DNA of 64,000 bases from Straminergon stramineum. Taxonomy: Eukaryota > Streptophyta > Bryopsida > Hypnales > Calliergonaceae. Position numbers and translations under genes: made by a program. Below are positions 1 through 64,000 of the stretch, one piece after another. The stretch is taken from NCBI GenBank assembly GCA_963920665.1, contig OY987265.1:44149001-44213000 (forward strand), written 5' to 3'. The notes beneath the pieces are model-generated. The model saw only the letters and a list, made by a program, of their open reading frames with translations. It did no database searches and was not told the DNA's origin. Position 1 is the stretch's first letter. Every line of letters begins with the position of its first letter.

Positions 1-199
1 CCAAGCACAGTTGCTCCACGAAGTTCTTCTGGGCTCCGCTGCGGCTTAGGAAGATCGGGTGCTTGGAGTGGAGTGGAAGCTCCAGGACCGTTTCGAGGAG
101 ACGATCCTCTTCGGACGGCACCAGCTCGATGTCTCTTGTGGTGGACATGGCAGAGGACGGAGGGAACACGAGCTCTGAAAATTCTGGCTCAGCCCTAAA

Positions 200-1110
200 C
201 CAGGAAGCTTCGACGAAACTAGTCGGATAGAAGACAGGGTTGGAGCAATTGTCGGCACTCTAAAGAAAGTAACACTGCATTCAAGTCGGTCATCAAAGAG
301 GCAGACGATGTTCTGCTGGCGGATGCTGTCCACACACCTTTCTTCCTTCAAGACGAAATACTTCAGCCTCAGTGGGACAAGAGTCGGTAAAGAGATAGAA
401 ATGAAATTTGCAATCTTGTGTTCAACATCAATACTTCGACGAAACTCTTAAGATTGAAGACAGGTTTGCGACAATGGTCGTAATCCTAAACTAACTCTCT
501 ATTCAAGCCGATCATGAAAGAAGCAGAAGATGCTTTTCCGAAGGATGTTTCTTGCGACAATTTTCTCCCTTCAAGACTGAATACTTCCGCCTTAATGAGA
601 CCAAGTTTGGTACAAAACTAAGGTCTCTTGCAAGATTAAATTGAAATGCAATACTTCGACGAAACTATTAAGATTATAGACAAGACTGGAACATTTGAAG
701 GAACGCGAAACTCACTCTCCATTCAAGCCAGTCATCAACAAGGCAGGAGATGCTCTACTGATGAACTGTTTTCCAAACACCTTCTTCCTTACACACTAAA
801 AATACTTCAGGCCGAGTGACTCACGATCGAATCGGTACAGAAATAGAAATGCCAATTGCAAGATTGTATGGCAAATCATTACTGCGAAGGTACTACTGCG
901 AGTACTAGATAGCTAGGACAACAAACAAGTTTGGCACAATTGTCGCAATCTTAAACTACCTCTGCATTCAAGCCGGCCATCGATTGATCAAAGGGGCTGG
1001 AGACACCCAAGTGAAGGAGGTTTTCCAGACACTGATTTCTTCCTTGAAGACAAAATACTTCACTCTCAATCCCCAGAATGGATTCAGTTCATATTGACTG
1101 GCTGAGCACA
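200..1110. repeat. Four degenerate tandem copies of a ~220 bp unit
   Basis: The phrase cttcgacgaaact recurs at 208, 434 and 654, and a decayed fourth copy starts near 880. Each is followed by similar text (an 'attcaagcc..tcatc' block, then 'gcagagatgct' and 'aatacttc' blocks). The spacing is about 226, 220 and 226 bp. The minus strand of copy 1 is open for about 100 codons (46-351), but no family is recognised and the other copies are not open, so I treat this as a repeat rather than a gene. It may continue to the left of the window. Confidence 0.6.
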
Positions 1111-1498
1111 CATTATCGCACTTGCAAATTGCTATCGAGTTCAGTTAGCGCGGTCGCTGCTGCAGCTTAGACGAGACATGCGAAACTACGAGTGGGTTCG
1201 AAAGTCTTGAAGAAATTCCTTTTGAAGGAATGCTTTCACAACTGTAGAATAATAAGGTAAAAGAGACACTTCTTCTTGCCACACTCAGTGAATTTCTGAG
1301 GAATGGAGGTGGCCAGTGGTGCGACACAGGCAACCTTGTGGATGATTGGGCAAAGATGGATGGCGATTTTCAATTGTTGAACTCCGATTGATTGCCGGCA
1401 AAAATTAAGGAAAAAATAGAAGTTTGAGTTTAAAAAAATTGCTTTTGAAAGAGAGTCAAGAAACAAATAAATAAGTGTTGCAAATGCTGAACTATTTG

Positions 1499-1742
1499 CA
1501 CTAAATAGTGAAATTGGGTTGCCTTAACAATTAGGTTGCCTTCCCCCCAGAAGTTACTTTACAAGCCATCTAAGTCATCAAATACTTATGAAAAAAATTT
1601 CATTGGTACATGTGGAGGTTTATAAATCATAGTTCCTATTGTAATTCAAAAGTAGTTCATTCTTGTAGAGAAACAATAAATATTTATATTGTGTCAAATG
1701 TCAAGAAATTAGTGTGGGGCAAACTAATTTCACTATTTAGTG
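1499..1742. mobile_element. Small CACTA-type inverted-repeat element (MITE)
   Basis: A perfect 17 bp terminal inverted repeat, CACTAAATAGTGAAATT, lies at 1499-1515, with its reverse complement at 1726-1742. The ends begin with CACTA, as in the En/Spm superfamily. The flanking triplets are ttg and tag, so the expected 3 bp target duplication is not exact. There is no coding capacity in 244 bp. The first 12 bases are themselves palindromic, so a simple foldback origin is also possible. Confidence 0.5.
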
Positions 1743-1764
1743 TAGAAATTGGGACTCATACAAA

Positions 1765-2320
1765 TTTAAGAGTCATTTAGACATGACTTGAGCATGGAGT
1801 CATGAGGACAATTGACTAAAATGATGAAATAAAGCTACAACATGACCATGGAAACATAATGCTACACAACTAAAGACATGTAATTTAGCTAGACAAGTGC
1901 AACCTCGACTAGATATTAAGAAAATATGTAATTTGGACCTTAGAGAATTCAAGAGTTGTTTCAAGCCCAGATTCTCATGATAAGATTTAGTTTGGAACTA
2001 GTTTAGTTGATTTGGTCATGTGAATTTTTGTATTGACGAATATAGGGTGGACTAGGAGTGAAGAGCACTTAGACACAACTTGGTCATGGAGTCATGAGGC
2101 CAAACAACTAAAACAATGAAATGAAGCCAAATAAGTGTAGTCACAACTATTGCTTCACATGGTTTGTATGCCTTCATCCACATCACCCACAATAGTAGTA
2201 TAATATTTTAATAAAAATACTCGTATAATATAATATAATAATTAATGTAAAATAAAAATATAATTTTGACCTTGGAGAGTTGAAGAGTTATTTCAAATCC
2301 AAATTTATTTTGTACTATAT
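1765..2320. repeat. Degenerate direct duplication, ~300 bp unit, two copies
   Basis: Text around 1769-1840 (a 'catggagtcatgagg' core followed by 'atgatgaaat') recurs in degraded form at 2060-2135. The 'gaccttagagaattcaagagtt' type segment at 1938 recurs near 2268. The order is kept, which indicates a tandem duplication that has since diverged. No open frame is associated. Confidence 0.5.
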
Positions 2321-2599
2321 GATTCATTAGGGTTCGGGTATTTACTAACTAATTCGTACATCAAAGCATCCATCATTATAAAACCAAGAATAGTATAGAT
2401 TGGATTTGTCTTAATAGTGTACATAGGATTAATAGTTCATCTATAATCCATCTTATATGATGTGCTCTATTATCAATACTTCTTGATTTATTTGTGTTTT
2501 GATTTTGTGTTCAAGATGCTTCTATGTATATTTTTTAATTTTGTCACCAACATTAATTATCAAATAAATGACAAGTTGAAATTATTTCTTTTGAAAAAA

Positions 2600-3960
2600 T
2601 AGTGTCATCATGGAGATTGAGTATCGTGCCCCTTAGTGACACTTACCACTTTAAGTCCACCTTCCAATGCTTTCCAAGCACTTAACACTTTAGTGGTACC
2701 AAGGGTCATGTTTTCCTAACACTGCACATGCCACGCACATCCAATGTTAGTCTCCCATTCCAACTCTTTGTGTTAAGTCCCATTCATCGGGACTACTAGC
2801 ACGCACACACATCCATCATGACACCGGAGCATGTTACTTGGTAACATGGGGCGGGACTTCCATCTTATTGTGTAAGGACCCATGGTGGCACTAATTACCA
2901 TGGTCCTAACCGCCCTTGAGTGTCACCCCAACTCCATACTAGGCCCATTGTGTATTTGCTACTTTCCACTTTGTCACTAACCGACACTCACCATTCGGGA
3001 CACCTCAATATAGCCTAGCAAGGAGTAGGACTCCACCCAACCGGTGCCACGGGACACCCACATGTATCCCATGGTGCCTTGGAGTGGTGGTGACCCCATA
3101 CCACCAACTTTGAGTCATCGAGACTCATCAAGGCTCCAAGAGGGAAGGAGGAGGGAGACCAACCCCTCCTATAGTACTTTATGTGGGTTTCAGCATACCC
3201 CCCCTTTGTATGTCAAAGGGGACTCCCAAAATCACTTTGGTTTTGGAAGACCACCCCATTTCTCCCGATTCGCCCTAGTTTGGGACTCCTGAACTTCCAC
3301 CCGGCATAACTTTGCGGTCCGGGATCCAAATCTCACATGTGAGCCCATTTTCGACATCTACTCGACAAGTAGATGCCGATGGACTACTCACTTGCCCCAT
3401 TTAGACAAGTCCTCGCAAAGTTATCGCCCTCCAAAGATTCGGGTCCACCGGGAGAGGCGTCACGCCTTCACCATGGCGCTTCTCTTGGCCATAACTTGAG
3501 GCTCCTACTTTATAACCTCGTAATGCTTGTCAATCTAGCATCCTTGTGTTCTTATCTTTCCAAGGATATGCTACATGACATACTTCATGAAGGGATTCCT
3601 CATGAACCCCTCCCTCCTAGCCCTTAAGTGTCCCGGCGCCACCGGGACACCCTCACTTTTGAACGTCCATAACTTTTGACTCACAAGTCCAAATCACGCG
3701 TTCTTTGGACAGCTAGAAGCATCTCCTAGAGACCTTTCCAAGCATGTATCGCACGCCCCCATATTCATCCCCATATTCTTCCGGATCAAAGTGCTAACAC
3801 GCTCTGATCGCTCGGGACTCCTAGTCCCCCTCACCTCATCTCTTGCAAGGCTTGAGGAGTCACCCCCAATGTCCCCCTTGCTCACCAAGGTGACACGGGC
3901 ACGCCTTGTGATGAGGGTCGTAACATTGAAAGGGTTGAAATTCATATGAGTTATTTGAAT
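2600..3960. other. GC-richer block without recognised gene
   Basis: This block stands out from the AT-rich surroundings by base composition. It holds repeated phrases such as 'cgggac' and 'ccataactt', and three short open frames of 82-84 codons. None of the frames resembles a known protein. It could be an LTR or part of a decayed retroelement, but I see no polymerase, primer-binding site or matching second LTR. Confidence 0.3.
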
Positions 3961-4492
3961 AAGAAGAGGTTTGAATTAGAATGAGTAGTTCACTAAGCAT
4001 CCATCAATATCGTATAGGGTTTTTTGATAGCTGAAAGTTAAATGTCAAGCAAAAAAAATTGTAAAAAGTGAGTTAAAAAGTGAATCCAATATGTTATTTT
4101 TCTAAGAAGATACTATTATTGCCTTTGAAATAAGATGCTCCATGACTTTTGCAATACTAATCCAAATGAAATGAATCAATATTTCCATATATATAGAGAG
4201 AGAAAGAGATAAAAATTATAATTTATAAAAAATAAAATTTGATAAATTTTATTTCAAATTTTTATGATTTTTTTTGTTAACAAAGTTCAACTATTTTGAG
4301 CTTTGTGTGGCATTAACTTTTGCTTCCGTGGCATCGATTCAAATGAAAATGTATACCTAGAAAAAAAATCTATTTTCCTATCTTTAAAAGAAGCTTCAAT
4401 AAAATATGCCAAAAATTGAGACCATAGGAATTAATCCCAACCTTCAATTGTCCCCATGTGGTTGTGGGGTTAATTAGTCAAAACCAAATAAA

Positions 4493-5447
4493 TTAACCCC
4501 TAAAGGACCAAATGGTGTTTTTTGGCAACATAGTGATTTTGGGCAGCTCACTATGAATGGAATTTTTATTTTTTTTCTTTGAAATTTTCACACAACATGT
4601 GCCCAAGGAGTAGCTTTAAGACCCAACAATTTTCATAACTTTTGAATACATGGTTAAAAAGTTATTGTATGATATGTTGTTTTCATTGCTCGGCAGGCAG
4701 CCCGGGCAGCAAAAAAAACTTCCTTAAAAATCATTTTTAAAAAAAATAAAAATTTGAAATTTATTTTCCTGATTTTTATATACATCGAAAGCTTTGAATC
4801 ATTCCATTTTGATTTATGAGATGAAAGTTATGAAGAGTTTTAGTTGTGAGTAGTTTGTGGGTAGTAATGGAATCTCTACTCTAAAATAAACTTTGAAGAC
4901 CTTTATTTCACTCAATTTTTAATATTTTTGGAAAAAAAATAAAAACATGAGTTGTAGATTGTTTATTACAACAATTTCACCATTGGGATTGGCATTTTTC
5001 AATTCCATAAATAAATTATTAACAATTTAGTATTTTGAATCATTCTCTACTTCTTTCAACTTACTATTTTTTTCCTATATGTTGTACAATTCCAAATGAT
5101 CTAAAATTTTTCAAGAATGTAGCCAACATGAATTGAAGAATGAATCCAAAGAGTTACAATCATTTTGGACATTTTTTCATAATGATTTGATCTTGTGGAG
5201 TGCATCTGCCCGGATTTTTGCAGGGCCAAAAAATGGCTTTTTGTCACTTCAAATGCTAATATCTTGCAATCCAAACGGTGGAAATTTCTGAAATTTTTTC
5301 CACATCTTCCTAAACTAGATTACTACAAGATCCTACGGTTAGATTTGTCCAAAAATGTATTCTTTTCTAAAATTTGGTACTTGTACTAAAGATGACAATT
5401 TTGGAGTGTTTTTGGTGAAAACATAGTCAAATACCTTTAGGGGTTAA
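4493..5447. mobile_element. TTAA-flanked inverted-repeat element A (piggyBac-like ends)
   Basis: TTAA at 4493-4496 is followed by CCCCTAAAGG, and the reverse complement CCTTTAGGGG at 5434-5443 is followed by TTAA at 5444-5447. TTAA target duplication and ends starting with CCC are hallmarks of the piggyBac superfamily. The 955 bp interior is AT-rich with no transposase frame, so this would be a non-autonomous copy. It shares the CCCCTAAA end with the element at 24869-25721. Confidence 0.5.
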
Positions 5448-5587
5448 AGGTTTTTGAACAAACATCAACCCATCCAAGAAAATAGAAAAATGAGAGAATT
5501 TTCAACCCTAGCCTAAAGCATCAAGGGTATTTCGAAGGAGGAAAAGTCCAAAGTTGCCAATGTTCAATGCATTGTCTTGCTTCTAAT

Positions 5588-5981
5588 TCAAAAATTATAA
5601 CTGTGTTTTAGAATTGCACCTGTACAAATATGTAATGAACAAGGGAATGTGTGAAAAAAATTTGAGCCCATTTTATGAAATTTGATTACCTGCAAAACCC
5701 CACTCCTCACAAGGACGAATTGAACGGCCTGTGCCGGCACCTGCTCCTTTCCTGGCGCATCCGCCAGCATGGCCATGTCAATCACAGGGATTAATTTCAT
5801 TGATTTCGAGGTGGTAGAATTCCGTCGCTCCTGATCGAGCACTTCCTGCAGACTGCTTGTTTGGAAACTTTGACAAAGCTATGACACTCTTCTGTCTACG
5901 TCGTGTGGGTTTCAAAATAACATGGGTGGCACCCTTCCTGCTAATGAAAACTGAGGGGACAGTGCATTGGCATGAAGCCAT
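5588..5981 (-). pseudogene. 2-oxoglutarate-dependent dioxygenase N-terminal relic
   Basis: Reading leftwards from an ATG at 5981, about 35 basic residues are followed by the start of a plant 2OG-Fe(II) dioxygenase N-terminal region (DIOX_N). The diagnostic stretch IPVIDMAMLAD is in one frame, CEEWGF is in the next, and LQVIKF returns to the first. These are normally continuous (IPVIDM ... CEEWGFFQVINHG). Two frameshifts within about 40 codons mean the product cannot be made. The catalytic HxD..H domain is not seen downstream. Plant relatives include flavonoid, gibberellin and DMR6-type oxygenases; the subfamily cannot be told from this fragment. Confidence 0.6.
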
Positions 5982-6232
5982 TATTTTCTAAACGGGTGGA
6001 TGCAAGATGATTGGTGTTGTAATTCATTAATTACAGCTTGAAATAAAGTGACCCACACTATGTAGACTTAAGAGAATAGCGAATCCGTTTTGTAAATGCA
6101 TATACAAGATAATGACGATGTCTCCAGATTTGAAATGCGATTTTCATACACAATTCTGAACCAAATGTTCTTGAGTGATACCTCGTTGAAAAGCCACTGA
6201 AACTGCGATTCTTAAGATTTGTAATACATCTC

Positions 6233-6958
6233 CTAATTCAAGGTCTTGAGATCACAGTTCTTAAATAAACAAACGCGTGCAGTACATGTGAAAACTATCA
6301 ACAAAGTGAGAAAGTCGACAAACTGTCCATCGTCTTTCTGAGATTCCTTGGTCATTTCTTGGTGAAGTCGAGAAAATGATAGCTTGCTGAGATCTATGAG
6401 CAACTGATGTGCTTCTATCAAAAAATTAGTCGTACTCTAGTTGCAGCTACCAATTGAAGTACACAGGTTAGGGTATCAAGTGTACCAGGTGCTGCTGCAG
6501 CAACCGAACTGGCGGTCGGCTCCTCGGATTCCCAACTATCCCCCTGTCGAGCAAGCTCCGGAATTTTGCAATCATTGAACGTTTGAAAGATGAACTTCAC
6601 ATTGTCAAGCTGGAGCACTGTTTAAAACCCGTCTAAGTCTAGTTCCAGAATGAATCCGGTGCGGCAGGTTTGCAATAATTTAGAGTGTGAAACTTGGTTG
6701 TCCTGAATACTCGTAGCAGACTCTCTCAATGTGTGTTTCCTCTTGGATTCAGATTTGGTGTGGGGATAAAGAAGTTCAGAAGAGAGGCGTAAGGGAATTG
6801 AACTGCAAGTGAGCGAGAAGAGACTCAGCAAAGAAGGTACAGTATCTGAGCTTCCAACTGGCGATGTACCGATTGAATAGAACGCTATACGATAGAATAG
6901 ATCATCGTGGTCAGAATTAGGAGTTTGCCCTAATGCCATTGCTGAAACTTTAAAAAGA
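6233..6958 (-). pseudogene. Broken gene of unknown family
   Basis: A splice acceptor (tttcag) precedes an exon that starts near 6958 with an in-frame ATG and runs leftwards. The frame is interrupted by TAA at 6622-6624, which reads as a former CAA (Gln). It continues in the same frame for 65 codons and then shifts at a run of six Ts near 6420. It resumes in another frame with an amphipathic, Leu-rich stretch to 6233. The coding character (polar segments, an Ala-rich linker) is convincing across the breaks, but I do not recognise the family. The reading frame upstream of 6958, up to 7068, is probably intron. Confidence 0.45.
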
Positions 6959-7069
6959 AATCCCACATAAAGACAAGTGTGAGAAATGGCAAAAGCAAAT
7001 GAAGCTACAATTTTTTTGACGAGGAACAGTGAATTTGTTATGAATTTTTGAAGTGTGCTACCCATCATG

Positions 7070-8461
7070 GCCCAATAGAGTCTCTAGACTACATTTAGTG
7101 GAAACCACATACTAGGGGGCAAATTCAAAGTTGTTGTTCCAAAAGAACTCCCCTCTAAAAACCAAGGATTTATTTTGAGACAAAGGGAGTAGCAAATTTA
7201 TGAATCACCATCATTTTTGTGGTCCACTCTAACCTATAATTGAATTAATTGTTTCTAAGGCAGTAAAATAGTTCCAAACTTGATTGTTGGAAAGGTCTCA
7301 TGGAGTTTCAGTTGTTGATGAGTCACATTGCCATGGAATCCTTTTTGCTTTCGCACTACGAGGTGCAACCATCTATTCCTCAAAACTTTTGAACCATATG
7401 GGATCTTCAAATCACACTTTTCTTATTTTTTATGACAATAGAGAGTCATGCTTGCCATTTTGTAGCTTGACAAGTTATATGGTAAGCTTACCAGTACAAC
7501 CACTATAGTGGTGGGAGAATACTCAAGCTATGTAAAAATGGACAATATTATGTCCTAAGTAACAGTGTAACACCCTCCAATAGTTGCCTTAAACTTGCAT
7601 TAGTGTTCACGGTATTAGAACTAGAAGCATGGCTATCAAAATTTCAACGAGTTAGCTCCAAATAAATGCGTGATAACTTATTTTGAAGCATTTCAACTCA
7701 CTTCTCTTGTTTGAGTTACAGCACGCTCAGGTGTGAGCCATCCTACATATAGGCATGTTGCTTGTGTAGGAACACTTTTACATGACATTTATTTTGAGAA
7801 TTGATGTGTAATTTCTTATCGTTGAATTTCCAAATTACAAGCAATAGAAATTCAACTCAAAACACATCCAACCACTTAAAGTTCATGTTGCGTCCAAGTC
7901 ACTAGTAGCAATGTCCACGTTGCCATGTTTCCTGGTGGCTAATGTTTTTAATGCATACTTGAGCAATATCTGAAACTTGCAAATGAAAAGGAAAGTTGTT
8001 TTGTTTTATTTTCCAAATGGAGGTCTCATCTGCACCACATAAGTGCTAGTTGTGTGGTTGAAGATAATCAAGAGCCTGTTAAGCCCTGAGAGAGAGAGGT
8101 TGAAATCAGAATCTAAATTATAGATCTAATGTGCAGGGATCAAGTTACTATGTGCTAAATGTCAAACTTCTCTACTGCATTAATATACTTGGGGTGTACA
8201 AAAAGGAGTGAAGAAAAATTTCCAAAAGTATGAGCCTTGTATTTCCAGAATTAAATGAGTCATTTAGTACTAGTTTTCTGTTTTACTCCTCGTTATTATC
8301 TTTTTTGCAACTCTATATAGTAGAAATGTAACCACATCTAAAATATTATTGACACATAAGCAGGCAAGCAAGCAATATCCTGCTGTCACACGTTGGGCTC
8401 CATTCTAAGGCTTCCCTGACATCCAACCAGCTCTAGATTTCATCAACAACTCCCATGGACT
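7070..8461. other. Intergenic, nothing recognised
   Basis: AT-rich sequence between the broken gene on the left and the 3' end of the HET gene. The one short open frame (7284-7508, plus strand) has no family resemblance. No inverted repeats or RNA genes were noticed. Confidence 0.4.
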
Positions 8462-11160
8462 TCACCCAACAATAACGACTTTCCCCATCCTCACTCCTTT
8501 TAATGCATCTGCAATCCCGATCAACCTTGTTTTTGAGACCAGCTCAAATCTCCTTCTTGTGCCATCTTCCCTACATTCTTTCAGGATCCACAGTCGCGAG
8601 ATGTTTCGATACTCTTCGTTGGCTAACACCTCCGGTATGCACAAATTCAAAGAGTCCAGATCAGACTGGTCGCAGACGGGTGAAAACACCACAAATTTGT
8701 GATCACCCACGCTTGAAGGGTGAAGGATTTGTACCGCAAAGTTGGTGTTTGTATAGGCGGCAGCACGAGTGCTTTTGTCGTTTGTTGCAGCGAGACCAGC
8801 GAAGACAAGTTTGTCGACAAAGTAGAGAAGGATCGAGTACCATCTGTAGGTCTTGGGTGAAAGCATGCTGCTAGTGAGAGTACTATTTGACAAATGACGT
8901 TCATCGTGGAGTGATGGTTCTTCATCACCCCCAATGTTGACTTGTTCATTACCTCTCCAAGTCTCATGTACTTCAAGCTCCAAAGCTTCAGCTAATTCCA
9001 AAGAAAGCGCCCAATTGACTGCGTCCTTGTAATCCTGCTTCAATCCATCCTCCATACGGAAATCTAGGCTAGGGAGGTTTGCGGACAAATTCGTCTCAAT
9101 TTGAATAATCCAGTCTGCACCAAGCTGCAAAGCACATGCAAGTGCTTGAATATAATACACTCTTATGCCCTTGTAGCTCTCGTCATCATCTTCGTGATCC
9201 AGCAAAAAATCGGACTCTTCATCCGGAAATAGACTCTTGCACATTGCTCTATGATCAATTAGTAACCTTGAAAGGGATAGGTATCTGTACTCCGCAACAG
9301 AAACATCAGCACTAGTGCATATGAATTGCATAACAAGTTGTAAACCTTGATTTGTCATGGCCAGATCTGTGCCAATCTTCGGCAAACTTGCTTTCCCCTT
9401 TACTCGCGTGGTATCTATTAAAACCGGCAACCTGAGCCATTGGTTTTCTAGTTTTCTGTTAGGCGAATGGATAGGACCACCAGTTGTTGCTAATGCTGTT
9501 GGATCACCAGAGGCAAGGGCCACCATGGTAGCCAAGCGGAGGCAATCTTCCTCCATCAAAGACATTGAGCCTAAATAGTAAAGGCCTGAGTTCATCACAT
9601 TTAGAAGAATAGAGATCTTGTCCGAAATCATGAAGGCACCCAACGAAAAGATCTCAGTGAACATATGCATGTAGCTGCCATCATTATTGGGTAGCTCGGT
9701 CTCAAATACTTCAGCCATACTGAGGGCTTGGAGACGCAATATAAAGCGATTTAAGCGCATGAGATCTTCGTTTCTTATGTTTGACGTGGCGAAGTTTGTG
9801 CGTTTTGTAGTCAACAAACGCTGGAACTCGACTTCCACAAACCTATCTACCATTGTCTCCAAGAACAGTGCATCTAGCCTCATTATAGTCACCACTTCAT
9901 TCCCGACTTCACCACTAACCGGAACCAAAAATGTATGATTCCTGCTAACAAGAAACTCGTGTAAGCACCACGCCCTCCGGAACCATCTTGCGTGAACAAT
10001 CTTCCCAAACGCACTCGCAATTCTATCTTTATCCTGTTGAGATTGGTTGCAAGATCTATACGGATCATTGTCAACAAGCACGTCCATCTCTTCTTTAGTT
10101 ATAGCGATGTCTTCTAGAGCCACAACAACTTTGCGGGCACTTTTGTACAGAAGATCCATTGCACCAATTGCGAAATCTTTCTCATGTCTAGAAGTCTGCA
10201 CTATGCAGAGTTGGTCACACCAAAAACCTTCGGATGGGTTGAGGCGCTGTGAGAGGAACGCGGACCACATTGCAGGAGTCAAGGGTCGGGCATCAATCTG
10301 AATATCATTTGAAGGACAACCGAGACTAGTATGAGGAGTCCACTCAGAATTGTGCCATGTATAGCTTAGAATGATAAAGGTGGAACCTACTTGGGGCAGA
10401 GCACGTTGCATAGAGCTCTCATAAAGAAGCCTCATGACAAAATCCTCGAGTGCAAGGTTTTTGAGGCCGAATTGTGAGGCTGCCCAGGGATCTATTCGGG
10501 AAAGTTCTTCCATTAGTTTTTCACCACAATCTGAAGTACTCTTGGATAGGGGAAGAAAAGAATGTTTGGCATCGTTGCTAACCTCGCAAGTCCGAAGGGA
10601 TTCATAAAGGACAATTGATGGGATGTGGTAGACCTCACGAAAAAGCCTAATATTGGGCACGAGTATCCCAGGCATCAACTCGCTAAAAGACATCCTAATG
10701 AGACAGGAAGATCAAATTAGGGTTCCATGCTTCATGTGCATTAGGAAATTGAAAGATCACTAACGCTACCAAGAATCATCAAGGTCTTCAAGATAATTGG
10801 ACTTACCTGGAGTAGATGACGGTCACAATGCCCCCGCCAATGAACTCAAGGATCTGACAGTAACTCCAAACTGAAAGATCTACATTAACTTGGTATAGAA
10901 GATTCCCCGCCACACTTGAGATGAGGCAGATGCGAAACCAGAAGAAGGCAACCCTAAGTTGCGACAGATGGAGATAGACTCTCGCAAGTCTCGCATAGAA
11001 TAGCGTGGAAAAATCCTGCACAATATTCACCAGTTAAAACGAAACATGTCGAAGCATAATACAAGTGCCTAGATGTGAGATGCCATTTGCAGATAAACCA
11101 AAAATCTAGTTCCTTACGCTAAACCTGTACATATAACCCTCGTACCAGCTTTGAGATCAC
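8462..11160 (-). CDS. HET-domain protein with N-terminal membrane-type exons
   Basis: The main exon (10694-8462) encodes 743 uninterrupted residues from an ATG at 10693. It carries the HET signature in order: LSYTW (residues 109-113), FWCDQLCI (157-164) and WFRRAWCLHEF (237-247). In fungi HET domains trigger self/non-self incompatibility death; in plants the role is unknown. The exon is preceded by a good acceptor (tctcattag). A 209 nt exon (11015-10807, acceptor gtgcag, donor gtaagt) joins it in frame and adds a hydrophobic, helix-like segment. A 36 nt exon (11160-11125) precedes that, also in phase. The long C-terminal part (about residues 250-743) matches nothing I recognise. Just upstream, ATG GCG TCC CAA at 11199 is followed directly by TAG and TGA, so the original start may be lost. 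Translation could begin at 10693 or at an unseen upstream exon. There is no frameshift in the main exon. Family assignment is strong; the 5' end is uncertain. Confidence 0.87.
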
Positions 11161-11199
11161 CTGAAAACCCCACCCACCCCATCACTATTGGGACGCCAT

Positions 11200-13335
11200 C
11201 TTCTCTCTCAACTGGCTCTCTCACAGAACTTGCTAGCTTGTTCTTTGTGCAGTGCATAAGCTACGCAGGTCCAAGAAAACCACGATCAAGCATGAATGAA
11301 ATTTGCCATAGCCAGATTTGTCTGTCTCCACTAGTTCAACTAAACTAACTACTTATTATTCTACTCAATTGATACCACCCTCTAGTAATCTCAAACACAA
11401 CTTGGACAATTCTAAGTAAACAACAAACGTTTATATTTAATTTGCAGTAATTAGGGTTTAGGTTTAGTTCATCTTGAAGCACCTTCCAGAGAGAATGTAA
11501 TGAAGATGAGGAACAAGCTTCCTCGGACTGAAAAGGCCTTGCAAGATGTACTCGAGACAATCAGCAGCAATGAAAATCATACAAGCACGTTTGGCTTCAA
11601 AGCATGGCAATTCTAGGCTTTAGGTGCTGCACTTGCTCTTTTAGTTTTTCCAGAACTACTCTGCCTTACTTGAGGAGTGACACCATTCCAGAATTCGACA
11701 TCCAAGCTTGGAAACCCCATCAGGAAGCCAGAGCCGGCCAGAAGGGAACATAAGTCCCCTAAAGTTCCCAATCCGTCCCCACCAGGTCCCCAAGCCGTTC
11801 ACACTCAAGTGCAGGAGGGCGGGAGCCAGGCCTTGAAGCCTTGCCTCGCACTACTGCGAACCCCGTCGTTTTTCATTCCGCAAATTCCGACCTGGGTCGC
11901 TTCTCACTCCTGTGGTCTGAAGTCACGTAATGTCTGGACAGCGGTGGGGTTGCTCTGCTTATCGGTGGACGTGCAACCAACGAGAGATGGGCTATGGACT
12001 TGAGGGAAAAGCGCTCGCCTCCTTACCTTCTTTGCGGTTTACCATACGGTTGAAATGAGGTGTGGTTTTGTAGACGGGATGAAGGAATGTGGCTTCAGAG
12101 TTGGTTCGAAATCGAGGGGTTGTTTCGGCCTTCTCATGTTCACATTTTCATGCCCTATGACGTGACTGTGCTTTTGATAGGGTTCAGTTTCACACTGCAA
12201 CAAGTAAACAGGAGATGCACAAGCAGCGAGATATTCATTTGTAACTCCACCAGGAAGTTCAATTGACCTCATTGGATTCACATCAACATTACTTTTCAAA
12301 TGTGCGGCGGAGTGAACGTGTGCCTGTAGATTGGTTAAATCAATTTCCGTGACCACAACTAACTGGATTCTATTGGAAATTCACTTTTGAACTAATGAGT
12401 GACGTTCAACGAAAATATCCATTTAGCTAATAGTAACTCCATCTACACCATAGAACCTAGTACCACAACATACCATGGCAAATAAAGATGAGGAACCTCC
12501 TCTACAAGAAGGCACATGCAACTTGCTGGCCAATGGAAGAAAACTCCAAGCGATGACTCTATCATGTTCAATTTGAGGTACTACTATCAAACAAATTTGG
12601 AAAAAACAAATGCAGGCTAACAGAAGTGAAATTCAAAAACTTCACAGTCAGTACATTCGATGGAGAAGAAGACATTTGCACTATTTCCTCGAAGTAGTTT
12701 CTATATCACTAGACTCATCTTGGATGCTATCCAACTGTAGATACAACGGCAACGACATGACAACCTTATGTGAACCTCCTAAGTGAATTGAAGAGAAGCT
12801 TCAGGCTAATGTCAACCACTATTCAAAGGTTCATCCTCACTATCACGCAGGAATGACTATCTTCTGACACGGTGCATGCCAAACTCTCTGTTTCTTTGAC
12901 GAAGCACACTCTCCATGCATGTTCAAACTATTGTGCACCTGAAACTCATTCAAAACATTTCCATAACAATGACATCGGCAAAATAAATAAGACTTATGCA
13001 ATGACTATAAGAATGCAAAGTAAACGCAAATTCCGAAATGACAAACTTCTTAAAATCACGTCATTCACTTCAGAGTACGGATATAAAAATTTCACTACAC
13101 ATATACCTAAAAATTTCTCACTATTGCATAGGCTTCTTCAAGTTTTTGGCTCCACTTCCTTGGCCCAGTACAAGGGCCTTCTTCCAACTGTCTATAGAAA
13201 GATTGAACACCTTCCGTAAAGGCTACTACTTCACTTTCTTTAATTTTGATTTCACTATTTCATTGACGCCTCTCACTTTTCTACTAATATCTACCCCTTT
13301 TGCTTGCATTCCGTTCAACTTTCTCATTCGTTGAA
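11200..13335. other. Gap between the HET and Tet-like genes
   Basis: This stretch holds the probable promoter and 5' leader of the HET gene and the 3' flank of the Tet-like gene. Two overlapping GC-richer frames, 11677-12003 (plus, 108 codons, Pro-rich) and 12039-12356 (minus, 105 codons), have no recognised domains. The frames at 12872-13334 are AT-rich and look incidental. Confidence 0.35.
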
Positions 13336-15266
13336 CTAAACTATCACTCGTAGGGACATTCCTATTCTTGTATGATTTGGATATGTTATAGAAGGTATGG
13401 TACTGTGGAAATCAGTTTTACCCCGCCAAATAATTTCAACAAGACCATCACAAGCATTGAAATCAACATACACTTTATAACTACCTAATACGAATTGACC
13501 CCCTTCACTTTTAAAACCCTCTTTTTGGCTTGCTAAGGAACCGCTAATGGAACATGTTGGTGCCCACATACCATAGGTGTAAGAATTAAAATCCCTATCT
13601 TGATGCATTGAATTACTAAAATCTTTCATAGTGTAAGTTAAGTTACTACAAAACGCACCGTCTTCTAAGCGCAAGATGTTGAATTCTGTTTCAGTTAAAG
13701 TTGGAACTTCAGCACTTGCTACTTCCTGTCTTGTATGCCGAAAAAGGGATGGTGCCAAGCTACAGAATTTCTTGCCAAAAATGGTAGAAATATCCGATAA
13801 CATTTCCTGCTCAGACTTCCAATTTTCAAGGCTAGAAGCCAAATCTTGCATGCGCCTATGAGGAACATACCGACCAAGAGTTAACCCCCGGTCCAAACCT
13901 GCAATCCACAAAACAAAAACTGTTCCATGAGAAGGTATTTTAAAAATAAAGAAAGAATGAAAACAACTTATGTACTTAGTATTACAAAAACATGTACATT
14001 ATACACCAAACATGAAACATACCCGCTCTCCAACCGACCGCATACATATCCCCCGTTTTCTGCGCTCGATTACACGCCACGAGACTAACGCCTTTTAAAA
14101 TGCTCATGAGCGTGGATGTCACTTTTTGATTTTCTTTGTATTCATCAACTAACATTCTCTCAAAAGGCATACATTTGACAATTAGCACAATTTCTTTTGT
14201 AGTTTTGTCTTGAATGGCCACCGTTCCGTGATGGATGTGGAAGTAATCATCGGGAATGCAATTTAGATACAGTCCGTCAAGATCCTCAAAGTTTCGTTCT
14301 TTTTGAACAACAAAAGCACCTACATTCCATGATTTAAATTATTAGAACAAAAATAAACCAAAAAGACTTGATCAATACCTTTATGAAACATTATCAAGAA
14401 TAATAATTTAAAAGGGAATTATATATTTTCATTGATTTAAAAAAATTTATTTGAAAAAACAAACATACTCATAAAACACATAACAAAAGGAACAACATGT
14501 GTCCACATATGCCTATTATGCGGAAGAAATCAAAGACAAACAAAATAACAAAGACCAAATATATGACATATGTATCATCTAATACCATAACATGTGAGAA
14601 AAGTTTAAATTAAAATAAACATCACTGACGTCATGTCTGTTTCTGAAGAATTACCTTTGACTTCTGCTCGCACAACTTCAAATTCTCCAATCCTTTTTCC
14701 CGTCAAACAAGCTTTGCTATAATCTTTTTGTTTCTTCCTTTTCTTTAAAAGTGCCAAGTTTTCAAATCTGCAGAAACAAATCAATCCATTAAAATACCAT
14801 TATATTTCTGAATTGACATTATATTATTTTGAAACTCAAGCGTAAAAGCTCCTCACTTCTCTCCCTCTATAATTGTATAGAATGACAATGAAATTGGATT
14901 GAGAAACATCAAAAGCCAATTGCTTCTTTGTTACTCAAATCCCTCTAAATTTGGAAAATATGAATGAAGATGTATAAAGGCCAATTACCTTGTTACATTC
15001 CTCAATTCATTTTATGATTAAACAGAAATGATGAAGTTGGCTTCAAGGCCAATTGCCTTTTGCCTTTTTATCGACTTGCATCTAATACCATAGAGCGGGA
15101 GAGCATAAAGGCCAATTGCCTAATTGCTCCCCTCACCCGATGTAGAAAATCTGAGAAGATAAACATGTGACATTTCATCTATTTATAATCAATACCAAAC
15201 TAAATAAGGAAAATAAGTGGTGATGTATACCAATTCAACTTACCCAATGCTTCTTCGACCGGCCAT
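13336..15266 (-). CDS. Tet-like 2OG-Fe(II) oxygenase (PF20515-type, TET/JBP-related)
   Basis: Four exons join in perfect phase into 331 codons: 15266-15244, 14767-14655, 14319-14023 and 13898-13336, all with GT..AG borders. The start MAGRRSIG comes from an ATG directly followed by a consensus gtaagt donor. The middle holds an 'RAQKTGDMYAVGWRAG' segment typical of the fungal Tet-like oxygenases (abundant in rust and other basidiomycetes). The C-terminal double-stranded beta helix has the iron triad H243-x-D245 (in MHQDRDFNSYTYGMWAP) and H309 (in DFHSTIP), plus the 2OG-binding Arg at R322 (TRIGMSLRV). A basic KKRKKQKD stretch near residue 16 could be a nuclear signal. Relatives TET and JBP oxidise 5-methylcytosine or thymine in DNA; the substrate here is inferred only. 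No stop or frameshift breaks it, unlike most genes nearby. I am fairly sure of the family and unsure of the function. Confidence 0.8.
14911..15122. repeat. Four ~65 bp degenerate repeats in intron 1 of the Tet-like gene
   Basis: The phrase 'aaaggccaattgcct' or a close variant occurs at about 14912, 14976, 15045 and 15107, so the spacing is 63-68 bp. All four lie in the first intron (15243-14768). It looks like a small decayed tandem repeat. Confidence 0.5.
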
Positions 15267-15689
15267 GTGCAGAATTAGGTCCAAGATACTCTTGCTACAC
15301 AAACACAATCAATTTCTCAGAATCTTAGATAATTGGATTTTGCATCAATGCTACTCTAGCCTAAACCATTCATTACATACTCTAGGAAGCTACATACCTC
15401 TAATACTCCTAATTACCTTCATTACATTCTTGCATTGTCAGTAAAAGTCCTCTTCAATACAACTAAAGCATGACAACAAAATTCGGTACTTCACATTTCT
15501 GGTATGCCAACAAATCAAGCTTACCAATATGATCTTCATCATTTCCCCCAAATGTTTAATGCAGGTTTGGAAGTTCCTTCAATCACTTTAGAAATGAGGT
15601 TCCCTCACTTCACTTCCATTTAAAATTGGTCGTCCATATATTCAAATTAAAGGTAGAAGGAACTCATTTAAAATTGGAAAAAAAATTTC

Positions 15690-17826
<2,137 letters not shown>

Positions 17827-20128
17827 CACCACACGCATGGAACAGACGTTAAAAAAAGGAACTCAAGCAACAAATTCTATTAGTATCACATCCTATTCAT
17901 ACCATGTACAGTTTCGGAACTTCTTGAACATGTGGAGATAACCCGGGATCACACAGACAGAGAAGTAACGAACTAAAACCTACTCAAAACTGCTTCAATT
18001 TCTTAAACATGAATGTTCGTAACTTGCATTCGTACTTTAGGGGTTCCCTCCCCTGAGCACCACCACTGCCTTCTACACTTGATGCATGCTCGCAAAAGAG
18101 GGCAAAACCTGTTACGAAGTCATGAAAGGTGCAAGGCGGTGACCGTTACAATCGAATACTCACGCATCATTGGAAAATAATATTCCGTCACTCGGTGGAG
18201 GATCTCGAATTTAGAGTTCAGCTTAGTATTACTCCAATATTATCCTTCCACTTCCTGAACTCCTCTCCGACGACTTCTTTCTCTGCCACGTCCCTATTTG
18301 CAACGGGGAATATCAACTCCAGAACAAACTGATGCGATGCTCTTCATCACGGTAGAAAACACCACCGTCTGCAAAAATCACATTGTAAACGAAAATCTCC
18401 TTCAGAATAGACAAAAATACCCTATTGCATGATAATCCCACAAACACTACTTTGTAGACGGTGAAAAAACACATTTCGTCAATATAGAAAACAATAGTCT
18501 GCCCTTATAATAGAACACCTAAAGAAGCTTAACCACAACTGCTCCTTATGCAAATCAGCCTGAATTGGGTCTGGAAAAAAAAAATGTACGACCAGTACGA
18601 CCCTGCTCTGCAAGACACTTGAACCATGCATTTTTACTTTCTCAGCTGCTCCTCGATTGTAGAGGTTTCCAGTACTTCACAATATATTTATTCCTCCATC
18701 GAGTGAGGCTGCGAAGGAAAATTATAAGTTGGGCTTTAGGACTGTTAACACACGAAGGTCTCAAAAAAAGGCAATGCACAAATCCAGGAATCGACACTCA
18801 CACTCTCTATCAAGACTGATTTTACAACTTCCTCCGAATCAACCATTACACGATGATTGGCGAACAGTATACATGACAGATTCCTTGTCGACTTCCTGAA
18901 CATTGTCAATGATCTTCGAAACAAGTTTCATATGAGTTCTTGTCAACTCCTCTATGTGAAATTCAATGACTTGCATGTTCGATTTTAAATTTCTGAGTAG
19001 TTCAAGACAGAGCCCTCATAAGCATCCTAAATGCAATAGTGAGAGAAAACATAATCTTCCCACATTCCAAAGCTGTTGCTGCTACATCTGTTCAGCTCGT
19101 AGTTTATTATTTGTTGTTCAAGAAAGTTACAAGATAAATCAAAAAGCAATATGTCCGTCAACTGTACATTACTTACGGATACACAGGAATTCAAATGGCC
19201 CAATAAGACAGTCCAGCTATTTCATTAAGTAACCTTCAAACTCCTCCTCTCAAGCAAAGCTGTTCCTCATCGCATGAGAATTTCGTCAGTTCTGCTCTGA
19301 CAAAAAGGAAAAAACTCCTGAAAGATTACGAAGTTCAATCTTCTATCTTGTCTAACATTCCGTTAAACTTTATGAGTTGTACATTCAGTATTACAGGCTA
19401 CCAATGATGGAGACCGTCAAATATGTTAGATCGGAGACTGTACATTTGAACAACAGGTTCACCCCAAGCAAGAAGAAAATGTCACGACTTAGGCATCCAG
19501 GAAGTCTGAAAGTCTGAAAATCCAGTCTCAGTAAATAAAAATGTTGTGAATCAAATCTGAAATTATGAATACAATTGTAGAAATTTCATCGTTTCGGTAC
19601 TTATGTGTTAACGTACAGCTTGGTACACCTTGAATTACGCTGACTTTCTAGGCATGAAAATAGAAATTCGCATGACACATATGTCCCATACCCTTCTCAA
19701 GTCTTCTCAATCTTAAAGCTTCTCTTGCCCACTGCTCAGAACTCTTTAAAGAATATGTGAAACAATCCCATGGCTTCGCAGAGGATGAACACCGAGCAAT
19801 GCAAGGCAAGGACTGAAGCGGAGCGGCGGTACAGGTAGCCAGCACATTGCTGCTCCCATTGCAAGAGAAAAAAGGGTTAATTTAAATGCTTGAAATTATC
19901 ATGGACGATATCCCTCATCCTCTGAATTTAAACGGAGTTGAAGAAACAAAATCACATAGAAATCTGGCCAACGACATATGCATCCCCTGCTACGAAGCTT
20001 AAATAATAAAGTGTTCACTTGAAGTAAAAGTCCCTGGGCAGTTCACTCTACCATCACTGCCATGCCTCCAAGAATGCACCGTACATCTAAAATTGTCATC
20101 AATTACAAATGAAAGGAACACAAGCTGC
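17827..20128. other. Intergenic, no gene recognised
   Basis: AT-rich DNA with short incidental frames only. The minus-strand frame 19845-19648 (65 codons) has some coding feel but no family and no clear splice partners. Any promoter of the GAPDH relic would lie here. Confidence 0.35.
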
Positions 20129-21108
20129 TTAACCCCTCATCGCCCAAAGTCCAAACGTATGTAAAAACATCCTTGCTTTTCAAGTGCTATAAGTCTAAAT
20201 TTCAGTGAGGTATGAAAATCTCAACCATACAATATTGTAGTGTGCATGTTGTAGATAGTGTGAAACAAATTTGGGGTCATTTGACCGTATAGATTGTAAG
20301 ATTATAATGTTTTAGTCTTGAAAAAAGATGCTGAAATTTTCTTGAAAACACATTTGGAGGTGAAATTCGATTTCTAAACCTACTCAAATGAAAAAACTTC
20401 AAACTACAAAGTGATTCAAAACAAAACAAAAACGCTTTGGGGGAAAAAAATATCATTCAATTGACTCATTGTGTCCAGAAGATTGTTTTTAAATGTCAAA
20501 AACCAGTGAAAAAAGTAGCAATAAATCACATCTATGGCTGAACCTCCCTCTATTAAAATGCTTCTCAGTCACTCATGAACTCTTGGATTGATATGAAATT
20601 CTAACCACAAAAACTAGACTAGTATATAAAACTTTTCCAACAAAAATTATTTAAAACGGACCACGTATGAAGAAGTTATAAGCCGCGGAAGTTCACTGTA
20701 ATGCAAAAATGTCTGCATTCCGAACTTCGAATTGTTCCCAAACATTCAAAACAACTTGGTTTGACATGAAAATTTTACAAAAATAACTACAATTTTAGAG
20801 GAACAAAACCCAAAAAATTTTATTGAAAAAAAACATTTAATGAAAAATTTACAAGCACCCAAAGTTGCAGCCATCAAAATGCAATGTGGTGAACTCAAAT
20901 TGAACCTGTGAACTTCGAAGGGCTCTCAAAAACTCATTACATCTTGTATCGATCTGAAAATTTTACTAGTGAAACTAGACTAATATGCGCCACTTTTCCA
21001 ACAAGTTTTATTGAATTCGGACATGGGATGAAGAAGTAACAGCAATTCGAATATGACTGCCACACAATGTGAGGACACTTTTCGTCCCCTTGGGCGATGA
21101 GGGGTTAA
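20129..21108. mobile_element. TTAA-flanked inverted-repeat element B
   Basis: A perfect 19 bp inverted repeat bounds it: TTAACCCCTCATCGCCCAA at 20129-20147 and its reverse complement at 21090-21108. Read as a TTAA target duplication plus 15 bp CCCCTCATCGCCCAA termini, this fits a piggyBac-type non-autonomous element of 980 bp. Inside, a ~100 bp segment near 20590-20690 ('aactagactagtat..acttttccaacaa..atgaagaagt') recurs in degraded form at 20945-21050, a direct internal duplication about 355 bp apart. There is no transposase frame. Confidence 0.6.
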
Positions 21109-24100
21109 CAAGCGGCTAACAGTACTTCCAATTGTTGACATTCTGGATAAAACTTTGTAGCTGCACCCACCCCAGACTACCGTAAATTATTTTTCCCGCA
21201 CTGATAAAACAGAATCTCTGGTTTCCCAATTCCCAACAACAATAAAAAAAAGGTCCGACATGGTCATTTGCAGTATTGGTCGCCTGTAGTTCGTCGTGCG
21301 TGAATCTTGGCAGTTTTTTCCGCTAATCTAACGTTTCGAAAGAAAGCACAATCGCCCTCATCTGTGATTTAATTCGCACTTCCATGGCACATATGCAAAG
21401 TACTGCTAAACAGAGACAGTCAGTACTGCAAGCTCGTCAATCTTCTTCTATTTTTTTTAGGCAAAATTAAAATCCATGCGGAATATGCTGACTTGCTATT
21501 CCCCAAAGCTGTGGAAGCTGAAGTTGCTGCATGTTCAAATTTCCAGATCCCGTAATTTCCTTTAACCTACGTAGTGAAATTTTGTCGAACTAAGTACATT
21601 GACGTCAGCCTAGTTAGAGTCACTGGTATTTTGAAGCTGCAAAACTATCGGTCAACCTCTATGTTCTCAATTCTACTTTGTGTACGAAAAGTTATGACAA
21701 ACACAAATTCCACTCAATGCTTTCGTTTGACGACAATATATCACAGTCACTTCAGGTGGACGGGAAAATGAATTGAAAGTACCACTGCAATCCGAACGTC
21801 TAATAAAAAGCCAATCTGAATTTCAACAAAATCAAGATCGCTTGATACGGGAGAAAAAAACGACGACACAAAGGGAAAGTAGAAGGCGAGATTGATTCAC
21901 AGACTTACCTCAAAAGAATCTGTGATGGAGTTTCTTTACCGAAAACTTATCCGTACATTGTCTCCAGCTCCAAACGCTTGCTCCAAACGCCGTCAGTGAC
22001 TATAGATTACTGTCACACCAATTTCGTTCGGAATTTTTAGCCTGAGTCACACTAGTATAGAAACCTTCCGAAAAAAGGACACGTGCACATCTACATTTCA
22101 CATTTCCAGTCCACAAAATAGCGAAATAACTTACATGGCATACGGAGGTGCGTCAGTGCTCTTCTACGGTGAGACAAGATGATACACAGTACAATGAAGA
22201 CATATGACCCAGAATTATGCAGAGAAACTAGTCCACATACATGTCACATGTCCCCTTCTCCATTCGCGCCTGCTTCTCTGTTATACAAACAACAAATAAA
22301 CGGTAACAACTACCATACGCAGTGAAGTAATTTAAAAGTACAATGGCTCAATGGGATTTTAAGGACATGTACTACACGAGGCTATGGCCAAACCCTTCAC
22401 CCTCTCCAGGATAATGAAGCACTACTTGGTACATTGAAATACATTGATATTCACTCCAAGAAACAATAGAACAAGAAAATGGCATCACTGCATAACTGTC
22501 TTTATTCTAGTTCTTTCCACAACAGAAACCTATCTTCATTTCATTCGGCAGTGTTCCATACTCTTGGCACTCTCACGTATACTTCATGCGAATGAAAGGC
22601 AAATACGCATATAGCAAACCGCCACTTCAACAATCTTTGCCATTTGCTAATTCTAACTTCAATGACCGTACTCGAAACAACTGACACAAGGGACCTGAGA
22701 AAGTCACAAAATGATAGGTTCGAAGTCCACGAAATCAGTGATATTGCTAAAGTAAGCTCAGGTAGATGAAATGAAACAACTTCGACACAAATGTGTCACT
22801 TGCTATGATAATATAATGCCGAGCATTGATCAAGCAGACTACAGACCTTCTTCAAACAGTAATATTCCTTCGTTGCCGATTTCCGCAAATGTGTACCTAT
22901 AAAATTGAACAAAAACTCACCTCCACAATACTCTGTAATTCGTTTGCTTCGAAGAAGTCAAGTAGCACAGGAAAACTATGAGTTTGCACAATGGCTACAT
23001 CACAGACTCGCACATCGTGCTTAACCTAAATATGCTTGACCTGTATGGAGACGGCATGAACTTCAAATCAATTGATTAACCGTACTCAGCAGCCTGCCAA
23101 AATGAAAATGAGATAATGACGACAGTACAATCGGAAAAAAAGATTTGACTCTCTTCTTGACCGTCAAAGCTTCAGTCAAGAAAGACGCAGCTGCGACAAA
23201 CAACAGTTGATTTCTTTTTCAAAACTAGTCCTCTGGTTTTCGTCAACTCAGAAGGAAGCTTGCAGTGCAGAGAAGTGCTATGCAGTGGAAAAGCATGCAA
23301 ACACTGACGTTGCGAATGTCCATTCGAACTCAGACGGAGGGCAAAGGCACTGGACAACAATAATGCGGCACTCAGGAAGAAGGATGACGGAAGTGACGAT
23401 ACCTGCTTGTGAATAGCAATTTCCGTCTGAGCGCGCCGAAGTCCCACCAAAATCGCTTGACAGTGCAGAAAAAAACGGGGAGAAAACGGGAAAGTAGGAA
23501 ATCCATATAATGTGACCTTCATTTTTGGGAATCTCTTCAAAATGACACCACTCCAAAGACCTTCACTCCGAATTTGTTGCTTATAAAGTACGTCAGCTTT
23601 GACAGTTTCCCTCCACTTCACAAAAAAAATGGTAAAAAGAAAAATCTTGGAGGAAAAAACGAAAAGAAAAACATCGCGGAGACAATTAACAGTTCACAAA
23701 TTACTGGACTTCACGTATGTTTTTGTCACCAACATATAATTGTGGTCTCTATCTCTGCAGTTCTAAAAAGGCTAGAATGAAGCTACACAGTTTGTGCCAA
23801 TACTTCAACGCATAGCCCTCCATGCAATATGCAAAGCAAATGTGGGCTCCTGGTAAGGGTAATTCTGAGATAAAACATCCTAATTCTCCAGCAATCTGTC
23901 TTCCACATGATACATGCAATTGGTTATGTGACATCACAGACAATGAACCACATGTACTCACTGTAGTTCCAATCATTAAACACTCCGCCGTGTAGCTGGA
24001 GCTTCAAGGGAGTACAATGGCTATTCACATTTTATTTTTATTTTTATTTCAATATGGTTTGACAAACAAATAATTATTTACAATTTTTATAGTACCATGA

Positions 24101-24120
24101 ATGACTACTATCTAGGTATA
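21109..24120. other. Intergenic, no gene recognised
   Basis: Short frames only. The largest, minus 23621-23172 (149 codons, Ser/Leu-rich), overlaps a C-rich tract and shows no domain. An ordinary promoter or 5' leader is possible, but no adjacent coding exon was found. Confidence 0.35.
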
Positions 24121-24450
24121 TAAGGTAGGAGGTTCATAAAGTGCCCATCTAAGAGCTGAAACTGAATTTTGGGGAGGTGAAACTTATTGAAATATTTTTT
24201 AGTAAATTTTTCTTGGAAGACAAGAGGAATTGACATCTAACCTAAGTCGTTTCATATTTTTTGGAGCTTTGTAGAATTAGTTATGAATTTTTGAAGTCGA
24301 AATGGCATAGGGCTCTGAAACCGCACACCTCCTCAAATGTACACTATTGGTACATGCCTGTAAAGATGAAAAAAACCCATGTAGACACAGTGTACATTTG
24401 AAGAGGTGTGCGGTTTTAAAGCCTGTGCGGATTTCGAGCCTCCTACCTTA
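24121..24450. repeat. Nested inverted repeat (hairpin or MITE)
   Basis: The outer ends TAAGGTAGGAGGTTC (24121-24135) and GAGCCTCCTACCTTA (24436-24450) are inverted copies with one C/T difference. Inside lies a second, 35 bp inverted repeat at 24311-24345 and 24389-24423 ('aaccgcacacctc..tcaaatgtacact'). Its three mismatches are all C/T or A/G. The loop is about 43 nt. No target duplication is clear. Confidence 0.6.
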
Positions 24451-24868
24451 CAACGCATGAATTACTAATTTGTAGTGATGTAAGATTGTAGATGATTGCT
24501 ACATGTACATGCTATTCATATGAATTATTATTTCTATTATATGAAACAAAGAAGTGCTTCAACGTCCTCTACCATTGGAATTTTTTTTTTTAATTCTAAG
24601 TAAACACATGAGCCTTTACTGACCATCATCCATCAATGAGAAGAAATCAATTTATTTAGAGAAGAGCTTTCATAAACGATTTCAGACAACAAAGAAATTG
24701 CAGGTCTCCCTTGTTGATGATTTCTACTATAGTCATCAAGTATTCAAGTTCGATGATCACCACTTGCAACACATGTCCATGTCATAGAATTCAACATTAT
24801 CAGACTTCCCAAAACAAAGTCCACGGTTTGGGAATTGTACTAGTCTGCATACTTAATCTTTCTAGGTA

Positions 24869-25721
24869 TTAACCGCTAAATGCTGAAGGCCTTGTTGGAG
24901 CTTCTTAGAGTTCGATCTAAAGTGAAGCAAAGCCAATAAGTTCAAAGAACTGTTTTTGAATTGTGATCACAAAAATTTTAAATAAACATGTCAGAAATGT
25001 ATTTCATTAAGAAATCATTGTTGTACGACTCGCAAAATTGAAAATTCTAATGTTTCATGATGAGAATGTTGGAGGTGTGAAAGTTATCCCAAACCTACAA
25101 TGTCAATCCTATTTCAAAAGTGAAATCTTAAAAAATTGGTCAACCAAATAAAAAAGAGATGGAAAGGTCTAATCTGCAGAACTCCAATCACTTTCCAACT
25201 TTTTGAAATGTTCTATTCATATATTTAAAATAAAATATAATGTCATTTTTTCTATAATATCTACCATATTGAAGGCTAATAATAAAGACCTCATTATAAT
25301 GGAAGTTTTCATATGCCATTTTTCCATTTATATTCTATGAATGTTGTAGATTTAAAACCGCACAATTTAAAATCTAAGAGATATATACAATTTAGACCAC
25401 GTGATTTGAACCTCGCAGTGCCAATTTTGTGGAATCCCCCTGTTTGAATGGAATATCTATTTACTTTTCAAGAGCTCTTGATGCTAGAAAACAAAGATCC
25501 ATAAAACAGAGCCTCCCATAAAATCTTGAAAAAATAAATCACAATCATGAATTTCCAAATCCGGATTTCAGATGCTAAAACTAGAATTTGAAAATATTTT
25601 GTGAAATGAAAAGTAGTAAACTACTATTGACAATAGTAATGTTCATAGGTTTTATTAATCTTGACAACATTGTCAACACTTAAATGTGGTCATTGTGGTG
25701 CCTCCAACTTTTAGGGGTTAA
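24869..25721. mobile_element. TTAA-flanked inverted-repeat element C
   Basis: TTAA at 24869-24872 is followed by CCGCTAAATGCTGAAGGC. TTAA at 25718-25721 is preceded by the inverted copy of CCCCTAAAAGTTGGAGGC. Fourteen of 18 terminal bases match, and the CCCCTAAA core is that of element A. The interior (853 bp in all) is AT-rich with no open frame. Confidence 0.45.
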
Positions 25722-26607
25722 AACAGCTTATAGAAGAGTTATAGTAGAAAGTATTCAAAGTTCGACAGATTTGAAAGTTCAACAAAGAACACATTGCACA
25801 TAATTAAGACAAAGAAGCGTTTGGTTCTATAGTCATTATAGAAACTATGACCAAGTAAAATGTAATTGGATACATGACCGAGAATGTCAAACAACTTTTC
25901 GGACTTTTTAAAATTAAATTCAGAAATTTTTTCTCCAATTTAGGGTTTTATTCATATTTTTTTGTTAAATAAAAAAATTCTTAGTAAAAGGTCATGAAAG
26001 ACAGGTATGTTGTCCCATCTGAGCATTCTCAAAGAAATGTCATTTCTTTCCTTTCATTATCCTTTCTTCTCTTTTCCATCAAAATTCATATTATCGATAG
26101 AACTCTATTTCTGGATTGCTTGCAGAAAGGTCTTAAACAATTTCCCATGTACAAACAAATTGTATCCCTTTACATTGCACTGAAATGTAGTACTATTAAT
26201 TTTCATTAAGTACACGTAGTACCAACATTCTATAATTGGTCATTAGTCATCTGGGTAGGAAAAACAATTATAGTTTTTATTACTAAAATTCTACATACAT
26301 AAGCATGACCAACTATTATATTATTGGATATGTATAAGTGCTATATAAAAAAAAAAAAAGAAGTACCATCTTATATATATTCGTACTAGAATACATGATG
26401 TGAAATTTAATAAAACCACATATTTGCTATTGATAAAGACATTCTAATTGTGGCGGATACCTTAGGGATGATTTCCAAGCCAAAGAGCATATATACAGAT
26501 GAGAATCTCCTCCACCAGTCGTGGCGCTCCCTTCAAGTCACCGAAAAGCCATTTTATTGTATGGTCCTCGAATTTATTTATTTGAACCAACCGAAGGTCC
26601 GCTTCAC
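25722..26607. other. Intergenic, nothing recognised
   Basis: AT-rich spacer between TTAA element C and the proposed left end of the CACTA element. Only a 71-codon incidental frame is present. Confidence 0.35.
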
Positions 26608-27316
26608 TAGGCACGGCTACGGTAGTCACGCACATTCACAAAAGTATTCTGGAAGTCATAAAATAACATGCACCCCAGTAAGCAACTGCAAATCCTGGCG
26701 ATCCCAACAACACAAACACCCTATTAATATCGTGCATACTCTATAGATACCATATGCAATGAAAAAAAATATCTTCATTGCTTTCAGAAAGTAAATGTCA
26801 CCTACATATTGGATGTCGAATGCCGCATGTAACAGAAGATCAACATCCTATAACGATCTTCACATGTCCTGAAGGAAATTAAGATTTAGGATAGTGTCAT
26901 CTCTAAGAGGGCCAACAATATCCTCTTCTTCCTATTCCTCCTCTTATCGCTCCGTGTGGTCAATGCCGTTGTGGGCCGGCTCTTAGTCTCCTTCTTCATG
27001 TGCCAAGACGTAGAACACCTCCACCTCTGAAACAGTTTCCACTCGCAAGTCGTTGTTGCATTGTACCACTTCCAGTTCGGCTACAATGTTATGAGTAGTG
27101 TCAATACTACCTAATGCCTAAGGCTTGGCTCTATAGATTCAGATGTCACCCTTCGAGAACGAGGTTCCCGAAGTCTCACAACCTTCCAATCGGGGTCTAT
27201 CACATCATCAATGAAGTATACCTGTACATAACGGAACAAGTCCTTTATTATGTATATGAACATGGTTTTCAACAACTAACAATACCTTCACAAAAAAAAA
27301 TTTAGAAAATAGTCTA

Positions 27317-30300
27317 TTAAACATAATTATCCGCTTCAATGACAAGCATGCCCCATTTGCGTAGTACCTGCTTCACGTGAGCGGGAAGTATAAATGGCTT
27401 AGTGACTGGTGATTGCCTGGTGTTGTACTTGACAGACCAGAAACCATGATTATCTTGGCGCATTGTTGGACTTCCTTCCTGGTTTGGCCGTATCCACAAG
27501 CATTTCATGACGATGAAATTCAGATGTCCGTAAGTCACCTTGATAATATCCTTCAATATGTCCACGTAATTAAGTGTCACCTCAACGGGATGTCTATTGG
27601 ACCGTGACGACCTACACAATTGGGTGATGATGGCTGCCACACCTACATCAAAAGAGACACTATTGGATCCATCTTCGGCATCAACACGAAAGTGATTTCC
27701 ATAAGCCCACATAGAGAGGTAACGTCGTACAGTAGGATATGGTAGCCGAGAAAGAGTCAACAAGTCATGGGATGGTGACTCTCCATTCTTCTCCATGTTT
27801 AGAACTCGATCCTCCAACCAATAGGCAAATCGGAAGAAAGGGCGATTCCATCGTCGTTCATATCTCGCCTTGTCTTCAAGGTACTCGCTACAAGAAAGGG
27901 GAGTAACACTTATCTCAGTGTACTTGCAATCTCATCACTTACACAAAATCAATACTACGAATTAATTGATTAATTGATTATTAATTTGTCTAACAAATAT
28001 AAGCATTAGCTTCTAGGAAGACTGCATACACGCCTATAGAATGGCTCGGTAATAACATTGTGATGGATGATGTGCTCATGTACTTCTATGAGCTTGGACT
28101 CGCACCACTCATGTTCGGTGCCGCAACCTTCCAATACTTCAGCACAATCCCTTTCATCTTCCTCCATGTTCCAAATTACTCTAGCCGCTCCAGGGTAGAG
28201 GTTGAAATACTCCGTGACAAACCCAATTGCCTCTTCGTACATGTATCCCATTGCAATGGACCCTTCCGGCCTTGCCCTATTTCTGACATGTGTCTTGAGA
28301 TGTCCTGGATACCTCTCAACACCATACATCCACCTAGCATGGACGAGTTTGCACTAGTATAACTCTCTTGGTATATGAAGGACAAGGTGGGGCATTACAT
28401 TCCAAAATGCTGGAGGTAAGTAGATCTCAAGCAGGGCACATGTTTCGGCAATATAATTAAGCAACCCTAGCAACTCTTGGCATTTAATTACCTTCTCGCA
28501 AATTTTTTTGAAACAATGTCCCAACCTTATAATGGCTACTCTAGGTTCCTTTGGGAGGGAGTCGCGAATGGCTATGGGTAGCACCTCCTGTATGAGGACA
28601 TGCCAATCGTGAGTCTTCATGAACTTCATTTTCATCTTATCCATGTTTACAAGCTTTGCAAAATTGCCACAATGCCCGGAAGGGGTTCGAACACGTTGTA
28701 TTGTGTCTAATACTTTTTGCTTTTCTTGGGGCCTAAGAACATAAGGGGCATGCGGCATAGTGTAGCCTTCACCATTTGCTTGCGCTTGAAGATGCAACTC
28801 AGGCATGACGTTCACATCCTCCATGTCTTTGCAAATGGCAATGGTATCCTCATCACCAAGCAAGAATCCCATTGTCGTGTTGGCAACATTCTTCTCAATG
28901 TGCATCACATCCAAAGTGTGGCACCTTGGCAACTCTTGTACAATAAGAATCGTTATAATAGGACTTTGATGAAACTACTTGATAATGGATCAAGGTGATT
29001 GCAAGAAACACTTGTCCTATTTTGCGTCACATAGTGTGTGTTGAATAGTTTTTTGCCTATAACTTTTGTGTTTTGGCTCCAAATGATTCAAGATTTGTAG
29101 GGAAGGTACTCATGACTATCATATACCTTCCCTAATTTATTCATAATTTCCAAAAATAATTTACTATCCAAAAATAGACCCCGATTCAATGTCGCAATTG
29201 CCAATTTGGAAGGTTTTACTACTATTTAGAACCCAAAAAACCATATTTTGAGCTGAAATTTGGTGTTTCTTGCAATCACTCATCAATGGAACCTCAAGCT
29301 ACGAAGGTATTGTATACATGCGGGATATCTATAATGAAGTGGGGTTGGAAATTAGTTACCATATCTTCCAATACAGCAGCCTATATAAGGCCGATACACG
29401 TTTAATACCAGATAGGCGCACCGGGTCATTTTGTAACAGAATACCTTCTTCATGGAGCCATCTTTCTCGTGTAGTACCCAAGTCCAGTGCACGTTCCCCA
29501 GACATAGGCTCAAGTGCGTTGCCATGCTCTTCGCCTTGGAAATGCTCTCCGTCATATCGAAGGTGATGTTCATAAAGGAGGTATTTGCGAGCACAACCAC
29601 AAAATACATTCTTGTGGAGGACCTTTGACCTCCTTGATCTGAATCTGTCTACACACACTGGGCACCCATGGAAACCCTTTGTGGTGCAACCTGCTACCAT
29701 ACCATATGTCGGGAAATCTCCAATTGTCCAAATGAGCATGGCATGCAAGATGAAGTGTGATGATTGCTTGTATTGTGCAATATCCATGGAATACACACCA
29801 TAGGTCCAAAGGTCTAGTAGTTCATCAACAAGCAGGTTCAAAAACTTGTCAAAGTGCTTTGAGATAACAGACCTAGGACCCGGGATTAGTACCGAAAGCA
29901 TAATGAAGTAGTTTTTGATTGTCAACCAAGGAGCAATGTTGTACAACAATATCAATATTGGCCATATAGAATATGTACTCCTCTTGTCAAAGTTGGGGTT
30001 GAATCCATTAGTGACTAGTGCTAAACGAGGGTTCCTATCATCATATACAAACTTTGTCGCGTATCGTTCATTTATCCACTTCCACTGTTCACCGTGACTG
30101 ACGTGCTCCATGATGTCATTGTCACTTTGTTATACTGCCCACCACGTCATTGAGGCCGCTTGTTGTGGGCTCCTGAAAATTCTCTTGAACCTTGGGGTAA
30201 GTGGAAAAACACGGCAAACCTTGAATGGCACCATTGACTTTCCTATACGCCGTTTTCTTGGAGCACGACAATGAGGGCAAACTTCGGCTCCTTTCAGGAG

Positions 30301-31423
30301 TCCTCGGAACAACGTACAATTGTTGGGACAGACATCATAGCTTTTGTATGAGTGACCAAGTCTTTTCAGATATTTGATAGCCTCATCGTAAGAGCTTGGA
30401 AGAGTGTTTGGTTGGGGTAGAAGGGTTGTACTTAGTGTGCGTAAAAGCTCATCCGTGTATGTTTCCGTACACCGATTCAACTTTGCCCCATTGAGTAGTA
30501 GATATGTTGCGTCCATACAAGAATGTTGAGCCCCGGCAAACAATGGGGTTGTAGCGGCTTCTACTAATGTTGTGATAGTTGCGTCAGTGTCGTCGTCCGA
30601 GTCACCCTAGTCTAAATCGTCGTCATCATCGTTGTTGTTTGAACTATTGGATGAAGTTGAAGCGGTCGGAGATGGAGCATTTGATTGCGTACTTCCGAGT
30701 TCAACGTCTGTGGTAGTTGCAAACATTACGGGGTCATTCGCCGAGTCTTCCTAATTGGTAGTAGGATCTAGGAGGATTGATTGAGAAGCATCCACGGATG
30801 GTGTTATAGAGAAAGAGTTGTCAGGGATTCCAATTTCCTCTACTTCGACTACGTCGATATGTGGATGTCTTGTTTCTCTTTCACTGGCAGCTTCTTCACG
30901 AATCCTATCTACTAGGTTGTACACATCAATGACCATGTGGGTCATATCCATACCAACATCTAGGTGCTGAGGCTGTAGGCGGTTTGGAATAGCGGCAGAT
31001 TGAGCGCTGTAATACCACGTCACATGTTTGTCCCATTCATCATCGAAATCATCCGCTTCGAATCCCTGTCATAAAGAGCATAGCTTACTAGAAGGTATAA
31101 TGGCATTAATATAAACTCGGAAAAAAAAAATTGAACTTGTCACTTAAGAAAAGCAATATGAGTAGGGAAACAAGTGTGTAGCTTGCTTCTAGACTAAAGA
31201 CCTCCGATCTCCCAAAATAAAAAGGGTGTCGCTTGTTCCTCTTCACACATCTCTCGTACGATTGTAGGGTGAGGTTGGATTCTCGAATGTGAACCCTGCA
31301 AGGACACGGCATTTTGTTCCACCCTTTTGTACGAGCATATGCAAGCTCTCTATTGAGGAGCTTTGTTTCATGTGCCCTAATATGGTACTCTTCTAGAGCA
31401 CGGCGCCTGATGCCATCCTCCAT
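27317..31423 (-). pseudogene. CACTA TNP2-type transposase relic
   Basis: Reading leftwards, the order matches plant En/Spm transposases. A CPC-containing, transposase-associated-like segment lies at 31423-31106, followed by an acidic linker. Then comes a segment with CPNNCTLFRG and CPHC (30543-30130). The TNP2 core (30111-29356) has LLDLWTYGVYSMD, IGDFPTYGM and GFHGCPVC. An intron (donor at 29354) follows, then LDVMHIEKNV at about 28915 and the DUF4218 region (THDWHVLIQEVLPIAIRD, YLPPAFWNVMPHLVLHIPRE). Next are VERYPGHLKTHVRNRARPEGSIA and, at 27817-27317, a DUF4216-like region (YVDILKDIIKV..DNHGFWSVKYN..PFILPAHVKQV). In-frame TAG codons at 30751, 30607 and 28354 break it, each readable as a former CAG. 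A second Cys-rich minus frame at 32695-32216 may be an additional N-terminal exon. Confidence 0.9.
28995..29279. mobile_element. MITE-like insert in the transposase intron
   Basis: A perfect 17 bp inverted repeat, GTGATTGCAAGAAACAC, lies at 28995-29011 and is inverted at 29263-29279. It bounds 285 bp with no coding capacity. It sits wholly inside the intron between YWKIW and LPRCHTLDV of the TNP2 relic. The flanks share 'atcaa' but no exact duplication is visible. The left end abuts a small palindrome (cttgat..atcaag, 28978-28994). Confidence 0.6.
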
Positions 31424-32215
31424 CTCAATTCTATATAAAGAAAGGGTAAGTGCATTTTACAAGGACAAATAAAAGAAAGTATGAGCAAGAAGTAAAAGTA
31501 AAAGGAACATGTGAAAAAGTCAACAATGGGAGCAATTGCAACTTTGATGTTGTCCTTGGAGATGCATCTACAACCAAGACGTTGCAACTAGTAATGCACA
31601 CCATCAAAGACTCATACAATTGTTCGTTGTATACCATTGTTGCTAACAACAAATGGGGAGCTTAAATCCTTAACATTGAACATGTAGAAGTTGTATGTGA
31701 CAAGGTACCTTGCAACAATTAGTACCCATTAATGAAGCAATGCCTATGTATATATTGTAGCAATGAACTTCACATGAATGATTGTAAATGCATTTACAAA
31801 GAGGAAAGCAAGTTTTATTAAATGCACATAGAAGCGGGCTTGTAAGAAAGAATTTTACAATGTGAGCCTCATTGTGAACATCACGTCACAAAGAGAACCC
31901 CCTACCTCTATTGTTAAGACCATATAGAAATGCAATTGACCCCAACCAATTCAGAGATCACCTACAATAGTATAGAGTTAGCCGCATTATTCATGGAAAA
32001 AGTCGATCCAAATATTTCCCTAGTATTCGACAACGGATAGCAGTCATCACAGTACTTTCATCTTATCCGCATTGTTTCTTTTTGGGTTAATCTACTTTCT
32101 ATTCCTCATGAGACGATGTTGTATCTTTGGTTTCCCCAGCATTCACAATTTCAGAAGAAAATGGAAGATCTCCACGTATTACTTCCTCCAAAGAACCTTC
32201 CAAATTTTCATTAGG

Positions 32216-32695
32216 TCAGCTTCGATACTGCATGGTAGAATTACTATCTATTGACTCTCCATTTTCAACGCCGACATACTTCCGAGAAAGCAAGGCATCT
32301 CTGCGGATATGTTCTTGCATGGGCAAGAACATAATACATTTGCATTGAGAATCTGGAGGATATGAATTTACGGTCGGCATACAATGGCATTTTTGCCACT
32401 TCTGGCGCATAGCGTCATCTAAGGATAGATAAATGCCCCATCGCTTAACCAACACACACCTGCAATACAGGTAATGAAGCCATGCTAGTCTACAACATGC
32501 AATGCACTCACAATACATGAGACATTCATGTTGAGGACCCCTAGGTCCTAATTCGTACTCCCTCATAGCAAATTCTAACCAACTAGGTAGATCGTGAAAC
32601 CTATCAATTCGCACGGAGGGTTTCCCGAAGTCCGTTTGGTAACCTCTACAGTTCAGTGCCATGATTGTAGCGAGTGACAATAGAAGGATGTGCAA
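32216..32695 (-). other. Cys-rich open frame between the divergent CACTA genes
   Basis: One hundred and fifty-nine codons are open on the minus strand, with a run 'HECLMYCECIACC' after 'LPSWLEFAMREYELG'. The pattern recalls the transposase-associated N-terminal region of plant CACTA proteins (a hydrophobic 'fldfa' segment followed by a Cys cluster). It therefore may be the first exon of the transposase gene. No splice junction to 31423 was established. Confidence 0.3.
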
Positions 32696-33864
32696 AACTT
32701 GCCTTCACTGGTGTACACCGTGTTGCAAAGTGCTACGCATGTCTTGTAGAGGTGTTCCGTTGTTTAGCCACTGGTATTGGAACAGTCTAGAAGTCCATAG
32801 CAATAAGAGTTATTGTGAAAACAAAGTGACAAATATGGATGGCAGAAATGTCAAACAAGCGAACTAGAAGTACACCATGATGAAGTACTAGCAAATAATG
32901 CACTAAAGGAGTTGAAGTTGTTGCAGTTGTCTTTGCTATCTTTCTGTGAACTAGGTGGAGTCGTGGCAAGTGTAGGAACACATGTGCCGAACAAGGATAT
33001 GAATGATGAGTGACGTGCGAACAATACTGGTTTTGGACGTTTCCTATGTGAAGCAAGTAGGTGAGATTCTATTGCGAGAAGACGTAGGAAAGACGCACCT
33101 AATTTCAATTATTACTGACGCATTAAGACACCAGGCTACATAGAGGACAAATGTGAAAATGAATCCGAACCGGAAGATGATGTATGCCATTAATTCCCGA
33201 GAATCCCTTGATTAGTGAATTCAACATGAGGCCATGAGAGGTCTAGCATGGGCATGGCTATATAGTAGCCCATTGTATTCGCCGTCGCGCATTAATGTTG
33301 TGCGAAGGCGGCGGGATATTTTTTAATAGAGTTTGTTGACTTTTCCTATTCACAAATGAAATAGTGAAATAGTTGCCACAACGGTGAATATCCTACGTAA
33401 TAATGAAGAAGCAAAGTTTCCTGTGGTGCAGTTCGAGTGTATATGCATAGACATCTCAGTATTCACTAGAGAGGTGAACCGTGAAGTGCTTACATGTTTT
33501 TAGTGTTGTCACTAGTCTTCAAGGGTTGTTTTTATGAAAGGATGGAAGTGAGATTTCTTTCTATCATTCTTAGGTAATCGGAAGTTCTATTCTTCAAAGT
33601 TCAATCAAACGAAGGTTATCGGTCGTCGTTATTCCCCAACAAGCAACATAAATGGCATGGGCTCCGACGCTTACCTTTCCTTCAAGAATACAAACCAGGT
33701 GCATATTTCATTGCTTATAAATCTTGGTGCCATGGAATACATGGAAATTAAAGATCTTGTATAGTATTTTGGTGAGTATTTGACAGTAGTGCAAAATTTA
33801 TCTTCACAGCTACAAAATAATTACATTCGGAATGTCCTAAAGTTGAGTATGTGGCTACTAGACT

Positions 33865-36800
33865 ATGCAGGGTATATCCCTCGAAGGCCAACATGCGGTA
33901 CAATCTTTCCCTCCTGGGCTTGTATATATTCAACCGTGGGGTTCACAAATAGTCTACCAATCTAATGCACCTCAATCACTTGGACCTCTCGGACCCGTGC
34001 AATATATGTTCTCTGGATTTCTAGAACAATGCATACATCAACAACACGGAAGCACAGCGCACATGCATCAACAACCTCCATCGTTGTTTTTCCCATCAAT
34101 CTCCCAATAGATATCCAGACATCATGAATGTGGTCATGAAGGGGGAAGCGATGTTCCACTTTGCAATGACCCCTACAACCCCAAGTTGAAAGGTTGTACA
34201 TCAGAATCTATATCCACAAATAGTTGTAGTGGGTAGAGCAACGGAACTTCTGTTGTACCCTCCATTGTTGCTTCTATATCCAAGAAGTTAGGACCAAATG
34301 ATGTAGCTTGCATTAGTCAGGTGTCATCGTTGTTGATTATGCCTCCCGGAACCTCTTGGCTCCCTTGTGAAGATAGATGTGGAACTACACCCACTAGTTC
34401 TGTGAGTGGAAACGGGGATCTACTTTTGGCTAGAACATCGACATCCATGGTGTCCCCCGTGAAGGAGGTCCTTCCTGATCCATTCAACAAAGAAGGCAAT
34501 ATAGTTCTATGGCAGAAATAAAAGAAAACTATTCAACGTCAGAAGCAAAGGGAGGCCAAATTGGAATTCAAGGAAAAATCTCTCGATTGTCCGATGGTCA
34601 TTGCATGCACTGAAGATGGGAAAATTCCAAAGGCAATGAGGTGCCTAGTGCACAAGGCATTTAAAAACATTGCAAAGCGATGGTTGGACTGCAGTGTAAT
34701 CAATTTCTATGACCACGGTGATGTCGATCTTGCAAAAGTGAGAGATGAGTTAAGTAGGCGGTTCGTTTTTGATCCCCCTCTAGAGGAAGGATATATACTT
34801 TGGTACATTGAAGAGTCTATTAGAGCATCCCGATATCAATGGAGAAAGAAGTGGATAGAAATCGAGAAAGGAGACAAGTACAAGGGTTGCCTTGCACAGT
34901 ACTTTCCTACTCTCGATAAGTATTGGCGAACAAAAGAATCTGAAGAAAAGAGTAGGAAAATGAAGAGAGCTCGAGCTGAGGCAAGGACAAAGTAGAAAAA
35001 TCCAGTTCCAAGTGAGGAGACATCTTCTATTGCACCATCGGAAACGTGGGATGTAAGTATTTGCATTTAATGAACCTCAACTACCAATTTCACGCATGAA
35101 TTGGTCCTTTTGAAAATCAACTACAATTGGCATATTTTAATTTCCGTACTTCCCATACAAGTGAGATCTCATATTTCTTTGTTGACATTACAAAAGCTTT
35201 TGGATGAAGGCATTCCGGAGTATGCTAATTGGGATGAGGGTGAATCTGAACCACATGAATGTCCATCCCAAGTGGAAGCCATTGATTCCATTACGGATAG
35301 AGAAGAAGAAATTTATGTCAATATATAAGCAAATTCCATGCTTCTCTAGTTGACTTCATTTTTTTTCAGAAATTAAGTTAATACGACTTTGCTGTCAATG
35401 CTTAATGAAGTAGCTAATAAAGGCGAGCATATCCTTTTTTGCATGTAGGGAAGGGAGATCTCATGGACTTCTGAACAAAATGAACCAATCAACATGGAGA
35501 CAACAGTACCGGTAATGAGACATAAACAATTGCAAGATTTTTTTGTTTTGAACTTATAGAATTTTGGACTACAAATGTTTTAGTCCGTGAAGGAAGGTAG
35601 TTGTTGTATTCTCTATTTCTGTTCGTTTGAAATAGTATTGTGTTGCATGTCATAGGAACCATTAAATAAAAAGAACAACTTGGATGTGGTTAGAGGTTCA
35701 TCTTCCTACGCAAAGTCCAGAGCTGATGGAAAGCACATTGCTTTTGGAGCACCTAAATCCCCGGAAATAGACTTGAACATCTTGAAGTCTTCTTTAGCGA
35801 GTATGGCTAAATGGCAAGTTGGAATTGATCGACAACTTGCAGAGACAACAAGGTCATTGTCAAATATGTAGAAGACAATGGAATTAGTGTTGATTGAAGT
35901 ACAAACTGTTAATGCTTGGAAGGAGAAGGACAATAGTATAGTTGGTGGTGGCACACCAAATGATAGTATGAATGCTCAGGAAGGGGTATTGCAAACAAGC
36001 AAAAGTGACCGGGTGGGTGCTAAAGACAAGGACTACAAGCAAGCAATAGACACAACATTGTTGGCATCAGGTGAGTCCTAAGATATGTGGGAAATACAAT
36101 TTGAACAACCGCGGACATGTAATTTCTAATTTTCTTTTGTTGCATTGCTTGATGTATTGAATCGTTCAATAATATTTGGAGGAAACCGGCTTCCATTTGT
36201 TGAAGTACGTAAAACCTCTATTTCATTAAAGAGGTGGTATTCCAATACTTTGGAATGTTTGAAAACACCTGCTTTGAAATAACAAAACCATTTGTATCCT
36301 AAATTTAAGAATGACATTTACAAATGAATTGCTATTTTTAGGTTTGGAATTCTGGAACTTCAAAGAAATTTACATTCTCAAAAAAAGGAATCGAATTATT
36401 TCTTATGAAACGGTTAGAAATCCATTACAATTATATGTCATTGTATGGAAATTGACCGGTTGCAGAGCTAGCTGTGGACAATGATGGTACTCCTTCAATT
36501 GTGGAAAATAGTTCTAGGCGCAAGAATGTAGACCCTGATAAATACAATTCAATGGTAGGAGTTGATGCATCTATGTGGTGCACATCGTCTACTACCTTAT
36601 CAATGGTGAATGAACCGAGTATCACAAGACCAAGACCATCTCCGATGCAGGTGGCATTCGGTTCTATGGACCCAAGTCTCGGAACAATGTGGGCTGAAGC
36701 TGAACATAACACAGGTGAGGAACAGGTAACCCAAGCAGCTTTGTAGTTGTAGGTAATCTAAGCAGCTTTATAGTTGCAAGTATTAATTCTTCACATCAAC

Positions 36801-37380
36801 CATGCTAATAAATATTTGGTTGTACAAGTACATGGAGAAACAGAAGCCCCCCAGAAGAGGGTCCGCCTGAGAATGAATGAAAGCATTGTTGAGAAAACTG
36901 AACTAGCAGCACAAGTGAAATCCGCGCCTTTATTAGGGAGTTCGGTAGTAAAAGGTAGTAAAGGGAATGCAGGGAGACCAACATGAGTTCGAAGACGGCC
37001 ATCAAAGTATTTGGATACTATTCCCCCCAAGGAAAACAAGCCTCGAGGCAACAAGGTACTTATGAAACATATTTTTCAGAGAATTATGACATTTCTTTCT
37101 TACAATACATTGGCTTTGGAGATCTACTATGGGTTATTAGAATTGTCCTTCTTGTGTTTTGGAACCTTGTTAGGATCCACTGAAGCCTGGACGTTGCGTA
37201 TAGGTGCTTCACAACAGCACCTTGGGAAGACTGTAGCCATAGGACGAACAGGCCCGCACTGGTGTTCTTAGAAGAAGAAGTTCGTTCCAAATGTGCAAGG
37301 AGTTTCTTGGGAGTGTGGAATGCAACAAGTTACTATACTTCATGTCTACCCAGAATTTTGCACTATTGAGGTTATGTTAC
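33865..37380 (+). pseudogene. Transposase_24/TnpA-like CACTA accessory protein relic
   Basis: Multi-exon coding on the plus strand. A Gln/Pro-rich N-terminal part (33865-34500) is followed at 34561-34995 by a 144-codon segment. That segment has 'DLAKVRDELSRRFVFDP..YILWYIEESIRASRYQWRKKW' and a Lys/Arg/Glu-rich tail. This is the layout of the plant Ptta/En-Spm Transposase_24 family. Further exons near 35,161-35,328, 35,680-36,060, 36,470-37,055 and 37,175-37,380 continue it, the last with 'VLHNSTLGKTVAIGRTGP'. Stops at 34519 (TAA), 34993 (TAG), 35869 (TAG), 36984 (TGA) and 37201 (TAG) sit where CAA, CAG or CGA would fit. The family's usual role is binding subterminal repeats during transposition. 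It lies divergent to the transposase, whereas classical En/Spm has both on one strand. Confidence 0.6.
36723..36776 (+). repeat. Tandem 27 bp coding duplication differing only by transitions
   Basis: Copies at 36723-36749 and 36750-36776 differ at four positions: three C/T and one G/A. The unit encodes a Gln-rich nonapeptide in the TnpA-like relic (QVTQAAL plus two residues). The C-to-T changes have produced stop codons in both copies. Confidence 0.7.
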
Positions 37381-38992
37381 CAAATGAATAACGTCCAGGT
37401 ATTTCCATGATGGTTGATGCTCTAGATGGCGAGTTCAATGAAGATGCCACTATTCTCTAGCGCTCCAACTACATGACTTATATTGAAGTGAACAAGTTGT
37501 AATGAAAGGTTTGTCATACTTGAAGGCGCTAACCTTGTTTGCTAATTAGAGAATTGGAACTTTCAATTTATAGAAGGTGAAATTCTTTGCTCTTCTATTC
37601 ATCTACTGATTTTCAATTACTAGTATATGTAATTTCATTTGTACCAACGCTAGTGAAGGTGAGTACGCCATTGGAGTATGTTGAGTTAAGAACAAGAGGT
37701 CTAGTGATTCGAAAAAAAATGTCATTCGAGTAATTGCATCATGGACCTCTACATGATAGGAAAATTGATTTAGCCTCGTAAATGGATTTTGTGACAAAGG
37801 TATTTCTCTGTGCAGTGTATATCTTCATTGCATGCTCATCATCGATTTTGGAAGTTTCTGAAGATTGCAAGCGAATGCTCCTACCCTCCTACCATCTTGG
37901 TTTGAATTTCATTAGCTTTTTCCCCATGTGTTTTTAATTTCCGGGTACCATGTATATAGCAGAAGAAATGTGTAGTACGACATTATATGACTACCGACAA
38001 CAAATACATTAAAAAAAGGTATATTAGAAAGACAATGTCCAAATACCATGATGAAATAGTGAAGTCTGATTTAGCATTGTTTATGCATTGCACGTTTCCA
38101 TTATTTTGTTTGTAGGACAAGGGAGAGGAAATGTCATGGTTCAATGAATAGAAACCTCAAGTGATGTTTTATGCGACTGAAAACAAGAAACCAGAATAGT
38201 GAATGCACACGATTGTCATAGGTGCATTTACATAGAGTGAATGAAAAGGATGTAGTAGCGTAAATTACATCAAGGTAATGCCAGTGCCTAGTGGTGGATA
38301 CGGATGAAATGAGATTATGACAAGGAAGAGAATGTGAATGGAAAGACGTGAAAGTGAAGGTGATGTTCAAGGTACCTATCGGAATGTGACACTAATTCTT
38401 TAGTCACCATGATAAGCGTATCAAAGTTTGCAAGGTGGTGTTTTGCCACTGACTTCTTTGACGTATAATGGAGTCTACAAAGAAGATGAACGTTGACCAT
38501 CTTTTAGTAGAGGAAACCTGGAATGTGGCATTAGCCGGAGCTATTGATTTGATTTGTCCAAGAGAGGAAGGTGTAATATGTTTCAATTCACATATAATAA
38601 AAGAAAATAATGAAGTGGTTGCAGTTGCTACTGAAGGAAGGTTTGAATAGAAAGGAAATTGGAACAGGGTAAATCATAGGAAGGGATAGCAATTGAACAG
38701 AACAAACATTTTTAGAACGAAAGAGCAGTTTTACTATACGTATTGCATGCAAACATACTTTAGATCTAGCACGAACAAAGCATGTGGTATTGGACCGTCT
38801 TTGTCCCTCCTAAGTGGAGAATGTCGATATTCACAAGTATGTACTCATGTATTCTAAAAAAAAGTAATTGTATTCAATCAGGGTTGTTCTGTCGAACGTG
38901 TTTTGGGGTTTGGGTGTCGAGTTGTTCGTCTAATGTCGCATGTCGTATAAGACGAGTGTCGCATATACGAGACAAATTTGACGAGCGTGAAA

Positions 38993-39013
38993 TTAGGGTT
39001 TAGGGTTTTCGGG
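38993..39013 (+). repeat. Short plant-telomere-like tract (TTTAGGG type), left of the G-rich complex
   Basis: 'ttagggtttagggttttcgg' contains two TTAGGGT-type units followed by a degenerate one. Alone it is weak evidence, since TTTAGGG pairs occur in plant promoters. A similar tract lies at 40835-40867, inside the complex. Confidence 0.4.
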
Positions 39014-39049
39014 CAGGGCAGCCAAAATTTTTATCTTACGTGGCGGGTT

Positions 39050-39560
39050 GTCAATAGTGATGTGGAAAGCTTTGACCATGTCACCATAGGCGACTACGGG
39101 TGGGGCAACCGCGGGTCCTAGAATGAGGGCGACTGCGGGTTCAATCTGGAGCAACTGCGGGTCCAATCCAGGGTGACTACAAGTCGAAGGGGGGGGGGGG
39201 GGGGGCGAGTGCGAGTGGGGCGCGTGCGGGTAAGATGGGGCGACCTCGGGTCCTAGAATGAAGGCGACTGCGGGTTCAATCCGGGGCGACTACAAGTCGA
39301 GGGGGGGGGGGGGGGGGCGAGTGCGAGTGGGGCGCGTGCGGGTAAGATGGGGCGACCTCGGGTCCTAGAATGAAGGCGACTGCGGGTTCAATCCGGGGCG
39401 ACTACAAGTCGAGGGGGGGGGGCGAGTGCAGGTCTAGGGGGGGCGAGTGCGGGTCTAAGAGGGGCAAATGCGGGTAGAAGGGGGCGACTACGGGTCTAGG
39501 GGGGTGAGTGCGGGTCTAGGGGGGGCAAATGCGGGTAGAAGAGGGCTTAGGGGGGCTACC
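39050..39560. repeat. G-rich minisatellite with long poly-G runs
   Basis: Units of 'gcgactgcgggt' and 'gcgagtgcgggt' type are repeated. A 112 bp block is duplicated almost exactly (about 39189-39300 and 39301-39412). Each copy begins with a run of 17 Gs (39189-39205, 39301-39317), and a third run of 10 Gs lies near 39413. It has strong G-quadruplex potential. No gene. Confidence 0.8.
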
Positions 39561-39849
39561 ACAGGTCATTTCTTGGCCGACCGTGGCTGATGGGGCGACT
39601 GTAGGTCTCAGACTCAAGAAGTCTTCTAGTTCATGACGATGGAGGCGGCTGCGTATGGGGCGACCGCGGGTCAGGGGCGCCAAAAAACATGACTTTGAGT
39701 TTCCCCCCTTACAAAATGGAGGGAAGGCGTTCAAACTTTTCAAGTACCACTGCCCCCTTTTCTGAGGAATAACTCCAGAAAATCCTAAAACTAAGGCATT
39801 CAATACTAAGTGATCAAAAGTTAATTAAGTAATAAAGAAAGTAAATTGG

Positions 39850-40560
39850 TTTAGGAAGTGGAGATTTGGAAAAGCCCTTTTTCCTAACATTTCATTTCTC
39901 CTTCATCCATCCTTATGGTCATGTCAAATTTAACGTAACCATTTCCTATTTTAATTTTTGGAGGGAGTACATTGAGAGGAGACCTTCCCTTTTGGGGGAA
40001 ATCATGTACAAAAAAAATACTAACATCGTGGGATGCACAAAGAAGAAATCTTCTTATCTACATAAGAAGTGGTTTAAGAAATGGAGACTTAGGGAAGCTC
40101 TTCTTCTTGACATTTTATTTTTCCTTCGTGGTCATGTCAAATTCAACGTGACCATTTCCTATTTTAATTTTTGGAGGGAGTACATTGAGAGGAGACCTTC
40201 CCTTTTGGGGGAAACCATGTACAAAAAAAATACTAACACCGTGGGATGCATGAAGAAGAAATCTTTTTATCTACATAAGAAGTGGTTTTAAGAAATGGAG
40301 ACTCGGAGAAGCTCTTCTAATTGACATTTTTTATTTTTCCTCATGCTCATGTAAAATTCAACATGACCATTTCATATTTTAATTTTTGGAGGGAGTATAT
40401 TGAGAGGAGACCTTCCCTTTTGGGGGAAACCATGTACAAAAAAAATACTAACATTGTAGGATGCATGAAGAAGAAATCTTTTTATCTACATAAGAAGTGG
40501 TTTACGAAATGGAGACTTGGGGAAGCCCTTCTCCTCATCATTTCATTTTCCATCCTCCAA
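39850..40560 (+). repeat. Three tandem copies of a ~214 bp unit
   Basis: The 'ttttggagggagtacattgag' segment recurs at 39956, 40169 and 40384, spaced 213 and 215 bp. The whole unit is conserved ('accttcccttttgggggaaa', 'atctacataagaagtggttt'). A partial fourth copy begins at about 40500. The units stay open on the plus strand for up to 141 codons, but the 213 and 215 bp steps and stops between copies argue against a protein. Confidence 0.8.
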
Positions 40561-40834
40561 CATAGGAATTTCAATATAGTCCTCCCCTTGATACATCAAG
40601 GGGATTTAAAACACATTTGAAGGGGTGAATGAATATTCAATTTATTGAAGATTAAAAAGTTAGGAAATGACACTTTGAATGGTTTTTATCTTACAAGTAC
40701 AAGGTTTAGGAGTTCAAACATTTTTACGACATATAATGAAAAGCAACTCACATGTGTGTGTCATTTTATCCATCCTAAAAAATAGAAGTACATTACTTTT
40801 GGACTCGCATACATGGAGAAGGTCCATGGTTTTT

Positions 40835-40867
40835 CTATAGGGTTTAGGGTATAGGTTTAGGGTTTGG
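40835..40867 (+). repeat. Short plant-telomere-like tract inside the repeat complex
   Basis: 'atagggtttagggtatagg' followed by 'tttagggtttgg' contains three to four TTTAGGG-like units. It lies between the 214 bp repeats and the main G-rich array. Confidence 0.4.
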
Positions 40868-41084
40868 AAAACCCTCTTCAATTTCTCTAATTAGTCATAC
40901 TAAAATTTCTGTATTTATAGACTAATTCTGTAGTATTAACTAACTATGAGCATTGAAGGACATGTCAATTATAGTGTATGGAAGATGCAATTAAGCTTGA
41001 CTTCATTAGAGTTGGAGATGGCTCACATCTTGTGGTATGTTGGTTCCTGCACTGACGTGACTTTAAGATAGAGGTGAATATAGG

Positions 41085-42560
41085 TCTTGGGCGAGTTTAG
41101 GTCTTGGGCGACCGCGGGTGGAGGCGAATTCAAGTCTTGTTGTTGTTGAGCCCAATTTGGTGGAATGGGGGGCGACCTCAGGTCTTAGGCGACCACGGGT
41201 GAGGGCGAGTTCAAGTCTTGTTGTTGTTGAGCCCAATTTGGTGGAATGGGGGGCGACCTCAGGTTTTGGGCGACCGCGGGTGAAGGCGAGTTCGAGTCTT
41301 ATTGTTGTTGAGCCCAATTTGGTGGATTGGGGGGCGACTTCGGGTGGGGGGCGACCACGGGTGAGGGCGAGTTCGAGTCTTATTGTTGTTGAGCCCAATT
41401 TGGTGGATTGGGGGCGACTTCGGGTGGGGGGTGACTTTGGGTCTTGGGCGACCGCGGGTGAGGGCGAGTTCGAGTCTTGTTGTTGTTGAGCCCAATTTGG
41501 TGAATTGGGGGGCGACTTTGGGTGGGGGGCGACCTCGGGTCTCGGGCGACCGCGGGTGAGGGCGAGTTCGAGTCTTGTTGTTGTTGAGCCCAATTTGGTG
41601 GATTGGGGGGCGACTTCGGGTGGGGGGTGACCTCGGGTCTCGGGCGACCGCGGGTGAGGGCGAGTTCGAGTCTTGTTGTTGTTGAGCCCAATTTGGTGGA
41701 ATGGGGGGCGACTTCGGGTGGGGGGCGACCACGGGTGAGGGCGAGTTCGAGTCTTATTGTTGTTGAGCCCAATTTGGTGGATTGGGGGCGACTTCGGGTG
41801 GGGGGTGACTTTGGGTCTTGGGCGACCGCGGGTGAGGGCGAGTTCGAGTCTTGTTGTTGTTGAGCCCAATTTGGTGAATTGGGGGGCGACTTTGGGTGGG
41901 GGGCGACCTCGGGTCTCGGGCGACCGCGGGTGAGGGCGAGTTCGAGTCTTGTTGTTGTTGAGCCCAATTTGGTGGATTGGGGGGCGACTTCGGGTGGGGG
42001 GTGACCTCGGGTCTCGGGCGACCGCGGGTGAGGGCGAGTTCGAGTCTTGTTGTTGTTGAGCCCAATTTGGTGGAATGGGGGGCGACTTCGGGTGGGGGGC
42101 GACCTCGGGTCTCGGGCGACCGCGGGTGAGGGCGAGTTCGAGTCTTGTTGTTGTTGAGCCCAATTTGGTGAATTGGGGGGCGACTTCGGGTGGGGGGCGA
42201 CCTCGGGTCATGGGCGACCGCGGGTGAGGGCGAGTTCGAGTCTTGTTGTTGTTGAGCCCAATTTGGTGGAATGGGGGGCGACTTCGGGTGGGGGGCGACC
42301 TCGGGTCATGGGCGACCGCGGGTGAGGGCGAGTTCGAGTCTTGTTGTTGTTGAGCCCAATTTGGTGAATGGGGGGGCGACTTCGGGTGGGGGGCGACTGC
42401 GGGTGAGGACGAGTTCAAGTCTTATTGTTTTTGAGCCCAATTTGGTGGATTGGGGGGCGACTTCGGGTGGGGGGCGACCTCGGGTCTTGGGCGAGTTCAG
42501 GTCTTGGGTGACCACGGGTGAGGGCGAGTTCAAGTCTTATTGTTCTTGAGCCCAATTTGG
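41085..42560. repeat. Compound minisatellite, 16 units of 81, 97/98 or 115 bp
   Basis: The anchor 'gagcccaatttgg' occurs 16 times between 41148 and 42548. Successive spacings are 81, 81, 81, 97, 98, 98, 81, 97, 98, 98, 98, 98, 98, 81 and 115. The differences are about 17 bp, so each unit is a constant ~64 bp core ('gagttcgagtcttgttgttg' + anchor) plus one, two or three copies of a ~17 bp G-rich module ('gcgacctcgggt..'). The minus strand is open for 451 codons. Since 98 is not a multiple of three, the frame rotates from unit to unit and the openness reflects lack of stops rather than a protein. Confidence 0.9.
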
Positions 42561-42589
42561 TTGAACCCGCGGTTTATAAGGGGCGCACG

Positions 42590-43200
42590 CAGATCTTGGG
42601 GAGTGACCACGGGTTTGGTAGGGCGACTGCGGGTCCACGGGCAATTATTTGTCTTGGATAAGGTGACTGTGGGTCTAGGGGCGACTGCGGGTCCTGGACA
42701 GGGTGACTGCGGGTCCTAGGGCGACTGTAGGTCCTGGACAGGGTGACTGCGGGTCCTAGGGCGACTGCAGGTCCTGGACAGGGTGACTGCGGGTCCTAGG
42801 GCGACTGCAGGTCCTGGACAGGGCGACTGTGGGTCTAGGGGCGACTGCGGGTCCTGGACAGGGTGACTGCGGGTCCTAGGGCGACTGTAGGTCCTGGACA
42901 GGGCGACTGCGGGTCTTGGGGCGACTGCAAGTCTTGGACAGGGTGACTGCAGGTTCTGGACAAGGCGACTACGGGTCCTGAGGCGACTGCAGGTCTTGGA
43001 CAGGGCGACTGCGGGTCCAAAGGCGCCAGCAGGTCCTCTAGAGGGCGACTGCAGGTCTTGGAGAGGGCGACTGCGGGTTCTGGGCAGGGCGACTGCAGAT
43101 CCTCTAGAGGGCGACTGTAAGTCTTTTGAGGCGTGTGCGGGTCCCCTGCGAAGCAACTGTGGGTCTTTGGGGGCGCCTGTGGGTATTTGTGAGGCATTAC
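42590..43200. repeat. 20 bp minisatellite in 40 bp dimers
   Basis: 'gggtgactgcgggtcctagg' alternates with 'gcgactgcaggtcctggaca', giving a 40 bp period (for example 42700, 42740, 42780). Towards 43200 it breaks up. The core 'gcgactgcgggt' is shared with the arrays at 39.1 and 41.1 kb, so all are one family. Minus-strand frames of 168 and 120 codons here are by-products of the repeat. Confidence 0.85.
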
Positions 43201-43239
43201 TCTCTTTAGGCTTCGACTTCATGTCTTTGCCTCACAAGT

Positions 43240-43350
43240 CGCCAAGTACTTCCCACCCGTAGTCGCCTAGCAACGTGAACCCGAAGTCGCCCTATCTATA
43301 ATTGCCTACAGCCATGGTCGCCCACACCCGAGGTCGCCCACACCCGCATG
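43240..43350. repeat. Inverted-orientation end of the G-rich family
   Basis: Here the motif appears on the opposite strand ('cacccgaggtcgcccacacc', 'acccgtagtcgcct'), so the array reverses orientation at its right edge. Confidence 0.6.
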
Positions 43351-44185
43351 CGCCCCTTTAGGATGCCACATAGAAGACACGTGTTTGCCACATGGCATCC
43401 AAGTGGCCTCACGGGCAGGGTGAATTTTTAAAAAAAAGTCAAAGCTAAGTTTGACTCTATTAGACGGACAAGAGGGTCTACTTGACATGTTGGACGTCGT
43501 GTTCGTCATGTTGTCGAACTGTCTGCCGGAACAACCATGTATTCAGTTCATGCTTTTGTTTTTCATTATTATTTAGGTCTACTAATTTTTTAGTGTTTGC
43601 GGTGAATTCTTATGTTAGGAGATGGAGGGTACGAGTTGTTTAATAAAAGATTTGACAGTTATCATTTGTAGTACTTAGAAAGGTTTGATAGGGAAATGAT
43701 AACAATGGTCATTCAAATATAAAATCAGAAGAGGTGAAGCATACATACTCTCAAACAGGGAAAGTGCCATGCACTTGATGATTACATAGAAAGCAATGTG
43801 AAATTTGTATGATAAGAATTCAATGTAAATGAAGTACAAATGTTATTTAGAAATTTTACCAATCTGTTGGTTGTGTTAATTCATAATTGTGACGCAGGTG
43901 GACAATTTAGTCCTTTACTATAAACAATTAATAATTGCAAAAGGTTGAACATTTGCGGTGATTGAATATGAAGTACAAAGCGAATAATTTTCATAAATTC
44001 TCCTACGAATACCATAGAAGGGCAAGAAACAGTAGTTGTAAGCATTCGACAAGGTATAACATCCATTTGTTACATTTTGAATTTTGAGCTGGTAATGTGC
44101 ATGCACTTGTGTGTTTTATGTTTCAAATGACGTATTCTTCCGGATAATGCATGCATTCATTAGTTGAAATGTACATTTCTTTTTT
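43351..44185. other. Spacer, nothing recognised
   Basis: AT-rich DNA between the G-rich complex and the coding relics. Two short minus frames near 43.9-44.1 kb look incidental. Confidence 0.3.
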
Positions 44186-45573
44186 GTGCATGCAATTAGT
44201 ATGTGTGAATGGCATGTGTGTACAAGTTCATTAATATATGAAGAAGGTTTATGTTTATATTTTATTCTGGAAGTCAGTATGAGAGTTTGGGAGGAAATGG
44301 TTGCATTGGCGGAGGTAGGTTTGGGCCTTCTTAGATATTATAGATTTATGCGAATGCAACAATGGTGTCATCTCCTATGGAAGCATTATGTCTCACAATT
44401 TACAGGACAGAATTAAAACATTCTGAGGATTTCGATTCCGAACAATGGTTTGGCCGTTCTAAAGATCATGGACTCTATTTGCTGATGTGCATATGAAATG
44501 TTTGGCATGCACTAGAGCATGTTGTTCACAGCTATGGTGACATAGAAAGACACGTGCGGCAATGGCGAGTGCATGCACATGGCAGATGAGTTCATGGAAT
44601 TGCTAGGACAACACCAACTATTCCCAGGAGCTGGTCATTGTAAAGGTTTGTATCTTTCCACTGCACGTATCACATTTTTATACAGAATTCAGTTCTAAAA
44701 GTTTGAAGATACTCATCTGGCAGGGGGCTAGTTATATTGGGAAGTAATTGTGGTTGGTGTAAAGTCGTTGATCCATTCATGAGAGTGTAAACCACATGTT
44801 TTATAACTCATGAATATTTTCAATAATTCATCGGATTTCAAGGTTGTGTGGAATCCGTAGTTTTTGTGTTGCACAAAATTTTGCAGGATGTGTCTACATT
44901 GCGAAGTACTAAGGCTAATATGTGACCCGTGGGCAAATGATTGTTTCAAATTCATATTGAATGGTAGGTACATAATTGCCTGCTTTTAATGTCTACGTAA
45001 TGGACTACATTGCAAGCTTATATGCTTGGTGTGCTTAGGGGACCGCAAACAAGTGTGGTACATGGGACTAGATTGGAAGCTATTCCGCTTGATATTTGGT
45101 CAATGAGCCGTGACCCATGTATCATACTGAAAGCCGTGTTTGATTTGAAGAGTGCAAAGTTGGACGTGGCTAATCATTTAAATTCCGTTGTTGACCTTGT
45201 TCCAATGAGATTGTAGGGTTACCGAAAATTAAAAAAACTGAATGAATTCTTTCCGTGTCAGTTCAATAACAAACATGATATACTGTTGAAGTGAGTGATA
45301 ACTTTGGAAGGAGAAAGAAGTCTCTACATTTTGAAGATGTCGCCTTCACTTCAAGAGATTAGAGGAAGAATGAAACCAGAAGCTGAGTTGCCAGTATAAG
45401 GTTGTGAATATGAGAATTCTGAACTTCCAGATTCAATGCTACAATGTGGGATTAATTTTGAAGACCTTCGTGGACGACCACGATTTTTATTATTACTGGT
45501 GAAATTGGGTTCTCACATATTATACAAGCGGCGAGTGTGGCCACTATCACATGTAGGGCCTCTCATGTAATTC
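44186..45573 (+). pseudogene. Broken multi-exon gene of unknown family
   Basis: Two coding tracts are visible. 44280-44650 includes 'MRVWEEMVALAEVGLGLLRY' and, beyond stops, 'MADEFMELLGQHQLFPGAG'. 45010-45573 stays in one frame across TAG at 45214, TGA at 45292 and TAA at 45397. It has 'LDIWSMSRDPCIILKAVFDL', 'FFPCQFNNKHDILLK', 'SLQEIRGRMKPEAELPV' and 'INFEDLRGRPRFLLLLVKLG'. The three stops read as former CAG, CGA and CAA. The family is not recognised. The tracts may belong to one gene that continues into the relics at 47.6 and 49.6 kb. Confidence 0.4.
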
Positions 45574-47569
45574 TCTTGGTGGTAATTTTTTTAAAAGGAA
45601 TTGCTTGGAATACTTTGACTTTGGATTTGTAGTACTTGTGATTACAGGTATATATATAGTTACGAATTGCTTGAAATTATATAATTGCATTTGCCTCTAT
45701 GTGTACAGAAATGATGTACATAGTCCAAAATTGCTAGGAAAGCAGTTTTGTATCTATTTTCATGAGTAGTATAGAGAGCATATAGTGTCCACAATTGCTT
45801 GGGATAGTCTTGTTGCATGCACCTATTAGTGTATGTTCAAGCTTTTGATGTTGTCGGTGCAACAGTCCATGCCCTTGGAGTTTTGCCATGACATCCTAAA
45901 TGACAATGTATAGAAGAAGGTCTGTGTTTTCTATACACAGGAAGTGGAGGTCTCAAGGCTATCTGATGGTTAGCCAAATTTCCAACTACGATGAAGGCAA
46001 GTTAGGGAGTGTGGGAAAATAATTTAGAAGCTGGACAATAGTGATTCAGTGAACGTTTCGTTTAGCAAGTGGAAGGAGAAGTTTCAGGCTAACCAATGTT
46101 CATAATGAAAGTAGTGGCAAAAGCCCTAACTTATTGTTATTAACGAACATTTGCTAATGGAATTTTTTGTCTCTGTTGCGAAAAGGAAGCATGTGCTACA
46201 GAATAAGTTACGCGCGCTTTTGGTAGTTCAAAGGAAGACAATGGATGGAAAGATCCATGTGGTGAGACTTCATGGATTTGTAGTTTGTGTTGTCACTAAT
46301 TTTTTGAAGTGTCCACAATCTTAAATTATTATTTTCATGGTACATGAATTGTGTCAACATGTTTAGGTTCATTTCCACTATGACAGATACAGGAATGTAG
46401 GAGTTGTGCACGATGGACCTTGTAGTTAGCAAAGACATCATTGAAAGATACTTTTCATGCATTGTTTTATGTGATTTGTGCAAAGTTTCGGTTGCATGCT
46501 CGTAGTATCAAGTATAGGAAGATAAATGAATTTCATTGAGAACAGAACAAAGTGCTAAATCAATTTTAGAAGAGAGAGAAATGACTAGTGGTTTATTGCT
46601 TGGGAATTATGTTTAGTGTATTCGAATTGGAGCTTTGCTAAGATTGTTGGGATGAAGTCAGTGGACTTAAATTTAATTCACCGGCGGTAGTATCTTTTGA
46701 CGTATTGCAAAGGTGTAATGTATTTTGTTGCAGACTATTGAAGAAGGGCTTATCATAATTGCTCCTCCACTAACAATGAACCAGGTAGACAAAGGCGCCT
46801 TTTGTCTAGCTAAATATGTGAATTGCATACATCTTGCAATGGTTTAGTACCTCAGTATTATGGGAAATAGAGAGCTTCACCTGTTGGAGCTTAAGTGTTG
46901 TCTGCCGGTCATTTATTGAGGGGTTTAGGATAGGGCTAGAACTTCATGACATAGCAACACTTTTATTGCCATTTGTACATACCTAACTCATCTTAGTGTA
47001 TAGCTCCATAGAATGTATAGGTAGAGCCCCCCGGAACAGAGTGGATCATTGAAATTATTTTAGCGGCGCCTTAAGTCGAAGTTCCTAATGTCATTCCTGA
47101 TTGGCACATGTTTTGTGCATCCTTCTTGTCCCCTTCACAACTATGACAGTTGGAAGATACATTATATCATCCGTTGCATGTGTAAAGCATTGTAAAGAAC
47201 CTTTGTAACCGATTTAAGAGCGTAGAAGATATTTGTTTTCGTCGAGTAGAGAAACAATTCTAAAGAAATTTTTATCAATGCTTATGAATGTAGTGTGGAC
47301 CTTGAGAGTGGAAGGTAGTAGATGACTATTGCAGAGTTAGTGAATAACCCCATTTGCCGTGAACCTTCAATGACCGTAGACTTGAAGCAAAGCCATGTTC
47401 ACATGAGAATTTGAAATTTCAAAGTGTGAATTGGTCAAGTAATTCAAGAATTTACATATCTTGAATAGCATCGTTGAATCAAAGTAGGCCTCCATGGTAT
47501 TTTATAAGGTACACTAGTATGAGTTCTGAATACTAAACCATGATGAATATTATTAATTCTATTACATTG

Positions 47570-47771
47570 TCGATGAAGGTCCGCAAAAATTGGACGACTT
47601 TTTGAACAAGGAGGTGTAAGTGATGATTTCAGGAGGAGTGTTGTTGAAGAAGCTGTTGACTTTTACTTGTCCAAATTTGAGTCCCGAAACGGAAGGATGA
47701 AGTCGTAGTGGTGTGGGTTACAAATGAAGACAGTGATGGTGGATCAAAGCTTGATGGTGGCGAAGTGCAGG
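47570..47771 (+). pseudogene. Short coding relic with frameshift
   Basis: 'VVEEAVDFYLSKFESRNG' is followed in another frame by 'VVVVWVTNEDSDGGSKLDGG' and a clean splice donor (gcag|gtatgt) at 47771. It is probably an exon of the same unidentified broken gene as at 44-45.6 kb. Confidence 0.35.
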
Positions 47772-49559
47772 TATGTTGTCAACTTCTTCTCTTAGTGACT
47801 GTCATTCTTCCTCCAAGTAGTTAACAATTCAGAAAAATATTTTTTTGTTCGTATTCGAAATAGGAAGTCCACTTCAGAAGACAATACTAGATTGTAGTTT
47901 CTTCCCAAACATGTTACTTTGCATTGGAAACAAGTGTACAATTTTGTTTCTCGTTCCACGTGGTACTTTCAATTACCATCCATTAATCATCTTGAATGAT
48001 TAATGCAATGCCTATAGATAAGGCAGCTAGCACGTCTGGTCAGTCGGACACATACGCATTAAACAATATAGCAAGTATTGACACGTTATAAATTGCAAAA
48101 TATATATGAAACTTGCTTAAATGTAAAAATTGACTAGTGTTTTAACGTTCCACAACCTTAGTAGTCTTACCTGTAGGATTGAACACAATGTACATGTGGT
48201 CTAACTTTTCAATGAAGGTATGAAGTGACGCCTTGTGGAACATGCATAATGCCTGTGCATGGCGTACTTGTCTTTGCGTTTAAGATATGTCAGCTACCTA
48301 GAAGTTGTTAATTTTCTTCATAGAAAACGTTGTATATTAAAACATATATGCTAATGTTTAGTCATTTCAGAACACGAGTGATTAAGTTAAGTATATGTAT
48401 TCATGAGATTGAAAAAACAATACTATATTTTGAGAGCTTCTTCGAGTGTCACTTGAGGTGGTAGGTTTGGTAATTCAGACGTGTTTAGAAGGCCTACTAT
48501 TATTTATAAATAGGAGTTGAGTGGAAAAAATTGGAGTTCATACTTGACTGTTGTGGTCAGTGGTTAATTGGTTTGGAGGTAGTATACATGATTTTCCAGA
48601 TTTCCAATTTCGTCAATCAATGGATTTGAAAGAACCTCATTATGAGTTTGTTTGTGTTAGAGATTGACCACACAAGAAGAAAGGCATGCGCCTGGATGCA
48701 TGCATTTCTTGTTTTCCTTTAGTTTGCATCCATGAAGAGGAACGGCAACAGAGATTGAGAAGTAACTTGGATTGTTTGAAAGTATTTTCGGAATCGTACG
48801 CAAGAAGAGATGGCGTTTAAAAAAAAGGGTTTGTCCACACACTATTGCTTATTAGTGCAAGACATCGTGAAAATTATTGTCCTTTTTTAATACCCATGCC
48901 ATTTAAATGTGGATACGATATGCCAAAAGTAGAGTTGCATGCCTCTTCTTCAATGTGCTAACACCTTCAGAAATTAGGAGCCACAATACACCCAAATTGA
49001 AAGAAGGTGCTCACATGTGAGACACGTAAATGATGTAGGGGATATTTGGACGGTGGCCAAAGCGAAAATGGCATCATGGGTTTAGAGAGATTTACATTGG
49101 AGGAGAAATTTGCACCAACATTTATTACATTGCTTGTATTGTACATGTAAGTGGCAGCATTCAAAGTCTACATTGAAATTCGATTAATCACAATCCAAAC
49201 AAGTGTGTGCTTGGCAAAATCACATATGGAAGGTGTGGCACATGATAAAATGGAGATCAATGTGAGTTTTCAGAACATGGTCATGCTTTGTATTTTGTGT
49301 TGGCACTTGAGTATAGAGACAATCATATCCACACAGAGTGATTGCATTCCTACATTATTGTGCCAGTTTCATCTAAATGACCTCCTTTGCAGATTTCCAT
49401 TGGGGTTGGTTTTGAATATGTAAGTTGTTTTCAATTTTTTGTCTAAATCTTCAACAATATACGTTGCATACAATATATATATATGAGTACCCCATGTTAC
49501 TTTTTCTTTTATATGAAAATAATTGAAATTGGAATGCTTCAATTAGTATTTGGCATGCA

Positions 49560-49819
49560 GGAAGTTGTCAAAGACCGAGATTGTCTTTCAATCCTCCGGG
49601 ACACCTTTTTTAATAGTAATTTGGGAGTTGGGCATTTAAAATTGGTTCTTTGTTGGTACTTGGGAGTAGGAAATACAAAAAAATTGAATTTTTGAACAAA
49701 GCGAAAGTGAGCAATGGATGTTGAGGTTGCTTCTTACTAGAAAGCGAGCAGGGAAATTGTGGGTCGCTAAACCAAATGCAGTGGCTTTTCCAAGGATGCC
49801 AGAATTCCATCAGATTAAG
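49560..49819 (+). pseudogene. Coding relic, unknown family
   Basis: 'EVVKDRDCLSILRDTFF' after an acceptor-like 'gcatgcag' is followed further on by 'EQWMLRLLLTRKRAGKLWVA' and 'MPEFHQIK', ending at a good donor (ttaag|gtatgt). Stops and frame changes separate the pieces. No domain is recognised. Confidence 0.35.
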
Positions 49820-52039
49820 GTATGTGTCTAAACACAAGATTGGCACTCTTCAGACGTGATGCATCTTTTTAAAGAAAAAGTTGTTGTCTTTGTTTACAAC
49901 ATTGCTAGTGTTATGTTGTAACAATATGTAGAGATACTAATACATGAATTCGTACATGGCCTTTGTAGCAATGCTTACGTCTGGAAAAGTTCTAAATCAA
50001 TGGAATCATGGTTTTGTATTGCAATTTCTACTATCTGATTCATTCATCATCATCCGGCTTTATAATTTTTTTGCTTTTCTATGATGGACCACATGATCTT
50101 GCTTTCTTGATGTTTTGTAGGTCTGTAAGTTGAAGATATGTAGTCCGTAGTCTTCGTTTTCCATCATTCATGAAGCAAGGAAGATTAGTTTTTATAGTTT
50201 TGTTGTAGTGGCATGTAGCTTGCACCATAATGCATTTTGGTGGATGGTGGATTGTAGTACATTTGTTAGGTTATGTCACTCAGAATTATTGTAGACAGTC
50301 ATTGATGTACTAAATAATGCAGCCATACACCTTCATTTCACAAATGGAAATTCTTGCCATTGAAAAATGCACCATCAAAGAAATAGGAATTCATTTGTTA
50401 CTACTGTATTCCATCAAAAAGGAACCCATTCATCCATATATATGCATCCATTCACATTCTTTTCATCTAGAAACATGTCATTGTTCATAATATTCATTGC
50501 TCACCGAATGTCATCCACTACAGAGATGTAGAGTGACGTGGACCAAATTTCATTTCTGCGTTTATGCTTAAATTCATGATTGGTGCACATGGCGGTCAAT
50601 ACATTGATTTCAGGGCTATGAATAGGGTAGTAGTGACGTATGCATTTGAATAGAAGAAGTGCACAACCATTACCCGAGGTCCAAGTGGAAGGCGTAGGAC
50701 CTTTGTCTTCCATCTTGGCACTTCAAATAGACGGCATCAGGGAAGGGGGTAATGTCCTCAGTAAAACTCTCGCAAGCACGGGACATTGTCCATGTTAGCT
50801 ACCATGGTGGATCCTGCAATTGTCGAGTGCCGATTCAGAACATCTCACAGTGGACAGTACCTTCCTTGGTGCTTGTGAAGTCAGGCCCCACATCTTGTCG
50901 TTTGTGACTCTTTTCACTTGCCTAAGCGTTGATGACATCCGCGCTACTGGAATCCACAGTCGAGTGAGAAACTTGTCGCCATCAATGCTTTTTTGCTATT
51001 CTGGGGAATGAAAAACGACAGGTTTTGCTCTAGTGTCGCCTTCCGTTCTCTCGCAGGCCTTTGTGTTTTGCTTCTGCGTCGTCGCTTGAGCTATTGCGTT
51101 TTTGCAGCAGTTGTAGAAGACGCTGATGGACCCAATTGTTCCGACCCATTCCTCTTCTCGCATGCCCTGTTTCTAGGTCTTCCTGCCACTCTCCCTCTCG
51201 CCCTCCTTTCCACATTCCATTTCTCGCTTCGTTTCACTTTCCTTCGCCTTCACCTTCCTTGGACGCCCCATACGCCTCTGTTGTCGGGGATCGCAATTGC
51301 GGGGGCTCCAGCTCGGGCTCAGGGGCGCCGTGAGCTTCGGGTGACAATGGTCTCGTGGACAACTAGGTCGTGCTGTGGCGAGAATTTTGGGCGGTAGTAG
51401 AATTGGAGGTGAGGCATTGAGGAAGGGAAGGAGCGAGTACGAAGGAAAGTGAATTAGTATTCTGTGGAGTCTTTTGCATTGTAAAGTGGCAGAGGATCCG
51501 CAATTAAGGTGATTTCAGGCAATTTTTGGAACGTTTATTGAAGGAAGCACGCGTTGTGTAGATAATTTATGCATTGGAGGTTATACATTGAGGTCTTGGT
51601 TTAGTGTTTTCTTGGCGTGCTATGGAACTGGCATTGTGAGAACTGGTTTTCTTGAGAGAGATTGATTGCGTGTGGTGACTATGGAATTGGAAATTTAGGG
51701 AACAACCTTGGTTTCTAGTTTGAAGCAATTGTGATTTCACTTTGAAATCATTTTGGATGTGAGCCGTTGGTTGAAGAGTTTTTTTGAGAATCTGTTGAAG
51801 AGCAACGCTTGGTTCTCTTGTACCTTTGAAAGATGGAGTGTGAAAGAAAAAAGAGAGATAATGAAGCACACAAAAGGTGACCTAGAAAGAGAAAACTAAG
51901 CAATCTTCTAAAGCAATAGTGAACCACAATTTAGTTCGACTTAGAGTCTCGCCTCTCCGACTGGGTCAGAGGTCGATAAGTAACGGAACGGAACTTATAG
52001 CATCGGCAGAAGTAGGATCAGCTTAGCATTGGAGTTGGA

Positions 52040-53043
52040 GTGGCAATAAGAGGGGTAGCGTGCACAATCTGTTCACTGGAAGCTCAGGGATGGTGCCTTC
52101 ATGAGTTCATGTTAAGTATTGCCCCTCCTGCCAGCGATCCCAAGACGCTACGATTGCAAGCTCGCGAGATGAGGCAGACGGAGCGCAGCCCCGCGGCGAC
52201 GGGCGATGATAGCGACGCGCCGTTGTCGTCGCCGGACGGAGGAGGTGTGGAGGTGGAGGCAGTGGGGCGGCAGGAGCAGAGGCGAAGGCGAAGTCGTCAG
52301 CAGCGTCGATTGCAAAAGAACAATGACCAGACCGATGTTGTGCTGGACAATCAAACCCGGATCAAGCGGCGGTTGAAGAACTTGCTGATGTATATGCGCG
52401 TGGACTAGAACCTACTGAATGCGTATTTGGGTAAGGGTCGGAAGGTGCACAGGAGCGGTTTTGTCTAGATTCTGGGAAGAGTAGGTTTGCGGGATTGGTT
52501 TGCATTGGGGGATTTAGCTTGTTCTGGATGGTTCAATTGAAGCCCGGTTGAGAGGAACTGAGTTTCGCCAACTGTGCGTATTCTTCGTAGCTTGTAGCTA
52601 GACTCATTAATTAACTGGGGAGTAAATATTATTGCCAAACTACTATTGTAGCAAGTTTATAGCAAGTTTTGCAAGTGGTTGTTCAATTTAGCAAGGATTC
52701 ACCTAGAATTCGCCATCATTCTTGAACCCATTACTACCCGGTGAATTGGTCAAGGTTCCATGTAGTGTCTAGCTTGCGGTCGCTTTTGGTAATTTGTCTT
52801 CCCTCTCTCTCTCGTTTCTCAATTGCCTTTTCAAATCTCTACCTCGTGATGCTCTGTTCTTATCGGAATTGGGGAAATGGCATGTGAAGTCGTGAGAAGG
52901 TCAGGCCGGAGCAAGAACTGCAGCGTGCGGAGGTGCGGATCCTACATTCGGAGTTGGCCATTCGGGAGGCTATTCATGAACTCGATGACTTGGGATTAGA
53001 AGGTTCGCTTGAGAATGCGAAGGGCCGTATTTATCATGAAGAG
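52040..53043 (+). pseudogene. HAT3.1/PRH-type PHD-homeodomain gene relic (pre-PHD region)
   Basis: Exon 1 ends at 52444 and exon 2 spans 52900-53043, joined in phase by a GT..AG intron. Together they match the conserved block just before the PHD finger of plant HAT3.1/PRH homeodomain proteins. 'TRIKRRLKNLLMYMRVD' and, after a stop, 'NLLNAYLGKGRK' join to 'VRPEQELQRAEVRILHSELA' and 'IREAIHELDDLGLEGSL'. Family members have '[28 protein letters not shown]' here. TAG at 52406-52408 occupies the conserved Gln codon (CAG). The PHD finger and homeodomain are missing; the NOL9 gene begins 460 bp later on the same strand. It is a truncated relic. Confidence 0.6.
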
Positions 53044-53504
53044 GTACTCTACATTCAAACAGCTATAAGTGTAGGTTTCGTAGTCCAATGTGGGCATATC
53101 TAAGGAAATTCAGATAGTTAGCAGAAATCTCTGGCTGAGTTGCTCTTTAGCAATCTTAGGGTTTGTGTGTGCATGGAAGCTTCAGAGGAAAGACTTTAGT
53201 TCATTGTGGATGTCATTCAATTCCATATTACTTCAACTTTATAACCTTGATTTGATTCATGTTGGGGAATTTTTCAGCTGTTTTCGACTCCCCAGGCTTG
53301 TCTCATTGAAGTGTATCGTTCAAACTGGTCCTCTTTTCGACGCTCTCACTGTTGGTTTTATTTGCTTTATGTCATTGGTTAGATGTTTGAACAACACAAA
53401 TTCAACAATCGCTTGTTTATGTGTAGCTGATATGTTTTAAAGCTCAGGCTGCTTGTACTTCGTCGCTTTGTTTGACATGGACGTTGTGTTTTGTGGCGAT
53501 TTAG

Positions 53505-56500
53505 GAATTTGTTGGATCACGCGGCTCTTCTCTTGGAAAGAAAAGGTGGAAGAGAACTCTTAGATGGAAGAAATCAAGATCGCGATTTTCGTGATATTAA
53601 TGAATTGGACAGCAAGGATGATGAACTTGATTTAGATTCCGAAACTAGTTACTCAGATAGTGAAGATGGAGATGAGAAAAATGATAAGATTGAAATACCT
53701 GTGGAAGATGTTGAACTTGCTGCCACACCGGAAATTGCTAAAAAGCATGAAGGTCGTGGACTTAACACATCTTTTGCAAAGAAACTAAGGCTAGTTGAAA
53801 CTTTGGACGACTACTTTTCACCAGCAACTTTGCCATCCGATTGGAAGGAAGCTGTTGAAACTATCACACATGGTTCCAGTGTGCCTATAATTGCCATCTG
53901 TGGTGCAAAGAATGTCGGAAAGTCTACATTTGCTCGGTTCCTAGTGAACTCACTTCTCAACAAGTCTTAGATTTTACAGTCATTACACAAAAATCTAGTT
54001 ATTATTTTTTGAACTTGTTTTATTAATATGTGAGTTCCAGAATCCAGACATTATGACAAGGGTATATCTTTAGTGATATGAGTCATTATGTTACTATTTT
54101 TGTACTCGTCCAGGTATAAGGAAGTTGCATATCTGGATACAGACGTTAGACAACCAAAATTCACGGCTCCTGGGTGTCTCTCACTACACGTTCTTGACAA
54201 CCCAATTGTTGGTAAGATCTGAGTGCCCCCCCTGGAGGATTTTGCGACATTTTTCCTTGTATGTATTTATGGATTATGCACGTGAGCATTTGATGATTTG
54301 TTTCATTTTAATTTTTTTCTGGTTTTCTCATATTTTAACATGCAGTAGTTTGTGTAGTAGTAAATGACTGAGTGCCGAAGGACGTTTTTGTAAATCATGT
54401 CAGATGCTAACTCTGCCCTTGCATTTTGTTTACCAGGCCCGCCAACAATGCATCTTCGTTTACCGGAGAGGTAAAAAAATTCTCTTTAACTTGTCATGTC
54501 TACTTCTAAGTTTTATATTGTCCATGAATTTGCAACGTTGTATGTTGTGACTTTTAAATCCTCGACCCTCGTCTCTATTAAACTGATGTCACATGGCTTG
54601 TAGCCCTGAAATGCATCATCGATTTTCCTTCTTTACTTCACCTTGAATGTACGTCCGAAATTGTTTATTCGATCGTTACTTTGCAAAAGTACAACTGGTT
54701 TGATAGGCCAAAACTGTATTTGGCATTGTGTTATGCACACTTTTGCAGGTGCTTCTTTTATGGAGATGTTACTCCTAAAAGTAACCCGTTGATGTATGGT
54801 GAACATGTAGCTGGCCTTGTCAACTATTTTCATGAAATGTATTTTCTCAATTCCACATCGACTATCCCACTAGTCATCAATACGCATGGATGGGTGAAAG
54901 GTAATAGCACCTCAAATTCAACCTCTTTACACCTAATTTTGGTCAATTATTAGACACGAGGTAGGCCAAAATGCCTTGAGAGTCTCTTTTTTGTTGTACA
55001 TAGAAACTGTTGCTTATCAGTCTTTTGTCATTTGTAATAGGTATTGATTATGATGTTGTCGTCGACATCTTGAATTCTACCTCTCCAACACATGTTGTGC
55101 AAGTGTTAGCCAACTCCGAGAAGAAGAATCTGCCACGTAACAAGTTTTGGGACGAAAGGAGTACTACCGAAACCATATACGTAGAGAGTACTGTGGAGAA
55201 ACTACCCATGTAAGCAACTCTCAGGGACTTGCAATTTAGGGATGTCTCTCTTGATGGTTATTTTTTATCTTCTGTGTACCTTGTGTTCTCTGAGAAGTGT
55301 TCAAATTATTGAGCAGGCATCATCGAAGTGCAAGATCAGCGCATCTTCTACGCGCAGCCCAATTTCTTGCGTATTTCCAACAGTGTTTTGGAGAGAATTT
55401 AGCAGCTTTATCTTACCGGGAAGCCAAGTTCTTTTCCCAAACTATGATGTCACTTGTGAGGGACATCCCATACAAAGTCCCATTTTTAGCCCTTAAAATC
55501 AAGCATCTTCATTTTGAGGTTTGTGCTGAACTTGCCCTTTGTATTCTTCTATGCTGTTCTCCACTTGTTTAACCCTTAAAGGATATTGCAGCCCGAGGAG
55601 CATTTTGAAAGTCAAACCTTAATTTCCACGTAGTTCTTTATTTTTAAATGCTTTTAAGCTTGAATGAGAAAATGTAGCTCCAAAAATCTACTTTTTATTC
55701 CATTTTAATTTTTTCAAATTTGTCATAATTGTAATTTTTGTGTTACTTTGAAGTTACAATCTTTGAAAGCTATAAACACACTACTTTTGAACCTTTTCTA
55801 TCGTATTTCTCTTGGTGTGAACTCAAGGAGTACATCAATTACACCATAATGTACTATTATCTTCAATTCTCTTAAAATTTTCATACTATTTTAAGCATTG
55901 TTGCAATTGCTATGATTTTTTCAAAAGAATTTACTTTAAAAAATTATATAAAATTCGCTTTAATGTTTTGGATGATGAAAAATTAAAAATTAATTCTAGA
56001 TATATATTACTGCATGAGAAAAATATCAATTTAGAAAACTAAAGAAGTTTGACCCTACGGGAACTCAAGTTGATTTGTCCTTTATAAGAATTCTAGCCTG
56101 AATATTCATATTAAATTAGGTAACTACCCCCAAAAGGAGGATGTATTTGCATCAAGGACTTCGTTTCTTACTTGATGTTTGTACATATAATTTCAAGTAC
56201 CACCATCAGAGAGTCTTGGATGTGTCAATGCATCTATTGTGGGTTTGGGGGTGACCTTCTATTGATAAGGACACTCGAGACAACGATGACCTAAGTAGGT
56301 CGTCCGTGCCACTCTGCTTGGGCCTCGGTAAGATCCTTCGATGTGAAGCAACAATTCTGTCCAAGCAAATTGTTTTCATCCATTTTAGCATTGATCGCAG
56401 GATTTTTTTGGCAATAAGAGTAAACTATGGTAGGTTTTTTGTAAAGCGCGTTCCCGTGGTCAATGTGTGAAATATGTTGTTTATTTGCAGGAATTGTGAA

Positions 56501-56860
56501 AGCAGTTGACATGAGAAGAGGCGTGTTCTATATTAGCACTCCTGTGCCTCAAGAACAGCTCCAACATGTTGATATCTTGCCTCAAGGGCGTGTTGAGATT
56601 CCAGTTCCACTCTTGATGGTAAGAGACTTTCATGCAAATCATAGACCATGCATACTACCATGAGAAGTTTCAAATTTAGAGCATTTCACGTATTCTAAAA
56701 CTGCAGTCTACAGTCAAACTTATTGATGATCTTGGGACTTGATCTGCAGGCCAGAGGTTTCATGTGTCCATATTTGAAGGAAAAATCACAAATTGTGGAA
56801 GGAGTGGATGCGGGCGCAATGAAGAGTACTATGAAGCCGAGTGCAAAGAAAGTGCAATGA
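53505..56860 (+). CDS. NOL9: NOL9/GRC3-type polynucleotide 5'-hydroxyl kinase
   Basis: Exons: 53505-53963, 54114-54211, 54437-54470, 54749-54900, 55041-55209, 55317-55518, about 56198-56327, 56491-56618 and 56750-56860. Borders are GT..AG and phases fit except at the seventh exon. The protein has an acidic N-terminus, a Walker A motif (CGAKNVGKSTFARF), YLDTDVRQPKFTAPG, CFFYGDVTPKSNP, PLVINTHGWVKG, THVVQV, GIVKAVDMRRG and FYISTPVPQEQL. That is the full order of plant NOL9/GRC3, the nucleolar RNA kinase acting in ITS2 and rRNA processing. The family's DVGQ is DVRQ here. The seventh exon holds the conserved CVNASIVGLGV, but in a frame that fits neither its upstream junction nor its downstream end (LCLGLG|IVKAVD). 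A 1-nt change on each side would be needed. The first exon is not found. The gene is nearly intact and could be a recent pseudogene or carry assembly errors. Confidence 0.8.
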
Positions 56861-59800
56861 AGCTTGCCTGTACTCATTTTCTATTTGAAGAAACCAAGTG
56901 CCCGCTATGTGTAGTGCACCATATTTGCTAGATCACTTCAAATCTTGAGTCATGGATTCCATAGGGAAATCAATGGAGTTTCATATTTTTGGTTGTTTAT
57001 ATTCAGATCCTAAATCAATGCTCTATCTACCAGAGCTTCTTTTCTGGAGCAAATTTTTTTATTGGGGTGATGATCGATTGTGCACTAAAGTTTTCTTGCT
57101 TGTGGATTCCGTCATCTGTTTGGATGCAAATGTTAATGAGTGGAGTAGCTAATTACCTCCTGTGTTTCCCAAGAGAAATTCTAGGTTTCGATTGTATGCT
57201 GGTTCAAGAATTGGTGGTGATTACACCAAGTCCGAAAGGGGGTTTAAACAAGATGATTGCCCTGTAGGTGGCGTTGCTCATTTTGATACTATTTCGGGTA
57301 CCATGGTCTCAGCTCGTTTGAACCTATGCCAAAACTTCTATTTGACCTTGATTCTGGAGATTAGAGTCAAATAGATTTCCTATTTGTTTTGAGAACTGAA
57401 CTATTTCTCTCTACTCTAAGTAGAAGGCTCTTGAGACATTAGTGCTCTTGAGCTACCCGTTTATGGGTCAGTACTTTGGTCAAAGCGAAAAGCTAATCTT
57501 ATGAGACTCTGAAAATTGCTATAAAATACGTTCTCAATGATTGTTTTTCGTCTGTTCTAAAAAATTCTCTCTAATTGTTTTGTTTGAAATGAGGATTGTA
57601 TTCCAATTTCTAATTGTTCTTGAGCAAGAGATAGTATAGTAGACTTGCCAATCATCGCATAGACAAAATTCAAATCCTTCTCCACGTAAATGTAGGGACT
57701 TTCATGTTTTGAAATTTGGCGTGATTACTAAAGGTCATGTTAAGATTCACCTTCAAAAAATAAAAAGCAAAAATATTTCTTCCATCAAATTTTATTGCAA
57801 TCTAAAGGTGATGAAGCTAAAATCTAGTTAAAAATTCCTTGCAACCCTTCATTGCACAATGTGTTGTCATTGGGTGGTGATACAAAATTTTGTTCACATG
57901 ACAATTGAATTGGTAGTTGCATCATGTGGTTAGTGTACGGTAAATGACAACAATTGTTGTGTAGTGAGTCTTGTGGAAGTCAACCCCATAAAGGTCCATG
58001 CATCCAAAAAATGGATGTACCTTGATCAACCTTGATTGTAACTTTCAGTAGAACCATTTTTGGTATTTGGTTTAAACTAATAAAATGAAGCTTGACAAGA
58101 TATCTTTTTGTTTCATTTGGAAATTTTGAAAAAATCCAAGAATTGAAAGAGTTATTGCAATTGCAAGCTTCATATGTTAGAATCCAAATAACATGATTTG
58201 TGGTGATTCTTATTTTTCTTCTTTGATAATGGATTTTAAATTTAAATTACAAAATTATGTTTTTCATTCTAACCTTCATTTATGGTAAAAACTCCAAATT
58301 ATTCTAATATAAAATAATTCATATAATTTTATTCCACCTCTGCTTTTTTAAAATCACAATAATTTGATTTTATCATCCAATTTTTCTGAAAAAAACAACA
58401 TATATAGAAAATACATTTTTCCACGAGCAAAGTCAAAATTTTACATATAAATTAAATAAAAAGATAAATGCGATTTGATAGCTAAATTTGACTTCAAGGT
58501 CTTTGTTGTGGCTATTTTGGATGTAAAGAATAAAATAACCTATTGAGAAATTTTTACACTAATTTTCATTACTATTTTGGTAAACCTACCTATAACATGT
58601 AGAATGAGTGTTTACCTTGTTACAAATTAGCAAAAAAAATAAGAGTTTTTTCCATGCAAAGACAAATGTGAGAAAGGAAGAGAGCAATTGAAATTTTATT
58701 TTTGACAAAGTATGAATTTCTTATGGTCCAAAACACTATCTCTAGACTATCAATTTGTTTTGAATTATAACCATACGAGTTCAACTTAGGCATGCTAGAG
58801 ATCACTTAGAAAAAGAAAACATAACAATATCACTTATGGATTGACAGATTATATGTTTGATCATGAAGGTGTTAAAATTATGAAAGTGATTTGAAGTCTT
58901 TCAATCCTCTTTTCACATGTCAAATCTAAAAAATTCGTCATCAAATAAATACGAGATTAAAGGTCATCATGTACATAATCTCAATAAATTTAAGGCTTCT
59001 CAAAATCTACTCTATAATTTATAAATGAATTTCTAATGTGTGTTTTTTTCCAAGATATATTGTAGTTGAGTCTCATTTCCAAGAGCCCTCAACAATAAAA
59101 AAATCAAGATTTGCAATGGACACCCTTGCACATAATCATAATGTGCAAAGGTCCAATGCAAAGTCACCAATCCAAAACCCAAATGAACTTTACCACATTA
59201 TAGAAAGAAAAAAGAGGAAAAGATTCTTCATTAGAAAAAGACTTTTCATGCAAACAAGGGAAGGTCAAATTTATTAGTATACATAACAATGCTTGAAAAG
59301 GTATGATAATATTGATGATTTTGCTAATTTGCGAGGTTTGAGAAGGATATCGGTGACCCCATGAATAAAGAGAGACAAATACCAATTGCATTAGAGAATC
59401 ACTTTTAGAATTGCCCCATTATTAAGCCATTATCATCTTAGAACCTGGGAGCATTGTGAATGCTCTCAACTAGTAGTTTGCTATTGTCATGAGACTTTCA
59501 ATGCCAATGAATTCCTTACTTGTGGTACATCTCTAGAAATTCAATCACTTGTATGTGTATAAAGAAATTTGAAGTGAGGAAGGTAAGGCCCTAGGCCATG
59601 GAAAAAATACATTGAATAGTAGAATTAGATTGCCCCTCACTAATTTCTTAAAACATCATATTCATTAAAATGGGAGTTTTCCACTGAAATAAGAGTTTTA
59701 AAAGTACTATTTATTGTAAATGTGAAAAGAATCCATGGTCCCTTGACACTAGGAAGCACAACAATCACATGCAAAACCTCTGAAGAAATACATAATTTCA

Positions 59801-59968
59801 AAACATCATGCAATAAATGTGAATTGTAATCCAAGAAATGAAACATCATAAGCAGATAACTATGTATTATATTTATATTATCACCAAATCCTTGTACACA
59901 CATGGCCTATTGTAAGTAACATTCCTAGCAACTAAGCTCTTCATCTCTATCAAACGTGTTAGACATTG
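56861..59968. other. AT-rich intergenic DNA
   Basis: No gene, RNA or clear repeat is recognised. Short frames at 56,952-57,374 and 59,038-59,277 lack family resemblance. The 3' end of the NOL9-type transcript should lie in the first few hundred bases. Confidence 0.35.
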
Positions 59969-60260
59969 CAAGTAGATTGCTTGAGAAGACAAGGGCATGG
60001 TGATTGAAGAATGAAGCGGATGTTGAACTTTGACTGGATCTAGGCAAGGAAGTTGTAGAAAAACAAATATCCAGACGTCTCTGAGCATTCTCATAAATTG
60101 CAATCCTCACAGTCTTCTTTAGATTGCCATTTATGAAAATGCTTACAGCGACGCCTGTATATTTCTAATTCTACAACTTCCTTGCCTAGATCCAATCAAA
60201 GTTCAACATCCACTTCATTCTTCAATTACCATGCCCTCATCTCTCCAAGCAATCTACTTG
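59969..60260. repeat. Long near-perfect hairpin (foldback), arms ~137 nt, 16 nt loop
   Basis: The left arm 59969-60105 begins 'caagtagattgcttg' and the right arm 60122-60260 ends with 'caagcaatctacttg'. The arms pair along their full length. A ~57 bp run ('attgaagaatgaag..ggatgttgaactttga..tggatctaggcaagg') has only two interior mismatches, and overall pairing is estimated at about 87%. Most mismatches in the outer part are C/T or A/G. Such an inverted duplication could be a foldback transposon or a young small-RNA (MIRNA-like) locus. Neither arm matches a gene in this window that I can see. Confidence 0.75.
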
Positions 60261-60601
60261 CAAGACTGCTACAGCCGACGAAGATGAGGTCCCCTAATTT
60301 GAATACTTGGTTTGTGATAGATCAAGGATTGCATTCATTAGTGTAGATACCTTCAAAATAGTCTCTAAAATCATGTCCTTGAGTATGAGGATTGCAACAA
60401 TGTACAAAGTTCTTTCCTAGATTTAGGGTATTCGATCCCATGAAGGAAGTCATCCTCGTATCCTACATAGGGTTCCATGTAGTATCTATCATTGCTATCA
60501 TTTATTTACAAAAACAAAATTTGTCATATAGACAACTATCATGAGTGTGACTTGCTCTTGATTTCCTGAACTGCCTTCAAAATCTCTGGCCCTCAACTAT
60601 A
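60261..60601. other. Spacer, nothing recognised
   Basis: Short stretch between the hairpin and the 3' end of the broken frame at 60602. No feature is supported. Confidence 0.3.
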
Positions 60602-61166
60602 TCATGTTTCCATCTTCTTATACTTACGCCAATAGTCCTGCCGCTGCGCCTCTAATGACTTTCGCTCCCATGCATTCCAAATTGGAGTCGAGTAGCAACT
60701 ACGAGATACTCCATCGTGCGACCGTTTCATTTGCCCCCCTTCAGACGGTGCGTGGTGTCGTTGAATCCAAGGTGCTATATTGGGGAGAGAATGGTGTGTC
60801 GCAGATGGAACCTCAGACTTCAACACTGCTGGAGCGACTTGACATCCCAAGTCCTCATAAAGCTTCCTCTGAGGGACTTTGTCGGAGGGTGTCACTGAGG
60901 TAGGATGGCCCATAGATCGCAATGGAGATGGGGAGCATGAAAGTGGCTGTCGTTTCCTTCCACTGGGAGGGCTATCAACCACACCATCCTCGACAGGCTT
61001 CGGTGAGAAGTCCATCGTGGAATTCGTAGTAGCTGCTAATCCTAGGAAGTTTCTAGTGCTGAGGATTAAGTACTGCCCGTAGTCCTAGATGGAGTCCACG
61101 GACACTTCGCAAGCAAGTCCACTTCCTAGGACATGGGTTGTTGGAGTCCCAAGTATTTGATAAGAA
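60602..61166 (-). pseudogene. Broken exon of unknown family
   Basis: The exon opens after an acceptor (ttttaatttcag) at 61166 and runs leftwards to a stop at 60602. It contains 'TPTTHVLGSGLACEVSVDSI', then TAG at 61085 (reads as CAG), then 'DYGQYLILSTRNFLGLAATT', a Ser/Pro/Arg-rich stretch and a basic C-terminus ('DYWRKYKKMET'). There are no recognised domains. GC is higher than in its surroundings, as in the other coding relics here. Confidence 0.4.
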
Positions 61167-61417
61167 CTGAAATTAAAACAAAGGTCTATCCAAATGCGTA
61201 AAAACAAAGAACACACCATGCCTGAGTTTGCTTGGACATGTGTCAAAGGACTAATGTCAAACCAATGTAAATGCAAGAACACTCTTGCATATGTGAAACC
61301 AAGAAACAATTTCATTCATAATTATGTTAACAAATATGTACAATTCAGGTCGTGCCGAACTGAAATGAAAGTCTATTGAAACCATGCCAATCTGAGTTGA
61401 GCTCTTCAGGAGCTAAA

Positions 61418-62576
61418 CTAATTTACACTAGAAGACGTACGAACTATGTCTATGAGCTTGTTGTATTCTTTTCGATTCCTTTCATTGCATAGCATTCGCC
61501 GCCCAATTCTTCCTGGACCGTTTTCCCTGAATGACTTCAACCCTTGATCGCGAGCGACATGTAGACGCTTAAACTAGGGAAGCAGTACTTCAAGTAGAGA
61601 AGTATCCCTCGGACCATTTCCCCTATAACTCCAAGAGTCTGGTAGAATGACATTATTAGACTTGTTCATTAAATGTTTTATTGGGTTGTCATCCACAATT
61701 ACAGTATTGTCGGCACTAAAGCTTCCTCTTGAGCCATTGAATAACATATCTAGATTTTTCAAGAACAAGTCTTTATCTTTCCCTGGCTCCTTCAAGGAAG
61801 ACAACCTTCCAGCTCTATCTCTGTCCTTCATAGTTTGACAAGAGTCTTGCCCAAGAATAAGAAAGGGTCCCACTAAGCCTCGAAAAAGATATTCGCAAAT
61901 CATCTCAGTGGTGGACTTTTTCATAGAACTCCACACCAATATCACTGCAATTTTTCCTATCTCTGAGAGGAAATTGGAGCAAGTGGGTCTCACCCACACA
62001 GCCTTTGGTCCCACTAAAGCGGGTTCTATGGCTGAGTGTGATCCCGAGGAGTCTTTGAAGTGTTTATGCGACAACCCCTTGGACTTCCAATCTTCGCAGA
62101 CACATAAAATGCCATTTAGGTCCAAGTTTACATTGATCCACTTGTCTACCACCCTAGACCTGAATGGCCGATTGACGCCCTCCGAAGTTCCTCCACGACC
62201 AGATGGAGGACCGGATTCCTGCTATCAAACGGGCAAATGCGTACGTAGTTATAATGCTATACTGTCTCATCCTAGACGGACAGCAAAATCACATAAAAAC
62301 TAGTGTTCATCAAGAAGCATAGCAGCAATACACACAAGGACCACTCGAAGTGTGAATAGACAGAAGACCGAAGCTTACCTGTTTTTTAGAGGATCCGCAA
62401 GGTATTGTGAAGGTATTATGTATCGTTGCTTTCCGTTCTTGAACAATAGCCACGTTTTGCACTTCAACTCTAGGGGCCATGCTCTGATGGACTTCATCTT
62501 CAGTTACAAAGAGAGGAAATGATAGAGGATGTGTTTGTACAGTGGGTGCACACGGTGATGCGGAGACAATTGGCAA
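61418..62576 (-). pseudogene. FCP1/SCP-like (NIF-type) HAD phosphatase with internal TAG
   Basis: An upstream exon (about 62576-62379, donor gtaagc) joins in phase to 62218-61574. The second exon has motif I as NLDLNGILC (plant variant DLNG of DxDG), motif II-like VILVWSSM and motif III-like NTVIVDDNPIKHL, followed by LPDSWSYRGNGPRDTSLLEVLLP. These are the landmarks of the FCP1-homology (NLI-interacting factor) phosphatases. TAG at 61574 then stops the frame. The same frame runs on for 52 codons ('FKRLHVARDQGLKSFRENGP'..'GRIGRRMLCN') to 61418, matching the expected family tail. The TAG therefore looks like a nonsense change (CAG to TAG), not the true end. The truncated product might still fold. 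Confidence 0.72.
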
Positions 62577-62813
62577 ACTTAGTGGCCCTACGAATCCAGA
62601 TTTACGAAATGATACTTTGTGTGAGTGCTATATATTAGTGGCTCAGGAATTGAGTTTGAATATGTACAATTAAAATTTAAACTCCGACACTCCATAGTTC
62701 ATTGGTAAACATGTCTCTCCACTGCAAAAATCCTAAACCTACACTATATCTACATGTAACACCCTATGATACAAATCAACTCGAGTCGAGCTAAAACAAA
62801 TCACATCGAGTAA

Positions 62814-63836
62814 TTATTGAGCCGAACCTGCTAGTGAACCTTCGCCGAGAACCGTATCCAGTTCGAGTACTACATTGGCTGGTTCCATGAGTAGGTTCGG
62901 CTCAGTGTCGGCATCCTTCGTATCTCTTGGTGTAACTTCAGCCACCTCCTACACAGCAACCTCTGAATTGGTGGCTTTTGTATTCTCTGACGGGAGAGAT
63001 GGACTTGCATCAGTGTCATTGGTTGGAAGAGGAGGGTCAGATTCTTGGGCGCCAGTAGGAAGTGGTGCAAGCAATGTTGTAGCCTCTTGCAGAATAGACA
63101 CTGTGCTGTCGTTTGATCCAGTGGCCTGATTTTGAATCAGGCGTTGTTGCGAAGTAGAGGCAGGCTCTAGGGACGCTATCGGCGTGGCTTCATTTTTATT
63201 CAAATATTGCTGCCACATTTCCCGGTTCTGCTTCTATTCCATAATCATGGTTTCCGTTAAGGAAGCAAACCTTCAATTCGTCTCCTCCTGGAGCCTTCTA
63301 CTCTCCACCCTATCTGCCACTTGGTCCTGACACATACTCTCTTGTTGCTTCATCAGAGAAGCTAGCGTCTCTACAACAGACTTCAAGGGGTCCACCTTCC
63401 TCTTCTTCGTCGGGCGCGTATTCGAGGAAGGAGTCACTAGAGTAGCACACAGTCCTCTTGAAGCGTGCAATCCTAAAGAGGTAGAAGACCGTGGTGGATC
63501 CTAGAAGGCGGATCAACCTGGCGTCAGAATGTCATCGAGACTTGCTTCATCATCCGAGCCCTCCTCCTCATCGTCTTCTTCCTCGTCTTCATCAAAGATT
63601 GCGGCCTTCCTCTTCTCTGCCCAACTACTCGGGGACCCTGTTGTGGACGTAGTCCTCATTCTTGTTGAAGATGGTGTCGACTGTGACCCCATCACTGCCG
63701 GAAACTGTATGGCATCAACAGGGTACCCAGTGTCTAGGAAATTGTCTTTGTCGAGCTTCAATGCTAGAGTAGCAATGTTGCTCCACAAGTCAGATTCAAT
63801 GTCTGGAATAGCTGCGTATACATTTACTGAACTCAT
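62814..63836 (-). pseudogene. Degenerate acidic/coiled-coil protein gene, five internal stops
   Basis: One frame persists for about 340 codons from an ATG at 63836, just after an acceptor (ttttgcag). It contains 'NFLDTGYPVDAIQFPAV', an acidic run (DEDEEEDDEEEGSDDEASL), a basic 'RPTKKRKVDPLK' that could be a nuclear signal, a Gln/Glu-rich coiled-coil-like stretch and a Pro/Thr-rich tail. Stops at 63513 (TGA), 63501 (TAG), 63273 (TGA), 63234 (TAG) and 62949 (TAG) each read as CGA or CAG. The layout resembles Myb/SANT-like accessory proteins of plant DNA transposons, but no domain is certain. Confidence 0.5.
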
Positions 63837-64000
63837 CTGCAAAATGTTCACATCAATGTCTATTTTAGAATTACGTTGTTATTGCATTTCAAGTCAAACC
63901 GACCTGAATAAGCAAGAAGTATAATAAATGGTGGCATTCTATGAAGGTTAATTGATGGAGAAACTAAATGCATTACGTACAATACTGCAGATCAGGTCGA
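63837..64000. other. Right edge of window
   Basis: Probably intron or upstream flank of the degenerate gene on its left. Too short to judge. Confidence 0.25.

Follow-up and report, generated by a model that had tools for sequence, protein, structure and literature searches.

The window analysed here is a 64-kb stretch of contig C3 of the Straminergon stramineum assembly (C3:44149001-44213000; genome of 326 Mb in 59 contigs). Its minus strand carries a gene model of four exons with GT/AG borders, whose 996 nt amount to 331 codons and a stop. Exon 1 (15244..15266) provides the ATG, seven codons and 2 nt; its ATG and GTAAGT donor are kept in a paralogue on contig C8, and these 23 nt had no protein homology of their own among the homologues found. 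The Lys-rich exon 2 (14655..14767) joins in exact phase, is conserved in the C8 paralogue, and shows a weak collinear match to residues 29-60 of the homologue P0001 (E 0.06). Exon 3 (14023..14319) matches P0011 (E 8.7e-10), with a dN/dS of 0.18 against C8, and exon 4 (13336..13898), which encodes the oxygenase core with H243, D245, H309, and R322, is 50-68% identical to P0001-P0008. The three introns, with GT/AG borders on the same strand, lie at 15243-14768, 14654-14320, and 14022-13899 and measure 124-476 nt each. When the spliced coding sequence was shuffled with its dinucleotides preserved, none of 2000 shuffles was open in frame, and the longest open run reached 172 codons. The splice between exons 3 and 4 is supported because P0011 reads across the junction in one unbroken frame, with 36% identity over window residues 74-329. 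Moreover, P0003 and P0007 open with residues that resemble intron sequence and pass into exon 4 at this same junction, suggesting that intron 3 is probably shared with these relatives. The four exons in exact phase and the 331 codons given in the preliminary description were thus recovered, and H243, D245, H309, and Arg322 are all present in the spliced protein, as it had stated.

A Pfam search of the spliced protein returned PF20515, "Tet-like 2OG-Fe(II) oxygenase", over residues 115-314 (E 2.8e-47, 161.9 bits, against a Pfam cut-off of 27 bits), which bears out the family assignment proposed earlier. PF20515 was the sole family at E<=1; PF12851, the profile of TET/JBP sensu stricto, was unmatched in a library copy that may lack it. 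Searches of 5.8 billion proteins gave 16 homologues (P0001-P0016), all of which except P0009 carry PF20515. The HxD...H iron triad and the 2OG-binding Arg of the window protein are aligned in P0001 and P0002, and several relatives have lost iron ligands (HxN in P0005 and P0006, DxD in P0008, YxD in P0011). The complete set of metal and 2OG ligands is likewise upheld, but the data do not establish a TET/JBP enzyme in the strict sense, PF20515 being the only Pfam family found at E<=1. PF20515 probably corresponds to the PU-type TET/JBP of rust fungi. The window protein agrees with this superfamily in its profile match and HxD...H...R layout, and departs from it in its plant host, in the three introns of the window copy, and in a C-terminal tail conserved among relatives. 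CcTET, NgTET1, mammalian TET2, and Chlamydomonas CMD1 are 2OG-Fe(II) oxygenases that act on 5mC, the chemistry proposed here for the window family; phmmer and profile searches of the PDB gave no sequence match to any of these four. Predicted structures were of poor quality (mean pLDDT 38 for P0001 and 46 for P0011), and searches with the P0011 model were uninformative on a TET-like double-stranded beta-helix.

The tail bears directly on whether this gene is intact. P0001, P0002, P0003, P0004, and P0006 continue for about 40 residues beyond the window stop, and tblastn with P0001-P0006, P0010, P0012, and P0013 located the corresponding stretch, about 40 codons and a stop, out of frame at 13226..13345 on the minus strand (P0003, 65% identity over 34 aa, E 1.2e-7; P0001, E 7.7e-5). 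P0013 gave collinear tblastn matches in both frames of the 3' part of the window gene. Alignment with the C8 paralogue (L045/L010) and with L029, a C6 fragment that is 93% identical to the window over 72 residues, traced the frame change to a 4-bp deletion that neither of these sequences has, immediately behind the final strand of the core (13345..13350, minus strand; its exact position is ambiguous by a few bases). The window gene is therefore not intact, since its stop at 13336 follows the frame change and the tail lies in the other frame; the word "intact" in the preliminary description was not borne out, a conserved tail having been cut off by a deletion absent from the closest paralogues. 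The tail lies outside the PF20515 profile and is a feature of the relatives found here. Among the 29 loci examined of at least 48, it is in frame at 23, in another frame at four (the window, L015, L023, and L034), and absent from two (L022 and L036). The indels of the other out-of-frame loci differ from the 4-bp deletion of the window.

These observations indicate that the window copy is probably in early decay. Whether the locus is already a pseudogene without present function, a reading compatible with the explanation favoured below, we judge at slightly better than an even chance: the frame is lost ahead of a conserved 40-residue tail, the gene adjoins a decayed GAPDH relic, and the C8 sister copy has two stops, but the splice sites and catalytic residues of the window copy are intact. 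The damage consists of a single small deletion past the last core strand, which leaves room for a shortened enzyme, and the catalytic core could still fold. That the deletion is an assembly error in an otherwise intact gene is improbable. In L029 the corresponding site is a short repeat of GAGT type, where errors can arise; however, a 4-bp loss is unlike the usual homopolymer error, and the window gene has no further frame break.

The decayed GAPDH gene lies in pieces at about 15671-17730 (minus strand), and a duplicate of its 3' end accompanies the TET-like gene copy on C8. In comparisons with the PDB, one of its pieces is closest to 3e6a/3e5r, which we take to be rice entries, and for the other they rank second. 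A second fungal-type gene, a 749-aa open frame with a HET (heterokaryon incompatibility) domain, lies at 8465-10711 (minus strand; PF06985, E 1.4e-15), some 2.6 kb away from the stop of the TET-like gene. Further along the window are CACTA remains at 27320-31456 (minus strand; Transposase_21, E 1.4e-50, with DUF4218 and a weak DUF4216), a NOL9/Grc3-like polynucleotide kinase gene that seems to be interrupted by introns, at 53476-57300 (plus strand), and an NIF (CTD phosphatase-like) domain at 61577-62221 (minus strand; E 1.5e-12). A HET domain has been recorded in P. patens (PMC11228847).

The genome is that of a green plant, probably a moss. It contains 15 SBP-box matches, including some on contig C3, compared with none in 14 control genomes. 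SBP-box genes are a green-plant family. Tet-like and HET-domain genes are typical of fungi and could point to fungal contamination of a plant assembly, but the window is located 44.1 Mb into a contig of 45.4 Mb with SBP-box matches, its gene has introns of 124-476 nt, the GAPDH pieces are nearest or second-nearest to the presumed rice entries, and the family loci are spread over many contigs. We consider contamination highly improbable. The preliminary description had called a Tet-like gene unexpected in a plant; the plant genome is upheld by the SBP-box matches on this same contig, but the gene is far from alone, and at least 48 family loci are found on 11 contigs. The description had also placed the gene in DNA marked by heavy cytosine methylation. 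The CpG observed/expected ratio is 0.31 in the introns of the window gene and 0.82 in its exons, a difference compatible with regional methylation, but the mean of 0.63 for the whole window is moderate.

The count of 48 loci is a lower bound, obtained by merging within 5 kb the 58 and 59 matches (some of them weak) that genome searches returned at E<=0.001. At the 29 loci examined, all four ligands are kept in 14, at least one is missing in 14, and one is too short to tell. Four of these loci (C3:12.53M, C10:12.61M, C6:12.53M, and C9:1.04M) combine all ligands with an in-frame tail and have no stop within exon 4. At C3:12.53M, exons 2 to 4 are open and exon 1 is unplaced; the reading of C10:12.61M covers exon 4 only, and C9:1.04M has a stop further upstream than exon 4. 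In a FastTree phylogeny of 39 rows, rooted at the midpoint only and with low support at several nodes, a clade of intronless copies (C6:12.53, C9:1.04, and C3:40.79) is separate from the window clade, whose inspected members (the window, C8, and C3:12.53M) have introns. Database proteins are intermixed with the genome copies in this tree, which suggests that the PF20515 family is probably older than Straminergon stramineum. The full-length intronless relative at C3:40.79M (L005/L042) has an Arg-to-Cys change at the 2OG-binding position and adjoins a 676-aa frame, presumably of Ty3 type, in which RNase H, integrase, and chromo domains were recognised.

Selection was assessed by the Nei-Gojobori method in eight pairs, six of which have a dN/dS below 0.3. 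Across exons 3 and 4 (278 codons), the window and C8 copies give a dN/dS of 0.19 at a dS of 0.53. The intronless copies L039 and L042 give 0.27, L040-L042 gives 0.26, and three pairs near saturation give 0.14 (window-L043), 0.16 (L043-L039), and 0.28 (window-L039). Constraint is weaker or absent in the two newest pairs, L043-L044 (0.41, on 18 changes) and the recent L039-L040 (1.0). The low ratios show that purifying selection formerly acted on exons 3 and 4.

The window and C8 copies lie in a common duplicated block (13097..15795, minus strand) that is 76.7% identical over 2740 nt of L045, takes in the introns, and reaches the end of the decayed GAPDH gene. A second piece of this block, at 11848..12336, is 83.4% identical over 505 nt. 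Copies on C3 and C10 have in common a 10.6-kb block that is 95.4% identical and sharply bounded; no clear terminal inverted repeats (TIRs) or target site duplication (TSD) were found at its ends.

A different arrangement was found on contig C6, where a unit of 14,739 bp (C6:12515116-12529854, comprising L061, L059, and L039) is bounded by identical 44-bp inverted ends, TATGGTGTACC, that give it the form TATGG...CCATA. Inside it is an intronless TET-like gene with a complete coding frame and all ligands (C6:12526509-12527351 region) and, about 7 kb from this gene, an open reading frame that matches PF24764 (rva_4, 'integrase core domain'; E 5.2e-25), which we take to be an IS3EU transposase. 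The reading of this transposase is broken by stops or unresolved introns, and no alpha-kinase was recognised by eye among the listed reading frames of the unit. Within the 44-bp ends lies about 0.5 kb of similar sequence (88-91%, with gaps), and the 6-bp flanks, GGGGTC and GTGGTT, are alike at four of six positions, which falls short of an exact duplication.

Relatives of this unit occur elsewhere in the genome. A copy on C9 is 95.6% identical to it over 12.5 kb, and its left end falls on the same word; no right end was found for it within the stretch examined. At C3:26.49M, transposase DNA (80%) and the TET-like gene (89%) have the order and orientation found on C6. From 83 bp upstream of the open frame, the right part of the C6 unit departs from the copies on C9, at C3:26.49M, and at C3:40.79M, whose mutual similarity continues past this point, and the right end of the unit looks like parts of its left end in inverted orientation. 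Together, this departure and this likeness suggest that the right end may derive from a rearrangement or from a second element. Wider flanks were available for 14 loci (L039-L052, with additions), most of them spanning only about 3-4 kb, and the transposase is present at three of these loci. The 64-kb window, by comparison, has no match to the transposase or to TIRs of the C6 type, so that mobility of the window copy in its own right is without support. The earlier suggestion that copies travel with transposons thus finds support among family members at other loci of the genome, but not for the window copy.

Two published systems resemble the C6 unit. One is that of the TET-carrying IS3EU elements of rust fungi, for which Kojima (2025; PMC12730594) reports TIRs longer than 30 bp, 6-bp TSDs, and ends of the form TAYGG..CCRTA. 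The C6 unit is like these elements, as described there, in its integrase-type transposase, inverted ends of more than 30 bp, TATGG...CCATA termini, and internal TET-like gene, and unlike them in its plant host, imperfect 6-bp flanks, and lack of a recognised alpha-kinase; the likeness is one of relatives of the window gene and does not extend to the window copy. The other system is GingerRoot of the clubmoss Selaginella lepidophylla, an IS3EU-related transposon with mostly TA..TA ends (PMC10045372). It matches the C6 unit as an IS3EU-type element in an early-diverging land plant, but the passages of PMC10045372 available to us mention no TET gene.

We favour, with moderate confidence, the reading that the window holds a decaying, dispersed, three-intron host copy of a multi-copy TET-like family that has spread partly by DNA transposons. 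From what is known of such enzymes, the protein would depend on Fe(II), O2, and 2-oxoglutarate and act on a DNA base, most probably 5-methylcytosine, whose oxidation would relieve methylation silencing on carrier elements. Spread of the family would have been partly on IS3EU/GingerRoot-like transposons and partly by segmental copying, the latter being the putative origin of the window copy. The three introns of this copy, its low dN/dS against C8 (0.19) and L043 (0.14), the lack of C6-type transposon ends in the window, the sharp-ended C3/C10 block without clear TIRs or TSD, and a transposase unseen at 11 of the 14 more widely flanked loci would also suit a plant host gene family unrelated to current transposons, expanded by segmental duplication and having a cellular role in modifying bases of DNA or RNA; on this reading, a single lineage was picked up by the C6 transposon or became part of it through rearrangement. 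However, the many loci over 11 contigs, often with stops or lost ligands, resemble the dynamics of mobile elements, and transposase and gene keep the same arrangement at three loci. We regard the host-gene reading as rather unlikely.

A wider proposal can be made by analogy with fungi, for which escape from silencing by TET cargo has been put forward. Some land plants may carry TET-bearing transposons of the IS3EU/GingerRoot type, whose cargo would oxidise 5mC deposited by the host and let them escape silencing; a host family that is large and in part intron-bearing would have been seeded from them. We advance this tentatively and rate its chances as somewhat short of even. If true, a plant would possess an enzyme that generates oxidised methylcytosine, a source of which, according to the portions of the literature consulted, none is known in plants; TET-carrying transposons would then range beyond fungi, and the idea of transposon-borne anti-silencing enzymes would gain a plant counterpart. 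At least 48 PF20515 loci, some with complete cores and one with a transposase between inverted repeats, provide genes to test. The gene family is real and surprising; the window copy is a damaged member of it, and better material lies elsewhere in the genome.

A further weak match to the C-terminal part of the family (41% over 61 residues, E 5.7e-4) lies at G000:C1:22552523-22552705, within an open frame of 1363 codons. The window also contains GC-rich minisatellites at 39101-43123, with GGGCGACTGCGGGTC-like words spaced 17 to about 215 bp apart and a strong GC skew, and, at 59966-60263, an inverted repeat pair of 118 nt that is 88% complementary, its arms 62 nt apart.
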